From: an uncultured Eubacteriales bacterium
Lineage (GTDB): Bacteria > Bacillota > Clostridia > Christensenellales > Aristaeellaceae
DNA length: 64,000 nucleotides
Assembly (NCBI GenBank): GCA_902793325.1
Contig: CADBCY010000014.1
Span: 1-64,000 of the forward strand
Direction of reading: 5' to 3'
Made by a program: the position numbers and the translations under genes. The notes under the pieces are model-generated. The model was not told where the DNA came from. It ran no database searches and was given only the letters and a program-made list of their open reading frames with translations. Below are positions 1-64,000 of the stretch, in pieces (within the stretch, counting starts at the first letter, position 1; each line of letters begins with the position of its first letter).

Positions 1-84
1 GTCACCTCGCTGGGTGGCCTGTTTCTCATTCCTCTCATCGCTCTCCACTCGTCTGCATATTTTCTTCATTTGGGGCTTGACTTT

Positions 85-1152
85 TTATTCGCAGACTGTC
101 ATAGCATTTCGCACCTCCATCAGTGCAAAGCCCAGAATATTCTTCCCTCTCCACAAATCAATATCTCGCCTGACTTCATCATACAAGCCAATCCCACATG
201 CCCAGCGACGATCACTCTTGGCGCATTCGACCAGATAGGCATCACCCGTTTCCAGCAGCTTCTGCCTGAGGTCATCGTGTTGGGAAAACTTGGCCAGCAG
301 GCCACGCATGGCGACAACCTGGCAAATGCCTTCCCATATCACCTTTCTGTCCTCATAGTTATTCGCGTTACGTCCAATGGCCTGCTGCTGTTCAGGATCA
401 TCCGTTGCCATCACCTGCTTTGCGGAAGCCTCATCGTCCAGGATCATGCACTTTCGGTACATAATGTACTGCTCTGTTGAAGAGAACCTCTTTCCATCCA
501 CGACGATGTCGGAAGGGTACCAATTGCTCAGGAATCCGTAAGGTTCCTCCGGCTTATGGAAATAGATGGCTTCAACCCGTCGATCGCCGATCTTCAGCAT
601 TTCCTTCCCGAAGCTTGAAGACGCACAAAGCTGAGGTGCTATTTCGTCCAGCGTCGCTTTGCCAACCTTCATGATGTTGTCATCCAGCACGGCGAATACA
701 ATAGCCATATCGCAGTCCGGGTTCTTCTGAATGAAGTCATTACAAGCCTGAATCGCCTTGCGCCATGCCTTGTCGATCGGATAGCCGAATATACCCGCCG
801 AAATCAGGGGAAAGCCAATCGAACAACACCTGTTTTCCTGGGCGAGTTCCAGCGATCTCCGATATGCGCCGTAGAGCAGCTTGGGTTCATCCTGATGGCC
901 GCCATGCCACATTGGGCCGACCGCATGGATAATGTACCGGGCCTTCAGGTTGAATCCGGGTGTGATGACAGCAGAACCCGTTGCGCAATGACCAATCCTG
1001 TCACAGGCTTCCTGCAGCTGCGCATGTCCCGCCGCACGAAAGATCGCCCCGCACACGCCGCCACCGGCCCACAAACCATCATTGGCTGCGTTGACGATTG
1101 CGTCTGTGTCGAGATCTACAATGCTGATTTTTCGAATTGAAATGCTGCTCAT
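85..1152 (-). CDS. Macro domain-NADAR domain fusion protein
   Basis: This 355-residue protein has two domains. Residues 1-175 form a macro (ADP-ribose-binding) domain, with NAAN at 21-24, the glycine-rich GGGVCGAI at 30-37 and SAGIFGYP near 118-125. Residues 193-345 form a NADAR (YbiA-like) domain, with the YGFLSNWYP, STEQYIMYRK and RRWACGIG blocks. Macrodomains of the DarG type remove ADP-ribose from thymidine, and NADAR proteins are known to remove it from guanine in DNA. The protein is therefore probably a cytoplasmic de-ADP-ribosylase able to act on nucleic acid; that function is inferred. No DarT-like toxin is visible next to it, although the left neighbour is cut off by the window edge. 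It is the leftmost gene of the defence/accessory zone and is divergent from the DUF3846 gene. Confidence 0.85.
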   Translation of the reverse strand: MSSISIRKISIVDLDTDAIVNAANDGLWAGGGVCGAIFRAAGHAQLQEACDRIGHCATGSAVITPGFNLKARYIIHAVGPMWHGGHQDEPKLLYGAYRRSLELAQENRCCSIGFPLISAGIFGYPIDKAWRKAIQACNDFIQKNPDCDMAIVFAVLDDNIMKVGKATLDEIAPQLCASSSFGKEMLKIGDRRVEAIYFHKPEEPYGFLSNWYPSDIVVDGKRFSSTEQYIMYRKCMILDDEASAKQVMATDDPEQQQAIGRNANNYEDRKVIWEGICQVVAMRGLLAKFSQHDDLRQKLLETGDAYLVECAKSDRRWACGIGLYDEVRRDIDLWRGKNILGFALMEVRNAMTVCE

Positions 1153-1236
1153 GATGCCACCTCTTCAGGATACATACTTTACTTTTCAGGACTGCTGTGC
1201 GATAATGTGTTTAGTCAATCGGATGGGAGGGTTATT

Positions 1237-1548
1237 ATGAGGATTATCGTTGTTCGCTACAATGAAAACCCGGTTCTTCGCAACGTTTCTCACAGCCTTG
1301 CCATCTTCCAACAGATTGTAGGCGGAAAGATTGAAGTAGTTGAGCCTTTCCCTGATAATGTTGTCCTCGTATGCGATGAATCCGGTCGGAACAACGGAAA
1401 GCCCGTCAACCGCGTAATCGATGATTCCATGGATATCTGCGGTGACTTTTTCCTCTGTGGTCACGATGGCGAAGGGCTCTCCGATTTCCCTGAGGACTTG
1501 GTCGAGTGGTATATGACTCGATTCAAACTTCCCACCATCGTCCATTAG
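1237..1548 (+). CDS. DUF3846 domain protein
   Basis: This is a small protein of about 103 residues starting MRIIVV, with QQIVGGKIEVVEPF, NVVLVCDESG and ICGDFFLCGHDGEG. This pattern (IVGG, LVCNEEG and GTFF..G.DGE in other members) matches the DUF3846 family, common on plasmids and mobile elements of Bacillota and of unknown function. The ATG is chosen because GGAGG lies six bases upstream; an in-frame GTG ten codons earlier has no such signal. It is the only clearly plus-strand gene in the left 19 kb and points against the BREX operon. An overlapping minus-strand frame was discarded because this frame matches a known family. Confidence 0.75.
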   Translation: MRIIVVRYNENPVLRNVSHSLAIFQQIVGGKIEVVEPFPDNVVLVCDESGRNNGKPVNRVIDDSMDICGDFFLCGHDGEGLSDFPEDLVEWYMTRFKLPTIVH

Positions 1549-1556
1549 GTGAAGAA

Positions 1557-1877
1557 TTATTCTGTAACCACTTCTGTCAACAGAATCCTTTTTTCAAACC
1601 TACCACGCTTTTCAGCCTTGACCCGGCGGATGGCTTCCACTTCCTCAATGGAGCTTCCACGCGCTACAACAACGGCCTGGATGACCTCCAGCAAGTCAGC
1701 CAGCTCCTCCATGGATTTGCTCTCTTGATACTCTGCCAGTTCCTCGTTCAGCTTTTCATCCAGCTTGGCAATGTATTCTTCATCCGAGAGAGTGAAGCAG
1801 ATACACTGCTTACCGCTGGCCTCGATGATCTCAGGGATTCGGTCACGAACGAGCTTGTTGTATTTAATGGTGGACAT
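1557..1877 (-). CDS. MazG-like / phosphoribosyl-ATP pyrophosphohydrolase-type protein
   Basis: The protein has about 106 residues and begins MSTIKYNKLVRDRIPEII. The YNKLVRDRIPEII opening, the EKLNEELAEY block and the EELADLLEVIQAV block are the signature of small all-alpha NTP pyrophosphohydrolases. These carry the ExxE...D Mg-binding helix pair of MazG and phosphoribosyl-ATP pyrophosphohydrolase proteins. A house-cleaning role on (d)NTPs is likely, and such genes are frequent next to defence and toxin-antitoxin genes. The second of two near-start ATGs is chosen because GGAGG lies six bases before it. The gene sits nine bases downstream of doc on the same strand, so it probably belongs to the phd-doc transcript. 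Confidence 0.8.
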   Translation of the reverse strand: MSTIKYNKLVRDRIPEIIEASGKQCICFTLSDEEYIAKLDEKLNEELAEYQESKSMEELADLLEVIQAVVVARGSSIEEVEAIRRVKAEKRGRFEKRILLTEVVTE

Positions 1878-1892
1878 ATGCATCCTCCGTCC

Positions 1893-2273
1893 TCACATTG
1901 CTTTGTGTCCCTTTACCCATTCCAACAGCTGTTCGTATTCCATCTCTCCAGAAGCAACGGAAAGCCCGGCATTGATGACATCTTCGTTGGTGCAATCCAT
2001 CCGAATCCCGTTGACCTCCATAAAGGTCAGCATCACATACATGCCGATGCGCTTGTTTCCGTCTACGAAGGCATGGTTGGATATGAGCGTGTAACCCAGA
2101 CGTGCGCCCTTCTCTTCTTTGGTCGGATAAAGCTCCTGACCGCCGAAAGTCTGATACACGCCTTCAATCGCACTGTTCAGCAGATTGATATCCCGCAGTT
2201 CCGGGCTTCCGCCTGTTTCCTGTATGATCAACTGGTGCAGCAGAAGCACCTTCTCCTGTGAAAAGCGAATCAT
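1893..2273 (-). CDS. doc: Doc-type (death-on-curing, Fic fold) toxin
   Basis: This 126-residue protein carries the Fic/Doc motif HAFVDGNKRIG near residues 67-77, with the Doc-type N-terminal LHQLII.ETGGSPELRD block. Doc toxins phosphorylate EF-Tu and stop translation until neutralised by the Phd antitoxin. The gene overlaps the upstream antitoxin gene by four bases (ATGA), the usual translational coupling of phd-doc modules. All motif residues for the kinase-like Doc reaction are present, so the toxin looks intact. It probably acts as an addiction or phage-response module of the island. Confidence 0.9.
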   Translation of the reverse strand: MIRFSQEKVLLLHQLIIQETGGSPELRDINLLNSAIEGVYQTFGGQELYPTKEEKGARLGYTLISNHAFVDGNKRIGMYVMLTFMEVNGIRMDCTNEDVINAGLSVASGEMEYEQLLEWVKGHKAM

Positions 2274-2512
2274 TTGGCCAACTCCTCAAACGCGGGCTTG
2301 TACTTTTTCAGAATGCGCGCGGCAACGATGTCGATTTTCTCGTCGTCTGTCATGTCAAACCATGGTGTATTCTCCATGTCCACCAGCAAATACTTCGGCC
2401 GATTGTTTTTGAAGATCACTGCCTGCCCATGTGTATCAACAATACGTGTTACGCGCGAAAAATTCTGATTGGCTTCAGTTACAGAGATAATCGTCTTCGT
2501 ATCAATCGTCAT
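2270..2512 (-). CDS. phd: Phd/YefM-family antitoxin
   Basis: This 80-residue protein begins with the beta-strand/helix pattern TIISVTEANQNFSRVTRIVD, followed by AVIFKNNRPKYLLVDMEN, the classic Phd/YefM DNA-binding N-terminal fold. The charged C-terminal tail is the toxin-neutralising segment in known members. It is the first gene of the phd-doc operon and is expected to repress it by binding the palindrome in the promoter just upstream. The antitoxin-first order and four-base overlap with doc fit the family. Confidence 0.88.
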   Translation of the reverse strand: MTIDTKTIISVTEANQNFSRVTRIVDTHGQAVIFKNNRPKYLLVDMENTPWFDMTDDEKIDIVAARILKKYKPAFEELAK

Positions 2513-2531
2513 ATTTGTCCCTCCCGCAAAT

Positions 2532-2561
2532 AGTATAGCATAAACAATAGCTATTATTCAA
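2532..2561 (-). promoter_or_regulatory. phd-doc promoter with palindromic operator
   Basis: On the minus strand a TTGAAT -35 box and a TATACT -10 box are separated by 18 bases, shortly before phd. The spacer contains the perfect palindrome AATAGCTATT (2546-2555), a likely Phd binding site. A GGGAGGG ribosome site follows. Promoter strength and Phd binding are inferred. Confidence 0.6.
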
Positions 2562-2606
2562 CCTATTATGTCGTCTCTCGTCATTCAAAAGTGTTTACGG
2601 CTCAAT

Positions 2607-3737
2607 CTATGGATTCAGGATTTTGTATATACCCTCAATGATGGTCAAAACCTCATCTTCTGTGTTCTCGGGGCCGAAACTTACTCGTATCGTACCATTC
2701 GCATACTTCTCTGGTACACCGATTGCCTGAATAACATGAGATACTGTTGTCTCTTTTGAATTGCAGGCAGATCCTGTGGCAATAGATATTCCCATAAGAT
2801 CAAGACGATGCAACAACACCTCACCACTGGCGTTCCCAAATGACAGACTGACATTACCTGGAATGCGGTTCGTTGAACCATTCTCAATAAAGTCCAGCCC
2901 CTTTGCGCGCAATCCATTAATAAACTTCTTCTGAAGCAGATTGAGATAGCGCGCTTCAGCATCTAATTTCCCTATATGTTCTTTTAATGCTGCGGCCATT
3001 CCAACGATTCCAGCTACATTCTCGGTTCCAGGGCGCATTCCACTTTCCTGCCCGCCACCATGTATCAGCGGTTCCAACGCTACACCATTGCGCACGTATA
3101 AAAAGCCAATCCCCTTCGGGCCATTGAATTTGTGCGCGGAGGCTGAAAGCAAATCGACATTAAGAGCTTTCACGTCAATCGGAACATGGCTGACGGCCTG
3201 AACCGCATCCGTATGGAAAACCGCGCCGTTGGCATGTGCGATTTCTGCCAATGCCTTCACGGGCTCAATGGTAGCGATCTCGTTGTTGGCAAGCATAATC
3301 GAGACCAATGCGGTATCAGGTGTCATGGCCGCACTCAACTCGTCACATTGGATAACTCCATCACGCTCCACCGGTAATTCAGTCGTCGAAAATCCATATC
3401 GTCTCAGAGCTTCAAAAGAATGCAGGACAGCATGGTGTTCGATCGAGCTCGTAATAAAGCGTTTCTTCTGACCCAAGAATCGAAGCGCAATACCTTTGAT
3501 GGCCAGATTGTCCGATTCGCTGCCGCCAGATGTAAAGTATATTTCGGAAGGGTCAGCATTGATTGCTTCCGCGATCAGGGCACGCGCATCATTTATAGCC
3601 CTGCGCGGCTTGCGAGCAAGGCTGTATAAGGTCGATGGGTTGCCATATTCCTGTTCGAGAAATGGCCGCATCGCATCCAAAGCCGTTGGACTGAGCGGCG
3701 TTGTTGCCGCATGATCCGCATAGATCACGAACTTCAT
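2607..3737 (-). CDS. Cysteine desulfurase (IscS/NifS/DndA-like), BREX-operon encoded
   Basis: This is a 376-residue PLP-dependent cysteine desulfurase. It opens with YADHAATTP, has the ESDNLAIKG substrate region and the PLP lysine K203 in SASAHKFNGPKG. The catalytic loop cysteine C326 lies in ATGSACNS. Such enzymes take sulfur from cysteine as a persulfide and pass it on. This is the last gene of the BREX operon, 13 bases after the four-cysteine gene and far from any Fe-S or tRNA thiolation gene. Its most likely job is therefore to feed sulfur to BrxP, as DndA/SspA feed DndC-type proteins in phosphorothioation systems. It could instead only help assemble the BrxP Fe-S clusters. Confidence 0.9.
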   Translation of the reverse strand: MKFVIYADHAATTPLSPTALDAMRPFLEQEYGNPSTLYSLARKPRRAINDARALIAEAINADPSEIYFTSGGSESDNLAIKGIALRFLGQKKRFITSSIEHHAVLHSFEALRRYGFSTTELPVERDGVIQCDELSAAMTPDTALVSIMLANNEIATIEPVKALAEIAHANGAVFHTDAVQAVSHVPIDVKALNVDLLSASAHKFNGPKGIGFLYVRNGVALEPLIHGGGQESGMRPGTENVAGIVGMAAALKEHIGKLDAEARYLNLLQKKFINGLRAKGLDFIENGSTNRIPGNVSLSFGNASGEVLLHRLDLMGISIATGSACNSKETTVSHVIQAIGVPEKYANGTIRVSFGPENTEDEVLTIIEGIYKILNP

Positions 3738-3750
3738 GAGCTTTCTCCTT

Positions 3751-3963
3751 TCATTGGAATAGAATGCAGCCGTCCTCTTTGAACATTTGGATCTTCTCCT
3801 CTATTTCCTCAGGAGTTACTTCAAGGTAAGCTGACAAGCAATCGATACAGTAACACTCTTTCGTTTCTTCGCCCAACAGCTTTTTACTGATTCCAATCTC
3901 ATCCTTAGTCAGCGGGAATTTGGCGCATGATGTACATGCAACTCGTGGTGTTTGTTTTCTCAT
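3751..3963 (-). CDS. Small four-cysteine (zinc-ribbon-like) protein of the BREX operon
   Basis: This 70-residue protein has a CxxC pair at C10/C13 and another at C39/C42, with an extra C37, followed by an acidic helical tail. The arrangement suggests a zinc ribbon or a thiol/sulfur-relay site; I do not recognise a named family. The start codon overlaps the brxL stop (ATGA), implying coupled translation. A longer upstream in-frame extension lies wholly inside brxL and was rejected. Its place between brxL and the cysteine desulfurase makes a role in sulfur handling or in regulating the desulfurase plausible, but this is inferred from position only. Confidence 0.7.
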   Translation of the reverse strand: MRKQTPRVACTSCAKFPLTKDEIGISKKLLGEETKECYCIDCLSAYLEVTPEEIEEKIQMFKEDGCILFQ

Positions 3964-5432
3964 TGGAGCATCCCCTTGACACGAATATCCGGGACGGACT
4001 TTCCCGCTTCTTTTGCATCCGCAAATCCCTTCTGCATTATAATGATTCCTCTCATCTGGAGCGCCGGCTGCAAACAATAGGTATCAAAATCAAAAGGCGA
4101 TATGTCTTCTGCTGAGCGCACATTCGGAAACAGGATCTTCAGGAAAGCAGAGCAGATCCTCTTCACCGCCTCTGTGTCACGGGTATTTGCTTTCTCAGGC
4201 ACCTCCAACATATCCTCGACAACAACCCTGTAAGAAGGATCATCTCGAAGCTCATGCATGATCGTCGAATAGTATTCCGAGTTAAGCGCCCAGCCCTTCG
4301 CTTTCATGTCTTCATTCATTATCGGCAGCTCCCACCCCTTGATGAATCCATGAAGGCGCTCCAGGAAAGGTGTCTTGTGGAACGGTTCCGGCAATTCCGC
4401 AAACATGTTCCTATACTCATTTTGGTTTTCACCAATAATGTTTCCAAGGAATACAATGCCTGCATCAATGTTCACTTCATGTCCGTCGGCTGTTTTGAAC
4501 TTTTTGTTCTCCATCATTTCCTGAAGCGCAGAATGTAATTCCGTATCTTTCATATAAACAGCTTCACGGATCTCATCCAGCGCGACATAATCCTTGTACG
4601 CTACAACGCCCTCAGTCTTTGTCCTCTTGTTATAAATCAGTTCTGCACGCGTGGACTTTCCAGAAACGAGCCACCCATACCGGCTGACTTGGCCAAACAA
4701 ATAGGATTTGCCGGTTCCAGGAGGTGCGAGCTCGATCAGATTCAAGTTCTTTTCCACAAACGGAAGTAGCCTTTGAAGCATAGCGAGCTTCTGTGATAGA
4801 CCATCATAGCCTTTGGGATTATAGTCGATCGCACCAAGGACAATGTCCACCCACTCTTCCAATGAGAACATTTCCCGGGCGTCTTTAAACTCGTCCAAAT
4901 CAATGCTATAAGGGCAGAAGCCCCGGTAATTCAGCAATTCTATCCGCCCATATTTGCAAGTCTCTGACGGGTACATATAGCCAAGTTCGACCGTTCCCCA
5001 GTTCTCCTCTGAGCGAAGCAGATCATCCGAACATCTTTCCCATACTTCCGGGGTTATTACAGTTTCCTTATAACCAAGGCCAAAGTCAGGCATGGCAAAA
5101 GACACTGTTTGCGTTTTCACATCAATATTGACAGAAATACGCGCAACCAGTTTTACCCTTTCGTTTTGTGTAACGATGCGGTTCTGGATCGCTTTCCACT
5201 GATCTTTCTTGGGAATAAACTCATGGATAAAAGCTGATGCTTCTTCCATGTCTATCTCGCCGGTATCATCCTGAAATCTCTTCAAGACCCAATCTCGTAA
5301 GAAGGAGGGCAGCTTGAAAGACGAGACGATGTTCCCCTTGGAAAGGTCTTTATAGACCACCATTTCGTCAAACGCATCCATCAACCGTTCCTGAAGCGGC
5401 GCAGTATATTCATTGTAAGTCATAGTGCTCAC
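3960..5432 (-). CDS. brxL: BrxL-like AAA+ ATPase of type 4 BREX (short form)
   Basis: The 490-residue protein has a conserved N-terminal region and a Walker A motif PPGTGKS at 237-243. These are followed by the BrxL-type stretches KTEGVVAYKDYVALDEI and VFLGNIIG (Walker B/sensor region). BrxL proteins are DNA-binding AAA+ rings required for BREX defence; the type 1 form carries an additional C-terminal Lon-like protease domain. Here the protein ends soon after the ATPase module, so the Lon-like part appears missing, whether natural to this type or lost. It follows pglZ by six bases and overlaps the next gene by four. The order pglZ-brxL matches type 4 BREX. Confidence 0.85.
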   Translation of the reverse strand: MSTMTYNEYTAPLQERLMDAFDEMVVYKDLSKGNIVSSFKLPSFLRDWVLKRFQDDTGEIDMEEASAFIHEFIPKKDQWKAIQNRIVTQNERVKLVARISVNIDVKTQTVSFAMPDFGLGYKETVITPEVWERCSDDLLRSEENWGTVELGYMYPSETCKYGRIELLNYRGFCPYSIDLDEFKDAREMFSLEEWVDIVLGAIDYNPKGYDGLSQKLAMLQRLLPFVEKNLNLIELAPPGTGKSYLFGQVSRYGWLVSGKSTRAELIYNKRTKTEGVVAYKDYVALDEIREAVYMKDTELHSALQEMMENKKFKTADGHEVNIDAGIVFLGNIIGENQNEYRNMFAELPEPFHKTPFLERLHGFIKGWELPIMNEDMKAKGWALNSEYYSTIMHELRDDPSYRVVVEDMLEVPEKANTRDTEAVKRICSAFLKILFPNVRSAEDISPFDFDTYCLQPALQMRGIIIMQKGFADAKEAGKSVPDIRVKGMLQ

Positions 5433-5438
5433 CTCTTA

Positions 5439-7760
5439 TCAGAAGTCATCATTGATCTTCGTAGATCTCACTGCATCAAATGCAAGCGTTTCAATCTTTT
5501 TGCTTCCATCAAAGACTTCTGCCTCATAATGACCTTTTCGCTTAATATCCGGCATGGCAAACAGTACATTATGCTTGTCCCCTTCAAACGTGCCGAGATA
5601 AGAAATACCACGAATGACCATGCGAGGCTTTTTTAGCGGCGGGTTTGCATACAGACTGATTCGGCTCCCGTCTTTGGCACTGCACTGAACAGTATCATTT
5701 GGGAAGAATATCTGCTGTTCCTTTGGCTTTGCCGTCAGTGTAATAATTGGGACAATGGTCTCCTCCAGTGTTGCACCACCATGCGTTTCCACATCAGCCT
5801 TTCGGCTACCCTTAAAGCGTTCGTAGTTTGCCAGCACTGCAAATCCTGTTCCCGGATCATAATAAGCAAATGGAATTTCAGGATCATGGTCGCACGGACA
5901 GCAGCGTCCGCTGTGCTTTCCTTTCTCTGCAAGTTCCAACTTTTCGTTTTCGCTTTCACGTATTACAGCCAAACGACTCGCTCCATGGTCGGACAGCATG
6001 ATTACCTTCTGACAAGTCCCTGCTCTGAGCCAGGAAGAAAACTTTTTCAGGGATTTGTCCAGGAGCGTCAACTCATCGAAGATGTGTAATGGCTCCTTTG
6101 TCAGCTGATAGTCATATAGCGTTCCTTCGTGCTTAATATCGTCAAGTCCGGACTCCTTCCGTATGCTGTCCTCAGGAAAGGCACTATAAAATTCCTTGTT
6201 GAAGCAAGTAATGGAAGGGAGGTTACAGTGTGCAATCTGGCAATCGAATTGCATGTCGTATTCTTCACATTTCGCTTCAATATAAGCAAGGTATTCAGCG
6301 CCCAAAGCATCAAAGAAAATGGGGATAGCACCCTCCTTATCCATCTTCTTCACGATACCTGCCCGCACCTGAAGCCGAGTGAAGCTCCTTTTCACCGCTT
6401 CATCTTCGACAATTGACATAAATTCAGGATCAATGCGGTTCGACAGTTTTTGCAATTTGTACCGGCAAAAATAATCTGTCAGCAAAGTCCGAATATAGGA
6501 GTCAGACTCCAGCACTTTTGTATTGAAGGTATCGAAAACAAACCCTCGTAGGTATAGTGCAAGTTGAGGGGCATTCTCGCACAGTATACCCTGGAGCTCA
6601 TCCGCAGGATAGTTATACGTGCAAATCGCATGGATGATTGCCGCCCGTTCCTCCTCTGTGCTATCCGTCAGAGCAAAGAGTATATCCCTACCATAAATCG
6701 TCGCTCGATCGCAGTAGTCTTGCATCAATGCATGGTTTTCGTCCAGGCTCTGCAACAATCTGCGACGCTCACGAATCCAAAGCTTATACTGTGGAGCGGA
6801 GACTGGAAATGAAAGTATTGTATCATACAGCCGTTTTTCCAAATCATCTGCGCCACCACAACGCTTCAGGCATTCCGACAGATAGTTCCTTTCGGAAGAG
6901 CAGAACACCTTTAAAGCAATATAACACAGGAATCGGTTTTCTGGATCTGCAATAGCTTCTCCAAAGCTCTGTGGAAGCTGCCCAATGCTGCCCAGCTTTT
7001 GTGCGCAGAATTCAGCAAACGGTACGCCCTTCAGAGCTTTGGCGAGATCACCCCACTGTGTCTGGCTGCCGTCAGTTTCCTGTGTGAATGCTTTGATCCC
7101 AGGTTCACGCTCACAGAGCATTTCATATACGCTGATGCCTTTCGACAGAGGAAACATAGAAGCAGTTAACCATGCTTCCCTACAGGTACTGACCAAAGCG
7201 AGCTTGCGCGCTGTCGTTCCATTTTCCAGAAGTCGCATTAAGGCTTTCATTCCGATCAGCGGCTTGGCTTCGGGGCATACCCCTTTCTCAGCATACAGGC
7301 GAATGGAGGGAACGCTCTTATTCGGCGATGGGATCAAAACGAACCAATGGCCGAGTTTTGCGTATCGGTTTCCGATTGCCTCCAGCACACTGCACAGATA
7401 TGGGCATAGTACAATAACCGGCCTTGAGAAATTCATTCCGGCCAGCGCAATCAGAAAATCCTCCGTTGCCTTCTGGCTGTTGAGCATGACTGCTTGGGAC
7501 GCACCCAACCATACCACAGTGCTCGTTTTTGCGGCGTCTGAAACCTTTCCCACAAGAAGGTTGGGATTTGGTGGAAACTCCCCCGTACAGCTGTCACTGA
7601 CCCGCAGGATCGTTTTATCCTGATCTCCTGTCAGGAATCCCAATACCTGCACATAGTCCTCAGTTGCATCGACCCCGAGGATCAACGGAGCGCCGGTAAA
7701 ATGCTCAATGTATGAGGAGACTTCCCGCAGTCCCACATGATAATCAGCGCAAATTCTCAT
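5439..7760 (-). CDS. pglZ: PglZ (BREX alkaline-phosphatase superfamily protein)
   Basis: The 773-residue protein carries the PglZ domain in its second half. FFDALGAEY at about 482-490 is the metal/nucleophile region, and VIMLSDHGASRL near 586-598 is the conserved SDHG metal ligand block. PglZ is the one protein present in all BREX types; it has a phosphatase/nuclease-like fold and is needed for both host marking and phage exclusion. The N-terminal half has no motif I recognise and contains many cysteines. It is the middle of the tightly packed operon, 11 bases after brxC and 6 before brxL. The reading frame is uninterrupted. Confidence 0.92.
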   Translation of the reverse strand: MRICADYHVGLREVSSYIEHFTGAPLILGVDATEDYVQVLGFLTGDQDKTILRVSDSCTGEFPPNPNLLVGKVSDAAKTSTVVWLGASQAVMLNSQKATEDFLIALAGMNFSRPVIVLCPYLCSVLEAIGNRYAKLGHWFVLIPSPNKSVPSIRLYAEKGVCPEAKPLIGMKALMRLLENGTTARKLALVSTCREAWLTASMFPLSKGISVYEMLCEREPGIKAFTQETDGSQTQWGDLAKALKGVPFAEFCAQKLGSIGQLPQSFGEAIADPENRFLCYIALKVFCSSERNYLSECLKRCGGADDLEKRLYDTILSFPVSAPQYKLWIRERRRLLQSLDENHALMQDYCDRATIYGRDILFALTDSTEEERAAIIHAICTYNYPADELQGILCENAPQLALYLRGFVFDTFNTKVLESDSYIRTLLTDYFCRYKLQKLSNRIDPEFMSIVEDEAVKRSFTRLQVRAGIVKKMDKEGAIPIFFDALGAEYLAYIEAKCEEYDMQFDCQIAHCNLPSITCFNKEFYSAFPEDSIRKESGLDDIKHEGTLYDYQLTKEPLHIFDELTLLDKSLKKFSSWLRAGTCQKVIMLSDHGASRLAVIRESENEKLELAEKGKHSGRCCPCDHDPEIPFAYYDPGTGFAVLANYERFKGSRKADVETHGGATLEETIVPIITLTAKPKEQQIFFPNDTVQCSAKDGSRISLYANPPLKKPRMVIRGISYLGTFEGDKHNVLFAMPDIKRKGHYEAEVFDGSKKIETLAFDAVRSTKINDDF

Positions 7761-7771
7761 GTTTATCCCTC

Positions 7772-10700
7772 TTAATGCTTTTGCTTCTTAAGGATGGCTA
7801 TGCCGACGTCCATGTTCTCCTTGATCAAATCCTTGAGGTATGCACGCACATCATCCAGGTCAAGATCATCAATGGCTCTCTGTGCCATGGAGGCGCCGCC
7901 AGTCTTATACTTGTTTTCAGCCCGCATCTTAATCCCATTCCTAATGGAACGATTATCCATCCAGTCATATGGATGAATCATAGAGAAATGGTTCCTTAGA
8001 TAATTCCGGGTGTCGTCCATATCCGGAAGCAAATACGCATAGTCTTCAACAACGCGCAGCCGCATACATTCATCCCGGCTTTCCTGAGAGGCAAGCCTGT
8101 CATAGAAATCTCCTTTTTGTAGATACGACATCACGCTTTCTGCCTCATCGGAGCCAAGGTTGCTCTTGCGGAATGCATCGAAGGCTTCTGCTGCCCTTGC
8201 GCGCTCCACGTCGTCAAACATGCACAGAATCGGCGTTCCATACATGCTTGACCATTCCCGTGGATTACTTGTCCCCGTCTTCTCACGCCAGATTTGCTCC
8301 AACCTGGCCTTCGTCTTTTCTTTCAAGAACCGTTCCACTTGCACCTCAACGGCCTTGAAATACTTTTCGGCAGAGTCTGTATATACGTCTGTATCCAGAT
8401 AATTGGAAAACAGCTCGTCGATGTCTTCGTCTGAAAGCTCGGTCAGCCAACCTGCCGCGATCTTCTTGAACATCTCCTGCTGATGCCGATAGAGCGAAAC
8501 AAAATCGTTCTTCTGTTTCTGAAGCAGCTCCAGGAACCGCGCCTTCTTCATCTCTGGAATTGCATTCTCGGGCGACCGTTTGATGCTGCACAGCAACCCC
8601 AGCAGCTCCTTCAAGTCACCACATTCCGTCTCCATCGCTTCATAGCTAAGGCGGAAATTGCGAAGCCGATCCTTCCAGTTCCGAACGCAAGCCGTCAAAG
8701 ATGCAGCCGGCGCAATGATCGAGTTGCTCTCTGCTACGATGCTATACTCAATGATCACCTCGTCAATCTTCGCCCGTGCAGTCTCTTCAGACCAGACCCA
8801 ATTGGCTTCGTCAGCGTTGAACTTTTTCTTGACTTCGTTTATATAGGCTCCGCCATCCTTGATGTTTGCAGCCAGTACGGGCAGCTCGCCTGAACGATAA
8901 TCATCGAGGTAAGCCCGCATACCAGCCCTGCAATTCTGTGAAGTCAGCAACGTCTCGAGGTCTTCCTGCAATGATGGTTGTGCCATGAGCAGCTCGCCGA
9001 TCTCGGTGGCCAGGTCGCTCTCTGTCGTCTTCTGCGTAAGATTCCGGATATTGGCAATGCCAAGATATTTGTCAACAACATCGGCAATGATCGCGGTGTC
9101 CGTTTTCACTTGTGCTGTCGGCAAGAGACTCTTCAGGCACCAGATGGGGAACTCCATCTTTTTCATGCCAACGCGTATGACGCTTGCCGCGGCATCCACA
9201 GAACCACAGTGCTCCGGCTGTTCATGGAAGAGAGACGCCGTCGCGGACAGGAACCTTCTCAGCTTATCGCTCATGAGCACGATGGCCTCAGGGCGATAAT
9301 TGGGTTTCGGGGTGACGGACTGATCCAGCGCATTCTTGATCGCGCCCTTCATCAGCTCCACGCTCATTGGCCGCGTCGTACCATTGGACCAGAAGTACTG
9401 TTCGTTCGCGTATTCCTTCAGCACAAATCCCAGAACAAATGCCGACAGGTTTGATGCTGTGAAACCAAAGGGCACCTTCTGAAGCTCTTGATAGATATCG
9501 ATAATGTCGATCCGGCCATTCTTGTCAAAGCCCTTGGCAATCAGCTCTTCCACGCGCTTCTTGATTTGTACAATGACGAGGCCCTGCTTGGAAGGATCCT
9601 CCCAATAGTTTCCTTCAACCTTCCACGCGCCAGAAAGCGCCGTGGATAGCTTGGTCTTGACGTTGCTTGAGGTGAACGCACCCTTTTCAACCTGTGTAAT
9701 GCCGCACTCCGCACCGAGGCCCATCGAGATGCGCGAGAACATCGTCGGATTCACATTATACTGTTCGATCCCAAGAGGATACATGCTGTGGTCTATTTCG
9801 TTCAGAAGCTCACAAAGGGCCTCATAACCCATCCGCATCTGCCCATTGGGATGCTTCGTATCGTACAGGCGGAATTCACCGCTTCGCAGGACATCCACCC
9901 AGGTTGCAATGTTCTTCGCGGCGTAGGCAGAGAATTGTCCTGATTGCCGCTTGTCACTCTTGAGATAGTACTCGCTGTACGCCTTATTCGTCAGATAGTT
10001 ATCCAGATACGGACTGAACGTGCTTGTAGAAGCATCCAGCAGCAACAGGTTCTCCGGCAGCTCTCCGCGCATCTGGTTTTGAATCTGTTTCCCGATGTCT
10101 GCGCGTTCATCATCGGTCATCGCCACAATAATGCACAGCTGAAAAGTCCCCGGAGCGTTCTGAGCCCTGGTCTTTGCCTCGCGCACAGCATTGTTGAAGG
10201 TCTGCGAACTGTTGAGGTTCGTGAACATCAAAGCAGTATTGAAGTGCCCGGCCAGGTTGTCCGGCACTTTCAGTTTCTGCAGTAGATCCGCTTCCTGCGC
10301 AATGCTTTGGGCAGAAATCTGTTCCCTGACGCGCTTCTTGGTGTCCATAATGTCCACGCCGCCGCCGGCCTTGGGAATAACGCGCATCGTATCGCCTTCG
10401 CCCGTGGGCTCCTCAAACAGTACCGGCTGGAGCGGCGGTTCCCGGTGTACCAGGGACTTCGCGATATTTGAGGCTTTCCCCTGAGGCCAACTGGTTCCCA
10501 GGAAGGAGAGGTCGATGTTCTCATAGGTAGGTACCAGCATACTCGCATCCTTGACGCGGGTACATATGGCGTTCATCAGCAGCACGGTTCGCAATACACG
10601 CTGTTCATCCTTGTTGAGGTGGTACTCACTGCTGAGCGTTTCAAAATTGTTCAGGATTTCCAAGGCGTCAGGATTCATATTCCCGCCGGCCTTCGTATTA

Positions 10701-12079
10701 AAGAAATCCCACAGCATATCCACCGTCATCAGATTGTCCGGGCCAAAGGCGCTGTGATGGTTGATGAACCACTTGAAGGCTCGCGTTTTCAGTGTGCCGT
10801 CTTCAGCTTTGCGCAATACCTCATCTTCTTCTGGATCGCGGGCGATGATGAAGTCGAACATGCTGCGCTGGCTGGCTGTGAATACACGGGAAATATGCTT
10901 GAGGATCAACGCGGCATAGGGATGCAGCGGCACGATCTCCTGGAGATCCGCATCGCTGAGCGCGCCTTTCTGGCCGCTCCGCTTCACTGACGTCGTTATG
11001 GCATTGCGCACTGACGCCAGACGAACGTTCAGAGCCTGCTTGGCCTTGTGCCATTCGTCGCGCATTACCGGGTCATCCGTTTCCTTCATTGCCTGTGCCA
11101 TGAGACGGAAAGCCATATTATCGGGCAACTCGATACGAATAGAAGGTTCGATAAAGCGATTTTTAATTTTGATTCTATCCGCAGTGTTGGTGATCAGTGC
11201 CTCACTCTCATGGGTAACCAGCACAAAGTAGAAAGGACTGTCTTCACTGATCTGTGCCAAGGTCTGGAAGCCCGTCAGGGAATTCTGACAATTCCTGAAG
11301 AACTCAGAAAACTCATCCCAGATAAACACAATAGATCCAAGGTGATTTTCAGCAATGACTTTTCGAATCCAGTCCGCCAGCATCGGCGCGTCCATCTTCA
11401 GGAAGGACATATTATTATCGCGGCCCAGGCGAATGAGCTTCGTCATCAGATACTGAATCGAATCCGCATTCCCGCTGTTTAAGGCATCGATCAATTGGTC
11501 TGCATTCATGCCATTGAATTCAAAGGCATCATCGCTCAGGAGGGCATTCAGATACTGTTTGTTGGCCGCCTTCTCGTTGAGCCACTTGATCAGCGCATCT
11601 TTCAGGGTGCCCTCGGCGTGATTCTCTATGCCTCGTTCTGCCAGAGCACGGGAAATGCTGCTCTGCACCGCCCACACCAGGTCGTCATCATTTTTGATAT
11701 TGGAGGAACCAATGCGATGGATGACGATGAGAGGCCCGTTCATCTCCTCGCTGCGGGCCGCGAGGAAGTGATTGCACAGATCCTCGCTCAGTTTGAAATC
11801 ATCAAAGTAGCGGCGCACCTCCGCTTCCGGTGCCTCCAGCAGGCTTTTTACCGTCAGCGCAGCATGAGATTTACCGGTACCGAAGATACCTTCAAACCAT
11901 ATGCCACGGGATTCCTTGCCGGAAAGCATATCTACCACCTGACGCAGCAACTGGATGAAGGTCTCGTGAGGATAGAAGGCATCCCAGCGCACTCTGCCCT
12001 GGTCGATGAGTTCTTTGGTAACTACGGCATAGTATTTTTCATCAGTATTGAAATATTGCTTGTAACTCGTTGCCGGCAT
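7772..12079 (-). CDS. brxC: BrxC/PglY-like large P-loop ATPase of BREX
   Basis: The protein has 1435 residues. Walker A is GIFGTGKS at 64-71 and the Walker B-like segment is IVFIWDEFSEF at 250-260, with VLVTHESE downstream as a sensor-like strand. Size and layout match BrxC/PglY, the largest ATPase of BREX systems, which is needed for modification and defence. The long C-terminal part is helical with charged stretches, probably a scaffold. The gene lies between brxP (15-base gap) and pglZ (11-base gap) in one operon. There are no internal stops, so it looks functional. Confidence 0.9.
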   Translation of the reverse strand: MPATSYKQYFNTDEKYYAVVTKELIDQGRVRWDAFYPHETFIQLLRQVVDMLSGKESRGIWFEGIFGTGKSHAALTVKSLLEAPEAEVRRYFDDFKLSEDLCNHFLAARSEEMNGPLIVIHRIGSSNIKNDDDLVWAVQSSISRALAERGIENHAEGTLKDALIKWLNEKAANKQYLNALLSDDAFEFNGMNADQLIDALNSGNADSIQYLMTKLIRLGRDNNMSFLKMDAPMLADWIRKVIAENHLGSIVFIWDEFSEFFRNCQNSLTGFQTLAQISEDSPFYFVLVTHESEALITNTADRIKIKNRFIEPSIRIELPDNMAFRLMAQAMKETDDPVMRDEWHKAKQALNVRLASVRNAITTSVKRSGQKGALSDADLQEIVPLHPYAALILKHISRVFTASQRSMFDFIIARDPEEDEVLRKAEDGTLKTRAFKWFINHHSAFGPDNLMTVDMLWDFFNTKAGGNMNPDALEILNNFETLSSEYHLNKDEQRVLRTVLLMNAICTRVKDASMLVPTYENIDLSFLGTSWPQGKASNIAKSLVHREPPLQPVLFEEPTGEGDTMRVIPKAGGGVDIMDTKKRVREQISAQSIAQEADLLQKLKVPDNLAGHFNTALMFTNLNSSQTFNNAVREAKTRAQNAPGTFQLCIIVAMTDDERADIGKQIQNQMRGELPENLLLLDASTSTFSPYLDNYLTNKAYSEYYLKSDKRQSGQFSAYAAKNIATWVDVLRSGEFRLYDTKHPNGQMRMGYEALCELLNEIDHSMYPLGIEQYNVNPTMFSRISMGLGAECGITQVEKGAFTSSNVKTKLSTALSGAWKVEGNYWEDPSKQGLVIVQIKKRVEELIAKGFDKNGRIDIIDIYQELQKVPFGFTASNLSAFVLGFVLKEYANEQYFWSNGTTRPMSVELMKGAIKNALDQSVTPKPNYRPEAIVLMSDKLRRFLSATASLFHEQPEHCGSVDAAASVIRVGMKKMEFPIWCLKSLLPTAQVKTDTAIIADVVDKYLGIANIRNLTQKTTESDLATEIGELLMAQPSLQEDLETLLTSQNCRAGMRAYLDDYRSGELPVLAANIKDGGAYINEVKKKFNADEANWVWSEETARAKIDEVIIEYSIVAESNSIIAPAASLTACVRNWKDRLRNFRLSYEAMETECGDLKELLGLLCSIKRSPENAIPEMKKARFLELLQKQKNDFVSLYRHQQEMFKKIAAGWLTELSDEDIDELFSNYLDTDVYTDSAEKYFKAVEVQVERFLKEKTKARLEQIWREKTGTSNPREWSSMYGTPILCMFDDVERARAAEAFDAFRKSNLGSDEAESVMSYLQKGDFYDRLASQESRDECMRLRVVEDYAYLLPDMDDTRNYLRNHFSMIHPYDWMDNRSIRNGIKMRAENKYKTGGASMAQRAIDDLDLDDVRAYLKDLIKENMDVGIAILKKQKH

Positions 12080-12094
12080 GGGTGCCTTCCTCCT

Positions 12095-14479
12095 TTACAA
12101 CAGCTGCAGTATGTCTTCGGCGTGCCTGTCTCTTTGCAGTGTGATCGTCTCCAGGCTCATCACGAAAGAAGCGGAAATATAATCCGTATAGTTCATGGCC
12201 AGACCGTTCAACAGGCGGATCATCGTTTCCCGATCCAAACCGAATATCGTGGTGGGGGAGACTCCTTCGCGCTCTATAGACTCATCCATCAGATAGGATA
12301 GGGTAAATTGATAGTAGTCACACTTCTCCGCAAACTTGTAAAGCGCGTAAAGGATCACTTCCGGGATCGGGGTAGTCCAAGAATGTCGCATTACAGAACT
12401 CATGGTCACTTTTTCTTCTCCATTGCTCTGTACTTTCACGGCAACATTAGGAATTCCAATTCCAATATCTGAAAAATATTGGTTTGAATGGAGAATCACC
12501 TTTATCCCGTTCCAAAATTCACCCTGTGTCTTTTTCCGTGTTTTTTGCTCCTTCTCTGAATATCGCAGTTCTTCTTCAATAGGGAAGATATCTTTTTGTT
12601 CAGTCTCTACATCGAATCCCACATGATCAATGTAGTATTTAAAGGGCGGTTTATAAACTAAGTTTACAGCTGCGCACGCCCAGCATGCAGCCAAACTGTT
12701 TAAGTCTCCACTTTCGACTGCCATCTCTAACTTGTCACCCAGGGGTAAAATGTTCTTCTTTTTATCAACTATTCCGGCATCTTGCATGAATCCGAACATT
12801 ACATCGGTCTTCCTATTGCCAGGCTCTTTAGAATGATCGGCTAAGTATTCATAAACCCACTCTGCATTTACTCCAACACTTAGATACTTGTTGATACCAG
12901 TAATGCTGCTATTCATCGTCGTGCTCCCCCTTATAGAATGATAGTAAATACAACAATCCGAAATGCTGTTGATTTTCAGACAGGAATGACATCTATTGCA
13001 CTTGTCCCCTATCTTTAGTAACCCGCCTTCCATACTGATGTTGTGTTGAGGACATTCTGCTTCGCAAGCGCGACAGTATATACAATACTGTGACTTCGTT
13101 AATACAGCACGGAAGTACGACATAAAGTCGATAAGGTTCTTCCCTTGCTGTTTTATTTCTATCGTGTAGGTATTATCATCTATAATACACTTCCTCTTTA
13201 CTCCAGCATACTCCAAAATGTAAGACTCACCATCAAAATCAAGCGATCCTATGGTTTTATACCATATCTTCCAGTTCGGGTTCAGCTTCTTGACATAGTA
13301 AACAACACTATCTTTCTTTAGTTCAAACCATACCCTTTCATTTTCCTTGATAGCAAGCTCACGTCCACTGAATCTCGTTTTCCATCCACCAATATCTAAA
13401 AACAATTTGGCATTGCTTCCAGAAAGATCTTTTCCGCTTGTTTCCACAATGATATTACAGTAGTTATCAACCAAGTCACGAAAATACTGTCTCTTGATAT
13501 ATTCGTGTTTCTCAGATGAGTTGGGGCACATTATGCAGCCAACCCTGTTAAATCCCATTTTGTAAGCTTCATTAAATGGAAGCTTGTATCTATATAAATA
13601 CAGATATATTTCTGCCGAAGACCAATCAAGAATCGGATGAAAGCTGTACTGTCCTGCCAGCTTCTTGCCTTCGCTGAATTCTTCATATCCAGATCTGGCT
13701 GCGCTCTCTTCTCCACGCACACCAGTAATCATGATAGTCCGTATTTTTTCCAATCCATATTCTTGATATATGGCATTTATAACAGGCGCTGTTTTTCTTG
13801 TTGTGCAGCACCACCTTATACGTCGTGAAGGAGGTCCAAATACACGCCAAGAATTTTCAGCTGTTGTTTTTGCGCTTGCCTCTATATACTTAATGCCGTT
13901 CTTTGCACAGTTATTTGCGATAGTATCACAAAGTGCAAGCGTCGTTGGAAACTCCATACCCGTATTGCCAAAAACCACGATAAACTCGTTGTTAGATAGG
14001 GTCCTTTGAACCAAATCCAACGTAACTACACTATCCTTGCCACCGCTGAATGCGACATACGTAACATCCGTGCTGCCCTGATAGTTTCTGACATTTGCAT
14101 TAATAGATCGAACCGTCAATGTCTCAAGCTCGTCCATAATTTCTAGATTTTCAGGATGATTAATCATTCCCTCAATATCAACAGGTTTAAGCGTCGAACC
14201 AACGGGTTCGCCATCTTCGTTTTCTGTGTAGATTACTTCAGGCGCAGTATATAAGCTGCCTCCCTTTGTCTTGGCAATGACACGGCCTTTATAGATATAG
14301 CGCTCCGCCTCCGCCCACATGATCGGGGCGTCGTCATTCTGAGGATAGGACCAGCGGCGATCCATCCCCAACAGATTCATTTCCCGATAATAGACCGGGC
14401 GCGGCTCATTGCTGCTTTTGCTCTGCTGTGGTTTGAGCAGTATCCCGCCCGTTTCCGGGTCCCATTCGTACTGATGCAC
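12095..14479 (-). CDS. brxP: BrxP: PAPS-reductase/ATP-pyrophosphatase domain protein with ferredoxin-like cysteines
   Basis: The protein has 794 residues. The PP-loop SGGKDS lies at 145-150 in VAFSGGKDSVVTLDL, followed by FGNTGMEFP. The CCTTRKT block at 224-230 and CIMCP at 315-319 complete the PAPS-reductase/DndC-like core. Residues 466-500 contain CxxCxxCxxxCP and CxxCxxC runs, typical of two [4Fe-4S] clusters. A C-terminal domain of about 280 residues, rich in aromatic residues, has no family I can name. BrxP defines type 4 BREX. DndC-type proteins activate the DNA backbone with ATP for sulfur insertion, so a similar reaction is inferred here. It is translated four bases after the giant upstream gene. 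Confidence 0.9.
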   Translation of the reverse strand: MHQYEWDPETGGILLKPQQSKSSNEPRPVYYREMNLLGMDRRWSYPQNDDAPIMWAEAERYIYKGRVIAKTKGGSLYTAPEVIYTENEDGEPVGSTLKPVDIEGMINHPENLEIMDELETLTVRSINANVRNYQGSTDVTYVAFSGGKDSVVTLDLVQRTLSNNEFIVVFGNTGMEFPTTLALCDTIANNCAKNGIKYIEASAKTTAENSWRVFGPPSRRIRWCCTTRKTAPVINAIYQEYGLEKIRTIMITGVRGEESAARSGYEEFSEGKKLAGQYSFHPILDWSSAEIYLYLYRYKLPFNEAYKMGFNRVGCIMCPNSSEKHEYIKRQYFRDLVDNYCNIIVETSGKDLSGSNAKLFLDIGGWKTRFSGRELAIKENERVWFELKKDSVVYYVKKLNPNWKIWYKTIGSLDFDGESYILEYAGVKRKCIIDDNTYTIEIKQQGKNLIDFMSYFRAVLTKSQYCIYCRACEAECPQHNISMEGGLLKIGDKCNRCHSCLKINSISDCCIYYHSIRGSTTMNSSITGINKYLSVGVNAEWVYEYLADHSKEPGNRKTDVMFGFMQDAGIVDKKKNILPLGDKLEMAVESGDLNSLAACWACAAVNLVYKPPFKYYIDHVGFDVETEQKDIFPIEEELRYSEKEQKTRKKTQGEFWNGIKVILHSNQYFSDIGIGIPNVAVKVQSNGEEKVTMSSVMRHSWTTPIPEVILYALYKFAEKCDYYQFTLSYLMDESIEREGVSPTTIFGLDRETMIRLLNGLAMNYTDYISASFVMSLETITLQRDRHAEDILQLL

Positions 14480-14483
14480 GGTG

Positions 14484-17400
14484 TCAAGTCCTCCTGTCTT
14501 TGACGCGCGCTACAATCGCGTCGATGCGTTTGTATCTGTAGTATTCCTGATAGCCGCCATCCACCAGAAGCTGTAATGCGTCCGCTGTGGTTGTCCAGCC
14601 ATCGGAATCGATGAGTATCTGCTCTACCAAATCCTTATACTCTTCTATGCCGCAGCCCCGCCGGACGATTGCGCCGAAGTAGCCGCTTTTTGACAGGCTG
14701 CGATAGCAAAGCATAAACCGCTTGCTGAACGCAAACAGATAGCTGTAGAGCAGGTATTTGTTCCAGGGATAGCCACAGGCCGGCAGGTGAAACAGCAGCG
14801 CGTCGGGCAGTTGCTTGAGACCTTCATATTTCCCCGGGCAAAACTCTTCAAGTATGGCATCGATGGCGGCAACATCAAAATGAATGTTGTTTCGATTGAC
14901 CAGTTCCTCCTGATTGATGCGCACCGCTTCCTGCAGGACCGTTTCCCAATAGATACCCGTGCCATTTTCATTGGCGACAGCTTCCAGTTCGCCCAACGTG
15001 AAGCGATCCCTTTCGCGAGCAAAGGTTGCGAATTGATCGTTGATATTGATCTTCTCGCCTCGAGCTGTGATGATGGTCGCGGTAAAGCTGAAACGATCCG
15101 ACAGGTAATAGCGGAGCAGATTGATCAGCGCCATGTTTTCATAAGGCGCGAGATCATCAGCCATGCCGGGAAGCTCACGCTGAAGCAATCCTTTGATTTC
15201 ATTCGAGCGCACCATCGGCTTGACTTCCAGCTCGCGCATGATGACGTCTCCGATGGTTTGCACATCCTCCGCGTCGATGGGAAAATGCTCGGCAAGCAGC
15301 CAGCGCCCCATACCGATGCGGATGATATCCGGGCAGGCGTTGATTCCGGCATTGACGCCATCCTCTGAGATAAACCACAGCGTTTCGCACAACTCTTCCC
15401 GGGTCGTTTCTCCACCACGTGCACGCATGACCTTTCGGCAGTCCTCCGACTGCCTCGCGGTGTGCCCTGGCCTGACATAAACCTTATAGCGCTGTTCAAA
15501 CCTCCCGTTGGCATGGCCTGCCAACGCCTCAATCATGGCATCCATAGAATAGACGCTTTGCTCCGCCAGCGCTTTCTCATACTTCTCGTAGATACGAGAT
15601 GGGTAGACGCAGGTATAGGTCGCCAGAATGCCATCGATCTCAGCACATATATCGTCCAACAGTGCGCTTGTATCCTCGTCTTTGGCATAGATGCGATCAT
15701 CCCGCCGTACACCAATAGCGGTAAAAGCTGCGTCGATATTGTCACCGGACAAGGGGCAGGGCGAACCGTATATTTCCTGCCATTGGGCATCCGCCTGCAT
15801 TTGGCAAATGAAATCGCCGGGGATGTAGCCGTCTGGGAAGCCTTCCTTCAATACCCGCTGCCAACGGTCGTCTACTTGCTGTTGCGGCTGCTCCGTTTGA
15901 GTTTGGCTCGACACCCCTGTGTTGTTGCTTGCCGGCGTGTCTGAGGTTCCCACAGGAGCGTTTTGTTCCCGGAACAAGGCATAGTACTGTATTGCACTTC
16001 TATATTGACTAATGCGCGCATGGCTATAATCACCCGAGAGTTTCAGCTTTGAAAAGCATTCGCGAATGATCTCTGGCCTTTCTGTCAGCAAGGAGAAGGA
16101 ACTGTCTCCATCTCGAAGTATGCGGTCTGCTGATGATAATGCCTGGCGGTATATCTTCCCAACAGTCCTCGACAGTTTGCGATCGTTTACAAGCCAATCC
16201 TCAAAGCCCTTTATTAGCTTATCTGGATTATCCTGCGTAATCGGCATCACACCCTTATCAGATATAGCGATCTGTACGTCCGATACTGGCTCAGGTGGCG
16301 TCAATTCTATTTCTTTTCCTTCATCCTCCCTCGGGATATAGCCAATAACGATGTCCTTCGGGTTGACGCCACAACCTTGCGCAACCATAGTTGCTTTTCG
16401 CATCAGGTCAGTAGCGCTAAGATTGATTTCTACCACAGTTCCATTATCCAGGTAACCCGGAACACGAATACTGCCCTGCTTTTTAAAAGCAGCTCGAAGG
16501 GCAGCTTCAAAGCGGGTCTGAAACTTTTCAGACAAGTAGTTTAGTAACCACAAATAGACTCTCTGCCAGAATTTCGCATTTTGCAGGGTCTCGCCGTCAT
16601 AGTCACAATAGACCGGTTTGCAAAAAGCAAAATTATTCTTTGCTGAAAGATCCGTTTTTGAGACTGCCTTTTGCTCATACTGCTCTTCGTACTGACCGGT
16701 GCGTTCCTTCATTGGGCGATATCCCACAATGACACTTCGTACTGGTACGCCGCAGATGGCGATCGCGCCAACCAAGCGCCGCATAAGCTCTGTAGCGCTG
16801 TACTGTACGCATATGACAGAACCATTTTCCAACACACAGGTTGCTCCGGTATGATCGCTAAGTCCCCGTTGCTTTTCAAGGACAATCTTGAAAGCCTCCG
16901 GATGCGTTCGCAGCAGCTGATTCATTGTCCAAATGTACGCACCTCGCCATGACGATGCCGCAGAATAGCGCACCCCCTCAATCTCCAGAAAATCAAACTG
17001 GCAAAACGAGAAGTCATTGGACTTCGACAGATCCGTCAGGCATATATCCTGTAACCGCTCTTCCGACAGACCGGAAGCAAGCCGAGCTGACGGTTCCGCA
17101 TCGCCACCATTATCATGGTCTTTTTCTTCACCCGGTTCGTTCAATCCGGAATGCGAATCCACCTCACTTGGAGCAGCTTCTTTTGAATCGTTCGTTTTTT
17201 CTCCCTTGGTCGTTTCATCACCCTTGCGGTTTGACTTGGCAGCAACTGTTGCCGGCGCTACAACATTTGCAGTGCTACTCAACTCCTTGCAACGGTTGCA
17301 TATCCAAATAGCGTACTTGTCCGCATCTTCCGTCTTCATCTCAGGATCGATAAAAGCGTTGATTCCCGTGAGCCTGAGCATCTTTCCACTCGAATCCCAT

Positions 17401-19154
17401 TGATGCAACACAACCGGCCGAAGCCCCTGATAAGGCGCATTCACCAATTTGCGCATTTCAGCGGGATACTTTCTGACATAGCTGTCACAGAACAGCAAGA
17501 ACGCCTGGGCGGGTGTCGCTCCGGTATAGCTATTCTCTGCTACTGTAATCGTATGTTCCTTTTTTACGGAAGGAACACCAAGAGATTTTCCTGTTTCAGA
17601 AAGGCGACGATACATCCTTGCCCGAAGATCCTTGTGATAGATATTGTGGCGATTCATGAAATCCCACAAATCGAGCGCATTGAATTGATCTATAGTAAGG
17701 ATACCTTCACGCAGCAGAATGCTCCGAAGAGGCGCATATTCAACGCCTGCAAGACGATTCTGCAAGTCTTCTTCCAAAGACTTAGCAACCATCACAGTCG
17801 TTTTTCCTTTGTCATTCTTTTTTGTCGTGTTATCATCTGATTTCGGCGTAGGAATCTCACGGTCAGATTTTGCCCTGGTCGCGCTCTCCGTTTCATCTTC
17901 AACCAGATACCATGCCGTTTTGTTTTCAGTGCTTCTTCCACCGCCCGGACAATACTTAAAAGTGTAGCCGTTATTCCGAGCCTGCAAGATGAAATCTGCA
18001 TGCTCCATACCGCCGATCAACCATAAGACTCCTCCCTGCTGCCGCTTGTCAACATAGGGGAGGCGCTTTAGCTCCAACAGACCGACAATATCCTTCGGCT
18101 CTTCTTCTATCGGCTGTGTTTTTATTCCAGCCACAGTTTGTCCCTTTTGCGTATCGTAAGCTTGGGGTTCAGAAGCTTCCTTACTCTGATTTGCCGCAAT
18201 CCCGGCCTTCAACATCTCGAGGTATTTCTGAACAGCAATTACGTACTGTCCTCGGGCTTTCCGATTCTCTTCAACAAAACGATGTTCAGACAACAGCTTA
18301 CTGAAGACTGCCAATGCGTCAGCATGGTTCTCAGCGCCGTACAGAGAATTCCCGGATATGTCCATATCGCGCGCGATCTTTTCGCTCTTCTGAAGTGCGC
18401 GAAGATTCTCGTTGATTGAAAGGGCATTGTGGCCCTTTGAACGAAGATACGCAACATATCTTTCTTCAACAGAATAGGAAGTGACACCATTTCCCTGTTG
18501 TCTTGGCTTCTCGACCTTTTCCGGAGTGATACTGCTCTGTTGTCTCTCTTTCAGGAATTGGGCATAATACCGCAGTCCAGAGGACATGAGTTTCCCCTGT
18601 TTATGGCTATAGTGACGAAAAACGCGGCTGAATTGCCGAGAGGATTCAATCTGCTCGACAGCGGAAGGATCGTCAATAGTAAAGATGCTTCCTGAAATGA
18701 GCTTATTAGAAACGCAATACTCATTGGCATCTGACATGGCAGCATAATAATCCGAAAGCTGCGAAGTGGATACGCGAGCAGCAAGCCATTTGAAGAAAGC
18801 ATCATCAATGGACTTCATTTGATCGACCACGGACAGCGCCTCCTTCAATATTTTTCGATATTCAGCAGGCCTTTGGGTATAGATCTCATACATCTGGCGG
18901 ATTAACGCAGACGCACCAGACAACCCCATCTGACCATTCGTAAAGAGATACTGAACATCCCACAGTTGCATTTTCATGCCATTGACGTTGCGATAGGTTT
19001 CATCAATTTCGAGTCCTGCTCGCAAAGCCATGGTGCGCAAGGTTTTTGACAAATCCTCTGCAACTCGATTCAATCCTGCTCCAGCGGCAAACTCTTCGTA
19101 TGCGCGAAACAGGAGTGCAACTTCATGTTGACTCCAAGCGATACGCTTTGCCAT
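14484..19154 (-). CDS. 1556-residue multidomain protein heading the BREX operon (unrecognised family)
   Basis: I do not recognise a named family for this very large protein. Residues 1-110 form a helical domain (WSQHEVALLF, NGMKMQLWDVQYLFTNG). Two copies of a SAM-like helical unit lie near 228-318 and 983-1066. A compact glycine-rich domain occupies about 360-420 (GGVLWLIGGMEHADF, CPGGGRSTENKTAWYL). Two clear repeats at about 706-815 and 834-945 each end in NG..V....SAT-L-MR...CGV....VIGY-P; a weaker third copy may lie at 526-620. Low-complexity linkers separate the domains. The C-terminal 430 residues resemble the tails of some large sigma-like/HTH proteins. It has AGGAGG at its start, lies directly after the operon promoter and ends four bases before brxP. 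It is thus co-expressed with BREX, perhaps as target-recognition, scaffold or control protein. Confidence 0.75.
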   Translation of the reverse strand: MAKRIAWSQHEVALLFRAYEEFAAGAGLNRVAEDLSKTLRTMALRAGLEIDETYRNVNGMKMQLWDVQYLFTNGQMGLSGASALIRQMYEIYTQRPAEYRKILKEALSVVDQMKSIDDAFFKWLAARVSTSQLSDYYAAMSDANEYCVSNKLISGSIFTIDDPSAVEQIESSRQFSRVFRHYSHKQGKLMSSGLRYYAQFLKERQQSSITPEKVEKPRQQGNGVTSYSVEERYVAYLRSKGHNALSINENLRALQKSEKIARDMDISGNSLYGAENHADALAVFSKLLSEHRFVEENRKARGQYVIAVQKYLEMLKAGIAANQSKEASEPQAYDTQKGQTVAGIKTQPIEEEPKDIVGLLELKRLPYVDKRQQGGVLWLIGGMEHADFILQARNNGYTFKYCPGGGRSTENKTAWYLVEDETESATRAKSDREIPTPKSDDNTTKKNDKGKTTVMVAKSLEEDLQNRLAGVEYAPLRSILLREGILTIDQFNALDLWDFMNRHNIYHKDLRARMYRRLSETGKSLGVPSVKKEHTITVAENSYTGATPAQAFLLFCDSYVRKYPAEMRKLVNAPYQGLRPVVLHQWDSSGKMLRLTGINAFIDPEMKTEDADKYAIWICNRCKELSSTANVVAPATVAAKSNRKGDETTKGEKTNDSKEAAPSEVDSHSGLNEPGEEKDHDNGGDAEPSARLASGLSEERLQDICLTDLSKSNDFSFCQFDFLEIEGVRYSAASSWRGAYIWTMNQLLRTHPEAFKIVLEKQRGLSDHTGATCVLENGSVICVQYSATELMRRLVGAIAICGVPVRSVIVGYRPMKERTGQYEEQYEQKAVSKTDLSAKNNFAFCKPVYCDYDGETLQNAKFWQRVYLWLLNYLSEKFQTRFEAALRAAFKKQGSIRVPGYLDNGTVVEINLSATDLMRKATMVAQGCGVNPKDIVIGYIPREDEGKEIELTPPEPVSDVQIAISDKGVMPITQDNPDKLIKGFEDWLVNDRKLSRTVGKIYRQALSSADRILRDGDSSFSLLTERPEIIRECFSKLKLSGDYSHARISQYRSAIQYYALFREQNAPVGTSDTPASNNTGVSSQTQTEQPQQQVDDRWQRVLKEGFPDGYIPGDFICQMQADAQWQEIYGSPCPLSGDNIDAAFTAIGVRRDDRIYAKDEDTSALLDDICAEIDGILATYTCVYPSRIYEKYEKALAEQSVYSMDAMIEALAGHANGRFEQRYKVYVRPGHTARQSEDCRKVMRARGGETTREELCETLWFISEDGVNAGINACPDIIRIGMGRWLLAEHFPIDAEDVQTIGDVIMRELEVKPMVRSNEIKGLLQRELPGMADDLAPYENMALINLLRYYLSDRFSFTATIITARGEKININDQFATFARERDRFTLGELEAVANENGTGIYWETVLQEAVRINQEELVNRNNIHFDVAAIDAILEEFCPGKYEGLKQLPDALLFHLPACGYPWNKYLLYSYLFAFSKRFMLCYRSLSKSGYFGAIVRRGCGIEEYKDLVEQILIDSDGWTTTADALQLLVDGGYQEYYRYKRIDAIVARVKDRRT

Positions 19155-19190
19155 GGAACAGCCTCCTAATAGCTATAATTCAACTACTAT

Positions 19191-19219
19191 AGTATACCAA
19201 CATATATACCTATAGTCAA
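19191..19219 (-). promoter_or_regulatory. BREX operon promoter
   Basis: A TTGACT -35 box and TATACT -10 box are separated by exactly 17 bases on the minus strand, about 37 bases before the ATG of the giant protein. The -10 region sits in an ACTATAGT-type palindrome. This near-consensus promoter would drive all seven genes down to the cysteine desulfurase. Confidence 0.7.
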
Positions 19220-19256
19220 AGGTTTTTTGCGGTGTTATCAATTTGTAAACCTTTGA
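19216..19256. repeat. Perfect 10-bp inverted repeat at the -35 region of the BREX promoter
   Basis: TCAAAGGTTT (19216-19225) is repeated inverted as AAACCTTTGA (19247-19256) with 21 bases between. It starts at the stop codon of the SLOG gene and overlaps the BREX -35 box. It could be a terminator stem for the SLOG gene, although there is no good T-run, or an operator for control of the BREX operon. Confidence 0.5.
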
Positions 19257-19659
19257 TCCTGTGTGCCTGATAAACGAGTGTTCGCGTGTTGCCGATGCGG
19301 CCCACATCATAAGCGATCAAATAATCACAATGATGAATCATATACTGGTTTGCCCGCAGGATTGCGGCGTGCTTTGGTACGGTTTCGAGGCCGTCAGGAA
19401 AGACGGAACCATCAACGCCATCGGGCAATGGTTCGGCGTCAGTGCGATAATAGGGCATGAGCAGCGTAAGTGTGACATCGGCATGGTTTCGCTTCACTTC
19501 CAAGACAGCGCGGGCGGCAAGACGGTCAAAGTTTCCATATCTCCCGACAACAAAGTCCGTCACACCGTATTCGGAGATATGACGCTCAACAGCCGTAAGC
19601 AGGCGGTTATAAATGCTCTCCGGCGCATCCCGATGTCCAATAAAGAAGCAGGTTTTCAA
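19216..19659 (-). CDS. SLOG/DUF1273-type nucleotide-binding protein
   Basis: The 147-residue protein begins MKTCFFIGHRDAPESI. It continues with TDFVVGRYGNFDRLAARAVLEVK and ends in HCDYLIAYDVGRIGNT. The GHR, GxxGxFD and DYLIAYD blocks match the YpsA/DUF1273 (SLOG superfamily) Rossmann-like proteins, which bind nucleotides or nucleotide-derived ligands and often occur in phage-defence neighbourhoods. A TTG start follows a GAGGAG site ten bases upstream. The gene lies directly upstream of the BREX promoter on the same strand and has its own promoter. Whether it senses a signal for BREX is unknown. Confidence 0.8.
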   Translation of the reverse strand: MKTCFFIGHRDAPESIYNRLLTAVERHISEYGVTDFVVGRYGNFDRLAARAVLEVKRNHADVTLTLLMPYYRTDAEPLPDGVDGSVFPDGLETVPKHAAILRANQYMIHHCDYLIAYDVGRIGNTRTLVYQAHRIKGLQIDNTAKNL

Positions 19660-19707
19660 GGGAGATCATCTCCTCGACAATCATGGATTGCATCAGATGC
19701 TCACCCC

Positions 19708-19737
19708 ATTATAACCCTTATGTTCACTACATTGCAA
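19708..19737 (-). promoter_or_regulatory. Promoter of the SLOG/DUF1273 gene
   Basis: On the minus strand TTGCAA and a perfect TATAAT are separated by 18 bases, about 50 bases before the TTG start of the SLOG gene. The XRE gene lies in the opposite direction. Confidence 0.6.
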
Positions 19738-19821
19738 CTCTTATGATTTCTTTCTTGCACATCAAATGTTCTGTACAATAAATGCGAAGGATCTGCGTAT
19801 ATAGTTGTGCAGGAGGCGCTT

Positions 19822-20124
19822 ATGGATACGAAAACCCACATCAAAGAATTGATGGATGAAAGAGGCTGGACTATCTATGAGTTGGCAAAGCGATCGGGGC
19901 TCGCACAAACCACCATCGCAAACATGTGGAAGCGCAATACCGAGCCAACCATCCCTTCTCTGCGAGCGATCTGCAACGGATTCGGCATCACTCTCGCTCA
20001 GTTTTTCGCGGAGGGTGACTTGGTTGAACTGACGCCTGAACAGCGCGACTTCTTCCTGCATTGGTCCGCGCTTACGCCGGAGCAAAAGAAAATGCTCATG
20101 AATCTCGTACAGTCCATGAAATAG
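19822..20124 (+). CDS. XRE-family (Cro/CI-type) HTH regulator
   Basis: This 100-residue protein has a single Cro/CI helix-turn-helix near the N-terminus: IKELMDERGWTIYELAKRSG, then TIANMWKRNTEPTIPSLRAI. A short C-terminal helical tail (TPEQRDFFLHWSALTPEQKK) is common in small XRE regulators of Clostridia. The ATG is chosen because AGGAGG lies six bases upstream; an in-frame GTG five codons earlier would overlap that site. It is divergent from the SLOG gene and the BREX operon, so it could regulate them, though no direct evidence exists. Confidence 0.85.
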   Translation: MDTKTHIKELMDERGWTIYELAKRSGLAQTTIANMWKRNTEPTIPSLRAICNGFGITLAQFFAEGDLVELTPEQRDFFLHWSALTPEQKKMLMNLVQSMK

Positions 20125-20147
20125 ATTTTGAAACCACCTGTTTTCAG

Positions 20148-20168
20148 CCCGCCATCGGCGGGTTTTAC
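20148..20168 (+). terminator. Terminator after the XRE gene
   Basis: The stem CCCGCC/GGCGGG with a 3-base loop is followed by TTTTACTTTT, just downstream of the XRE stop codon. Confidence 0.75.
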
Positions 20169-20184
20169 TTTTCCAAAAAAGAAC

Positions 20185-20213
20185 TTGACATTTCAGGAAT
20201 TGGTCTCTATAAT
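20185..20213 (+). promoter_or_regulatory. Consensus promoter of the TnpV-type gene
   Basis: TTGACA and TATAAT, both perfect consensus, are separated by 17 bases and lie about 46 bases before the start codon. Confidence 0.8.
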
Positions 20214-20259
20214 CGCTTTACCATGCTAAATCACACATTGTAGCAAGGAGGCAAAGAAT

Positions 20260-20604
20260 ATGGAGATCACTTATACTCAAAAGGGGGACTACCTCTATCC
20301 CAACCTGGCCATCGACCCGGAAGATCAAGTGGATGTCGGGAAGTACGGTCAGATGCGAAGGAAATACTTGAAGGAACATCGACCCGGGCTTTATGGAGCG
20401 CTCTGGATCGAGGGCAAGCTGACACCGCACCTGGTGGAGATCAACGATACAGCCTTTACGCAAATCGACCTCATTGTCAGGCAGCTGCTGAAGGCATATC
20501 CCGCGCCGGACAGATCGGTGAACCATCTGGCCTACGTGGCGCATATGAATAGCCTGACTGCGATGGCGGAGGAAACCATTCTTCACGATTTGATCTTCGT
20601 TTGA
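20260..20604 (+). CDS. TnpV-type transposon-associated protein
   Basis: This 114-residue protein begins MEITYTQKGDYLYPNL, with GKYGQMRRKYLKEHRPGLYGALWIEGKL and a MNSL..AEE block at the end. This layout matches the TnpV family found in conjugative and mobilizable transposons of Bacillota, whose role is unknown. AAGGAGG precedes the ATG. The gene is a separate transcription unit with its own consensus promoter and a strong terminator. No transposase lies near it, so it looks like a leftover or independently kept gene of an older element. Confidence 0.75.
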   Translation: MEITYTQKGDYLYPNLAIDPEDQVDVGKYGQMRRKYLKEHRPGLYGALWIEGKLTPHLVEINDTAFTQIDLIVRQLLKAYPAPDRSVNHLAYVAHMNSLTAMAEETILHDLIFV

Positions 20605-20608
20605 TATG

Positions 20609-20656
20609 ATACTGACGGAAGCATACAACTTCCGTCAGTATTCTGTTACAGTTGTT
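20609..20656 (+). terminator. Strong terminator after the TnpV-type gene
   Basis: A perfect 13-bp stem, ATACTGACGGAAG against CTTCCGTCAGTAT with a 7-base loop, starts five bases after the stop codon. It is followed by T-rich sequence. It may also serve the convergent higA gene. Confidence 0.8.
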
Positions 20657-20666
20657 TTTTGTAACG

Positions 20667-21716
20667 CTATGGTTGTAGACAATACTTCGTTTTCAAGCTG
20701 TTGTATTGATTGAAATCGATTATACCCTCTTTTTGTAGACGCCCCACAACAATACCAGGCGCAATTTCTATTGCTCGTGCAAAACTGAGAATAGATGCTT
20801 CCGAAATATTGTTTCTTTTTAAGAAAGCATTAAGCAAATCCGGTGGGATCAAGGTGTCAGCCGCAAATCTGTCAGCCAGATCCTCTTCGGCCTTACTCGT
20901 TCCTTCAGGTAATCCAATATGGCCAAGGAGAATGTGCCCTATTTCATGGAAAGCACTAAACCAAAACTTATCTGCATCTCGTCCTCTCACGGTTAAGCCC
21001 AGTACTATTTTTCGCCCGTCATAGAATGAAGCTCCGTGTAGAAAAGACCCCTTCATATGAGGGAGAAAAACCAAAGCAATACCGCAACTGGACAAGAGAG
21101 AAGTAAGGTTCGGGCAGAAAATCTCAGGATCTTCTACTGTCATTAGTCGTATTGTGTTAATGCTTTCCTGCAATTTCGCTAGATTAATACGTGCGGTTTC
21201 TCTGTTTGTCGCCTCTATTCTTGCTCGCTGGGCCCATGCAGCCAAAGTATAATTGCTTTTTATGCTGTTTTCCAGCCTTCTATATGCAATGCCTGGAATA
21301 ATCAGGTTCTCCAATGCACCCAACGAGGCCACTTGAAAAAACCGTCTTAAGTGCATCACACGCTCCGTCGGTTTCCTTGTCTCCTCAATCCATCCATAAC
21401 TGACCATCTCACTATAGGGGAAATGAGAAGCCATCTCTTGGTCAGCTTCCATAGCATTTTCTTCTTCTACACGAGCCAGCCTTTCCCGATAGCGAGATTC
21501 CAGATTGTTCCAGAACTCTGCAGGGACTCCCAATACACTTTCAAGTCTCAAGGCAACATCAGGTGTCAGACGTACCTCCCCATTAATCAATCTGCTGATA
21601 TGCTTCTCACTCAAATCCATTCGAACGGCAAATTCTTTTTGCGTCATCCCACGATCTTCAAGCTGTTCTCTAATTGTTGCGCCTGGTGGTGTAGCAATCG
21701 TCTTCCGACTCCTCAT
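20667..21716 (-). CDS. higA: HigA-type antitoxin fused to an ImmA/IrrE-like zinc peptidase domain
   Basis: The 349-residue protein has a HigA-type HTH at residues 14-65 (GATIREQLEDRGMTQKEFA, then HISRLINGE). Its C-terminal half is an ImmA/IrrE-type domain with the zinc motif HEIGH at 257-261 and DRFAADTLIPP further on. Such long HigA proteins pair with RelE/HigB-type toxins and repress their operon; the peptidase-like domain may control stability of the repressor or of partners. It follows the higB-like gene by 22 bases, the reverse toxin-first order usual for higBA. The catalytic HExxH is intact. It likely binds the twin palindromes upstream. Confidence 0.85.
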   Translation of the reverse strand: MRSRKTIATPPGATIREQLEDRGMTQKEFAVRMDLSEKHISRLINGEVRLTPDVALRLESVLGVPAEFWNNLESRYRERLARVEEENAMEADQEMASHFPYSEMVSYGWIEETRKPTERVMHLRRFFQVASLGALENLIIPGIAYRRLENSIKSNYTLAAWAQRARIEATNRETARINLAKLQESINTIRLMTVEDPEIFCPNLTSLLSSCGIALVFLPHMKGSFLHGASFYDGRKIVLGLTVRGRDADKFWFSAFHEIGHILLGHIGLPEGTSKAEEDLADRFAADTLIPPDLLNAFLKRNNISEASILSFARAIEIAPGIVVGRLQKEGIIDFNQYNSLKTKYCLQP

Positions 21717-21738
21717 GGCAGCAACCTCCTTACAATAT

Positions 21739-22002
21739 CTAATGGTAATCGACTATTTCAAGTATCTCTACAGCAATAATCTTATCTTTTTTCTTTTCGA
21801 AGACCAATCGATATGGGTGGGTTAAGTCCATTGCATATTGGTTTTTTCTGTTCCCTGTTAATTGATGGCATCGACCGATACGATATTTTATCAGTGTTTC
21901 AACAGAATCTGCAGATTCAATTTCACCAATTCTTTGGTCTATCAATTCAGCCATTCTATCTCCATACTTTCGTGTAGCCTTTTCTGCATCTTCACACACC
22001 AT
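21739..22002 (-). CDS. higB: HigB/RelE-type toxin (N-terminus uncertain)
   Basis: The translated 87-residue frame contains KATRKYGDRMAELIDQRI, GRCHQLTGNRKNQYAMDL and PYRLVFEKK, the core of HigB/RelE-type mRNA interferases. The annotated ATG leaves the protein short at its N-terminus. The same frame continues upstream as IQISYKTRQLQ, which looks like the missing first strand, but the codon before it is a TGA and no ATG is in frame. A good GAGGTG ribosome site and ATG lie just upstream in a different frame. Either a one-base frameshift has damaged the toxin start, or a rare start codon (ATC/ATT) or the internal ATG with its own GAGG is used. Confidence 0.7.
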   Translation of the reverse strand: MVCEDAEKATRKYGDRMAELIDQRIGEIESADSVETLIKYRIGRCHQLTGNRKNQYAMDLTHPYRLVFEKKKDKIIAVEILEIVDYH

Positions 22003-22049
22003 TTGAAGTTGCCTCGTCTTATACGAAATCTGGATATGTCATCACCTCA

Positions 22050-22121
22050 TTTACCTCTAAGGTAAATTCAGTATAACATCCAACTCCTACTTCGTCAATT
22101 AGTTTTTACCTCCAAGGTAAA
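22050..22121 (-). promoter_or_regulatory. higBA promoter between two palindromic operators
   Basis: Two copies of the palindrome TTTACCTYYAAGGTAAA lie at 22050-22066 and 22105-22121. Between them on the minus strand are TTGACG (22093-22098) and TATACT (22070-22075) separated by 17 bases. A repressor dimer at each palindrome would flank the promoter, fitting autoregulation by the HigA-type protein. Confidence 0.8.
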
Positions 22122-22161
22122 TTTAACATAAGTATATGTCGCAATCTGCCTTTTCATTCCA

Positions 22162-22860
22162 TTACACAGCTTCCGTCAGCTCTTTTTTTGTATTTCCACA
22201 ATACTCTCCACAAGCGATCAGATGGTTTTTCAGGATATCCAGGCTGTCCTCTTCCAACCGCCTTGCCCAGGATCGTTTCAAATGATAGCGTCGGGCAGTT
22301 TCGACTTCGCTGTGTTCCTGTCCATCGTCGAAGCCGAAGCGGTACATCAGGTATGCCCTGCCGCGCAGGCCGCACCTTTCGAGTCCTGCCTCCAGCGCTT
22401 CGCCGGTCTCCTTTTGCAGATAGATCTGCTCCGGCGTCATGGTATAAGGATCGTTCGGCATGCCGATGTGTCGCCAAGTCGTTTCCTCGGCTTCGGCGTC
22501 ATATTCCATCCAGCGAAAATCAGGATTGGCCCAGAGGTATCTAAACTCAAACCGTTTCGCGTTTTCCCGCAGCCAGTCCTTCATAGCGTTTTTGACTGCA
22601 GACGAGGCATAGGTCAGGAACCGTGTCCCGCGGGATGGATCGAAGCTCTCCGCGGCAACGAGCAGCGCAATCAGCCCCTCCTGCTCCAGATCGTCCACGT
22701 CCGTCTCCGAAAGGGCAAATGCGGCCTTATGCGCCTTGTGAATGTCGTCTGCGCATAGGTAGATAAACCCCTGGTTCTGCGAGATCAGACGATCCTTCGC
22801 CCATGCTTTTCCCTCTGAAATCAACCGGCAGAGCTGCTCATTGGTATATTCGTCTCCCAT
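22162..22860 (-). CDS. Sigma-70-like protein of the mobile element
   Basis: This 232-residue protein contains a sigma region 2-like segment: LISQNQGFIYLCAD, DVDDLEQEGLIALLVAAESFD and RFLTYASSAVKNAMKDWLREN. A C-terminal region with ARRYHLKRSWARRLEEDSLDIL may act as a region 4-like helix-turn-helix. It is likely an alternative sigma factor or sigma-like regulator of element genes, of a type often found in mobilizable elements of Clostridia. It overlaps the upstream XRE gene by 40 bases, which implies one transcript lexA-xre-sigma. A GGAAAGGAAA stretch precedes the ATG. Confidence 0.78.
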   Translation of the reverse strand: MGDEYTNEQLCRLISEGKAWAKDRLISQNQGFIYLCADDIHKAHKAAFALSETDVDDLEQEGLIALLVAAESFDPSRGTRFLTYASSAVKNAMKDWLRENAKRFEFRYLWANPDFRWMEYDAEAEETTWRHIGMPNDPYTMTPEQIYLQKETGEALEAGLERCGLRGRAYLMYRFGFDDGQEHSEVETARRYHLKRSWARRLEEDSLDILKNHLIACGEYCGNTKKELTEAV

Positions 22861-23651
22861 TTTCCTTTCCCTGCAATGTCCCTGCTTATCAGCTGGATGA
22901 TCGGTTCGCGGAAGTCATCCAGGCTGTGCGCGTCCACGTGCCACGCCCGCGTCACGGTTTCGAGAATCACATTCGCGATACTCTCAGGTGAAACCGGCTT
23001 TCCCTTCTTCCGCAGCGCGTAAATCTCTCGCTGCACGTCTCTCGCCACTTGGCTGTCCCGCTCCTGTAGGTCGGCATGTTCCGGCTCGCCCGTATCCTTT
23101 TTCATGCTCCGCAGCATCAGCTCCATGCGCATCACCAGCCGCTCCAGCGCCAGGCCGGAGGGCATCTTCATTGCGGAAAGCTCCATCTGCGCCGCCGGGA
23201 AGGGGCGCACCATATCCATGGCGGAGGCAATCATGTCATTCTGGATGCGCATGCCCGCCTCCAGGCTCCCGTCCAAATAAGAAGAGATGTTCCGGGAGAT
23301 CGTCGGGAAGCACGGGTTCATCACCATGCGGTTCAGGACGCTCATTTCCACCTCGCCGGAATTCAACCGACGCGCGGCCTCCGGCGACAGGCCGAGCTGC
23401 CCGACCTCATAGTTCTTCCTGTCGGGATAGTCGGTGACGCCCAGCAGGAAGTCCGTGGACACGCGAAACACCTGCGCCAGCTTCACCACGATGTCGCTGC
23501 CGGGGCTTTCGATTTCGCCCTTTTCGATACGGCTTAATGTGCTCGCCGACGTGCCGATCCGCGCCGCCAATTCTCCCTGTGTCAGCTTGTCCCGCTCGCG
23601 CAGCTCCCGCACCCGGTCGCCCAGGCTGCCGGGCAAATGCTTCTCCTTCAT
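22821..23651 (-). CDS. XRE-family HTH regulator of the mobile element
   Basis: The protein has about 276 residues. A Cro/CI helix-turn-helix lies near residues 11-65 (LGDRVRELRERDKLTQGELA, TSASTLSRIEKGE, VKLAQVFRVSTDFLLG). The rest is helical and unlike known ligand domains. The start MKEKHL is chosen because GGAG lies five bases upstream; a longer frame would run into lexA. It follows lexA by two bases and precedes the sigma-like gene. It is probably a control gene of the element. Confidence 0.8.
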   Translation of the reverse strand: MKEKHLPGSLGDRVRELRERDKLTQGELAARIGTSASTLSRIEKGEIESPGSDIVVKLAQVFRVSTDFLLGVTDYPDRKNYEVGQLGLSPEAARRLNSGEVEMSVLNRMVMNPCFPTISRNISSYLDGSLEAGMRIQNDMIASAMDMVRPFPAAQMELSAMKMPSGLALERLVMRMELMLRSMKKDTGEPEHADLQERDSQVARDVQREIYALRKKGKPVSPESIANVILETVTRAWHVDAHSLDDFREPIIQLISRDIAGKGKWETNIPMSSSAG

Positions 23652-23653
23652 AT

Positions 23654-24253
23654 TCACTCCAGGTTCTTCAACACCCGCACCGCGATGCCCTGAATCTGGC
23701 ATCGGTCGACGAGTATGTCTGCGTAATTCCGATTCTCTGGCTTCAACCTCACACGCTTCTTCTCCGGCTCGGGATAGTAGCGCTTCAACGTCGCGGCGTC
23801 CTCGTCGTCGATGAACGCCACCACGATCTGCCCGGTTTCGGCGGTTTCCTGCTGGCGCACCAGCACCAGGTCGCCGCTGTCGATGCCGGCATCGATCATG
23901 GAATCGCCCTCGGCCCGAAGCAGAAAATAACTGCCGGATTTCGCCAGGGCAGGGGAGATCGTATAGGTCTCCTCAATGTTTTCCTCGGCAAGGATCGGCT
24001 GGCCACAGGCAATGCGTCCCACCAGCGGCACGCGCATGGCGTCGCGCTGCCCGACCATTCGGATGTTCCGGTGGCCGCTATAATCCAGCCGCCCCTGCTC
24101 CTTCAGCTCCGCGAGGTAGCGCTGCACGGTACCTCTGGAGATGCCGGTCTCGGCGACGATCTCGCGGATTGACGGGGAATTTCCGAATTCGGCAGAATGT
24201 CGCTGGATTACCTCGATGATCCTTCTGAACTTTTCCTCATCCTTCGTGCGCAC
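23654..24253 (-). CDS. lexA: LexA-like repressor (S24 self-cleaving)
   Basis: This 199-residue protein has a winged helix-turn-helix at its N-terminus (SPSIREIVAETGISRGTVQRY). The S24 peptidase domain has catalytic S118 in EGDSMID and K157 in AATLKRY. The predicted cleavage site is Cys83-Gly84 in GRIACGQP, in place of the usual Ala-Gly. The length is normal for LexA. Because it sits among mobility genes, it probably links excision or transfer of the island to DNA damage rather than being the host's main LexA. The GTG start follows a GAGGGG site. Its promoter carries a GACATTTGTC palindrome, a likely self-operator. Confidence 0.85.
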   Translation of the reverse strand: MRTKDEEKFRRIIEVIQRHSAEFGNSPSIREIVAETGISRGTVQRYLAELKEQGRLDYSGHRNIRMVGQRDAMRVPLVGRIACGQPILAEENIEETYTISPALAKSGSYFLLRAEGDSMIDAGIDSGDLVLVRQQETAETGQIVVAFIDDEDAATLKRYYPEPEKKRVRLKPENRNYADILVDRCQIQGIAVRVLKNLE

Positions 24254-24276
24254 GGGATACCCCTCACTTTATATGT

Positions 24277-24321
24277 GACATTTGTCCCATTTATAATAAC
24301 ACACCCTGTCAAGCCTGTCAA
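24277..24321 (-). promoter_or_regulatory. lexA promoter and likely operator
   Basis: On the minus strand TTGACA (24316-24321) and TATTAT (24293-24298) are 17 bases apart. A second tandem TTGACA comes from a duplicated 9-mer at 24305-24322. The inverted repeat GACATTTGTC lies at 24277-24286, between the -10 box and the start codon, a good position for autorepression. Confidence 0.6.
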
Positions 24322-24630
24322 GCGATCCCATTCAGAATTGCGTATCCGCAAATTACATCTTGTTCCGGCACGCAGAATTGCAGTCATGCCGGAAAAACCG
24401 GGGTTACATGCACAATCTCCGTATAATCTGACAGAAGCGCAAAACGGCTGGTGGAGCTGCCCCACCGTCCTGTCCCTTCTTCTGCTCTCGCGGATTGCCT
24501 GGCCGCGAGAAGGTGGGGACGGAAAGCCGGATTGCGCTTCAATCCATTGGAAAGGAGGTTTTGCCCGGCGAAAAAGGCACCCCGTCCCTCGTTCACCCCA
24601 TCGACCCAAAAGAAAGGAAGGATAGAAACA
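24322..24630. other. Gene-free stretch between lexA and the mobilization genes
   Basis: No supported gene is seen. A TATAAT at 24422-24427 on the plus strand has no matching -35 box at a normal distance. It may still belong to the promoter of the following mobilization genes. A short inverted repeat (GCCGG...CCGGGG) lies near 24389-24404. Confidence 0.4.
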
Positions 24631-24990
24631 TTGTCCACAGTTCGTCACTACACTTTGGAAGAATTGCAGCAGAAGCAGGAGAAGGCCGCCCAGCGGCAGG
24701 CATGGCTGGCCGAGAACGCCAAGCGCGCCGCCGCTCGGGAACGCGCTTTGAAGAAGAAGATCGCCCGGCAGGAGGAGGAAGAGAAAAACCATCGCCTGCT
24801 CGCCCGCGGCGCGCTGCTGGAGGGACTCATTGAGAACGCCCCGCAGCTGACCGACGCACAGCTGGAGGAGATTCTGACCGTCGCCCTCCGGCAGGACGCC
24901 GTGAAGAAGGCGATTGCCCGGATGAGACCCGTTGTTCCTGTTGAACCCGCACCCAATCTGACCGGAAAGGAGGGAAAGCCCGATGAATGA
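24631..24990 (+). CDS. Small coiled-coil protein upstream of the relaxase (DUF3847-like C-terminus)
   Basis: The protein has about 119 residues and begins at a TTG codon after AGGAAGGA. Residues 8-60 are a strongly charged helix rich in K, E, R and Q (coiled coil). The second half (LLARGALLEGLIENAPQLTDAQLEEILTVAL) parallels the GGMLESFL..PELLSDEQV block of the next gene. It is therefore probably a divergent relative of DUF3847 proteins that accompany MobA/MobL relaxases. It overlaps the next gene by eight bases. A longer in-frame start near 24451 was not chosen because the codons before the TTG lack family-like sequence and a ribosome site. Confidence 0.65.
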   Translation: MSTVRHYTLEELQQKQEKAAQRQAWLAENAKRAAARERALKKKIARQEEEEKNHRLLARGALLEGLIENAPQLTDAQLEEILTVALRQDAVKKAIARMRPVVPVEPAPNLTGKEGKPDE

Positions 24991-25270
24991 GCCGCATGAA
25001 CTGGAAAAACTGGACGGCGAGATCCATCGCAGGAAGGCGGAAATGGCGCGGCTGGAGGATCAGCAGAAGATCCTCGCCAAAGAGGCCACGCTGCTGAACC
25101 GTCGCCAGCGCACCCGGCGGCTCTGCATCCGCGGCGGCATGCTGGAGAGCTTTCTCGGTGTGCCGGAGCTTCTGAGCGACGAGCAGGTCATGACCCTGCT
25201 CAAGCTGGCGTTCAACACGTCCGTTGTGGTCAATCAGCTCAGCGTCTATCTGACCGAAGTGACCCCGTGA
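24983..25270 (+). CDS. DUF3847 protein (mobilization-associated)
   Basis: The 95-residue protein has an N-terminal charged coiled coil (LEKLDGEIHRRKAEMARLED). It is followed by RRQRTRRLCIRGGMLESFLG and LLSDEQVMTLLKLAF, the DUF3847 signature. Members are almost always encoded just upstream of MobA/MobL relaxases in Bacillota mobilizable elements and may be relaxosome accessories; that role is inferred. A GGAGGG site precedes the ATG inside the end of the preceding gene. Confidence 0.8.
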   Translation: MNEPHELEKLDGEIHRRKAEMARLEDQQKILAKEATLLNRRQRTRRLCIRGGMLESFLGVPELLSDEQVMTLLKLAFNTSVVVNQLSVYLTEVTP

Positions 25271-25301
25271 TCGTGTCACATGCCGACGCGCCGGTCCTAT
25301 G

Positions 25302-25418
25302 ACCCGTAAGGGCGCAATTATACATAGGTCTCATGTCCCATGAGCCTCTATGCCATTGCGCTCTCCGAGGGGGTCAGCCTGCCTGCTGACGCAGGCAAGG
25401 TCGCCCAGCCTTACGGGT
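25302..25418. other. oriT: Candidate origin of transfer (oriT)
   Basis: This gene-free stretch, just upstream of the relaxase, is built of nested inverted repeats. ACCCGTAAGG (25302-25311) pairs with CCTTACGGGT (25409-25418), and GCGCAAT (25312-25318) pairs with ATTGCGC (25355-25361). An inner hairpin lies at about 25323-25352 and GCCTGC/GCAGGC at 25381-25396. On the minus strand 25309-25320 reads TAATTGCGCCCT, one base different from the RSF1010-type nick core TAAGTGCGCCCT. This fits a MOBQ-type relaxase. The exact nick site is inferred. Confidence 0.65.
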
Positions 25419-25430
25419 GGTCGACGGATG

Positions 25431-25463
25431 AAAAGAAGCGGCTTTGCCTGAGCCGCTTCTTTT
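25431..25463. terminator. Bidirectional terminator hairpin upstream of the relaxase
   Basis: AAAAGAAGCGGCT pairs with AGCCGCTTCTTTT around a 7-base loop, giving an A-run before and a T-run after the stem. Confidence 0.75.
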
Positions 25464-25523
25464 CAATTCAAGGGACTTCGTCCCCTGCGCCGGCAAGCCG
25501 GCTACCCCTGTGAGAACCTTACG

Positions 25524-25562
25524 AAAGACGACCCGCAGTCATGCTGGTCGTCTTTCGCTTTT
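25524..25562 (+). terminator. Second terminator hairpin upstream of the relaxase
   Basis: AAAGACGACC pairs with GGTCGTCTTT around a 12-base loop and is followed by CGCTTTT. It lies only about 13 bases before the relaxase ribosome site, so it may act as an attenuator of relaxase expression. Confidence 0.65.
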
Positions 25563-25589
25563 ATCCTAAACACCAGGAGGTGATACCTT

Positions 25590-27143
25590 CTGCCCTGTCC
25601 CCATTTCAACATCAAGATCGTGCAGAGAAGTCGTGGCCAGTCCGCCGTAGCTGCAGCCGCCTACCAGAGCGGCGACCGCCTCTTCTGTGAGTACGATCAG
25701 AAGACCAAGCATTACCGCAACAAGAAGGAGGTGGTATTTTCGACCATCCTCACGCCACCTCACGCGCCGCCGGAGCTGGCCGACCGGAACGCGCTGTGGA
25801 ACAGCGTGGAGAAAGCTGAGAACCGATACAATTCCCAGCTCGCCCGGCGCGTCGTCATGGCGCTGCCGAAGGAAATCCCCAAGGAGCAGCAGATTCTACT
25901 GGTACAGGAATACTGTCAGGAACAATTCGTATCCAAGGGCATGATCGCCGACATCGCCATTCACGACAAGGGCGATGGCAACCCCCACGTCCACATCCTG
26001 CTCACCATGCGGCCCGTGGACGAAAATGGAAACTGGGCTCCGAAGGGCCGGATGGTCTACGACCTGGATGAAAACGGACAAAAGCAGAAAACTGCGAAGG
26101 GCAACTGGAGGTGTCACAAGGAACCCACTGTCGATTGGAACGACCGGAAGTACGCCGAGATCTGGCGGCATGAGTGGGAAGGCCTCGTCAACCGGTACTA
26201 CGCCGAGAACGGTTTGGAGGAACGGGTCGTCCTGCGCTCCTATGAGCGGCAGGGCATCGACACAGTTCCCACCGTGCACAGGGGACCTGCCATCACCCAG
26301 ATGGAGAAGCGGGGCATGGTCACAATCGTCGGCACTCTGAACCGGGATATCAAGGAATATAACTCCGCGCGTCGCTCGCTGACCCGGAGCGTTCGGACGA
26401 TCACCGCACAGCTGGAGGAGCTGAACCGTCGCCGCGATGACGCCGCCATTCAGGCCTTCCCCTTCGACCGCCCGCGCGATCTGATGGAACTGATCATCGC
26501 CTACTATGACATCCGCTCAAACGAGCGCCTGTCCTGGTCGCGGTACGCCCAGCGGAAGGGCACCGTGCGCGATCTGCAGGGTATGATCGATTGCTACACA
26601 TGGCTCAAGAAAAACGGCATCGGGACAGTCGAGACCTTCAACGCCCGATTCGCTCAGCTGAGGGATGAAGTCAAGACCATCACCGGCGGCATCGATGCCA
26701 TGGAGAAGGAGCGCCGTGGCCTGGAAGCCTGGCACAAGCACCTGACCAACCGAAAGAAGTACCGCCCCATCTTTGAGCAGTACGCCGGAAAGATGTTCAA
26801 GGCCAACAAGGAACGGTTCGCCGAAGAGCACAGAGAAGAACTGGACAAGTACCGCGCCGCCGTGCGCTATTTCAAAGCGCACCCGGATCGTGAGGACGCC
26901 AAGACTGCCGACTTGGTTAAGTGGCACAACGAACTGAAAGCTGCCATCGCCACGGAGAACGACAAGCTGGCCGATCTTAAAGCCCGGATGGAGCCCTTTG
27001 GCAGGATCTCATATTATGTCAGCCAGATCTACAAGCCCAGGCCGAACCTTGACGAACAAGGCGGCAGAACCGAAGCAAAGAAAAGTGAAATCACTACTCC
27101 CGAACCGCCGAAGAAGCGGCGCAGGAGCGATCCCAGTCTGTAA
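25590..27143 (+). CDS. mobA: MobA/MobL-family relaxase
   Basis: The protein has about 517 residues. The relaxase N-terminus reads PCPHFNIKIVQRSRGQSAVA, followed by AAYQSGDRLFCEYD. The metal-binding three-histidine region is HDKGDGNPHVHILLTMRP, and ENGNWAPKGRM follows. The C-terminal half is a long helical, charged region without a primase motif I can identify. It nicks oriT and pilots single-stranded DNA into a conjugation channel supplied by another element. The family-conserved PCPHFNIKI opening lies upstream of the first GTG, and the only fitting start is a CTG nine bases after AGGAGG (ATG-less start); the GTG at 25620 is the alternative. It stands immediately after the oriT candidate. Confidence 0.85.
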   Translation: MPCPHFNIKIVQRSRGQSAVAAAAYQSGDRLFCEYDQKTKHYRNKKEVVFSTILTPPHAPPELADRNALWNSVEKAENRYNSQLARRVVMALPKEIPKEQQILLVQEYCQEQFVSKGMIADIAIHDKGDGNPHVHILLTMRPVDENGNWAPKGRMVYDLDENGQKQKTAKGNWRCHKEPTVDWNDRKYAEIWRHEWEGLVNRYYAENGLEERVVLRSYERQGIDTVPTVHRGPAITQMEKRGMVTIVGTLNRDIKEYNSARRSLTRSVRTITAQLEELNRRRDDAAIQAFPFDRPRDLMELIIAYYDIRSNERLSWSRYAQRKGTVRDLQGMIDCYTWLKKNGIGTVETFNARFAQLRDEVKTITGGIDAMEKERRGLEAWHKHLTNRKKYRPIFEQYAGKMFKANKERFAEEHREELDKYRAAVRYFKAHPDREDAKTADLVKWHNELKAAIATENDKLADLKARMEPFGRISYYVSQIYKPRPNLDEQGGRTEAKKSEITTPEPPKKRRRSDPSL

Positions 27144-27157
27144 TCAATACAACCCTC

Positions 27158-27197
27158 GAAAGCGCGGAGCCGACCTTGGCCCCGCGCTTTCCATTTT
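27158..27197 (+). terminator. Terminator between relaxase and integrase
   Basis: GAAAGCGCGG (27158-27167) pairs with CCGCGCTTTC (27182-27191), followed by CATTTTA. It separates relaxase transcription from the integrase gene. Confidence 0.65.
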
Positions 27198-27228
27198 ACG
27201 ATGATAATAAGGAGGAAGATAATTCTCA

Positions 27229-28626
27229 ATGACACATCTCACCCGGAAAAAGGGCATCCCTGCCCAGAAGAATAGTCTTGACGCACCCCATGAAAACCAA
27301 TATACTGTAGATACAGCCGCGTCGCTGATCCGTGATGCGCTGGCGATCCTTGACAACTGCACAGGCACTTCAGCACAAACCACAAGCTGTAATCCTGCAT
27401 CTTCGAAAGGAGATCAGGATATGGCTTTACACAGACAACGCGTTCGCGTTGGAACCAAAGAAGATGGCTCGCCCCAGGTCAAATGGACGCAGGGCAGGTC
27501 ATTGGATGAACTGAACGACAATATCGTCCGCACTTATGTGGAGTACAATCTGCTGGACGGACTTCTGTCCGAGGAAGAGAAGAAGGCCCTCGGCAACCGT
27601 TTGTTGGGCAATGCTGAATCAGGTGTCAGCTCCGCTGACAATGACGCTGTCCCCAGCGAAGTAGAAAGTAGTTCTTACAAGGCAGCAGAGGAAGCCGACG
27701 CACCCCTGGAAACACCGGCAACCGGCAAGAGCGCCGTCACTGTTCGGGAATACGCAATTCCCTGGTTCAAGACCTACAAGGAGAACAAGCTGCGACCCAC
27801 GACGCTGAGGGGGTATCGGAGCAACTTCCGAAAGCACATCTTCCCGGCGCTTGGCCATCTGCATTTTGATGAGATCACACCCGACGTGCTCCAGAAGTTC
27901 ATGACGGACAGGCAATACCTCGCCCGGAACACGCTCCACTCCATGATGACACTGATCAGCGAAATGCTGGACTATGCCGTCGAGGACGGTTTGCTCCCCA
28001 AGAACCCGGCGGCCAGCAAGCGGCTGTTCAATCCTTCGACCAAGAAGGAGCGCCGGCGCGCACTGACGCTGGAAGAAATCCAAGACGTCATCAAACAGCT
28101 CTACGAGACCGACAACCTTGAACACCGCCGCATCCTGGCGCTGATGCTGTTCACCGGCATGCGGCGCGGGGAAGTGTTGGGCCTGAAGTGGGAGGACATC
28201 GACTTCGAGAAGGGCACAATCTCGGTCAACAAGGCCGTGTCTTACTCGTCGAATCAGCCGATTCTTTCCACGACCAAGACCCACAACGGCATCCGAACGA
28301 TTCCCCTCAACCCGCAGCTGAAGGAACTGCTCAAGCCCTACGGCAAAGACGGCTTCATCATCGGCGGAGGCAAACCGCTGACGAAGATGGTCTACGACCG
28401 CATCTTCCGGGAGATCAGAAACAGCTTCGACCTGCACGGCGCGACGGCGCACGTCTTCCGCCACACCTACCTGAGCATGCTGAACCAGGCTGGCGTCGAC
28501 CCCAAGACCATTCAGGCCATCGGCGGCCACGGCAACTTCATGCTGACCTACGAGCTTTACGTCCACTCCAACAACAATCAGATCATGGATGCGGGCGAAA
28601 AGGTCAACGAACTGCTCTCATCCTGA
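27229..28626 (+). CDS. int: Tyrosine recombinase (integrase) of the island
   Basis: The protein has up to 465 residues. A SAM-like core-binding domain (VREYAIPWFKTYKENKLRPT) precedes a catalytic domain. That domain contains the first arginine in FTGMRRGEVLGLKWEDID, the HVFRH box (H408, R411), GHGN (H434) and the nucleophile Y444 in TYELYVHS. It should catalyse integration and excision at the adjacent tRNA-Asn. An alternative ATG at 27421 (MALHRQRVRVG) has an AGGAG site at good distance. It would give about 401 residues, the usual family size, while the upstream ATG has a weakly spaced site. The catalytic residues are complete. Confidence 0.9.
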   Translation: MTHLTRKKGIPAQKNSLDAPHENQYTVDTAASLIRDALAILDNCTGTSAQTTSCNPASSKGDQDMALHRQRVRVGTKEDGSPQVKWTQGRSLDELNDNIVRTYVEYNLLDGLLSEEEKKALGNRLLGNAESGVSSADNDAVPSEVESSSYKAAEEADAPLETPATGKSAVTVREYAIPWFKTYKENKLRPTTLRGYRSNFRKHIFPALGHLHFDEITPDVLQKFMTDRQYLARNTLHSMMTLISEMLDYAVEDGLLPKNPAASKRLFNPSTKKERRRALTLEEIQDVIKQLYETDNLEHRRILALMLFTGMRRGEVLGLKWEDIDFEKGTISVNKAVSYSSNQPILSTTKTHNGIRTIPLNPQLKELLKPYGKDGFIIGGGKPLTKMVYDRIFREIRNSFDLHGATAHVFRHTYLSMLNQAGVDPKTIQAIGGHGNFMLTYELYVHSNNNQIMDAGEKVNELLSS

Positions 28627-28802
28627 TTGCAGGATTGACAAGGCCAGTATGCAAAATGGAAGAGGTTTTTCCCCACATTTTCCGCCCGCGAATCCCAATC
28701 CGCGCCGGATTTTGTGCAGAAAACAGCTCGAAAGAGGCGCTTGCACAGACGGTAACGCAAGCATAACGATTCGCCACGTGCTATTATGAATTTTGCATAA
28801 GA

Positions 28803-28827
28803 AAAACCACCAATCTCTTGGTGGTTT

Positions 28828-28828
<1 letters not shown>
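28803..28828. terminator. Bidirectional terminator between integrase and tRNA-Asn
   Basis: AAAACCACCAA pairs with TTGGTGGTTTT. Its T-run on the minus strand ends the tRNA-Asn transcript, and on the plus strand it can stop the integrase transcript. Confidence 0.8.
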
Positions 28829-28902
<74 letters not shown>

Positions 28903-29041
28903 ATGTCGCTTACTCAACCGACAAGTGGTATTATAGCAAAGAAGGGCGGGGCTGTCAAGGGTTTTTTCCCATCGCGGTTGTTTTTTTCTCGTTAGCATGC
29001 GCTTCAGAATTCCGAGCGCGCGTTTTCGGCGGCTGAGGCGG

Positions 29042-29222
29042 CATTTCCGTGGGATTTCTGATTCTTCACGAAAAAACAAGGGATTTGTGATCTGCTGCGG
29101 AAAAACCGATTGAGGCGACATTTCCATGGGTTTTTCCAGTTCTTCGCGAAGAAGTGTGGGGTTTGTGATCCGTTGCGGAAAAACCGATTGAGACAGCATT
29201 TCCGTGGGATTTTCCGGCCCGT
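29042..29222. repeat. Degenerate 77-78 bp tandem repeat (about 2.3 copies)
   Basis: CATTTCC(G/A)TGGG recurs at 29042, 29119 and 29197, and each complete unit carries GCGGAAAAACCGATTGAG near its end. Units differ by scattered substitutions. The repeat fills most of the 476-base gene-free gap between tRNA-Asn and the ACT gene; no other feature is seen there apart from the likely promoter end near 29350. Confidence 0.75.
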
Positions 29223-29378
29223 GCGCCGTACCCGTGTGCCCTCGGGGGTTGGCCTGTCCGCTCGAAGCGGTGCCTCCCCGGCTTTGGAAACACGCTTGGG
29301 GAGTCCCGGCGGCGGGCTTCGGGTTTTTCTTGATGAAACGGGCGGGATCTGCTATTATATCGAGAGGGGGGTGTGCAC

Positions 29379-29765
29379 ATGGAACTGGAGGCGCTGCCGC
29401 ATGCGCTGTCGATTTGCAAGCTGGCGTCGCTGCGGGATTTCGACCCGGATGCGGGGTTTTATTTCATCGGAAAGACCGACGAGGAGCTGTCGCTCGTCTG
29501 CAGGACGGAGGACGCCCCGGCGGGCGCGCTGAACCGCGACGACGGCTGGCGGGGCTTCCGCATCCGGGGCGTGCTGGACTTCTCGCTGGTCGGCGTGCTG
29601 TCGAAGCTGTCCGCCGTGCTCGCCGCGAACGGGATCGGCATTTTCGCCGTATCGACCTACAACACGGACTATATCCTCGTGAAAGCGAGGGATCTGGACC
29701 GGGCGCTGGCCGCGCTGGCGTCGTCGGGTTACGCGGTGACCGGGGCAGGGGAGGGGAGCGGTTAA
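29379..29765 (+). CDS. ACT domain protein
   Basis: The 128-residue protein ends with an ACT-type fold: LDFSLVGVLSKLSAVLAANGIGIFAVSTYNTDYILV, followed by a helix. This C-terminal pattern (VGVLs.ls..La...I.i..vST..TDYilv) is that of ACT_7/aspartate-kinase-like regulatory domains that bind amino acids. The N-terminal half (LSICKLASL..FYFIGKTDEELSLVC) resembles the first half of small tandem-ACT proteins. It is likely a free-standing amino-acid sensor. The ATG follows a G-rich ribosome site. It overlaps the 3' end of the convergent DUF89 gene by four bases. Confidence 0.8.
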   Translation: MELEALPHALSICKLASLRDFDPDAGFYFIGKTDEELSLVCRTEDAPAGALNRDDGWRGFRIRGVLDFSLVGVLSKLSAVLAANGIGIFAVSTYNTDYILVKARDLDRALAALASSGYAVTGAGEGSG

Positions 29766-30604
29766 TCCCCCTCCACGAGGATCCCCGTCAGCGCGGGCAC
29801 GTTGAAGCGCTCCGTGAACAGGTCGCACTTGCAGAGCAGCGAATAGAAGACGTGCCGCCCCTGGTCGCAGAGGGATTCGTAGTTGCCCTGGCCCTTGGCG
29901 AGGATCACGTCCGCCCGGTCGAGCGCGTCCTTCGCGTCGTCGGACAGCATCGCGTACACCGTTCCGGCCACGGAGTTCCCGTTCGGGACGATCCTCGCGC
30001 AGTCGTCGATGTGCACGTACAGGGCGTCCTCCGCCGTCGCGTCGTTCAGCACTTCCCGCCCGCGCACCATCACGGAGAGCTCCAGCCCGGGGAAGGCCCT
30101 GTGCAACTGCTCCAGGAAGAGCTTGTCCAGCACGATTTCCCCGCAGTTGTCGGCGATCAGGAGGAACCGGCGGGCGGACGCGCACCGGCGGACGAAGGAC
30201 CGGTAGACCGGCATGTCCCGCGCCTCGAGCCCGGCGCCGTCGAGGAGGGCCAGAAAGGTGTCGCGGTCGACGTTGTTCATGGCGCCGAAGTCGATGTAGT
30301 TCCCGGTCCGGGCAAACGCGAGGGACGCGGCGAGGGCGTCCGGGGCGGCCTCGATCCTGCGGCGGATGTCCGGCTCGAGGGCGAGCACGAAGTCGTTGTA
30401 GGCCCGCTTGACCTGCCGGTACGGCTCCGCCCGGCCGAAGTACTTCTCGTAGGCGAGGTTGAACAGGTAGACGAGGTACGGGGAGGTGTCCCCCTCGCGC
30501 CGGGTTTCGAGGATGCGCCTGACCTCGGCCAGGTACTCCGGGTGGTCCGTCTTGTGCATCTGCTTGTCCAGCAGGCATGCCGCGCAGCGCGCGTTTACTC
30601 TCAC
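29762..30604 (-). CDS. DUF89/ARMT1-like damage-control phosphatase
   Basis: The 280-residue protein has RCAACLLDKQ at the N-terminus, LLIADNCGEIVLDKLF in the middle and ILAKGQGNYESL near the end. The CxxC, DNCGE and KGQGN(F/Y)E blocks define the DUF89 family of metal-dependent phosphatases, which remove damaged or harmful phosphometabolites; subfamily I members occur in archaea and bacteria. The GTG start follows GGGAGGG. It is a single-gene unit convergent with the ACT gene. The exact substrate cannot be told from sequence. Confidence 0.85.
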   Translation of the reverse strand: MRVNARCAACLLDKQMHKTDHPEYLAEVRRILETRREGDTSPYLVYLFNLAYEKYFGRAEPYRQVKRAYNDFVLALEPDIRRRIEAAPDALAASLAFARTGNYIDFGAMNNVDRDTFLALLDGAGLEARDMPVYRSFVRRCASARRFLLIADNCGEIVLDKLFLEQLHRAFPGLELSVMVRGREVLNDATAEDALYVHIDDCARIVPNGNSVAGTVYAMLSDDAKDALDRADVILAKGQGNYESLCDQGRHVFYSLLCKCDLFTERFNVPALTGILVEGD

Positions 30605-30811
30605 GATGTTTCCCTCCCATTCGCGCCGGTTCGGCGCCCGTCCGTACCGGCCGCCGCATCCCGTGCGGGCATCATTCTACCATATTTCATCCTGCGCGGC
30701 AACGCCTCCCTGCCGGGGCGGCCGCGCTTTTTGACCCCTTTGCGTCAGAATCAATCAGAATTTTACCCAGCCCGAGGCAGGAAATAGGAACCCCCCGTCG
30801 AAGTTTTGAAT

Positions 30812-30841
30812 TTGGACTTTGTTGGTTTTTACTTCTAATAT
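30812..30841 (+). promoter_or_regulatory. Likely promoter of the decarboxylase cluster
   Basis: TTGGAC and TAATAT are separated by 18 bases in an unusually A/T-rich island just before the first carboxyltransferase gene. Confidence 0.5.
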
Positions 30842-30874
30842 TGTCTTCACTAGTAGAGCTTGGAGGGAATGCAA

Positions 30875-32350
30875 ATGAAAGTGGAACGCAATCTGCCCAT
30901 CGTTCGCGAGCGCAAGCTGGCGATCCTGAAGGGTGACGCGGAGCTCTGCGAGCAGCAGAAGAAGGCCGGGAAGCTGCTGGCCCGGGAGCGCATCGCGCTG
31001 CTCCTGGACGCCGCCAGCTTCGTGGAGCTGGACGTGCTGAACGCGGACGCCGGCGTCGTGACGGGCTACGGCCTCGTCGACGGCAATCCCGTCTACGTCT
31101 ATGCGCAGGACTTCACCGTCAAGGGCGGCTCCGTGGGCATGGACCACGCCCGCAAGGTGCAGAAGGTCATGGACCTGGCCGAGAAGACCGGCGCGCCCGT
31201 GGTGGCGCTGCTGGACACCGCCGGCGCGCGCCTGGACGAGGGCATCGACGCCATGAACGCCTACGCGCTGATGGCCGGCCGCGCCAGCAGCCTGTCCGGC
31301 GTGGTGCCGCAGATCGCGGTGGTGCTGGGCCAGTGCGGCGGCATCGCCTCCGCCATCGCCGGCATGAGCGACTTCACCATCATGAGCAAAAACGGCGCGC
31401 TGTTCGTGAACGGCCCCCAGGTGGTCTCCGCCGCCGCGGGCAAGGAGATCGACATGCAGGCGCTGGCCGCGGGCGAGGCTTCCATGAAGTCCGGCGTGGC
31501 CCAGCTCGTGGCCGATACCGACGAGGAGGCCATCGCGCTGGCCCGCAAGCTCGCCGGCATCCTGCCCGCCAACAACCTGGACGAGGTCATCGGCGAGAGC
31601 CTGGACGACGTGAACCGCGAGCTGACCGACCTGAACGCCATCGACGCCGTGGAGGACGTGCGGGGGATCCTGCGCGCCATCGCCGACGACAATGACATCG
31701 TGGAGCTCAGCGAGGGCTTCGCCGCCAGCATGGTCACCGCCCTGGGAAAGATCGGCGGCAGCACCGTGGGCTTTATCGCCAACCAGCCCGGCAAGGACGA
31801 GGGCCGCATCACCGTGTACGGCGCGAAGAAGGCCTCCCGCTTTGCCAGCTTCTGCGACGCCTTCTCCATCCCGGTGGTCACCGTGGTGGATTCCATGGGC
31901 ATGAAGGTCTCTACCGCGCCCCAGGGCGAGCTGGCCCGCGCCGGTGCGCAGTTGATGTACGCCCTCACCGACGCCTCCAACGTGCGCATCGCGCTGATCG
32001 CTGGCAACGCCGTGGGCATGGCCTACGCCGCCATGGCCTCCCGCGCCTCCAGCGACATGGTGTACGCCTGGCCCGGCGCGGTCATCAGCGCCGTGACCCC
32101 GAAGATCGCCGTGCAGCTCAACTGCGCGGAGGAGCTGAAGGTGGCCGACGATCCCGCCGCCCGTCGCGCCGAGCTCGAGGAGCAGTACATGGCCGACGTG
32201 GCCGACGGCGTGAACGCCGCCAGGAAGGGCTACGTGGACGACGTCATCGAGCCCGCCCAGACCCGCCAGATCCTGGCCGCGGCCCTGGAGATGCTCTCCG
32301 GCAAGCGCGAGACCAAGCCCGCCAAGAAGCACGGCAACATGCCGCTGTAA
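30875..32350 (+). CDS. mmdA: Acyl-CoA carboxyltransferase subunit (methylmalonyl-CoA decarboxylase alpha/PccB-like)
   Basis: This carboxyltransferase of about 491 residues has KKAGKLLARERIALLLD at the N-terminus, the oxyanion-hole regions LLDTAGARLDEG and GQCGGIASAIAG, and a second crotonase-like half with VDSMGMK and AGNAVGMAYAAMASR. This two-half layout belongs to PccB/MmdA/12S-type subunits that transfer the carboxyl group between biotin and an acyl-CoA. With the biotin, gamma and beta genes that follow, it would form a Na+-pumping methylmalonyl-CoA decarboxylase. The ATG at 30875 is chosen because GGAGGG lies seven bases upstream. It ends in GNMPL; the same PL ending on OadA is chance or shared tailing. 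Confidence 0.88.
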   Translation: MKVERNLPIVRERKLAILKGDAELCEQQKKAGKLLARERIALLLDAASFVELDVLNADAGVVTGYGLVDGNPVYVYAQDFTVKGGSVGMDHARKVQKVMDLAEKTGAPVVALLDTAGARLDEGIDAMNAYALMAGRASSLSGVVPQIAVVLGQCGGIASAIAGMSDFTIMSKNGALFVNGPQVVSAAAGKEIDMQALAAGEASMKSGVAQLVADTDEEAIALARKLAGILPANNLDEVIGESLDDVNRELTDLNAIDAVEDVRGILRAIADDNDIVELSEGFAASMVTALGKIGGSTVGFIANQPGKDEGRITVYGAKKASRFASFCDAFSIPVVTVVDSMGMKVSTAPQGELARAGAQLMYALTDASNVRIALIAGNAVGMAYAAMASRASSDMVYAWPGAVISAVTPKIAVQLNCAEELKVADDPAARRAELEEQYMADVADGVNAARKGYVDDVIEPAQTRQILAAALEMLSGKRETKPAKKHGNMPL

Positions 32351-32362
32351 GGAGGGGCCGAA

Positions 32363-32725
32363 ATGGGTATTTTAAACGCACTGTCCTACGGTGGCATCAC
32401 CGCCGTCATCGGCCTGTTCATCGTGTTCCTGGGCCTGACGATCCTGATCGTGGCCGTGAAGATCATGGGCGCCGTGTTCGCGGCGTTCACTTCCGGCAAG
32501 GCCGCGAAGGAAGCCGCCAAGGCCGCGCCCGCGCCGGCCCCCGCGCCCGCGCCCGCACCGGTGGAGGAGCCCGCCGAAGAGGTGACCGATCCCGAGCTGA
32601 TCGCCGTCATCGCCGCCGCCATCGCGGCCTTCGACAGCTCCAACAAGTCCCTGGTGGTGCGCAAGGTGCGCCGCGTTTCCGGCTGGAAGCGCACCGCCCG
32701 CGCCGAGCAGGTCTATCGGTTCTAG
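32363..32725 (+). CDS. oadG: Sodium-pump decarboxylase gamma subunit (OadG/MmdD-like)
   Basis: The 120-residue protein has one N-terminal membrane helix (ITAVIGLFIVFLGLTILIVAV), a proline/alanine-rich linker and a C-terminal amphipathic region (PELIAVIAAAIAAF...VRKVRR). This is the OadG layout: it anchors the carboxyltransferase to the membrane beta subunit. It begins 12 bases after mmdA with a GGAGGGG site. The family-typical eukaryote-free, low-complexity linker makes length comparison uninformative, but 120 residues is normal. Confidence 0.85.
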   Translation: MGILNALSYGGITAVIGLFIVFLGLTILIVAVKIMGAVFAAFTSGKAAKEAAKAAPAPAPAPAPAPVEEPAEEVTDPELIAVIAAAIAAFDSSNKSLVVRKVRRVSGWKRTARAEQVYRF

Positions 32726-32866
32726 CAAATCGCCGCCGGCAGCCAGCCACGAACCATTCGCCGGTTTGCCGGGAAACAAACATCCGCTTCCGCCCGCCGC
32801 TCAGCCGACGGCTGTACGGCCGGCGGAACCACAGTATGACGACATATCATTAGGGAGGAACAAATC

Positions 32867-33265
32867 ATGCGCAAGTTTGCGATCACCGTCAATGGCCAGG
32901 CCTACGAAGTTGAAGTCGAAGAAATCGGCGGCGCGCCCACCTTTGCCGCCGCGCCCGTCGCCGCCCCCGCCGCCGCGCCCGTAGCCGCCGCGCCCGCCGC
33001 CCCCAAGGCCGCGCCCGCCCCGAAGGCTGCCCCCGCCGCCGCGCCCGCCGGCGCCAAGCCCGTGAACGCCCCCATGCCCGGCACCGTGCTGGACGTGAAG
33101 GTCGCCGTCGGCCAGGCCGTGAAGAACGGCCAGACCCTGCTGATCCTCGAGGCCATGAAGATGGAAAACGAGATCGCCGCGCCCTGCGACGGCACCGTCG
33201 CCTCCATCAACGTATCCAAGGGCGCCACCGTGAATACCGGCGACTTGATGATTTCCCTGAACTAA
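32867..33265 (+). CDS. mmdC: Biotin carboxyl carrier protein of the decarboxylase
   Basis: The 132-residue protein starts [19 protein letters not shown], has an alanine/proline-rich flexible linker (about 30-62) and a C-terminal biotinyl domain. The biotin lysine lies in EAMKMEN and the family PMPG turn in NAPMPGTV. It carries CO2 from the carboxyltransferases to the beta subunit. A 141-base spacer after oadG contains no gene. The AGGGAGG site precedes the ATG. Confidence 0.92.
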
Positions 33266-33284
33266 TCGTCGGGAGGGTTCACGA

Positions 33285-34799
33285 ATGTTCAAGATCAAGA
33301 AGAGCAGCGCGACGCGCGCCTTTGCGTGCCTGCTGATCCTGTTCATGCTGCTCGCGGGCTGGGCCATCGCGGAAACCGTAGCGAATACGGACGCCGCCGC
33401 CCCCGCGGAGACGGCGGAACAGGTCGAGGCGCCCGCCGAGGCCGCCGCGCCCGCTTCGGAGTACATGCTCAACGAGGTCGCCGACGCCGGCGAAGTGGCC
33501 GAGGCGGTGGCCGAGGCCAGCAAGGCCAGCGAGGACCCCGACATCTCCGTCGTCCAGGGCCTGAAGAACATCGCCTTGTCCACCGGCTTTGTCAAGGGCG
33601 AGTGGCGGCAGTACGCCATGATCGCCGTGGCCTGCCTGCTGCTGTACCTGGCGATCGTCAAGCAGTTCGAGCCTTTGCTGCTGCTGCCCATCGCCTTCGG
33701 CATGCTGCTGGCGAACCTGCCCGCCGCGGGCCTGATGAGCCACCCCACCTTCACCTTCTATGAAACGCTGAAGGATGCCGCCGTGGCCGCCAAGCGCCTG
33801 GGCAAGGACATGACCGACGTCACCTACCGCTTCAACGAGGCCACCGGCATGATGCAGTACAGCCTGCAGACGGCCAACGGCGGCCTGCTGTACTACCTGT
33901 ACCACGGCGTCAAGTGGGGCATCTTCCCGCCCATCATCTTCATGGGCGTGGGCGCCATGACCGACTTCGCGCCGCTGATCGCCAACCCGAAGAGCCTGCT
34001 GCTGGGCGCCGCCGCGCAGCTGGGCATCTTCCTCACCTTCATCGGCGCGAAGGCCATGGGCTTCTCCGCCCGCGAGGCCGGCTCCATCGGCATCATCGGC
34101 GGCGCGGACGGCCCCACGGCCATCTTCGTCACCACCAAGCTGGCGCCCCACCTGCTGGGCCCCATCGCCGTAGCGGCCTACAGCTACATGGCGCTGGTGC
34201 CGGTCATCCAGCCGCCCATCATGCGCGCGCTGACCTCCGAGCGGGAGCGCAAGATCCGCATGGCGCAGCTTCGCCCGGTCAGCAAGACCGAGATCATCGT
34301 CTTCCCCATCGTGGTTACCATCATCGTGTCCCTGCTGCTGCCCGACGCGGCTTCGCTGGTGGGCATGCTGATGCTGGGCAACCTGATGCGCGTCTGCGGC
34401 GTGGTGGAGCGCATCTCCAAGACCGCCCAGAACGAGCTGATCAACATCGTGACCATCTTCCTGGGGCTGACCGTCGGCGCCACCACCCAGGGCAGCACCT
34501 TCCTGACGCTGTCCACCATCAAGATCGTGGTGCTGGGCGTCGTGGCGTTCGGCTTCGGCACCGCCGGCGGCGTGCTGCTGGCGAAGCTGATGAACGTGCT
34601 CTCCGGCGGCACCATCAACCCGCTCATCGGCTCGGCCGGCGTTTCCGCCGTGCCCATGGCGGCGCGCGTGTCCCAGAAGGAGGGCCAGCGGGCCGATCCC
34701 GGCAACTTCCTGCTGATGAACGCCATGGGTCCCAACGTGGCCGGCGTCATCGGTTCCGCAGTCGCCGCGGGCGTGTTCATCGCGCTGTTTGCGAAATAA
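33285..34799 (+). CDS. oadB: Na+-translocating decarboxylase beta subunit with N-terminal extension
   Basis: The 504-residue protein corresponds to OadB/MmdB/Gcd[22 protein letters not shown], the Na+-site region [13 protein letters not shown] and [18 protein letters not shown] are all present, with about ten membrane helices. It couples decarboxylation of carboxybiotin to Na+ export. Compared with the usual 375-430 residues it carries about 100 extra N-terminal residues: a membrane segment or signal (residues 12-30) and an Ala/Glu-rich outer linker. GGGAGG lies before the ATG, 19 bases after the biotin gene. Confidence 0.9.
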
Positions 34800-34900
34800 T
34801 CCGGCGAGGGAACGGGCCGCGGGAAACGGGATTTGCGCCCGCCTTCCCCGCTGTTCTCCGTTCCCCCGACCCTGGTTCCTGAAATTAGGAGGAGATTACC

Positions 34901-36316
34901 ATGGCGAAGAAAGTTATGATCACCGAGACCATCCTCCGCGACGCGCACCAGTCCCAGGCCGCGACCCGCATGCGCCTGGAGGACATGCTGCCCGCCTGCG
35001 AGGTGCTGGACAAGGTCGGATACTATTCCCTGGAGTGCTGGGGCGGCGCCACGTTTGACAGCTGCCTGCGCTTCCTGAACGAGGATCCCTGGGAGCGGCT
35101 GCGCCAGCTGAAGAAGGCGCTGCCCAACACCAAGCTGCAGATGCTGTTCCGCGGCCAGAACATCCTGGGCTATCGCCACTACGCCGACGACGTGGTGGAC
35201 GAGTTCACCCGCCTGTCCATCAAGAACGGCATCGACGTCATCCGCATCTTCGACGCCCTCAACGATACCCGCAACCTGGAGCCCGCCATCCGGGCCACCA
35301 AGAAGTACGGCGGCATCTGCGAAGTGGCGCTGAGCTACACCATCAGCCCCGTGCACACGGAGGAGTACTTCGTGAACCTGGCGCTGGAGCTGGAAAAGCT
35401 GGGCGCGGACAACATCTGCATCAAGGACATGGCCAACCTGCTGCTGCCCTACAAGGCCTACTCGCTGGTGAAGTCCCTGAAGGAAGCCCTGAAGCCCACC
35501 ACGCTGGTGCACCTGCACACCCACAACACCGCGGGCATCGGCGACATGACCAACCTGAAGGCCATCGAGGCCGGCGTGGACATCGTGGACTGCGCGCTGT
35601 CCCCTCTGGGCAACGGCACCTCCCAGCCCGCCACCGAGCCGCTGGTCGCCACCCTGGCCGGCACCGAGTATGACACGGGCCTGGACCTGAACCTGATCAC
35701 CCAGGCCACCGAGCACTTCCGCGGCGTCGCCCAGAAGCTGCAGGACCAGGGCATCCTCGATCCCAAGGTGCTGCGCGTGGACGTGAACACCCTGAAGTAC
35801 CAGGTGCCGGGCGGCATGCTCTCCAACCTGATCAACCAGCTCAAGCAGGCGGGCAAGTCCGACCTGCTGTACGAGGTGCTGGCGGAGGTGCCGCGCGTGC
35901 GCGAGGACTTCGGCTATCCGCCGCTGGTCACCCCCACGTCCCAGATCGTCGGCACCCAGGCCGTCATGAACGTGCTCACCGGCCAGCGCTACAAGATGTG
36001 CCCCAAGGAGAGCCAGGGCCTGATGCGCGGCGAGTACGGCCGCCTGCCCGCCCCGGTGAACGAGGAAGTGCGCAAGCAGGTCATCGGCGACCAGAAGGTC
36101 ATCACCTGCCGTCCCGTGGAGGACAAGAGCTACGGCGTGAAGCACCTGGACGAGTTCCGCAAGGAGATGGGCCAGTACTACACCCAGGAGGAGGACGTGC
36201 TCAGCTACGCCCTGTTCCCGCAGGTCGCCGAGAAGTTCTTCCAGAATCGCCAGGCCAAGCAGGTCGGGCTGGACAATTCCGTGCTGGACCGGAAAAACAA
36301 CGCCATGCCGCTGTAA
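34901..36316 (+). CDS. oadA: Oxaloacetate/pyruvate carboxyltransferase subunit (OadA/5S-like, no biotin domain)
   Basis: The 471-residue protein has the DRE-TIM core: TILRDAHQSQAATRMR, ECWGGATFD, IRIFDALND, the biotin-carboxyl transfer lysine region CIKDMANLL and LHTHNT with its metal histidines. PGGMLSNL follows in the conserved C-terminal funnel. It transfers the carboxyl group between oxaloacetate and biotin. Unlike classic OadA it has no fused biotinyl domain, so it must use the separate carrier encoded upstream. AGGAGG precedes the ATG. It is last in the cluster. Confidence 0.9.
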   Translation: MAKKVMITETILRDAHQSQAATRMRLEDMLPACEVLDKVGYYSLECWGGATFDSCLRFLNEDPWERLRQLKKALPNTKLQMLFRGQNILGYRHYADDVVDEFTRLSIKNGIDVIRIFDALNDTRNLEPAIRATKKYGGICEVALSYTISPVHTEEYFVNLALELEKLGADNICIKDMANLLLPYKAYSLVKSLKEALKPTTLVHLHTHNTAGIGDMTNLKAIEAGVDIVDCALSPLGNGTSQPATEPLVATLAGTEYDTGLDLNLITQATEHFRGVAQKLQDQGILDPKVLRVDVNTLKYQVPGGMLSNLINQLKQAGKSDLLYEVLAEVPRVREDFGYPPLVTPTSQIVGTQAVMNVLTGQRYKMCPKESQGLMRGEYGRLPAPVNEEVRKQVIGDQKVITCRPVEDKSYGVKHLDEFRKEMGQYYTQEEDVLSYALFPQVAEKFFQNRQAKQVGLDNSVLDRKNNAMPL

Positions 36317-36356
36317 GCGGCCGGCAGTCCTGGACGCCCCGCGCCGCGGGGCGTCC

Positions 36357-36382
36357 AGAGCGTCGATAAAGGCCGCAACCGC
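36357..36382 (+). repeat. Dispersed 26-base element, copy 1
   Basis: The sequence is identical in 25 of 26 bases to 48033-48058. It lies 41 bases after the oadA stop codon, between two stem-loops, and contains GATAAAGGCCGCAACCGC. Confidence 0.7.
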
Positions 36383-36549
36383 GGAGATTCCCTGAACGAT
36401 TGCTAACGCGGAGGGAATCTCCGCTTGCTGCGTCAGGCCGCCCTGCGGATTTGGTCACTTACGATTTGGTAAGCTCCCGCATCCGCAGGACGGCCTTTCT
36501 CGCCCCTCTGAGGCTTTTCGCCTTTCCGCCGCGCGGTCGCGAAAAGGCC

Positions 36550-36578
36550 TTGCGGGGGCCGGGGGAATGGAGTATAAT
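36550..36578 (+). promoter_or_regulatory. Promoter of the first CapA gene
   Basis: TTGCGG and a perfect TATAAT are separated by 17 bases, about 38 bases before the chosen ATG. Confidence 0.55.
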
Positions 36579-36615
36579 GGAAATACAAAACTGCATGATT
36601 ACGACGGAGGCCGAT

Positions 36616-38202
36616 ATGGGCGAGAGGATGCGGGCTCGGAGGAGCCTTTCGATGCTGGCGCTGCTGCTGGCGGCGCTGCTGGTGTGCGCGAGCCTGCCTG
36701 CGGCGGCGGAGTCCGATGCGGACCTGAGCTTTGACCTGGCTTCGGAGGAATCGTCCGAAGCGCCCGGCGTACAGGCGCAGATCGCCGGCGCGGACGCCTT
36801 CGCCCCCGCCGATGACGCGGACTTCGCGTTCTTCGACGACGACGCCGGCGCGGAGGATGCCGCCGACGCGGCGGCGGGCGACGACTTCTTCGCCCAGGAC
36901 GAGGCGGAGGCGGCGGACGGCGCGGCGCAGGACGAAACGGCCGCCGACGCCGACGCGAACGACGCCGACGCCGAAGCGACGGACGCCGGTGCGGAAGCAG
37001 CGGCGGAGGACGAGACCGCGGGCACGGGCATATTTTCCGACGTCACCGCGCCCACCTATCCCGCGGAGATCACCATTACCGCCGTGGGCGACTGCACGCT
37101 GGGCGGCGCGCACCGCAACAAGACCGACAAGAAGTTCAGCCAGGCGGTCAAGAAGAAGGGCTACGACTACTTCTTCAGCAACTGGCGCTCCATCTTCGAG
37201 AAGGACGATTTGACCATCGTCAACCTGGAGGGCCCGCTGACCACCTCCAAGGACCGCAGGAAGGGCCAGTACTACGCCTTCAAGGGCAGCCCCGACTACG
37301 TGCAGATCCTGTCCGGCTCCAGCGTGGAGATCGCCAACGTGGCCAACAACCACGCCATGGACTACGGCGCGAAGGGCCTCAAACAGACACAGGAGGTGCT
37401 GGAGCAGGCGGGCATCGGCGTCAGCGGCTTCGACTACGCCTACAGCACCACCGTCAAGGGCGTGCGCGTGACCTCGCTGGGCTTCACCAAGTGGGACCAC
37501 ACCGCCTCGGACGTCAAAAAGGCCGTCACGCTGGCCCGGCGGGACTGCGACATACTGATCGTCAGCATCCACTGGGGCTGGGAGAAGAAGTTCAAGCCCG
37601 ACAAGCAGCAGCGCAAGATGGGCTACGCGGCCATCGACGCCGGCGCGGACCTGGTCATCGGCACGCACACCCACGTATACGGCGCGCTGGAGAAGTACAA
37701 GGGCAAGTACATCGTGTACAGCCTGGGCAACTTCTGCTTCGGCGGCAACCCGTTCGGCAAGGACAAGCGCTGCCTGGTGTTCCAGCAGACGCTGCGCTAT
37801 TCGCCCACCGAGGGCGTCAGCGACGCGGGCATCAACATCATCCCGGCCTATTATTCCTCCTCCGCCAAGAAGAACGACTACCAGCCCAAGCCCATGGGCG
37901 GGAAGGCGGGCGCGAAGCTGCTGAAGGCCGTGGCGAAGATCTCCCGGGGCATGAGCGCCGCCGACACGCTCTGGATGCCCGACAACTACCTGGTGTGGTC
38001 CGGCATCATGACGCAGGAGCAGCTCGACGCCGCCAACGCCGCGGTCACCGGCGCGCTGACGCCGACGGACCGCGCCGCCGCGGACGCCCTGTTCCAGGAG
38101 GACGAGGCGGAGACGCAGGTGGAGCTGGGCAGCCCCGACCTGGACGACGCCGGAGGCTTCGGCTTCGAGGAGCCCGCGCAGAACGAGAACACCGTGGGGT
38201 AA
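36616..38202 (+). CDS. Secreted CapA-family (PGA_cap) metallophosphatase-like protein 1
   Basis: This 528-residue protein has a signal peptide (RARRSLSMLALLLAALLVCA...AAAE) and an Asp/Ala/Glu-rich linker to about residue 150. A CapA domain follows: AVGDCTLGG, LTIVNLEGPLT, NVANNHAMDYG, VSIHWGWEKKF, VIGTHTHVYG and IVYSLGNFCFGG. These blocks hold the metal ligands of calcineurin-like phosphoesterases. CapA proteins act in poly-gamma-glutamate capsule assembly, but capBC are absent here, so an envelope role is only general. The start at MGERMRARR follows GGAGG and gives a clean signal peptide. It is followed by a close paralogue. Confidence 0.88.
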   Translation: MGERMRARRSLSMLALLLAALLVCASLPAAAESDADLSFDLASEESSEAPGVQAQIAGADAFAPADDADFAFFDDDAGAEDAADAAAGDDFFAQDEAEAADGAAQDETAADADANDADAEATDAGAEAAAEDETAGTGIFSDVTAPTYPAEITITAVGDCTLGGAHRNKTDKKFSQAVKKKGYDYFFSNWRSIFEKDDLTIVNLEGPLTTSKDRRKGQYYAFKGSPDYVQILSGSSVEIANVANNHAMDYGAKGLKQTQEVLEQAGIGVSGFDYAYSTTVKGVRVTSLGFTKWDHTASDVKKAVTLARRDCDILIVSIHWGWEKKFKPDKQQRKMGYAAIDAGADLVIGTHTHVYGALEKYKGKYIVYSLGNFCFGGNPFGKDKRCLVFQQTLRYSPTEGVSDAGINIIPAYYSSSAKKNDYQPKPMGGKAGAKLLKAVAKISRGMSAADTLWMPDNYLVWSGIMTQEQLDAANAAVTGALTPTDRAAADALFQEDEAETQVELGSPDLDDAGGFGFEEPAQNENTVG

Positions 38203-38222
38203 TGTGCCCCCCGCATCCCCCC

Positions 38223-38260
38223 GATCAGGGGCGCCCGTTGGGCGCCCCTGATCGCCTTTT
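38223..38260 (+). terminator. Terminator after the first CapA gene
   Basis: A perfect 14-bp stem, GATCAGGGGCGCCC/GGGCGCCCCTGATC, with a 3-base loop is followed by GCCTTTT. Downstream, TGTTGCGA-like units recur at about 38345-38390 before the next gene. Confidence 0.85.
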
Positions 38261-38471
38261 GGACGCCGGGAAGGCGCCCGGAGCGCGCCCTCTGCGCGGC
38301 GGGTTCGGGCGAATGTCGTCCGCTTTCGCGGCATGGCGGCGGCGCAGGTTGCGATTGTGTTGCGAACTGTTGCGATTCTGTTGAGCCAATCCAAAGAATG
38401 GGGTGATTTCAAGACTTTTTTTCGGCGTTGCGCTATACTATAATGGATTACGAATGTTACGGAGGCATCCC

Positions 38472-40037
38472 ATGGCCAGGAGCAGATTCGCGAAGAAAAC
38501 CCGCGGCATCCGGCGGAGCATCCGCCGCATGAAGCGCCGCTACGACGACTTCCGGGCCGCCGCGCACGAGGCCCTGTTCGGCAAGGTCTGGGTGCGCTGG
38601 GTGGTGCTGGCGGTGCTCACGGTGCTGACGGTCTCGTCGGTGTACGGCATGGCCTGCGTGAACGGCGCCGCGCGGCCGACCCGGGACATGAAGTGGTTCC
38701 TCCGCCAGAACGGCGTGGAGGTGGCCGCGCCGCCGTTGACCCCCGGCAGCTTTCAGGGCACCCTGATCGCCGTACCGGAGGAGGACGAGCCCACCGAAGA
38801 AACCGAGGCGTCCGCGCGCGGAGCAATGTCCGTCGCGGACGCCCTCGCTTTCCTGGGCTTCTCCGCCAGGGCGGAGGAGGCCATGGAGACCGTGCCGCCG
38901 CTGGAGACCCTGGCGCCCGACCCCAACCAGTTGGCGGGGGCCGAGACCACCGCCCCGGCGGCGGATGCGTTCGTGTTCGAGGGCGACGGCGCGGAGGACG
39001 CGCTCCCCGAGGACGACCTGGAGGAGGAGGGCGAGGAGACCTTCGAGGCCGTCGCGCCGGGGGACGACGCGCCGACGGACACGGCGATGATCACCATTTC
39101 CGCCGTGGGCGACTGCACGCTGGGCGGCGACGCGCCCCACGGCGGGGACGACGACTTCGACGCCTACGTGCGCAAGTACGGCTACGACTACTTCTTCTCC
39201 AAGGTGCGCCCGGTGTTCGAGGCCGACGACCTGACCATCGTGAACCTGGAGGGCCCGCTCACCAAGCGCACAAAGCCCCGAGTGCGCAAGATGTACACGT
39301 TCAAGGGCAAGCCCGGGTACGTGAAGATCCTGTCCGGCTCCAGCGTGGAGATCTGCAACGTGGCCAACAACCACGCGCTGGATTACGACGTGGAGGGGCT
39401 GAAGGAGACGGCCGACGTGCTGGAGAAGGCGGGCATCGGCGTCAGCGGCTTCGGCAAGGTCTACACCACCACGGTGCGGGGCGTGCGGATCTCCTCCATG
39501 GGCTTCACCCGCTGGCAGTACAGCGCCAGGCAGGTCTACGACGCGGTGAAGGCCGAGCGCGAGAACTGCGACCTGCTGATCGTGTGCATGCACTGGGGCG
39601 ACGAGGGCGTGTACCGCGCCACCAAGCAGCAGCGCAAGCTGGGCCGCGCGGCCATCGAGGCCGGCGCGGACGTGGTGCTGGGCAGCCATCCCCACGTGTT
39701 CGGGGGCATCGAGAAGTACAAGGGCAAGTACATCGTGTACAGCCTGGGCAACTTCTGCTTCGGCGGCAACGGCAACCCCAGCGACAAGCGCACGCTGATC
39801 TTCCGCCAGCGCTTTGCCGTGTCCGCCTCGGGCGTGGAGGACATGGGCATCGACATCATCCCCACCGCCGTCACGCTGAAGCGGGGCGGCAACGACTTCC
39901 GGCCCGCCCTGCTGCCCCTGAGCCGCGCCAGGCTGCTGCTGAAGAACATCGCCAGGTATTCCAGGCTCAAGGCCGACGAGGTGAAGTGGATGGACGGCTC
40001 CTACCTGGTGGCGAAGGGGCTGGTGAAGGCGCAATAG
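38472..40037 (+). CDS. Membrane-anchored CapA-family protein 2
   Basis: The 521-residue protein is a paralogue of its upstream neighbour. A basic N-terminus and one membrane helix (VRWVVLAVLTVLTVSSVYG) are followed by an acidic linker. The CapA domain has the same blocks: AVGDCTLGG, LTIVNLEGPLT, NVANNHALDYD, VCMHWGDEG, VLGSHPHVFGG and YSLGNFCFGGN. Unlike copy 1 it has no evident signal-cleavage site, so it is probably anchored. GGAGG precedes the ATG; a longer frame starting at 38403 was rejected because it runs over the promoter-like TATAAT. Confidence 0.86.
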   Translation: MARSRFAKKTRGIRRSIRRMKRRYDDFRAAAHEALFGKVWVRWVVLAVLTVLTVSSVYGMACVNGAARPTRDMKWFLRQNGVEVAAPPLTPGSFQGTLIAVPEEDEPTEETEASARGAMSVADALAFLGFSARAEEAMETVPPLETLAPDPNQLAGAETTAPAADAFVFEGDGAEDALPEDDLEEEGEETFEAVAPGDDAPTDTAMITISAVGDCTLGGDAPHGGDDDFDAYVRKYGYDYFFSKVRPVFEADDLTIVNLEGPLTKRTKPRVRKMYTFKGKPGYVKILSGSSVEICNVANNHALDYDVEGLKETADVLEKAGIGVSGFGKVYTTTVRGVRISSMGFTRWQYSARQVYDAVKAERENCDLLIVCMHWGDEGVYRATKQQRKLGRAAIEAGADVVLGSHPHVFGGIEKYKGKYIVYSLGNFCFGGNGNPSDKRTLIFRQRFAVSASGVEDMGIDIIPTAVTLKRGGNDFRPALLPLSRARLLLKNIARYSRLKADEVKWMDGSYLVAKGLVKAQ

Positions 40038-40077
40038 GCGCCGACGGTCCCGGGACGGTCGCCGCGGTCCCCAAAAT

Positions 40078-40112
40078 ACGAAAGCCCCTCCGCCATGCGG
40101 AGGGGCTTTCGT
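40078..40112. terminator. Bidirectional terminator between CapA 2 and the phosphoribosyltransferase
   Basis: The perfect 16-bp stem ACGAAAGCCCCTCCGC/GCGGAGGGGCTTTCGT with a CAT loop lies between two convergent genes. Confidence 0.8.
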
Positions 40113-40121
40113 CGTCTGCCC

Positions 40122-40682
40122 TTACAGCGCGTTGCCGGCGCGGTCGAACAGGGGGAGCTTTTCGAGGAAGATCAGATCGTCGCGGTCGGCGGCCTCGCCC
40201 TCGGCCAGGATCGCCATGCGGCCCACGATGTTGCCGCCGGCCTTGTCCACCAGCGTCTCCAGCGCCTGCAGCGATTCGCCGGTGCTGATCACGTCGTCCA
40301 CGATCACGACGCGCTTGCCCTTCATGTACTCGGCGTCCGCGCCGTCCAGGTACAGCGTCTGCGGGTGGCCGGTGGTGATGGAGCGCACGTCGGCGGAGAA
40401 CACGTTGCGCATGTAGAGCTTGGCGGACTTGCGGGCCAGCACGTAGCGCTCGTTGCCCGCCAGGCGCGCCATCTCGCACACCAGCGGGATGCCCTTGGAC
40501 TCGGCGGTGATCAGCACGTCGTGCTCGGGGCAGCGCTTCAACAGTTCCGCCGCGCAGGCGGTGGTCAGCTCGGGGTCGCCGAAGATCACGAACGCGCCGA
40601 TCATCAGCGTCTCGCTGATCGGGCAGAGCGGGAGCCTGCGCTCCAGGCCGGCGATGGTCATCTTGTAGTACATATCCTGCAT
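40122..40682 (-). CDS. Purine-type phosphoribosyltransferase (Apt/Xpt-like)
   Basis: The 186-residue protein has the PRPP-binding signature KRVVIVDDVISTGESL near residues 121-136. The upstream blocks DVLITAESKGIPL and RYVLARKSAKLYM match adenine/xanthine phosphoribosyltransferase-like enzymes. It would salvage a purine base with PRPP, or act as a PRPP-dependent regulator; the base cannot be told. The ATG is the second-best of closely spaced starts. It is a single-gene unit. Confidence 0.8.
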   Translation of the reverse strand: MQDMYYKMTIAGLERRLPLCPISETLMIGAFVIFGDPELTTACAAELLKRCPEHDVLITAESKGIPLVCEMARLAGNERYVLARKSAKLYMRNVFSADVRSITTGHPQTLYLDGADAEYMKGKRVVIVDDVISTGESLQALETLVDKAGGNIVGRMAILAEGEAADRDDLIFLEKLPLFDRAGNAL

Positions 40683-40802
40683 GGTGATGCGCCTCGTTTG
40701 TTTAAAATTTGTGCCTTCATTCTATCACCGTCGGCGCGGTTTGTCAATCGCGCGGGGCGGGGGAGAAGTACAAATCCATCGCGCGGCCATGTTATCCGTA
40801 AA

Positions 40803-40831
40803 TTGACAAATCCCCCTTCCGCCCTTATAAT
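40803..40831 (+). promoter_or_regulatory. Consensus promoter of fucU
   Basis: TTGACA and TATAAT, both perfect, are separated by 17 bases about 52 bases before the ATG. Confidence 0.8.
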
Positions 40832-40883
40832 AATACCGGTGGCGGATTTCCCGCGAAAGCATCATCGAAAGGACGTGTACCCC

Positions 40884-41315
40884 ATGTTGAAAGGCATTCC
40901 CAGCATCCTGACCCCCGAGCTTCTCAAGATCCTGATGGAGATGGGCCACGGCGACACCCTCTGCATCGGCGACGGCAACTTCCCGGCGGCGTCCATCGCC
41001 AAGAACTGCAAGCTGGTGCGCCTGGACGGCCACGGCGTGCCGGAGATCCTGGACGCCATACTGCAGCTCATGCCGCTCGATCCCTACGTGGAAAAGCCCG
41101 TGAACCTGATGGAAGTCGTGCCCGGCGACCCGGTGGAGACCCCCATCTGGGACGAGTACAAGCGGATCGTCGAGAAGCACGAGCCCGGCACCAAGGTGGG
41201 CAACATCGAGCGCTTCCAGTTCTACGAGGAGGCGAAGAAGGCCTACGCCATCATCGCCACCGGCGAGACCGCTCTGTACGCCAACATCATCCTGCAGAAG
41301 GGCGTCGTGAAGTAA
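40884..41315 (+). CDS. fucU: RbsD/FucU-family sugar mutarotase
   Basis: The 143-residue protein begins MLKGIPSILTPELLKILMEMGHGD and contains GDGNFPA, RLDGHGVPEILDAILQLMPLD and ERFQFYEEAKKAYAIIATGE. This is the FucU pattern (GHGD, HGVP and FYE.A..A...V.TGE). FucU interconverts fucose anomers, and RbsD does so for ribose. No fucose or ribose catabolic genes are nearby. It stands alone between a consensus promoter and a terminator-like stem at about 41335-41360. Confidence 0.88.
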   Translation: MLKGIPSILTPELLKILMEMGHGDTLCIGDGNFPAASIAKNCKLVRLDGHGVPEILDAILQLMPLDPYVEKPVNLMEVVPGDPVETPIWDEYKRIVEKHEPGTKVGNIERFQFYEEAKKAYAIIATGETALYANIILQKGVVK

Positions 41316-41390
41316 GCCGCGACGGCCGGCGGAGGGGGAATCCCGCGAGGGGTTCCCCTTTGTCCTGCCGACGTTTAACCGGGCGGTCCA

Positions 41391-41419
41391 TTTACACCCG
41401 CCCGGCGTTGTGCTATACT
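41391..41419 (+). promoter_or_regulatory. Promoter of the GNAT-type gene
   Basis: TTTACA and TATACT are separated by 17 bases, about 46 bases upstream of the start codon. Confidence 0.6.
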
Positions 41420-41465
41420 TGTGCGGAGGGGAAGAATCCATTACGGTTGAGGGGAAAACAACAGC

Positions 41466-42590
41466 ATGGTGGAAGTGAGAGAGGTCAGGGGCCGCTCGGA
41501 GCTGCGCGCGTTCGTGGACTATCCGAACCGGCTCTACCGGGACGTGCCCCAGTACATCCCGCCGATGATCGGCGACGACCTGAGCGACTGGAACCCGAAG
41601 AAAAACCCCGCCTTCGCCTACTGCGAGGCGAAGTGCTGGCTGGCGTGGCGGGACGGGGAGATCGTGGGGCGCATCGGGGCCATACTGTCCCGGCGCGCCA
41701 ACGAGAAGTGGCACACCAACCGCATGCGCTTCACGCAGGTGGACTTCATCGACGACCCGGAGGTGTCCGCGGCGCTGTTCCGCGCGGTGGAGGACTTCGC
41801 GCGGGAGAAGGGCTGCGACGAGGTCCACGGCCCGCTGGGGTTCACGGACCTGGACCGCGAGGGCATGCTGGTGGAGGGCTTCGACCGCAAGGGGATGTTC
41901 ATTACCTACTACAACCATCCCTATTACGTCGAGCACCTGTCGCGCCTGGGCTACGCCAAGGACGTGGACTGGGTGGAGTACCTGATCGACATCCCCTACG
42001 ACGCGCCCACCGTGGAGCGGCTCGAGAGGCTGGCCGGGCGCGTGCAGCGCAGCGCGGGCGTGGAGATCGTGCGGCTGCGCTCCCGCCGGGACTATCCGCC
42101 GCTGATCCGCAAGGTGTTCGACATGATCAACGTCTGCTACGCCGGGCTGTACGGCACGGTGGAGCTGGACGAGCGGCAGGTGCGGCGCTACGCCGACAAG
42201 TTCATACCGCTCATCAACCCGGAGCTGGCCTGCTTCCTGCTGGACAGGAAGGGCGAGCTGGCGGCGTTCGCGGTGTCCGCGCCCTCCATGGCGGCGGCGC
42301 TGAAGAAGAGCCGGGGCCGGCTGTTCCCGCTGGGCTGGCTGGGCGTGCTGCGGGCGCTGCGGGTGAACGACACGCTGGACCTGTTCCTGATCGCCGTGCG
42401 CCCGGACTTCCAGAACACCGGCATCAACGCCATCCTGCTGAACCACGTCCTGAAGGGCAGCCAGGCCATGGGGCTGAAGCGGGCCGAGAGCGGGCCGATG
42501 CTGGAGAGCAACGAGAAGGTCCTGAGCCAGTGGAAGCTGTTCCACACCGAGCAGCACAAGCGCCGGCGCTGCTTCATCAAGAAGCTGTAG
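41466..42590 (+). CDS. GNAT-like acyltransferase family protein
   Basis: The 374-residue protein has a first half (LRAFVDYPNRLYRDVPQYIPP, ARRDGEIVGRIGAI-like region, FIDDPEVSAALF, EVHGPLGFTDLDREGMLVEGF). Its second half is a GNAT-like fold (AVRPDFQNTGINAILLNHVLK, SGPMLESNEKV). This corresponds to a broad family of about 370-residue proteins with a C-terminal N-acetyltransferase-like domain common in anaerobes; the substrate is unknown. It is transcribed alone and is followed by a stem (ACGTCCCGCC...GGGGCGTTTTT) that looks like a terminator. Confidence 0.75.
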   Translation: MVEVREVRGRSELRAFVDYPNRLYRDVPQYIPPMIGDDLSDWNPKKNPAFAYCEAKCWLAWRDGEIVGRIGAILSRRANEKWHTNRMRFTQVDFIDDPEVSAALFRAVEDFAREKGCDEVHGPLGFTDLDREGMLVEGFDRKGMFITYYNHPYYVEHLSRLGYAKDVDWVEYLIDIPYDAPTVERLERLAGRVQRSAGVEIVRLRSRRDYPPLIRKVFDMINVCYAGLYGTVELDERQVRRYADKFIPLINPELACFLLDRKGELAAFAVSAPSMAAALKKSRGRLFPLGWLGVLRALRVNDTLDLFLIAVRPDFQNTGINAILLNHVLKGSQAMGLKRAESGPMLESNEKVLSQWKLFHTEQHKRRRCFIKKL

Positions 42591-42595
42591 CCGCG

Positions 42596-42623
42596 AAAAC
42601 GTCCCGCCCGCGGGGCGTTTTTC
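42596..42623 (+). terminator. Terminator after the GNAT-type gene
   Basis: A GC-rich stem (AAACG-CCCG around a short loop with CGGGGCGTTT) is followed by a five-base T-run. Confidence 0.6.
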
Positions 42624-42739
42624 ATGCCCGCTTTCATACAATCGCGCTTTTTCGCGCCGGGGAATCGTGCTATAATGGCCTGGGCGACCGGCGCAACGGG
42701 CGGTCGGCCGAACCATCATGTCATCGTGGAGGCGGTAGC

Positions 42740-44530
42740 GTGCTGCTGACGGCGGAGGGGCTGAAGAAGGACTACGGCGGCAGGAAGCTGCTGGAGGACG
42801 TCACGCTGTACCTGAACGCGGGGGATCGCGTGGGGCTCATCGGCGTGAACGGCGCCGGGAAGAGCACGCTGCTCAAGGTGCTGGCGGGCGTGGAGGCGCC
42901 GGACGCGGGCCGGGTGAGCCGCGACCCCAACGTGCAGTTGGCCTACCTGCCCCAGACCCCGACGATGGACGACGACAACACCGTGCTGGAGCAGGTGTTC
43001 GCCGACTTTCCCCCGGAGTTCCGCGCCCTCAACGAGTACGAGGCGAAGACCATCCTGACGAAGCTGGGCATTACGGCGTTCGACCGGAAGGTGGGGGAAC
43101 TCTCCGGCGGGCAGCGCAAGCGCGTGGCGCTGGCCTCGGTGTTCGTGCACCCGGCGGACGTGCTGGTGCTGGACGAGCCCACCAACCACCTGGACGGCGA
43201 GATGGTGGCCTGGCTGGAGCAGCGGCTGGCGCGCTTCACCGGCGGGCTGGTGATGGTCACGCACGACCGCTACTTCCTGGACCGCGTCACCACGCGCATC
43301 GCGGAGCTGTCCCACGGCAGCCTGTACCAGTACGACGCCCGGTACTCCGATTACCTGGAGCTCAAGGCTCAGCGCCTGGAGATGGCCCAGGCCGGCGAGC
43401 GCAAGCGCCAGGCGCTGCTGAAGAAGGAGCGCGAATGGATCATGCGGGGCTGCCGCGCGCGCTCCACCAAGAGCACCGAGCGCATCGCCCGCTACGAGGC
43501 GCTGAAGGAGCAGGCCGCGCCCGAGGAGGATCGGCAGGTGCGCATGGCCGCCGCAGCGTCGAGGCTGGGCAGGATGACCGTCGAGCTGTCGCACGTGTCG
43601 AAGGCCTACGGCGGGCAGCCCGTCATCGAGGACTTCTCCTACACCGTGCTGCGCGACGACCGCATCGGCATCGTGGGGAAAAACGGCGCGGGCAAGAGCA
43701 CGCTGCTGAACCTGATCGCGGGGACGCTGCCGCCCGACGCCGGCACGGTGCGCTTCGGCGGCACGGTGCGGCTGGGGTACTTCACGCAGGAGGGGCGGGA
43801 GCTGGACCCCGCGCAGAAGCCGTGGGCGTACATCCACGGGATCGCGCCGTCGGTGCTGACCGACGAGGGCCGCATCTCCGCCAGCCAGATGCTGGAGCGC
43901 TTCCTGTTTACGCCGGACATGCAGCACACACCCATCGCCCGGCTGTCGGGCGGCGAGCGCCGGCGGCTGTACCTGTTGGGCATACTGATGGCCGCGCCGA
44001 ACATACTGCTGCTGGACGAGCCCACCAACGATCTGGACATCGAGACGCTGACCATCCTTGAGGACTACCTGGACGCCTTCCCCGGCGCGGTCATCGCCGT
44101 GTCGCACGACCGCTGGTTCCTGGACAAGATGGCCGGCGCCATCTTCGAGGTCACCGGCGACGGCGCGGTGAACCGCTACGTGGGCAACCACCGCGACTAC
44201 CTGGCCCAGCGCAGGGCGCCGGAGCGGGAGAAGCCCGCCGCCGCGAAAAAGCCCGCCGAGCCCCGGCGCGACGAGCGCCCGAAGAAACTGCGGTTCTCGT
44301 TCAGGGAACAGCGCGAGTACGAGACCATCGACGCCGACATCACCGCGCTGGAGGCGCAGATCGCGGCGTGCGATGCGGACATCGCCGCCCACGCCAGCGA
44401 CTACGTCCGCCTCACGGAGCTGACCGGGGAGAAGCAGCGCCTGGAGGTCGAGCTGGACCGAAAGACCGAGCGCTGGGTGTACCTCAATGACCTCGCCGAG
44501 CGCATCGCGGCGCAGGACGCCGCCCGGTAG
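42740..44530 (+). CDS. ABC-F family ATPase
   Basis: The 596-residue protein has two ABC cassettes: GVNGAGKST with LSGGQRKRVALASVF and VLDEPTNHLD, then GKNGAGKST with LSGGERRRLYLLGIL and LLDEPTNDLD. A linker with RKRQALLKKEREWIMRG joins them. There are no membrane segments, as expected for ABC-F proteins acting on ribosomes (translation factor or antibiotic protection). The C-terminus has a coiled-coil stretch (YETIDADITALEAQIAA), as in Uup/EttA-like members. The GTG start follows GGAGG by seven bases. Confidence 0.92.
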   Translation: MLLTAEGLKKDYGGRKLLEDVTLYLNAGDRVGLIGVNGAGKSTLLKVLAGVEAPDAGRVSRDPNVQLAYLPQTPTMDDDNTVLEQVFADFPPEFRALNEYEAKTILTKLGITAFDRKVGELSGGQRKRVALASVFVHPADVLVLDEPTNHLDGEMVAWLEQRLARFTGGLVMVTHDRYFLDRVTTRIAELSHGSLYQYDARYSDYLELKAQRLEMAQAGERKRQALLKKEREWIMRGCRARSTKSTERIARYEALKEQAAPEEDRQVRMAAAASRLGRMTVELSHVSKAYGGQPVIEDFSYTVLRDDRIGIVGKNGAGKSTLLNLIAGTLPPDAGTVRFGGTVRLGYFTQEGRELDPAQKPWAYIHGIAPSVLTDEGRISASQMLERFLFTPDMQHTPIARLSGGERRRLYLLGILMAAPNILLLDEPTNDLDIETLTILEDYLDAFPGAVIAVSHDRWFLDKMAGAIFEVTGDGAVNRYVGNHRDYLAQRRAPEREKPAAAKKPAEPRRDERPKKLRFSFREQREYETIDADITALEAQIAACDADIAAHASDYVRLTELTGEKQRLEVELDRKTERWVYLNDLAERIAAQDAAR

Positions 44531-44570
44531 CCCGCCGTTTGCCATTCCCACATTCCCCCGGAGGCCTGCC

Positions 44571-45494
44571 ATGAGCTTTACCATCACCCTCACCACCGTG
44601 GTCATCATGCTGCTGTACGCCGTGCCCGGCTGGCTCATGATGAAGACGCGACTCCTGAAGCCCGACGCCATCGCGCCGACGGTCACGCTGCTGCTGTACC
44701 TGTGCACGCCGTTCCAGACGCTGTACACCATGCAGAAGATCGAGTGCACGCCCACCATGCTGCGCTACCTGGGCGTGTGCACGCTGCTGGCGCTGGGGCT
44801 GATGGGGCTGATGCTCGGCGCGGTGTACTTCGCCCTCAGGAAAAAGCAGCAGATCGTCACCTACCGCATCTGCACCGCGGCGGCGGCCTGCGGCAACGTG
44901 GGCTTCATGGGCATCCCGCTGCTGGAGGCGCTGCTGCCCCACTACCCGCAGGCGGTGGCCTTTTCCTCGGTGTTCTCGCTGGCGATGAACATACTGATGT
45001 GGACGGTCGGCTCCTTCATCATCACCCGCGACCGGAAGTACATGAGCGTGCGGAAGATCTTCCTGAACCCCATGAGCCTGTCCATGGCGTTCGCGCTGGT
45101 GCTGTTCTTCGCGGACGTGCACCTCACGGGCCAGTTGGCGGACATGGTCGCGCTGCTGGGCAGGATGGCCACGCCCCTGTGCATGCTCATACTGGGCATG
45201 CGGCTGGCGCTGATGCGCTGGAAGCCCATGTTCACCCGGCCGATCCAGTACCTGGCCATCGGGTTGAAGATGATCGTGTTCCCGCTGGCGGCGCTGCTGG
45301 TGTGCCGGCTGCTGCCCGTGGAGCGCGACTTCGTGCGTAGCGTGTACATCCTTTGCTGCGTGCCCGTGGCCAGCGTGGTGCTGTCCTTCTCCGAAATGCT
45401 GGGCGAGGGGCAGGACACCGCCGCGAACGTCATGCTGCTCAGCACGCTGCTGAGCCTGGCGCTCATCCCGCTGATGATGCAGTTGCCCATATGA
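44571..45494 (+). CDS. AEC-family transporter (auxin efflux carrier fold)
   Basis: The 307-residue membrane protein has about ten helices. The AEC-type blocks CTPFQTLYTM, ACGNVGFMGIPLLEALLP and GRMATPLCMLILGMRLAL are seen. AEC proteins move organic acids or small amphipathic compounds. A second member is at the right end of the window. GGAGG lies before the ATG, 40 bases after the ABC-F stop, so co-transcription is possible. Confidence 0.85.
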   Translation: MSFTITLTTVVIMLLYAVPGWLMMKTRLLKPDAIAPTVTLLLYLCTPFQTLYTMQKIECTPTMLRYLGVCTLLALGLMGLMLGAVYFALRKKQQIVTYRICTAAAACGNVGFMGIPLLEALLPHYPQAVAFSSVFSLAMNILMWTVGSFIITRDRKYMSVRKIFLNPMSLSMAFALVLFFADVHLTGQLADMVALLGRMATPLCMLILGMRLALMRWKPMFTRPIQYLAIGLKMIVFPLAALLVCRLLPVERDFVRSVYILCCVPVASVVLSFSEMLGEGQDTAANVMLLSTLLSLALIPLMMQLPI

Positions 45495-45518
45495 CGCCGT
45501 CAATTTCCCATTTTGGCC

Positions 45519-45547
45519 TTGACATTTCGGGGCCGGATGTGTATAAT
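45519..45547 (+). promoter_or_regulatory. Consensus promoter of tRNA-Leu
   Basis: TTGACA and TATAAT are separated by 17 bases, 12 bases before the mature tRNA 5' end, as expected for a strong stable-RNA promoter. Confidence 0.85.
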
Positions 45548-45559
45548 ATCAATGTCCAT

Positions 45560-45639
45560 GCGGCCGTGGCGGAATAGGCATACGCGCACGTTTGAGGGGC
45601 GTGTGGGAGACCGTACGGGTTCAAGTCCCGTCGGCCGCA
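45560..45639 (+). tRNA. tRNA-Leu (anticodon GAG)
   Basis: The acceptor stem is GCGGCCG/CGGCCGC with discriminator A. The anticodon stem CACGT/GCGTG has loop TTGAGGG, giving GAG. There is a class II variable arm, and the T arm contains GGGTTCAAGTCCC. CCA is not encoded. The length of 80 bases and the variable arm fit tRNA-Leu. Confidence 0.92.
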
Positions 45640-45645
45640 CTGACA

Positions 45646-45699
45646 AGGGGCTGTTTCAAAGCGATTGACAGCAATCGTAAGAAACAGCCCCTCTTTTTT
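45646..45699 (+). terminator. tRNA-Leu terminator
   Basis: AGGGGCTGTTTC pairs with GAAACAGCCCCT (45681-45692) around a 23-base loop and is followed by TCTTTTTT. Confidence 0.85.
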
Positions 45700-45884
45700 A
45701 TTGGGCGAACGGCCACGGAATCGCGGAACGGCGAGCGAACGAGCGAAGCACGACCGGACCGGCGAGGAATGGCCGGCCAGATCATATCCGGCGTATTGAC
45801 GGATGCGCATGGTATGGTGTAGTATTATTATATCAAGGCAGGGAAGAGACTTCGGAACTGCAAAAAAGATGGGGAGGAATCGGT

Positions 45885-47216
45885 ATGAAGAGACAGACGA
45901 AGCTGCTGCTGGCGCTTGCGCTGGTGCTGACGCTGCTGGCGGGCCTGCTGCCCGCGGCGCTGGCGGAGGAGATCCCCGCGGAGGCAGCCGACGGCGGGGC
46001 GATCACCGTGGAAGCCGGTGAGATCGCGGGCGAGAACGCGGCCGTGGCCGACGAAGCGGCCGAGGAAGCGCCGGAGGAGATCGCGCTGGAGGCGGACGTG
46101 CAGGAGCCGGCGGCCGAGGCGAACGCCGCCGCCATCGTGGTGGAGAGCATCGCGAGCGCCTTCCCGGACGCCGCGCTGCAGAAGTACGTGCTGGAAAACT
46201 TCGACACCGACAAGGACGGCAAGCTGTCCTCGAAGGAGATCAAAAACGCGAAGTATCTCGTCCACTCCATCGACGATTACCCGAACGACATCATCGCCAG
46301 CCTGGAGGGCATCGAGTACCTGACGGAGCTGGACGTGCTGGTGTTCGGCGGCATGACCCTGAACGACGCCGACCGGGCGCGCGTCGAGGGATGTAAAAAG
46401 CTGACCGTGCTGGCCCTGGACAACAACGACAACCACCTCGGCTCGCTGGACCTCAGCGGCATGAAGAATCTGCAGTCGGCTTTCCTGAGCAACGCCGGGC
46501 TGGAAAGCCTGAACGTTTCCGGCCTCAAGAAGCTGAACACGCTGTTCTGCGACCAGAACCCCCTCAAGTCTCTGGACGTCAGCGGCCTGTCCAGCCTGGT
46601 CGAGCTGTATTGCCGCGACAACGGCATGGCGCAGTTGGTGCTGTCGGGCAACACCAGCCTGAAGCAACTGCACTGCTGGGGCAACGCGCTGACCAGCCTG
46701 GATGTCAGCGGGTGCCCGAACCTCATCGTGCTGGATCCCCAGGGCAACCCCAACTTGACCAGCCTGACCCTGGGGCGGCTGAACAAGCTGAACATCCTGA
46801 CCCTCACCGGCACCCAGTTGGAGGCGCTGGACCTCTCCCACTGCGCGCTCTATGCCAAGAACGCCCAGGCGCTGGCGGCCAGCGCCCGCCCGTACGAGGA
46901 CGAGGAGGGCGTGCACGAGAATTTCACGCAATACAGAGTGCCCGCCTGCACCCTGGTGGCGGAGAAGTTCACCGCGGTGGACTTCGGCCCGGAGACCCTG
47001 GCCTTCAACAAGAAGGGCAAGCGCACCATGTACGCGGGCGACCTGCTGCAACTGGTGGCGGACGCGGGCATCAAGACCTGCAAGTCCTCCAACAAGAAGG
47101 TGGCGGCGGTCACGAAGGGCGGCCTCATCACCGCGAAGAAGGCGGGCAAGGCCAAGATCACCGTGACGCTCAATAACAAGAAGAAGATCGTGCTGACGCT
47201 GACGGTCAAGAAGTAA
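45885..47216 (+). CDS. Secreted leucine-rich-repeat protein with a C-terminal Ig-like (BIG2) domain
   Basis: The 443-residue protein has a clean signal peptide (KLLLALALVLTLLAGLLPAALAE) and an Ala/Glu-rich linker. An EF-hand-like DTDKDGKLSSKEI lies near residue 107. At least seven short LRR units follow (LDLSGMKNL, LNVSGLKKL, LDVSGLSSL, LDVSGCPNL). The C-terminus reads CKSSNKKVAAVTKGGLITAKKAGKAKITVTLNNKKK, a bacterial Ig-like fold. It is probably cell-surface exposed and involved in adhesion. A promoter with TTGACG (45796-45801) and TAGTAT (45820-45825) lies upstream, and GGGAGG precedes the ATG. Confidence 0.85.
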   Translation: MKRQTKLLLALALVLTLLAGLLPAALAEEIPAEAADGGAITVEAGEIAGENAAVADEAAEEAPEEIALEADVQEPAAEANAAAIVVESIASAFPDAALQKYVLENFDTDKDGKLSSKEIKNAKYLVHSIDDYPNDIIASLEGIEYLTELDVLVFGGMTLNDADRARVEGCKKLTVLALDNNDNHLGSLDLSGMKNLQSAFLSNAGLESLNVSGLKKLNTLFCDQNPLKSLDVSGLSSLVELYCRDNGMAQLVLSGNTSLKQLHCWGNALTSLDVSGCPNLIVLDPQGNPNLTSLTLGRLNKLNILTLTGTQLEALDLSHCALYAKNAQALAASARPYEDEEGVHENFTQYRVPACTLVAEKFTAVDFGPETLAFNKKGKRTMYAGDLLQLVADAGIKTCKSSNKKVAAVTKGGLITAKKAGKAKITVTLNNKKKIVLTLTVKK

Positions 47217-47230
47217 GCGTATCCGATCCG

Positions 47231-47263
47231 AACCCCGGGAAGGCGCCGCCCTCCCGGGGTTTC
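47231..47263 (+). terminator. Terminator after the LRR gene
   Basis: AACCCCGGGA pairs with TCCCGGGGTT and is followed by TTC; the T-run is weak. Confidence 0.65.
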
Positions 47264-47303
47264 TTGACACGGATGGTATAATTAACTGACGGGAGGTGGG
47301 CGC

Positions 47304-48026
47304 ATGGAGCAGTTTGCGCGGCTGGAGCGGCTGATCGGCGCGGAAGGGCTGGAGAAGCTGTGGTCGAAGCGGGTGGCCGTGTTCGGCGTGGGCGGCGTGG
47401 GCGGCCATGCGGCGGAAGCCCTCGTGCGCAGCGGCATCGGCGCGCTGGAGGTGTTCGACGGCGACGTGGTGGCCCTGACCAACCTGAACCGCCAGATCAT
47501 CGCCACCCACGATACCCTGGGCCACCCCAAGGCCGACGCCATGGCCGAGCGGCTGCGGGCCATCTCCCCGGAGGCCGAGATCGCCGGGCACGCGGTGTTC
47601 TACGTGCCCGAGAATGCCGACCGGGTGGACCTCGCGCGGTTTGACTACGTGGTGGACGCGGTGGACATGGTCGCCGCCAAGCTGGAGCTGGCCGTGCGCT
47701 GCGCGGCGCTGGGCGTGCCCATCGTCAGCGCCATGGGCGCGGGCAACAAGCTGGACCCCACGAAGCTGGCGGTGGCGGACATCTACGATACCTCCGCCTG
47801 CCCGCTGGCCCGGGTGATGCGCCGCGAGCTGCGCAAACGGGGCGTGGCGCGGCTGAAGGTGGTCTATTCCACCGAGCCGGCGCAGACGCCGCTGGACGTG
47901 CCCGACCCCGACGCCGGGCCGGGGGAGCGCCCCCGCCGCGCCGCCCCCGGCAGCACCGCCTTCGTGCCGCCCGCCATGGGCATGGTCATCGCCGCGGAAG
48001 TGGTGAAGGACCTGCTGCGATGCTGA
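47304..48026 (+). CDS. tcdA: tRNA threonylcarbamoyladenosine dehydratase (TcdA/CsdL)
   Basis: The 240-residue ThiF/E1-like protein has the ATP-binding glycine motif VAVFGVGGVGGHAAEAL near 24-40. FDGDVVALTNLNRQ, DYVVDAVDMVAAKLEL and STEPAQTP in the C-terminal loop follow. TcdA cyclises t6A to ct6A in ANN-decoding tRNAs. Length and motif order match TcdA rather than ThiF or MoeB. GGGAGG lies before the ATG. Confidence 0.9.
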   Translation: MEQFARLERLIGAEGLEKLWSKRVAVFGVGGVGGHAAEALVRSGIGALEVFDGDVVALTNLNRQIIATHDTLGHPKADAMAERLRAISPEAEIAGHAVFYVPENADRVDLARFDYVVDAVDMVAAKLELAVRCAALGVPIVSAMGAGNKLDPTKLAVADIYDTSACPLARVMRRELRKRGVARLKVVYSTEPAQTPLDVPDPDAGPGERPRRAAPGSTAFVPPAMGMVIAAEVVKDLLRC

Positions 48027-48032
48027 AAGGGC

Positions 48033-48058
48033 AGAGCGCCGATAAAGGCCGCAACCGC
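48033..48058 (+). repeat. Dispersed 26-base element, copy 2
   Basis: The sequence is identical in 25 of 26 bases to 36357-36382. It lies seven bases after the tcdA stop codon and upstream of a terminator. Confidence 0.7.
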
Positions 48059-48082
48059 AGGCCGGCCGTTCTTGCCACTTTG

Positions 48083-48110
48083 AAGCGCCCCGCCGCATGG
48101 CGGGGCGCTT
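48083..48110. terminator. Bidirectional terminator between tcdA and the thioesterase gene
   Basis: AAGCGCCCCGCC pairs with GGCGGGGCGCTT around GCAT and is followed by ATTTCGTT. Confidence 0.8.
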
Positions 48111-48131
48111 ATTTCGTTGACCGGTTGGAAA

Positions 48132-48575
48132 TCACCGCCCCAGCCGTATCCTGCGGCGGGCTTCGGCGGCCTCGAACTCGGCGATTTCCTCCTCGCTGCG
48201 GGGCGTGAAGGGCTTCACGGGGATGGGCTGGTCCTCGTCGTCGATCGCCACGAACACCACGTAGGCCCGGTTCACCCGCCGGCGTGCGCCGTCGAGCTGC
48301 TCCACGTAGCTGTCCACGCGAACCTCCAGCGAGGTGCGGCCCGTCCAGGTGACGCGGGCCTCTTGCACGATGGTGTCGTTCAGGTAGGCGGCGCTGAGGA
48401 AGTTCAGGTTGTCCACGCACACCGTGGTCACGGCGCTCTGCGCGTAGCGGCGGGCCGCCACCGCGCCGACGACGTCGATCCACGCCATGATCTGCCCGCC
48501 GAACAGGCGCGGCTTGCGGTAGCCGTTGCAGTGCTGCGGCAGCACGATCTGCACGGCGGTGGTGACTTCGGACAT
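48132..48575 (-). CDS. Hotdog-fold acyl-CoA thioesterase
   Basis: The 147-residue protein contains HCNGYRKPRLFGGQIMAWIDVVGAVAARR, with the hotdog central helix and the catalytic Asp in WIDVVG. VNRAYVVFVAIDDEDQPIPV follows. This matches the YciA/acyl-CoA hydrolase family, which releases CoA from acyl-CoAs. AAGGGGG precedes the ATG. It follows the 29-codon small ORF by 15 bases on the same strand. Confidence 0.85.
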   Translation of the reverse strand: MSEVTTAVQIVLPQHCNGYRKPRLFGGQIMAWIDVVGAVAARRYAQSAVTTVCVDNLNFLSAAYLNDTIVQEARVTWTGRTSLEVRVDSYVEQLDGARRRVNRAYVVFVAIDDEDQPIPVKPFTPRSEEEIAEFEAAEARRRIRLGR

Positions 48576-48590
48576 GGGCGTACCCCCTTT

Positions 48591-48680
48591 TTACAATCCT
48601 TTAAGCTTCGTTTTAGCTTTCCCTGCTATACTGTGTCCGTCGACAGGGAAGCGCCTGTCGTTGACATAGATGTTTTTCAT
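48591..48680 (-). CDS. Candidate 29-residue small protein or leader peptide
   Basis: An open frame of 29 codons starts with ATG six bases after a strong AAGGAGGGAG site and ends in TAA. The peptide is basic at its C-terminus (AGKAKTKLKGL). It lies 15 bases upstream of the thioesterase gene and downstream of a GC-rich stem (48697-48734). I know no family for it. It could be a leader peptide or an independent small protein; the only support is the ribosome site and position. Confidence 0.4.
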   Translation of the reverse strand: MKNIYVNDRRFPVDGHSIAGKAKTKLKGL

Positions 48681-48747
48681 CCAAATCTCCCTCCTTCGCC
48701 GCGCCCCGACGGGATTGTTCCCGCCGGGGCGCGGTTCTGCAAGGGGA

Positions 48748-49044
48748 TCAGCGGTCGTAGCCGCGCACCTCGAAGCGGCGTTCCCAGGGCACGGGATCGA
48801 GCTTCTCGATCTCCGCGCGGTCCACGCGGATGTGCGGCTGGCTCCGGAGCTGGGCCACCAGCCGCTGGAGCCGCAGCGGGCTGCCCTGCGCCTCCAATAC
48901 CACCCGGCCGTCGGGCAGGTTGTCCACCCAGCCCGTCAGGTACAGGCCCCTGGCCAGGTAATAGGCGGTATAGCGAAAGCCCACGTGCTGCACCCGGCCG
49001 GAGAACAGCACGCGCCAGCGGGCGACGTTGGACGCCTCGCCCAT
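48748..49044 (-). CDS. acyP: Acylphosphatase
   Basis: The 98-residue protein has the acylphosphatase signature VLFSGRVQHVGFRYTAYYLARGL, with the catalytic Arg in HVGFR and the Asn in GWVDNLPDGRVVLEAQG. Acylphosphatases hydrolyse carboxyl phosphates such as acetyl phosphate. It starts one base after the HPr-like gene's stop, so the two are translationally linked. Length is normal for the family. Confidence 0.92.
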   Translation of the reverse strand: MGEASNVARWRVLFSGRVQHVGFRYTAYYLARGLYLTGWVDNLPDGRVVLEAQGSPLRLQRLVAQLRSQPHIRVDRAEIEKLDPVPWERRFEVRGYDR

Positions 49045-49045
49045 G

Positions 49046-49303
49046 TCAGAAGTGCTCCCACAGGAACGCCTTCAGCTTCAGGGCGGCGGCGTCCTCGTCC
49101 TCGCCCTCCACGTCGATCCGGACGAGATCGCCCTGCTTCGCGCCCAGGCCCATCACGCCCAGGATGCGCTTGGCGTCCGTGGACTTGTCGCCCTTCGACA
49201 GCGTGACGTCGGACTTCCAGCGCTGGGCTTCCCGCACCAGCAGCCCCGCGTGGCGGGCGTGCATGCCCACCGGCGCCTTGATGGTATACATGAATGATCG
49301 CAT
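49046..49303 (-). CDS. HPr-like phosphocarrier lacking the regulatory serine
   Basis: The 85-residue protein matches HPr. His15 lies in GMHARHAG and the conserved Arg17 is kept, but Pro18 is replaced by His. At position 46 the regulatory serine of Bacillota HPr is replaced by Arg (AKRILGVMG), so HPr kinase could not phosphorylate it. It may be a specialised phosphocarrier rather than the general PTS HPr. The shorter start MRSFMYTIK is chosen because GGGAGG lies seven bases upstream. It is co-transcribed with acyP and follows the pyruvyl transferase gene. Confidence 0.85.
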   Translation of the reverse strand: MRSFMYTIKAPVGMHARHAGLLVREAQRWKSDVTLSKGDKSTDAKRILGVMGLGAKQGDLVRIDVEGEDEDAAALKLKAFLWEHF

Positions 49304-49323
49304 GTGCGCCTCCCGGATGTCGT

Positions 49324-50478
49324 CTAGGGTGTGCCCGCGCGCGCGAGCCGCTCCTGCCGCAGCGCCCAGGCGCCGCGGACGGCCTCGTCCAGCCAGGCCA
49401 GTGATTCGGCCCGCAGCTCCTCCCGCCGCGCGTCCACGCGGGCCCAGTCGATGGGCGCGGCGTCCGGTGCGGCATCCCGGCAGAAGCGGCCCTCGAGGCC
49501 CAGCTTGCCGCAAAGGTCCTCGTACTTCCGCCCGCCGCCCTCGATGCCGAAGGCGAAGAACTCCCGGTGGAACAGTATCGACAGGCAGGTGCCGTGGAGC
49601 GAGTTGCAGAACACCGCCTCGGCGTTGCGCACCAGGGCGAGGAAAGTCTCGATCCGCGCGGCGGTAAACGTCTTGCGGCGCAGCGAGTTCTGCACGTAGG
49701 CGGAGACCTCCACCACCCGGAACCCGCGCGCCTTCGCGTAGCGTTCGGCGGCCTTCGTCAGCGCCTCGTTGGGGTAGACGGGGTTGTAGATCAGCACGTA
49801 CCGCCCCCGCACCGGGCATTTGCCGGTGATCTCGTCGAAGTCCGAGGGATCGGCCAGCAGCACCGGGTCGATCACGTCCGCCACGGGCTTGTCCGTCTGC
49901 CCGCGCACGATCTCGGCGGCGTAGCGCTCCCGCATGGAGATGTAATCCGGGAACTTCAACAGCGCCCGCAGCTCGCCGTAGTTGGCCTCGGTCAGGTAGG
50001 CGTTGCCCATGCTGGCGGAGTAGGCGACGCGGCCCATGTCCCGCATGCTGTCCAGCGCGCCGAAGTACACCGGGTCGAATTTGCCGCCGTTGTACTCGGG
50101 GGACCAGATGACGTCGCTTTCGAAGAACAGGATGTCGTAGGGCAGGTCGGCCTTCTCCAGCTCGGCGCGGGTGTAGCGGCCCTGGCTGATCTTCAGGTGC
50201 TCGCGGTAGAAGCGGTAGAAGCGGTCGCAGCGGCACATGAACGTGGGCGTCAGTATGAGGCCCTTCACGAACTCCGACGGCTTGACCTTTGCCCGGCGGC
50301 GGATGTAGTGCAGCTTGGGGTTCAGGTGTTCGCGGAAGCGGGGCACGTAGTCCACGATGTCGCAGCAGGACACGTCGTCGCGCCGCAGCATCAGCTTCTG
50401 AAAGAACCAGCTGTGCAGCACCGCGCCGTAGTTCATCCTGCGCGTGTAGAGGTTGATGCTGAGTATGGCTGTCTTCAT
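49324..50478 (-). CDS. Polysaccharide pyruvyl transferase family protein
   Basis: The 384-residue protein starts KTAILSINLYTRRMNYGAVL and contains FESDVIWSPEYNGG, YSASMGNAYL, ISMRERYA, DPVLLADPSDFD and AVFCNSLHGTCLSILFHREFF. The NYGAVL, DvIW, SMRE and D.SLHG/NSLHG blocks define the CsaB/PssM-type pyruvyl transferase family (GT-B like). Such enzymes put ketal pyruvate on wall or exopolysaccharides, as S-layer anchors do. Target glycan genes are not adjacent. It is 20 bases upstream of the HPr-like gene. Confidence 0.85.
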   Translation of the reverse strand: MKTAILSINLYTRRMNYGAVLHSWFFQKLMLRRDDVSCCDIVDYVPRFREHLNPKLHYIRRRAKVKPSEFVKGLILTPTFMCRCDRFYRFYREHLKISQGRYTRAELEKADLPYDILFFESDVIWSPEYNGGKFDPVYFGALDSMRDMGRVAYSASMGNAYLTEANYGELRALLKFPDYISMRERYAAEIVRGQTDKPVADVIDPVLLADPSDFDEITGKCPVRGRYVLIYNPVYPNEALTKAAERYAKARGFRVVEVSAYVQNSLRRKTFTAARIETFLALVRNAEAVFCNSLHGTCLSILFHREFFAFGIEGGGRKYEDLCGKLGLEGRFCRDAAPDAAPIDWARVDARREELRAESLAWLDEAVRGAWALRQERLARAGTP

Positions 50479-50512
50479 GGGTGGGTCGCCTTTCGTGGGA
50501 TGGGGTCGGGGA

Positions 50513-51226
50513 TCAGGGGATGTAGCGGTCCTCCTCGGACAGCCGGTGCACGACGCGGAAGGTGACCAGGAACATCGCGGCCACGAACAGCACGAACACC
50601 CAGGCGGACACGCGGCCGGTCATGTCGGCCAGGAAGTCGTAGGCGCCGTGCAGCAGCGCGGGCAGCAGCAGCGCCATGATGCGGCGGGTCCGGCTGCCGG
50701 GCTCGTCGCCGCGGCGGAAGCGGTCGTAGGCCTCGCCGTACCAGCAGCCCATGTACACGCCGAAGCAGGCGTGGCCCGGCACCGCGGTGATGGCGCGGAT
50801 CATGGCCGTGCCCAGGCCGTAGCTGAACACGTAGCCCACGTTCTCCCACAGCGCGAAGCCCAGCGACACGAACACCGCGTACACCACGCCGTCGAAGCGG
50901 AAGTTGAAGTTCGGGTGGTTCCAGGTGCGGCGCTTGAGCAGCGCGTACTTCGCGCCCTCCTCGGCGAAGGCCACCACGCCGAAGTACAGCAGCGCCGAGA
51001 ACAGCACCGTGCCCTCCCGCGCGACCAGGGACACGAGGGACAGCCCCGCGCGCTCGAGGATCTTGGCGATGACGGTGGCGAATATGCCCTGCAATACCAG
51101 GGACAGCAGCAACTGCGGCGGTTCCTTTTCGACCTTGTCCTGCCGGTACACGTAGCTCAGCAGGTACAGCGCGGGGATCACCGCGGCGGCAAAGAGTATG
51201 ATGTTGGGGCTCAACAGCAGGAACAT
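50513..51226 (-). CDS. prsW: PrsW-family intramembrane metalloprotease
   Basis: The protein has about 237 residues and seven or more membrane helices. The PrsW motifs are GVVAFAEEGAKYALLK (EExxK), GFALWENVGYVF and AVPGHACFGVYMGCWYG, with a last HGAYDF block. PrsW cleaves anti-sigma factors within the membrane to activate ECF sigma factors, but no sigma/anti-sigma pair is adjacent. The second of two near ATGs is preferred for its distance from AAGG. It is a separate unit upstream of the pyruvyl transferase. Confidence 0.88.
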   Translation of the reverse strand: MFLLLSPNIILFAAAVIPALYLLSYVYRQDKVEKEPPQLLLSLVLQGIFATVIAKILERAGLSLVSLVAREGTVLFSALLYFGVVAFAEEGAKYALLKRRTWNHPNFNFRFDGVVYAVFVSLGFALWENVGYVFSYGLGTAMIRAITAVPGHACFGVYMGCWYGEAYDRFRRGDEPGSRTRRIMALLLPALLHGAYDFLADMTGRVSAWVFVLFVAAMFLVTFRVVHRLSEEDRYIP

Positions 51227-51313
51227 GGGCATCCTTTCCCTTCGATGGACGTTCTGTTTCCATTATATTGCCCCCGCGGCCCGCTGTCAACGCGGAAAAT
51301 GTCACGGCCCGTA

Positions 51314-51342
51314 TTGACAAACCGATTCCGGGCAAGGATAAT
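51314..51342 (+). promoter_or_regulatory. Promoter of the M16C peptidase gene
   Basis: TTGACA and GATAAT are separated by 17 bases, about 38 bases before the ATG. Confidence 0.7.
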
Positions 51343-51379
51343 AGGGTATAAACCATAGATTTACACAGGAGGTTTGTCG

Positions 51380-54300
51380 ATGAAACGTCTGCTTGCCCTG
51401 TTGCTGGCCCTGTGCGTGCTCGCGACGCTCGCGCCCGCCGCCCTGGCGGAAGCCGAGTCCGTCGACGCCCCCGCCGAAGCGGCGGAAACCGTAGAGACCG
51501 ACCAAGCCGCCGAAGGCGAAGCCCCCGCCGAAGCGGAGGAGCCCGCCGAAGCGGAGGAACCCGCCGAAGCGGAAGAACCCACCGAAGCGGAGAAACCCGC
51601 CGAAGCGGAGGAACCCGCCGAAGCGGAAGAGCCCGCCGAAGCGGAAGAGCCCGCCGAAGCGGAAGAACCCGCCGAAGCGGAGGAATCCGAGGAAACGGAG
51701 GAACCCGCCGAAGCGGAAGAACCCGAGGCCGAGGAACCCGTCGAGGCCGAGGAACCCGAGGCGGCGCCCGGCGCACTGCCGCAGGTCGGCGAAGTCGTGA
51801 ACGGCTTTGAGGTCGTGGAGCTGCGCGACTATCCGCGGTTGGACGCCGTGATCGTGCGCTTCGAGCATCAGAAGACCGGCGCGGAGCTGTTCTACATCGC
51901 CAACGACGACATCAACCGCGCCTTCGACCTGACGTTCTTCACCGATAAGCTCGACAACACAGGTCTGCCCCACGTGTTCGAGCACGCCACCACCGCGGGG
52001 TCGGAGAAGTACCCGTCGTCGGCGCTGTGGTTCAACCTGGAGAACCAGACCTACAACACCTTCTGGAACGCCATGACCAGCAGTCTGTTTACGAGCTATC
52101 CCTGCGCCAGCCTGTCGGAGGCGCAGCTGCTGAAGTACGCGGATTACTTCGCCGACAGCTGCTTCAACCCCACGCTGATGGAGAACGAGCAGGTGTACCG
52201 CACCGAAGCATGGCGCTATCGCCTGGACGACGCCGACGCGCCGCTGACCATCGAGGGCACCGTGTATTCCGAGATGCAGGGCGTGTGGACGCTGCAACGC
52301 CTGGCCGGCCTCAACATGCTGCGGACCGCGTTCCCGGGCTCCATCATCGGCAACGATTTCGGCGGCGACCCGGAGCACATCCCCGAGCTGACCTGGCAGG
52401 CGCTGAAGGACTACCATGACCAGTACTACCATCCCTCCAACTGCGCCGCCTACCTGTACGGCCAGTTTGAGGACTACGCCGCGTTCCTGGAGCTGCTGGA
52501 CGGCTACTTCTCCGCCTATGAGAAGCGCGCGTTCGTTCACAGCGACGACGGCTATGCGCCCATCACCGAGCCCGTGGTCCGGTCGCTGCCCTTCCCTGTG
52601 GAGGCCGGCTCCGAAACCGAACACACCTCGTATGTCTATTACTGCGTCGTCTGCCCCGGCCTGCACGACGATCCGACGCAGGAGCTGGTGATGAACATGC
52701 TGACCAAACTGCTGTCGGACGGCGCTTCGAATTTCCAGCAGTCGCTGCAACAGGCCCTGCCCTACGGCAACTTCAGCGCCTATATCGAGATGGAAAGCCC
52801 GGAGGACGCCATCGTGTTCGTCGCCGCCAACGTCGACCCGGAGGACGCGGAGACGTTCAGGGCGACCGTGGACGCGGCCCTGGAGGACGTGGTCGCCAAC
52901 GGCTTCCCCCAGGACCAGGTGGACGGCGCGATGGCCTCGCTGAAGATCTCCCAGATGCTGCTTCGGGAAGGCAGCAATCCCGTGTATAACGTCATCGTCC
53001 CGATGGTCAGCGACTACGCGGCCACCGGCAATCCCTGGAGCCGCGTGGATTACCAGGACAGCCTGTCCAGGATGGACGAATGGAACGCCGAGGGCCTGTA
53101 CGCCGAGGGCGTGGCGGACTGGCTGATCGGCAGCCGGACCACGGCGCTGGTGACCACCTATCCCGAGCCCGGCGGGAAGGAGGCCGCGGACGCCGCGCTG
53201 GCGGAGAAGCTGGCCGGCGTCAAGGCGGGCATGTCGGAGGAGGAGATCGAGGCCATCGTCGCCGCCTCCAACACCGAGCTCGAGAAGGAGGACGCCTCCG
53301 AATACGTGGACGAGATCCAGGCCGTGACGGTGGAATCGCTGCCGGAGGAGTGGAAGCTGTACGACGTGACCGACGAAACCGGCGACGACGGCGTGCGCCG
53401 CATCGACGTCGTGGCGGGCGTGGACGGCATCGGCGAGGTCGACATCTTCCTGGATGCCGCGGGCCTGGCGCAGGAGGACGTCCACTGGCTGAACCTCTAC
53501 ACGGATCTGCTGTATAAACTCGACACCGCCGCCCACACCAAGGCGGAGCTGGCGAAGTTGACCAGCCGCACCCTGTACAACGACAGCATCTACCTGGGCA
53601 TATCGCTGGAAGGAGAGGACGGCTGGCATCCCTACCTGCACCTGAGATGGATCGCCCTGGACGACGACCTGGACGAGGGCTACGAGCTGATGCGGGAGAT
53701 CCTGTTCGACACAAAGGTGGACGACCCCGGGAAGCTGCTGGAGCAGGTGATGGCCCTCCGGGCCGGCTTCAAGAGCAGCGTGACCGGAGATCCCTACAGC
53801 CTGATGATGCGGAGGGCGCTGGCGGTCGACGACGAAATGTACCGCTACAGCACCTACGCCTACGACCTCGACTACTACGATTTCCTGAGCCGCGCGGAGG
53901 AGCTCCTCGAGCGCGACCCCGACGCCGCGGTGGCGAAGCTTCGGGGGATCCAGGCATTCTTCAATAACCGGACCGGCACCGTGGCCATGTTTGCCGGAAA
54001 TGCGGACAGCATCGCGCTGAACCGGGCGCTGGCGGATCGGTTCCTGGGCGCGATGGACGCAAGGAGCGTCGAGCGGGTCGAATACGACCTGCCCGTGCCC
54101 GCGCGGTCCGAGGCGCTGGTGATCGACAGCGGCGTGCAGTACAACCTGCTGGCGGCGGGCGTCGACGCCCTGGGCCTGGAGGACTACAGCGGCGATTTGG
54201 CGGCGGTGACCAATGTGATCACCGACGTCTACCTGTTCCCGCTGCTGCGTGACCAGTACGGCGTGTATACGCCCATGCACGACGCGCTGACCATCGGGAG

Positions 54301-54745
54301 CGTATACATCTACGCCTACAGCGACCCGAACATCGCCCGGACCTTCGAGGTGCTCGACGCGCTGCCCGGCCTGGTGGCCGACCTGGAGATCGATCAGGAG
54401 ACGCTGGACGGCTACATCATGAGCGCCTATTCCAATTTCGCCATGCCCTTGGGCGAGCTTTCCGGCGCGATAAACGCCGCGCTGAGCACGCTGCAGGGCA
54501 TACCCCAGGACGAGGCGCTGACCTGGATGCGCCAGTTGAAGGCGCTGACGCCCGAGGCGATGAAGGATTACGCCGGGATGTACGCGAAGCTGGCCGAGGT
54601 CGGCATCAGGCGCACCGCCGGCGGCGCGGCGGCCATCAACGCCGACGCCGAACTGTTCGACGCGATCCTCAATCCCTTCGGCGCGGCGGACGCCTCCCGG
54701 GCGGACTTCGACGACGCACAGCAGGCCGTGCAGGACGCGGCGTAG
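51380..54745 (+). CDS. Secreted M16C (insulinase/presequence-protease-like) metallopeptidase with EPAEAEE repeats
   Basis: The protein has about 1121 residues. A signal peptide (KRLLALLLALCVLATLAPAALA) is followed by an Ala/Glu/Pro repeat region at about residues 45-130, coded by near-perfect 18-base repeats. The M16 catalytic domain then has GLPHVFEHATTAGSEKYP (HxxEH), NAMTSSLFTSYPC and EGTVYSEMQGVW. The four-lobed M16C length fits PreP/HypA-like enzymes, which degrade peptides inside a closed chamber. Being exported, it probably digests extracellular peptides. AGGAGG lies seven bases before the ATG. Confidence 0.92.
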   Translation: MKRLLALLLALCVLATLAPAALAEAESVDAPAEAAETVETDQAAEGEAPAEAEEPAEAEEPAEAEEPTEAEKPAEAEEPAEAEEPAEAEEPAEAEEPAEAEESEETEEPAEAEEPEAEEPVEAEEPEAAPGALPQVGEVVNGFEVVELRDYPRLDAVIVRFEHQKTGAELFYIANDDINRAFDLTFFTDKLDNTGLPHVFEHATTAGSEKYPSSALWFNLENQTYNTFWNAMTSSLFTSYPCASLSEAQLLKYADYFADSCFNPTLMENEQVYRTEAWRYRLDDADAPLTIEGTVYSEMQGVWTLQRLAGLNMLRTAFPGSIIGNDFGGDPEHIPELTWQALKDYHDQYYHPSNCAAYLYGQFEDYAAFLELLDGYFSAYEKRAFVHSDDGYAPITEPVVRSLPFPVEAGSETEHTSYVYYCVVCPGLHDDPTQELVMNMLTKLLSDGASNFQQSLQQALPYGNFSAYIEMESPEDAIVFVAANVDPEDAETFRATVDAALEDVVANGFPQDQVDGAMASLKISQMLLREGSNPVYNVIVPMVSDYAATGNPWSRVDYQDSLSRMDEWNAEGLYAEGVADWLIGSRTTALVTTYPEPGGKEAADAALAEKLAGVKAGMSEEEIEAIVAASNTELEKEDASEYVDEIQAVTVESLPEEWKLYDVTDETGDDGVRRIDVVAGVDGIGEVDIFLDAAGLAQEDVHWLNLYTDLLYKLDTAAHTKAELAKLTSRTLYNDSIYLGISLEGEDGWHPYLHLRWIALDDDLDEGYELMREILFDTKVDDPGKLLEQVMALRAGFKSSVTGDPYSLMMRRALAVDDEMYRYSTYAYDLDYYDFLSRAEELLERDPDAAVAKLRGIQAFFNNRTGTVAMFAGNADSIALNRALADRFLGAMDARSVERVEYDLPVPARSEALVIDSGVQYNLLAAGVDALGLEDYSGDLAAVTNVITDVYLFPLLRDQYGVYTPMHDALTIGSVYIYAYSDPNIARTFEVLDALPGLVADLEIDQETLDGYIMSAYSNFAMPLGELSGAINAALSTLQGIPQDEALTWMRQLKALTPEAMKDYAGMYAKLAEVGIRRTAGGAAAINADAELFDAILNPFGAADASRADFDDAQQAVQDAA

Positions 54746-54867
54746 CGGAAACGCGGCGGGGGCCGGTTTGTGCGGCAGGCCGGCCCCTTCATATATACTT
54801 CACACATTCGTGCTATAATAACCGAGACTGTGCGCGGCGCGGGCCGCGGGAATGGAGACGTTCGGAT

Positions 54868-56121
54868 ATGCAGAACAACCAGGGGGAAAACCGGGGCTCG
54901 AAGCGGGTGACGCGGGCCGTCGCCGCGGTGCTGACCGTGGCGTTTCTGGGCCTGATCGGCACCGCCTGCGGCGCGATGATGGTCAACAACGGCGCGGAGA
55001 TCTGGGATTCCGCCCGGCTGATGACGCAGTTGAAGCCCTACCTGCCGGAGAAGTGGAACCGCCTGGACCTGCTGGCCGCCCGCGTGACTTCCTTTACCGC
55101 GAAGATCGCCGAGGTGATGTGGGGCAAGACGGAGATGGGCTACGTCAACTCCGCCTTCCAGTACGCGCTGGGCAAGCGCGTGGTGAACACCGGCGCGCAG
55201 AACATGATCCGGCTGAACACCGGGCACTTCTATGACTTCATCGAGTACAAGGACCTGGCGCCCAACGCCGGGGAGATCGTGGCGCTGCGCAACACCACGC
55301 TGAAGGACATCCCCTTCCTGTTCGTGTACGAGCACCCCACCCTCTACGATCCCGAGGGCATGATGCCCGCGGGCTACGAGGCGCTGGACCACTCCGCCGT
55401 GATGGCCGCCGAGGCGCTGGACGCCCTCCGGGCCGGGGGCGTGGAGACGCTGGACAGCCGCGACGTGCTGAACAACAGCGGCGTGCCACTGGCGGAGCTG
55501 CTGATGGTCACCGACCAGCACTGGTCCACGAAGGCCGCCATGCTGATGGCGAAGGCCGTCGCCGAGCGGCTGAACGATATCGCCGGCGCGAACCTGGACG
55601 CGAGCCTGCTGGATCTGGACAACTTCGACACCGTCACCCATGAAAAGCGCTTCCTGGGCAAGTACGGCCAGCGCGTGGGCACCTGGTTCGCCACGCCCGA
55701 CGACCTGGTCGAGTACAATCCCCGCTACGACACCCACCTGATTCGCGACACGCTGCGCGTGACCACCGTGGAGCACGAGGAGGGGAGCTTTCCCGAGGTC
55801 GCCGTGCGCCGGGACCGCCTGGAGCCCGACCCCGGCAAGACCTACAACCTGCTGGGCTACACCTACTACGGCCAGGTGGAGACCTACAACAACTTCGTCA
55901 ACACCCTCGGCCCGGACTTTACCGTGCTGGTGCTGAAGGATTCCTACAGCGCGCCCGTGGCCACGTTCCTGTCGCTGGTGGCGGGGAAGGTGATCTCCGT
56001 GGACCTGCGCCGCGACGTGGACCCGCTGGAGGTCTGGCTGGAGAAGTACCGGCCCGACGCCGTGGTGATGGCCTACAGCCTGCAAATGCTGCGGGACGAC
56101 GACTACCAGTTCGGCGCGTGA
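54868..56121 (+). CDS. DHHW/AlgJ-AlgX-like SGNH-type protein
   Basis: The 417-residue protein has one N-terminal membrane helix (VTRAVAAVLTVAFLGLIG). The AlgJ-like SGNH blocks include MVTDQHWSTKAAMLMAKAVAERL, with the catalytic Asp-x-x-His, and FTVLVLKDSYSAPVATFLSLV with the nucleophilic serine. The C-terminal DAVVMAYSLQML follows. Such proteins, often called DHHW, acetylate exopolysaccharides together with an MBOAT transporter, which is not in this window. A TATAAT lies at 54814-54819 upstream. Confidence 0.8.
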   Translation: MQNNQGENRGSKRVTRAVAAVLTVAFLGLIGTACGAMMVNNGAEIWDSARLMTQLKPYLPEKWNRLDLLAARVTSFTAKIAEVMWGKTEMGYVNSAFQYALGKRVVNTGAQNMIRLNTGHFYDFIEYKDLAPNAGEIVALRNTTLKDIPFLFVYEHPTLYDPEGMMPAGYEALDHSAVMAAEALDALRAGGVETLDSRDVLNNSGVPLAELLMVTDQHWSTKAAMLMAKAVAERLNDIAGANLDASLLDLDNFDTVTHEKRFLGKYGQRVGTWFATPDDLVEYNPRYDTHLIRDTLRVTTVEHEEGSFPEVAVRRDRLEPDPGKTYNLLGYTYYGQVETYNNFVNTLGPDFTVLVLKDSYSAPVATFLSLVAGKVISVDLRRDVDPLEVWLEKYRPDAVVMAYSLQMLRDDDYQFGA

Positions 56122-56144
56122 CGCGCGCTTGAGGGGAGGACGCC

Positions 56145-57311
56145 ATGAAGCACATCCTTCGCGCGGCGGCGGCGTGGCTGACGGCGGCGCTGCTGCTGGG
56201 CGGCTGCGCGGGCGCGGCGGACGCCGGGGACGCGGTGGAGCTGTTCGCCGTGAATGTGGGCAAGGGCGACGCGCTGTTGGTGCGGGCCGGGGATTACGCC
56301 TGCCTCATCGACGCCGGGAAGCCCTGGGCCATGGGCCGCGTGCGCTGCGCCATGGAGCGCCTGGGCGTCGACGCGCTGGACGCGGTGTTCCTCACCCATC
56401 CCGACGACGACCACGCAGGCGGGCTCGCCTGGCTGGCGGAGAGCGACATCCCCGTGGGCGCCTGGTACGCCTCCGGCGCGTTCATCGAGGTCAAGCCGAA
56501 GAAGCACCCCATCGCGAAGGCCGCGGCGGCCCGCGATCAGGAGCCGGTGTGGCTCATGCGCGGGGATCGGATCCCGCTGGGGGACAGCGGCGCGGCGTTC
56601 ACGGTGCTGGCGCCGTTCGAGACCTTTCCCGACAAGGACGACAACAACTCGCTGGTGATGCTGCTGGAGAGCCCGCAGGGCCGGATGCTGTTCGCCGGCG
56701 ACATGGAGCTGCCCCTGGAGGCGGCGCTGCTGCAAAAGGGCGACGATTTGTCCTGCGCGGTGCTGAAGGTGCCCAACCATGCCGACGACGATACCGTCAG
56801 CGCGGCCTTCGCCCGGGCCTGCGCCGCCCGGCTGGCGGTGATCTCCACCAGCACGGAGGAGAAGCCGGAGACCCCCGACCCCGGGGTCGTCGCCCGGCTG
56901 GAGGCCGCCGGGACCCGCTGCGCCGTGACCCAGGAGGCGGAGATCGGCCTGCTGGTCGCGCTGCGGGACGGCGAACCGTCGCTCGAGCGCGTGGACGCCC
57001 CGGATGGCGCGGCCCTCGAGGGCGTGTCCGTCGCGTCCGTCGAGGCGGGCGTGATCACGCTGGCGAACGACGGCGCGGACGTCGATCTGACCGGCTGCAG
57101 CCTGTACTCCGCGCGCAGCGACGCGCTGTTTCCCTTCCCGGACGGCACGGTCCTGCCCGCGGGCGGCGCGCTGAGCGTCGGCACACCGTCCGCCGACGGC
57201 GACTTCGACCTGCTGTGGGATGCGAAGAAGGTGCTGAACAAGTCCAAGGCGGACGAGATCGCCCTTTACGACCGCTGCGGCCGGCAGGTGGACGCGCGCG
57301 AAACGCCGTGA
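56145..57311 (+). CDS. MBL-fold hydrolase lipoprotein with C-terminal lamin-tail-like domain
   Basis: This 388-residue protein begins with a lipoprotein-type signal (ALLLGGCAGAA). An MBL domain of ComEC/Rec2 C-terminal type follows: NVGKGDALLVR, LIDAGKPW, LTHPDDDHAGGLAWL, MLFAGDME and VPNHADDD. The last third (EGVSVASVEAGVITLANDGADVDLTGCSLYSARS, with FPDGTVLPAGG) looks like a lamin-tail (LTD) domain as found on extracellular nucleases. It may be a secreted phosphodiesterase or nuclease. It is 23 bases after the DHHW gene in the same direction. Confidence 0.8.
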   Translation: MKHILRAAAAWLTAALLLGGCAGAADAGDAVELFAVNVGKGDALLVRAGDYACLIDAGKPWAMGRVRCAMERLGVDALDAVFLTHPDDDHAGGLAWLAESDIPVGAWYASGAFIEVKPKKHPIAKAAAARDQEPVWLMRGDRIPLGDSGAAFTVLAPFETFPDKDDNNSLVMLLESPQGRMLFAGDMELPLEAALLQKGDDLSCAVLKVPNHADDDTVSAAFARACAARLAVISTSTEEKPETPDPGVVARLEAAGTRCAVTQEAEIGLLVALRDGEPSLERVDAPDGAALEGVSVASVEAGVITLANDGADVDLTGCSLYSARSDALFPFPDGTVLPAGGALSVGTPSADGDFDLLWDAKKVLNKSKADEIALYDRCGRQVDARETP

Positions 57312-57339
57312 CCGCCGCGCCGCGGAAAGCATATGCCCA

Positions 57340-57379
57340 AAAACCGCCCGGAACGCGACATCGCGTTCCGGGCGGTTTT
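57340..57379. terminator. Bidirectional terminator between the MBL and SDR genes
   Basis: A perfect 19-bp stem, AAAACCGCCCGGAACGCGA against its complement with a CA loop, is followed by T-rich ends on both strands. Confidence 0.85.
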
Positions 57380-57402
57380 CTGATGAGCCGGGCCGGCGGG
57401 GG

Positions 57403-58137
57403 TTATTTCCCGAAGGGCTCCTTGCCGGGGCGGTGGAGGCGGATCTCATCCACGACGGCGTTGCCGCGGTGCTCCACCAGGAAGGCGATCTGCTCGGCGA
57501 TCTCCTCGGGCTGGATCATGTCCGCGCCGTCCAGGTCGGGGCGGGCGATGCGGATCATGTCGGTCATCACCCCGCCGGGGGAGATCATGTGCACGCGGAT
57601 GCCCTCGGCCGCGACCTCCTTCGCCAGCGACTTGGTCATGCCCAGCAACGCGTGCTTGCTGGCGGCGTAGGCTGCCTGGAGGGGATAGCCGTCGTGCGCC
57701 ACCACGGAGCCGATGTTGACGATGGTGGGGCAGTCGCTGCGGCGCAGCAGCGGCAGCGCCTGCTGGCACAGCAGGAAGGGCACCTTGGCGTTGATGGCCA
57801 TGATCTGGTCGTACTGGGCCTCGGTGATCTCCTCGAACGGGCAGCTCAGCGCCATGCCCGCGTTGTTCACCAGCAGGTCCAGCTTCTTGAAGTGGCCGGT
57901 CAGGATGTGCATGACGTCCCGGCGGCCCTTCTCGGTGGTCAGGTCGGCGGGCAGGCACAGCATGTCCAGCGGGCGGCCCGTGAGCGCCGCGGTCTTCATC
58001 AGCTTCGCCGGGTCGCGGCCCGAGAGCGCCAGCTTCATGCCCGCTTCCGCCAGGCGGATGGCCGTCGCCCGCCCGATGCCGCCGCCCGCGCCGGTGATCA
58101 GCGCGAGCTTGCCGTTGAGATCGATCCTGTTCAGCAT
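57403..58137 (-). CDS. Short-chain dehydrogenase/reductase (SDR)
   Basis: The 244-residue protein has GKLALITGAGGGIGRATAIRL (NAD(P)-binding TGxxxGIG), LLVNNAGMAL (NNAG), a catalytic serine in VNIGSVVAHDGYPLQAAYAASKHAL and YxxxK (YAASK). These are the classical SDR catalytic residues. The substrate is unknown. It starts 18 bases after the PHP gene's stop on the same strand, so the two are probably one operon. Confidence 0.88.
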   Translation of the reverse strand: MLNRIDLNGKLALITGAGGGIGRATAIRLAEAGMKLALSGRDPAKLMKTAALTGRPLDMLCLPADLTTEKGRRDVMHILTGHFKKLDLLVNNAGMALSCPFEEITEAQYDQIMAINAKVPFLLCQQALPLLRRSDCPTIVNIGSVVAHDGYPLQAAYAASKHALLGMTKSLAKEVAAEGIRVHMISPGGVMTDMIRIARPDLDGADMIQPEEIAEQIAFLVEHRGNAVVDEIRLHRPGKEPFGK

Positions 58138-58155
58138 GGGACACCTCGCGTGTAT

Positions 58156-59010
58156 TCAGTCTGAATTGGAAGCCGGGGCCCGGCGCGCCTCGAGGGCGCC
58201 GCCGAGGCCGGGGAGGAAGGGGAGCACCTCGATGCCGAGCTCCGCCAGCTCCGAGAGCGCCTGGTCGTAGAGGCCGCGGCGGGCGATCTGGTGCGTCTGG
58301 TGGGCGTCGAGCCCCAGTATGGCCTTGATCCTGTATCCGGACGCGATCTCCCAGAACTGCCGGGCGGGGTAGCCCACGCCGCCCTGGGCGCGGAACCGGT
58401 CCAGCAGGTGCAGCCCCAGCAGGTTGTACTCCAGGGGGATGTCCAGCGCCTCCGCCGCGGCGCACAGGTCGCGGGCCACGGCCGCGCAGTCGGCGTCGAA
58501 CGCGGGGTAGGCGTGGCAGTACAGGTCGGGATGGGCCACGTAGTCGTACACGCCCGTCTGCATGCCCGCCACGGTCAGCCGGCCGTAGGCGCGCACCTGC
58601 GCCGCGCACAGGCAGGTGCCGAAGTACATGCCGCCGGTCTCGTCGTTGGTGTCGTAGTGGTTGCCCAGCAGCACGTAATCCAGCTTCTCGGCCTTCAGAT
58701 CGCGCAGCCATTCCGTGTATTCCGGGAACGCCTCGCACTCCAGCCCCACGGGCACGAACAGCCGGTCGCGGTACTTGTCCGCCAGCGCGCGGATGGTGCC
58801 GAGGTAGTCGTCCAACTGGTCGAGGCGCATGCGCATGCGGGACACGAAGCCGCTGCGGTAGGGCCAGGGCGTGTGGTCCGCGAAGCCCAGCACCGCGTAC
58901 CCGGCGTCCACGGCCGCGCGCACGTAGTCCTCCTCCGTGCCTGCGGCGTGTTGGCAGCGCCAGGTGTGGCTGTGGTAGTTCACCAGTGGGCGAAGGGCGT
59001 CGGCGGGCAT
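58156..59010 (-). CDS. PHP-domain phosphatase (histidinol-phosphatase-like)
   Basis: The 284-residue protein opens with NYHSHTWRCQHA (PHP motif I), then GFADHTPWP, GLECEAFPEY, YVLLGNHYDTND, VAHPDLYCH and a terminal LGLDAHQTHQI. These His/Asp/Glu blocks are the trinuclear metal site of PHP phosphoesterases, close to HisK/HisJ-type histidinol-phosphatases. No histidine-pathway gene is adjacent. The ATG is chosen because GAGGTG lies at a suitable distance; an upstream GTG is weaker. It heads a two-gene unit with the SDR. Confidence 0.85.
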   Translation of the reverse strand: MPADALRPLVNYHSHTWRCQHAAGTEEDYVRAAVDAGYAVLGFADHTPWPYRSGFVSRMRMRLDQLDDYLGTIRALADKYRDRLFVPVGLECEAFPEYTEWLRDLKAEKLDYVLLGNHYDTNDETGGMYFGTCLCAAQVRAYGRLTVAGMQTGVYDYVAHPDLYCHAYPAFDADCAAVARDLCAAAEALDIPLEYNLLGLHLLDRFRAQGGVGYPARQFWEIASGYRIKAILGLDAHQTHQIARRGLYDQALSELAELGIEVLPFLPGLGGALEARRAPASNSD

Positions 59011-59050
59011 GGAGGTCACCTCGTTGCAATGTTGAAGCTTTCAGTTTTCA

Positions 59051-59419
59051 TCATTATACCATGATTGTCGCCGTGCTCGCTCCGCGGCCCGGCGACCCGG
59101 CCAACGCCCCTGCGGGGCCGTTGCCTAATCATTATACCATGATTGTCGGCGCGCTGCGCAACTCGCTCCGCTCCCTTGCGCGCCGACCCGGAAAACCTTT
59201 GGTTTTCCTAATCATTATACTCTGATTGTCGCCGTGCTCGCTCCGCGGCCCAGCGACCCGGCCAACCGCCCTTCGGGCCGGTTGCCTAATCATTATAGCT
59301 TGATTGTCGCCGTGCTCGCTCCGCGGCCCGGCGACCCGGCCAACATTGTCGCCGTGCTCGCTCCGCGGCCCGGCGACCCGGCCAACGCCCCTGCGGGCCG
59401 GTTGCCTAATCATTATACC
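59051..59419. repeat. Tandem array of 78-83 bp structured repeat units (about five)
   Basis: Units begin with TCATTATACYRTGATTGTCG at 59051, 59129, 59212 and 59290; a further unit starts at 59345 without that head, and a last head sits at 59410. Each unit can fold into two hairpins: one opens with GTCG-CC and closes with GG-CGAC, the other ends just before TTGCCTAA or TTTTCCTAA. The unit at 59129 has quite different letters but the same hairpins, for example GGAAAACC/GGTTTTCC. The array fills the gap between the PHP gene and the metG leader. Confidence 0.85.
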
Positions 59420-59513
59420 ATCTTCTCCGCGGGCGCGGCGTGACTTTCCTGTTATTTTTTGCCGCGGAAGGGGGAAAGGGCGGTTTCGGGGGGCTTTCCG
59501 GGGCGCGGGACGG

Positions 59514-59543
59514 TTGACATTTAACACGCCCGGGCATTATAAT
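59514..59543 (+). promoter_or_regulatory. Consensus promoter of the metG leader
   Basis: TTGACA and TATAAT are separated by 18 bases, just before the start of the T-box leader. Confidence 0.8.
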
Positions 59544-59549
59544 GGCACA

Positions 59550-59800
59550 AGAAGCGATGAGGGAGAGAGTACCCGATTCCGAAGTCCGCAGAGAGCCGGG
59601 GCAGGTGCGAGCCGGCGACGGAGGGATGGGGGAACATGGCTCCGGAGCTCCGGGGGTGAACGGCGCGAATACGCCCTGAGCCTTCGGCGCAGGCACAGCC
59701 GCCGCCGCGTTACCGGCAAGCAAGGCGCAGGGGGTTTCCCTGCGTGAACAGGGTTGGTACCGCGCAGTCGCGCCCCTCGGGGACGCGATTTTGTTTTTGG
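59550..59800 (+). promoter_or_regulatory. T-box riboswitch controlling metG
   Basis: Conserved T-box elements occur in order: AGAGAG at 59590-59595, GCGAGCCGG nearby, and a specifier-loop candidate AACATGGC with ATG (Met codon) at 59636-59638. The T-box core GGTTGGTACCGCG ends at 59764, with one extra T relative to the usual GGTGGTACCGCG. A terminator follows, TCGCGCCCC/GGGGACGCGA (59768-59788) with TTTTGTTTTT. Uncharged tRNA-Met should favour antitermination and metG expression. Confidence 0.88.
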
Positions 59801-59831
59801 AAGCGATAACGATAGGGGGAGGAATTCAACC

Positions 59832-61811
59832 ATGGCAAAGCCCACCTTTTACCTGACCACGCCCATCTACTATCCCAGCGGGAACATGCACATCGGCCAC
59901 ACCTACACCACCGTGGCCGCCGACACCATGACCCGCTTCAAGAAGCAGACGGGCTACGACGCCTACTTCCTGACCGGCACCGACGAGCACGGCCAGAAGA
60001 TCGAGCGCAAGGCCGCCGAGGCCGGCGTGACGCCCAAGCAGTTCGTGGACAAGATCGTGGCCGAGACGAAGGAATTGTGGAAGCTGATGAACATCGAGTA
60101 CGACGACTTCATCCGCACCACCGACGAGCGCCACGAGAAGATCGTGCAGAAGATCTTCCGGCAGTTCTACGACCAGGGCGACATCTACAAGAGCGAGTAC
60201 GAGGGCCTGTACTGCACGCCCTGCGAGTCCTTCTGGACGCCCACGCAGGTGAAGAACGGCTGCTGCCCCGACTGCGGCCGCCCCGTGGAGCCCATGAAGG
60301 AGGAGAGCTACTTCTTCCGCATGAGCAAGTACCAGGACTGGATGATCCGGTACATCGAGGACCACCCGGACTTCATCCAGCCGCCGTCGCGCGCCAACGA
60401 GATGCTGAACAACTTCCTGCGCCCGGGCCTCCAGGACCTGTGCGTCAGCCGCACGTCGTTCAAGTGGGGCGTGCCGGTGGACTTCGACCCCGGCCACGTG
60501 GTGTACGTGTGGATCGACGCGCTGTCGAACTACATCACCGCGCTGGGCTACGGCACCGACCACGACGAGCTGTTCAAGAAGTACTGGCCCGCGGACGTGC
60601 ACCTCGTGGGCAAGGAGATCGTGCGCTTCCACACCATCTACTGGCCCATCATGCTGCACGCGCTGGGGCTGCCGCTGCCCAAGCAGGTGTTCGGCCACGG
60701 CTGGCTGCTGTTCGGCGACGACAAGATGTCGAAGTCCAAGGGCAACATCGTCTACCCCGGCCCCATCGTGGCGCGCTACGGCGTGGACCCGCTGCGCTAC
60801 TACCTGATGCGCGAGATGCCCTTCGGCGCGGACGGCAACTACACCAACGAGTCCTTCCTGACCCGCATGAACGCCGACCTGGTGAACGATTTGGGCAACC
60901 TCTTGAGCCGCACCGTGGCCATGATCCAGAAGTACTTCGGCGGCGTGGTGCCCGCCCCGGGCGCGTATGAGGAGCCCGACAGGGCCCTGATCGCCACCTT
61001 CGAGGCGCTGCCCGCCGTCGTGGAAGAACAGATGAACAAGCTGCAGTTCTCCGTGGCGCTTGCGGAGATCTGGAAGCTGATCGGCGAGTGCAACAAGTAC
61101 ATCGACATCACCCAGCCCTGGGTGTTGGGCAAGACCGAGGAGGGCCGGCCCCGCCTGGCGACGGTGATGTACGTGCTGGCGGAGTGCATCCGCGCCATCG
61201 CGGTGTACATCTATCCCACCATGCCCTCCACGCCCGCGCGCATCTATGAGCAGCTCGGCGTGACGGACGAGGCGCTCAAGACCTGGGATTCCGTAAAGAC
61301 CTTCGGCCGGCTCAGGCCCGGCACCGTGGTGAAGAAGGGCGAGGCCCTGTTCCCGCGCGTGGACATCAAAAAGGAGCTGGAGGCCATGGCCGCCGATTCC
61401 GCCAAGGCGGAAAAGAAGGAGGCCAAGGCGGAAAAGAAGGAAGAGAAGAAGGACGACAAGAAGGCCGCGAAGCCGGCGGACGGCCTGGCGAGCTTCGACG
61501 ACTTCATGAAGATCAAGCTCGTCGCCGCGAAGGTGATCGCCTGCGAGCGCGTGGAGAAGAGCGAGAAGCTGCTGAAGGAAACGCTGGACATCGGCGGCGG
61601 CCAGACCAAGACCGTCTGCTCCGGCATCGCCAAATACTACGCCCCTGAGGACATGGTGGGCAAGACCGTGGTACTGGTGAACAACTTCGCGCCGCGCAAG
61701 ATGGCGGGCCAGGTGTCCGAGGGCATGCTGCTGTGCGCCGAGAACCCGGACGGCAGCCTGCGGCTCCTGACCGTGGACGGCGACGTGGCGCCGGGAAGCG
61801 AGATCGGCTGA
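59832..61811 (+). CDS. metG: Methionyl-tRNA synthetase
   Basis: The 659-residue protein has HIGH at 20-23 (YYPSGNMHIGHTY), TGTDEHGQKIE and the zinc cysteines in CTPCESFWTP and CCPDCGRP. The KMSKS loop is at 298-302 (DDKMSKSKGN). A lysine/glutamate-rich linker leads to a C-terminal tRNA-binding (Trbp111/EMAP-like) domain from about 555 (KIKLVAAKVIACERVEKSEKLL). It charges tRNA-Met. The ATG after GGGGGAGG is chosen; it is controlled by the T-box upstream. Confidence 0.96.
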   Translation: MAKPTFYLTTPIYYPSGNMHIGHTYTTVAADTMTRFKKQTGYDAYFLTGTDEHGQKIERKAAEAGVTPKQFVDKIVAETKELWKLMNIEYDDFIRTTDERHEKIVQKIFRQFYDQGDIYKSEYEGLYCTPCESFWTPTQVKNGCCPDCGRPVEPMKEESYFFRMSKYQDWMIRYIEDHPDFIQPPSRANEMLNNFLRPGLQDLCVSRTSFKWGVPVDFDPGHVVYVWIDALSNYITALGYGTDHDELFKKYWPADVHLVGKEIVRFHTIYWPIMLHALGLPLPKQVFGHGWLLFGDDKMSKSKGNIVYPGPIVARYGVDPLRYYLMREMPFGADGNYTNESFLTRMNADLVNDLGNLLSRTVAMIQKYFGGVVPAPGAYEEPDRALIATFEALPAVVEEQMNKLQFSVALAEIWKLIGECNKYIDITQPWVLGKTEEGRPRLATVMYVLAECIRAIAVYIYPTMPSTPARIYEQLGVTDEALKTWDSVKTFGRLRPGTVVKKGEALFPRVDIKKELEAMAADSAKAEKKEAKAEKKEEKKDDKKAAKPADGLASFDDFMKIKLVAAKVIACERVEKSEKLLKETLDIGGGQTKTVCSGIAKYYAPEDMVGKTVVLVNNFAPRKMAGQVSEGMLLCAENPDGSLRLLTVDGDVAPGSEIG

Positions 61812-61883
61812 CCGCGCGCGGGCGGGGGAGCGACATCCCCCGCCCGGCCCCGGCGGGACAGGCGGACGAGGAGGGATTACCCG

Positions 61884-62279
61884 ATGGATAAAATCTGGCA
61901 AACGCTGTATGACGCCGCCGCGGCGGTGCGCGCGGAGCGGACCATCTCCGACTACGTGACCGCGGGCGAGGTGTCGGCGGCGATCGAGTCGGCGTCGGGG
62001 CGCATCTACACCGGCGTGTGCGTGGACACCTGCTCCACGCTGGGCATCTGCGCCGAGCGCAACGCCATCTTCAACATGATTACCAACGGCGAGCACGAGA
62101 TCCGCCGGGTGCTGGCGATCCTGCCCGACGGGCGCACCGGCGCGCCCTGCGGCGCCTGCCGCGAGCTGATGACGCAGTTGATGCCGGGCCGGTACCGGGA
62201 TATCGAGATCATGCTGGACTACGAACAGGGCAGGACCGTCACGCTGGGCGAGCTCACGCCGGAGTGGTGGATCCCGTGA
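61884..62279 (+). CDS. Cytidine deaminase-family protein
   Basis: The 131-residue protein has the zinc deaminase signature ICAERNAIF (CAE) and PCGACRELM (PCxxC). This gives the usual Cys-Glu-Cys-Cys catalytic set. The N-terminal part (VRAERTISDYVTAGEVSAAIESASGRIYTGVCVD) fits cytidine or blasticidin-S deaminase-like members. It deaminates (deoxy)cytidine or a related base. GAGGAGGG precedes the ATG. Confidence 0.88.
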   Translation: MDKIWQTLYDAAAAVRAERTISDYVTAGEVSAAIESASGRIYTGVCVDTCSTLGICAERNAIFNMITNGEHEIRRVLAILPDGRTGAPCGACRELMTQLMPGRYRDIEIMLDYEQGRTVTLGELTPEWWIP

Positions 62280-62301
62280 CCGATGCGCTGACGGAGGGAT
62301 T

Positions 62302-63036
62302 ATGAAAGACACGCCGCCTTCCGCGGGCCGCCTCGCCCCGCAACGGGACATCCGGGAGTACTTTACCCATCAGCGGCAGATGTCCGAAGCCTTCTTCCTG
62401 AACGCGGTGCTGGCGCTCAGCGGCGGTTTCCAGGACGCATACACCTACATGGTGCGCGACCACGTGTACGCCAACGCGCAGACCGGCAACGTGGTGCTGA
62501 TGAGCACCAACCTCATCCAGGGCGAATGGGCGACGGCGCTTCGGTACCTGCTGCCGCTGCTGTCCTTTGCGGCGGGGGTGCTGCTGGCGGAGTATATGCA
62601 CATCCTCTTTTTGAACCGGGGGAAGCTGCACTGGCGCCAGGAAGTGGTGGCGGTGGAGTGCGCCATCATGGTGGCGGTGGGCTTTATGGGCCAGCGTATG
62701 AACATGCTGGCCAACTGCCTGGTTTCGCTGGCGTGCGCCATGCAGGTGCAGTCCTTCCGGACCGTGCACGGCTATGGCTACGCCTCCACCATGTGCATCG
62801 GCAATTTGCGCAGTTGCATGTCCGCGCTGGCGATGTTCCTGCACGACCGCGACGTCATCTGCCTCACCAAGGTGAAATACTACCTCGGCGTGATCCTGGC
62901 CTTCGCCATGGGCGCGGGCGTCGGCGGCAACCTCTCCCCGCTGTGGGGGGAGCGCGCCATCTGGGTCTGCGCCGCGCTGCTGGCGTTCGCTTTTTGGCTG
63001 CTGGGCTGGAAGGGAAGGCAGAACCAATCCGCGTGA
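62302..63036 (+). CDS. YoaK/DUF1275 membrane protein
   Basis: The 244-residue protein begins with FLNAVLALSGGFQDAYTYMVRDHVYANAQTGNVVLMS, the DUF1275 (YoaK) signature, and has six membrane helices. FRTVHGYGYASTMCIGNLRS is the second conserved block. The family function is unknown. It begins 22 bases after the deaminase gene with an ACGGAGGG site, so the two may share a transcript. Confidence 0.88.
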   Translation: MKDTPPSAGRLAPQRDIREYFTHQRQMSEAFFLNAVLALSGGFQDAYTYMVRDHVYANAQTGNVVLMSTNLIQGEWATALRYLLPLLSFAAGVLLAEYMHILFLNRGKLHWRQEVVAVECAIMVAVGFMGQRMNMLANCLVSLACAMQVQSFRTVHGYGYASTMCIGNLRSCMSALAMFLHDRDVICLTKVKYYLGVILAFAMGAGVGGNLSPLWGERAIWVCAALLAFAFWLLGWKGRQNQSA

Positions 63037-63070
63037 AGGACCGACCGCATATCCCCGGGAGGATTGTATC

Positions 63071-63997
63071 ATGAACCAGGGAATCCAGATCCTGACCACG
63101 GTGCTGCCCGTGGTGCTGACCATCGCCATCGGCATGCTGTGTCGGCGGACGAAGCTGCTGAGCCGCGAGGGCGTGGCCGCGCTGAAGAGCGTGGTGGTGA
63201 ACATCACCCTGCCCGCGGTGATGCTGAACGCCTTTGCCTCGCTCAGCTACACGGGGAAGAACCTGCTGCTTACGCTGCTGATGTTCTGCGTGTGCCTGGC
63301 GGCGTGGCTGCTGGGGCGCGCGCTGCAGGGGCTTTTGAAGCTGCCGAGCCGCTTCGTGCCCTTCCTGACCACCGGCTTCGAGGCGGGCATGCTGGGCTAC
63401 GCGCTGTTCATGCTGCTTTACGGCGCCGAGCGGGTGTCGGATTTCGCCTGCGTGGATCTGGGACAGGTGCTGTTCGTGTTCACGCTGTACAAGGTGCTGC
63501 TGGGCCTGAACGGCGGCGAGAAGGTGACCGCCGGCCGCCTGCTGGACGAGATGCGCCGCTCCCCCACGGTGATCGCCATACTGGCGGGCGTGCTGCTGGG
63601 GGCCACCGGCCTCTACCGCGCCATGGCGCCCTCGGGCCTGCAGGGCGTGCTGAACGCCTGCACCGACTTCGTCAGCGCCCCCACCAGCGCCGTCATACTG
63701 CTGACCATCGGCTACGACCTGGTGCCGTCGGAGATCCCCTGGCGGAACGTGGGCCGCACGCTGGCGCTGCGCGCGGGCATCATGCTGGCGCTGCGGCTGG
63801 CGGCGGGCCTGGCGGTGCGGGCCATGGGCCTGGACGGCCTCGGCCCGGCGCTGAACATCATGTTCATACTGCCCGCGCCCTACGTGCTGCCGGTGTTCGC
63901 GGACGACGAGGGCGAGCGCGCCGCGGTGTCCTCGACCCTCTCCGCCATGACGCTGCTCACCGTCGTCGCCTTCGTGATCCTCGCCGCGATCGCGTAG
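63071..63997 (+). CDS. AEC-family transporter, second copy
   Basis: The 308-residue membrane protein has the AEC pattern: VLPVVLTIAIGMLCRRTKLLS, LKSVVVNITLPAVMLNAFASL, FEAGMLGYALFMLLYG, TDFVSAPTSAVILLTIGYDLV and PYVLPVFADDEGERAAVSSTLSAM. It has about ten helices and belongs to the same family as the copy at 44571 but with a different sequence. The transported compound is unknown. GGGAGG lies before the ATG, 34 bases after the YoaK gene. Confidence 0.88.
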   Translation: MNQGIQILTTVLPVVLTIAIGMLCRRTKLLSREGVAALKSVVVNITLPAVMLNAFASLSYTGKNLLLTLLMFCVCLAAWLLGRALQGLLKLPSRFVPFLTTGFEAGMLGYALFMLLYGAERVSDFACVDLGQVLFVFTLYKVLLGLNGGEKVTAGRLLDEMRRSPTVIAILAGVLLGATGLYRAMAPSGLQGVLNACTDFVSAPTSAVILLTIGYDLVPSEIPWRNVGRTLALRAGIMLALRLAAGLAVRAMGLDGLGPALNIMFILPAPYVLPVFADDEGERAAVSSTLSAMTLLTVVAFVILAAIA

Positions 63998-64000
63998 GCC

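Follow-up and report, generated by a model that had tools for sequence, protein, structure and literature searches.

A seven-gene type 4 BREX operon with a cysteine desulfurase and a conserved winged-helix first gene

An operon in the 64,000-nucleotide stretch of DNA analysed here (the window) bears on the question of how BREX distinguishes phage DNA that lacks the mark from that of the host. A preliminary description had reported brxP, brxC, pglZ and brxL together with a cysteine desulfurase in one operon, and all of these were found where it had placed them, on the minus strand. Its gene list, right in the genes that it named, overlooked two others within its own coordinates, a first gene of 1556 aa and a gene for a 70-aa CxxC protein. 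The seven genes are packed as one operon from 19154 to 2607 of the window, with intergenic gaps, computed from the coordinates, of at most 15 bases. Their order is as a rule that of the relatives in our sample, the best 80 of at least 358 confirmed candidate loci. Gene content, order and conservation, as well as the predicted core fold and the co-divergence described below, come from the present analysis.

The first point to note is the class of the operon. It has the four defining genes of type 4 BREX (brxPCZL) and a short BrxL. The preliminary description had seen no methyltransferase, and Pfam, PADLOC and NCBIfam scans of the seven operon proteins gave no methyltransferase family match. The BrxC/PglY ATPase (7772..12079, minus strand, 1435 aa) matches the PADLOC BrxC profile over residues 5–1431 (8.8e-192), and the 773-aa PglZ (5439..7760, minus strand) scores 359.7 bits against the type 4 model NF033445 (BREX_PglZ_4) of NCBIfam, where the cut-off is 140, and 3.3e-74 with PADLOC. 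BrxL (3960..5432, minus strand, 490 aa) carries the Pfam domains BrxL_N and BrxL_ATPase, matches PADLOC at 4.4e-182, and reaches 377.8 bits with NCBIfam TIGR02688 (cut-off 329.3). It is the short form without a C-terminal Lon domain, covering positions 4–478 of 482 in PADLOC PDLC02505, which according to the consulted passages of PMC12839542 is the form typical of type 4. Judged by its sequence, the window operon is thus a complete seven-gene type 4 BREX, an ordinary representative of a known anti-phage system whose relatives sulfur-mark host DNA.

The candidate marking enzyme is BrxP (12095..14479, minus strand, 794 aa), which matches the PADLOC BrxP profile over residues 1–793 (5e-197) and PAPS_reduct at 7.9e-31. 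The SGGKDS PP-loop core and the eight ferredoxin-like cysteines attributed to it earlier could both be located, the former at residues 145–150 and the latter at 466, 469, 472, 476, 494, 497, 500 and 510. In an alignment of 81 BrxP rows (the best 80 of at least 358 loci plus the window), each of the eight positions is Cys in 79–81 rows, as is each member of a further CC...CxxC set (C224, C225, C315 and C318); SGGKDS is present in 81/81, the loci having been selected partly by this motif. A DUF4007 match at the C-terminus (705–791) is weak and below the Pfam cut-off (E = 0.0032). In the parts of the literature consulted, type 4 BREX is described as a phosphorothioation system (PMC12839542, 2026), and brxPCZL is counted among the phosphorothioate-making genes (PMC11931770). 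The earlier reading of a BREX with a probable phosphorothioate host mark, drawn up without two of the operon genes, agrees with this published work on relatives and is therefore supported but not new; by analogy with them, the window operon probably makes phosphorothioate marks.

Other sulfur-marking systems were compared with the operon. Like the Ssp system (SspABCD), the window has an SspA-like desulfurase, an SspC-like BrxC region and an SspD-like PP-loop. Unlike Ssp, it has PglZ and BrxL in the operon, and the PADLOC scores favour BREX over Ssp profiles for both BrxP (654.6 versus 29.4 bits) and BrxC (637.8 versus 47.8 bits); the SspB, SspE and SspFGH profiles of PADLOC found no match among the seven operon proteins. 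With Dnd it shares a DndA-like desulfurase and a DndC-like PP-loop domain (a local match of 39.9 bits), and the PADLOC profiles for DndD, DndE and DndB had no match among the operon proteins.

The desulfurase (2607..3737, minus strand, 376 aa) is DndA/SspA/NifS/IscS-like, matching PADLOC DndA at 6.9e-132 and SspA at 1.6e-131, and falls below the NCBIfam equivalog cut-offs for DndA (TIGR03235, 338 of 480 bits), NifS (TIGR03402, 435.9 of 530.75 bits) and IscS. Lys203 lies within SAHKFNGPKG as first described; the catalytic Cys, earlier placed at 326, is residue 325, within GSACNSKE. A search for the enzyme beside other type 4 BREX loci, which had been suggested as a check, found it adjacent in 36 of the 50 loci with room for it (best 80 of at least 358), and on this count it is dispensable in cis. 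The pairing itself cannot be claimed as novel, being already in print: the consulted part of PMC12839542 gives a desulfurase with type 4 BREX in 255 of 457 taxa. Co-divergence was measured as the correlation r of distances between operon proteins of loci, with partial correlations in addition. For the desulfurase, r was 0.24–0.39 with the five large operon genes and 0.46 with the CxxC protein (best 80 of at least 358 loci). Dispensability in cis and weak co-divergence would fit replacement by housekeeping desulfurases. The desulfurases of 41 loci and the window group apart from four in-genome paralogs (support 0.983), in a tree that is weak evidence on this point as it holds no housekeeping enzymes of other species.

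It is possible, if somewhat unlikely, that the desulfurase serves Fe–S cluster assembly of BrxP alone and does not supply the sulfur of the mark. The 12 conserved cysteines of BrxP described above, the eight ferredoxin-like ones and the CC...CxxC set, would suit such a role, and DndA can assemble DndC as an Fe–S protein, according to the title of a reference in PMC12839542. In the published Dnd and Ssp models, however, as given in the consulted passages of the same article, the donor of sulfur is the desulfurase, and the two roles are compatible.

We turn now to the first gene (14484..19154, minus strand), which lies 4 bases from brxP. Its 1556-aa product has an N-terminal domain common to over half of its relatives, a variable middle, and a C-terminal core of ∼460–500 aa that is predicted to be an array of winged helices (AlphaFold on the last 500 aa, pLDDT 92.1). 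No Pfam, NCBIfam or PADLOC family matched it at E ≤ 0.001, scans for a kinase or NERD nuclease domain were negative, and a PDB sequence search gave no match at E ≤ 1; the core profile retrieved RPC5 alone from the PDB, at E 0.13. Foldseek with the core model placed winged-helix proteins on top, with TM-scores by query of 0.08–0.23 among the 50 matches listed; as the scores to any single structure are low, the fold class is clear and a functional homolog is not.

A homolog of the core is present in 74 of the best 80 of at least 358 loci, 59 of the 74 being rows of the profile's own alignment, which a blastp search with the protein of the window had initially picked up; blastp alone finds a homolog in 67 of the same 80. 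In this set, 72 of the 74 lie directly 5' of brxP, −60 to 100 bases from its start, and where at least 500 bases of upstream sequence are available the gene is present in 73 of 77 loci and absent from four (L098, L100, L113 and L114). It is also absent from one genome (G083) in the sample of the order's genomes. Among the best 80 of at least 358 loci, the distances of the first gene correlate with those of BrxC (r = 0.94) and PglZ (0.92); for BrxC with PglZ, r is 0.93. With BrxP, r is 0.67 and the partial correlation given BrxC is 0.02; that between the first gene and BrxC given BrxP is 0.88. BrxC falls into two clusters, and within the smaller one, of 14 operons, the first gene tracks BrxP almost as closely as BrxC (0.81 and 0.88). 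These correlations are not proof of contact with BrxC or PglZ.

Relatives of the first gene occur outside BREX. One is the leading gene of a Dnd/Pbe-type operon from a different genome (L223), and others adjoin non-sulfur candidate systems (PDC-M33), which indicates that the gene is not specific to sulfur marking. Two non-BREX relatives match the PADLOC PglW profile of type 2 BREX, L219 at 806–876 (6.5e-8) and L222 at 796–931 (2.7e-4), and one BREX member matches it at E 0.0053, whereas that profile did not match the 1556-aa protein of the window. In PglW, the kinase is followed by winged helices and a domain resembling the RNA polymerase alpha-CTD, as set out in the consulted text of PMC12839542. 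The passages of that article consulted here give five known components of type 4 BREX and a desulfurase but do not list the winged-helix first gene; the primary paper on type 4 BREX phosphorothioation (Nat Commun 2026) may mention it.

The first gene is most likely a DNA-reading or sensing subunit of the BrxC–PglZ core. That it is instead a transcriptional regulator of the operon we consider unlikely. Its position at the head of the operon and its DNA-binding type of fold, with RNA polymerase alpha-CTD-like and sigma-70 region 4-like parts in single relatives, would be expected of a regulator. However, the protein is large for one (at least 458 aa in 62 of 64 aligned family members), a mere four bases separate it from brxP, and its divergence closely tracks BrxC and PglZ. 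We tentatively extend the subunit reading to a proposal that is possible rather than probable: type 4 BREX may have an overlooked, fast-diversifying core subunit that combines a constant winged-helix core with exchangeable DNA-binding parts. It would act as DNA reader or phage sensor for BrxC–PglZ, a role that the C-terminal half of PglW may have in type 2 BREX, and other defence operons, Dnd/Pbe among them, would have come to share it.

The other overlooked gene (3751..3963, minus strand) encodes a 70-aa CxxC...CxxC protein with a GCxLF tail (AF2 pLDDT 84.7), and its start codon overlaps the brxL stop (ATGA). It adjoins brxL in 56 of 59 loci with at least 400 bp of room (best 80 of at least 358), the three scored as lacking it including L047, where a match in a longer overlapping frame was dropped by the distance rule. 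The consulted part of PMC12839542 mentions a small zinc-finger protein of type 4 BREX, so that the window resembles the published system in this as in its desulfurase. The protein might be a dedicated sulfur carrier from the desulfurase to BrxP: its gene sits between those of BrxL and the desulfurase, and the fifth Cys, in the tail, is among the residues invariant in 19 aligned proteins (C10, C13, K28, C39, C42, G65, C66, L68 and F69). Such a carrier is improbable and was largely rejected, since the protein is retained where no desulfurase follows, and since 45 of the 396 genomes in the order encode a relative, 36 of them giving no BrxP match of at least 580 bits. Only four of 38 relative sites examined lie behind brxL (L271, L272, L273 and L288); a desulfurase-like gene lies several genes off at another (L263), and eight genes beside others of these sites look, by their motif, like GH27 alpha-galactosidases rather than sulfur genes. 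That the operon is decayed or silent is very improbable: the segment that carries it seems to be mobile (it holds an integrase and a relaxase, by reading the genes; no attachment repeat of the tRNA-Asn region of at least 13 bases was found within the window), but all seven frames are open on ORF reading and the five proteins with family profiles match these over almost their entire length (PADLOC, NCBIfam).

Overall, we consider it likely that the locus is a type 4 BREX in which BrxP performs sulfur marking, BrxC, PglZ and BrxL perform restriction, and the first gene supplies a DNA-reading or sensing subunit. The desulfurase, or a housekeeping one, would take sulfur off cysteine, and BrxP, whose PP-loop domain is accompanied by probable Fe–S sites, would insert it in the host DNA backbone, at sites that may be chosen by its DUF4007-like part and partners. 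A BrxC ring, PglZ and BrxL would block incoming unmarked DNA, and the 1556-aa winged-helix protein, tied to the BrxC–PglZ core, would read DNA or sense invaders. Phosphorothioation and defence are taken here from papers on relatives; how sulfur flows in the present genome, and what the first gene does, are what we infer.

Apart from the first gene, the operon adds one more instance of a system already in print. The conserved first gene keeps closer pace in its divergence with BrxC and PglZ than with the sulfur enzyme, a hint that reading and restriction form a module separate from marking, and it offers a single deletion target. If the first gene is needed for marking, heterologous operons of brxPCZL alone would fail; if it is needed for restriction only, such operons would mark DNA without protecting the host.

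Seven consecutive genes on the minus strand run from position 19154 to 2607 of the window. These are a first gene of 1556 aa (14484–19154), then brxP (12095–14479), brxC (7772–12079), pglZ (5439–7760), brxL (3960–5432), a 70-aa gene (3751–3963) and a cysteine desulfurase gene (2607–3737). The intergenic gaps calculated from these coordinates, 5' to 3' along the operon, are only 4, 15, 11, 6, minus 4 and 13 bases, so by layout the seven genes constitute one operon. BrxP, BrxC, PglZ, BrxL and the desulfurase were named by family scans (Pfam, PADLOC, NCBIfam), in which neither the first gene nor the 70-aa gene gave a match at E ≤ 0.001. The operon thus appears to be a complete type 4 BREX, and from its relatives we infer that it would mark DNA with sulfur.

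A 2026 paper (PMC12839542) terms type 4 BREX phosphorothioation-based and counts five known components, including BrxC, a PAPS reductase and DUF4007; on our reading, BrxL and PglZ make up the remainder. As a possible sixth core component it proposes a cysteine desulfurase, present in 255 of 457 taxa, and it mentions a small zinc-finger protein often found with it. PMC11931770 lists dnd, ssp and brxPCZL as phosphorothioate-making genes. The sulfur-marking BREX with its own desulfurase, which headed the preliminary description, therefore agrees with these two papers and is, by the same token, already known. The locus is an ordinary type 4 BREX member, new only as one further member. The point of interest left is the conserved first gene, which the texts consulted here do not describe.

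The residues attributed earlier to the enzymes were largely as described. BrxP carries SGGKDS at residues 145–150 and eight ferredoxin-like cysteines at 466–510, each of the eight being Cys in 79–81 of 81 aligned rows (the window and the best 80 of 358 confirmed relatives). In addition, C224, C225, C315 and C318 are Cys in all 81 rows, a CC...CxxC spacing reminiscent of the cysteines that hold the [4Fe-4S] cluster in assimilatory APS reductases. Three PDB entries matched BrxP at E ≤ 0.001: the PAPS reductases 6vpu (1.6e-6) and 4bwv (2.1e-4), and the APS reductase 2goy (1.4e-4). The desulfurase has the expected Lys203, with its catalytic cysteine at 325 and not 326. Its PADLOC scores for DndA and SspA are nearly equal (438.2 and 437.1 bits), and it falls below every NCBIfam cut-off listed for its matches. 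A desulfurase does adjoin other type 4 BREX loci, in 36 of 50 with room for it, but not in the other 14. Since the source genome holds eight aminotransferase V family matches (the operon desulfurase included, two partial), housekeeping desulfurase donors probably exist.

Among the best 80 of 358 loci, 59 have enough sequence beyond brxL to show the 70-aa gene, and in 56 of them it lies directly 3' of brxL, even where no desulfurase follows; in one fetched operon (L229) it precedes brxL. Its product conserves two CxxC pairs and a GCxLF tail. A role as sulfur carrier was dropped because relatives in other genomes are mostly located elsewhere. At eight fetched loci (L256, L261, L269, L275, L277, L279, L280 and L290) such relatives adjoin genes resembling GH27 alpha-galactosidases, a second context of the CxxC/CxxC/GCxLF proteins.

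By our own ORF reading, a MobA/MobL-like relaxase (25620–27143) and a tyrosine integrase (27229–28626) adjoin a minus-strand tRNA-Asn (28828–28902, ARAGORN), together spanning 25620–28902. Because these three adjoin, the BREX operon is probably on an integrated mobile element; no attachment repeat of at least 13 bases was found inside the window. Downstream of the operon, genes at 85–2512 look, on our reading of the sequence, like a small defence island: a macro-domain and YbiA-like fusion (85–1152), a MazG-like ORF (1557–1883) and a Fic/Doc with Phd-like pair (1893–2512). On the operon strand 61 bases upstream, a 147-aa ORF (19216–19659) resembles, again by our own reading, an SLOG/DUF1273-type nucleotide-sensing protein.

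Among 80 loci around BrxP relatives (the best 80 of 358 confirmed), blastp found a first-gene homologue in 67, and a profile of the last 500 residues, which matched no reversed control frame, in 74. In 72 of these 74 the end of the gene lies −60 to 100 bases from where brxP is estimated to start, with both genes on one strand; the gap is larger in L112 and L118. The upstream sequence in the six loci with no match amounts to no bases (L102), 166 (L111), 557 (L100) and 10,000 (L098, L113 and L114). When only loci with 500 or more upstream bases are counted, which leaves out L068 (a match, 154 bases), 73 of 77 have the first gene. L054, L082, L108 and L115 each have two matching frames. In an order sample of 396 genomes, source genome included, 11 have a BrxP match of at least 580 bits, and in nine of these the first gene adjoins brxP (profile or blastp). 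Genome G251 has only about 690 bases upstream of brxP; in G083 a 757-aa ORF upstream of brxP gave no match to the first gene. Both genes also occur on three IMG/VR contigs binned as viral (L119, L120 and L123), which suggests proviral or mobile carriage of such loci.

The 64 aligned members vary from 238 to 1556 aa, some being truncated at contig ends. Nearly all share only the last ∼460 residues, in which P1458 and W1464 are the most constant; an N-terminal part of ∼200 residues is found in somewhat over half. AlphaFold2 predicts the last 500 residues with a pLDDT of 92.1, as repeated helix-helix-helix-strand-strand units. The best Foldseek matches to this core, with E down to 7.5e-6 and low TM-scores, were UFL1/DDRGK1, SelB, Dcc1 and RNA polymerase III subunits, which are known winged-helix proteins. 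In 48 scanned members, single members matched RNA polymerase alpha-CTD (7.4e-27), sigma-70 region 4 (9.8e-10) and HARE-HTH (2.8e-4), and six matched the integrase SAM-like domain at E ≤ 0.1. We infer that the winged-helix core is constant, whereas the DNA-binding parts N-terminal to it can be exchanged.

Pairwise distances were compared across 41 operons with all seven genes, window included. Core distances correlate with those of BrxC at 0.94, PglZ 0.92, BrxL 0.72, BrxP 0.67 and desulfurase 0.39; BrxC and PglZ correlate at 0.93. Each of the nine Mantel tests returned p = 0.001, the lowest value that 999 permutations allow, so the genes differ in the sizes of their correlations and not in p. 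The partial correlation of the first gene with BrxP given BrxC is 0.02, and with BrxC given BrxP 0.88. Split by BrxC cluster, the values for the first gene are 0.95 with BrxC versus 0.55 with BrxP in the larger (27 operons); in the smaller (14 operons) the contrast is weak, at 0.88 versus 0.81. These correlations fit a first-gene product that works in one machine together with BrxC and PglZ; similar rates of divergence could also give them.

The family also extends beyond BREX. The core matched at E ≤ 1e-6 in 15 of the 396 genomes, seven of them with no BrxP match of at least 580 bits. Nine places away from brxP were fetched (L219–L227, of which L220 and L222 are other contigs of brxP-bearing genomes), and neighbours were scanned in five. 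In L223 (G230 contig 10) the relative lies between a WYL regulator and PbeA, followed by PbeC/DndD-like and DndC genes; judged by gene content, this is a Dnd/Pbe-type operon headed by a first-gene relative. In L219, L225 and L226 it adjoins genes of the PADLOC candidate PDC-M33, with a type III restriction enzyme as a further neighbour in L226; the single scanned neighbour in L222 is a leucine-rich-repeat protein. Judged by these neighbours, four of the five scanned places associate the first-gene family with defence, and the family is not tied to sulfur alone.
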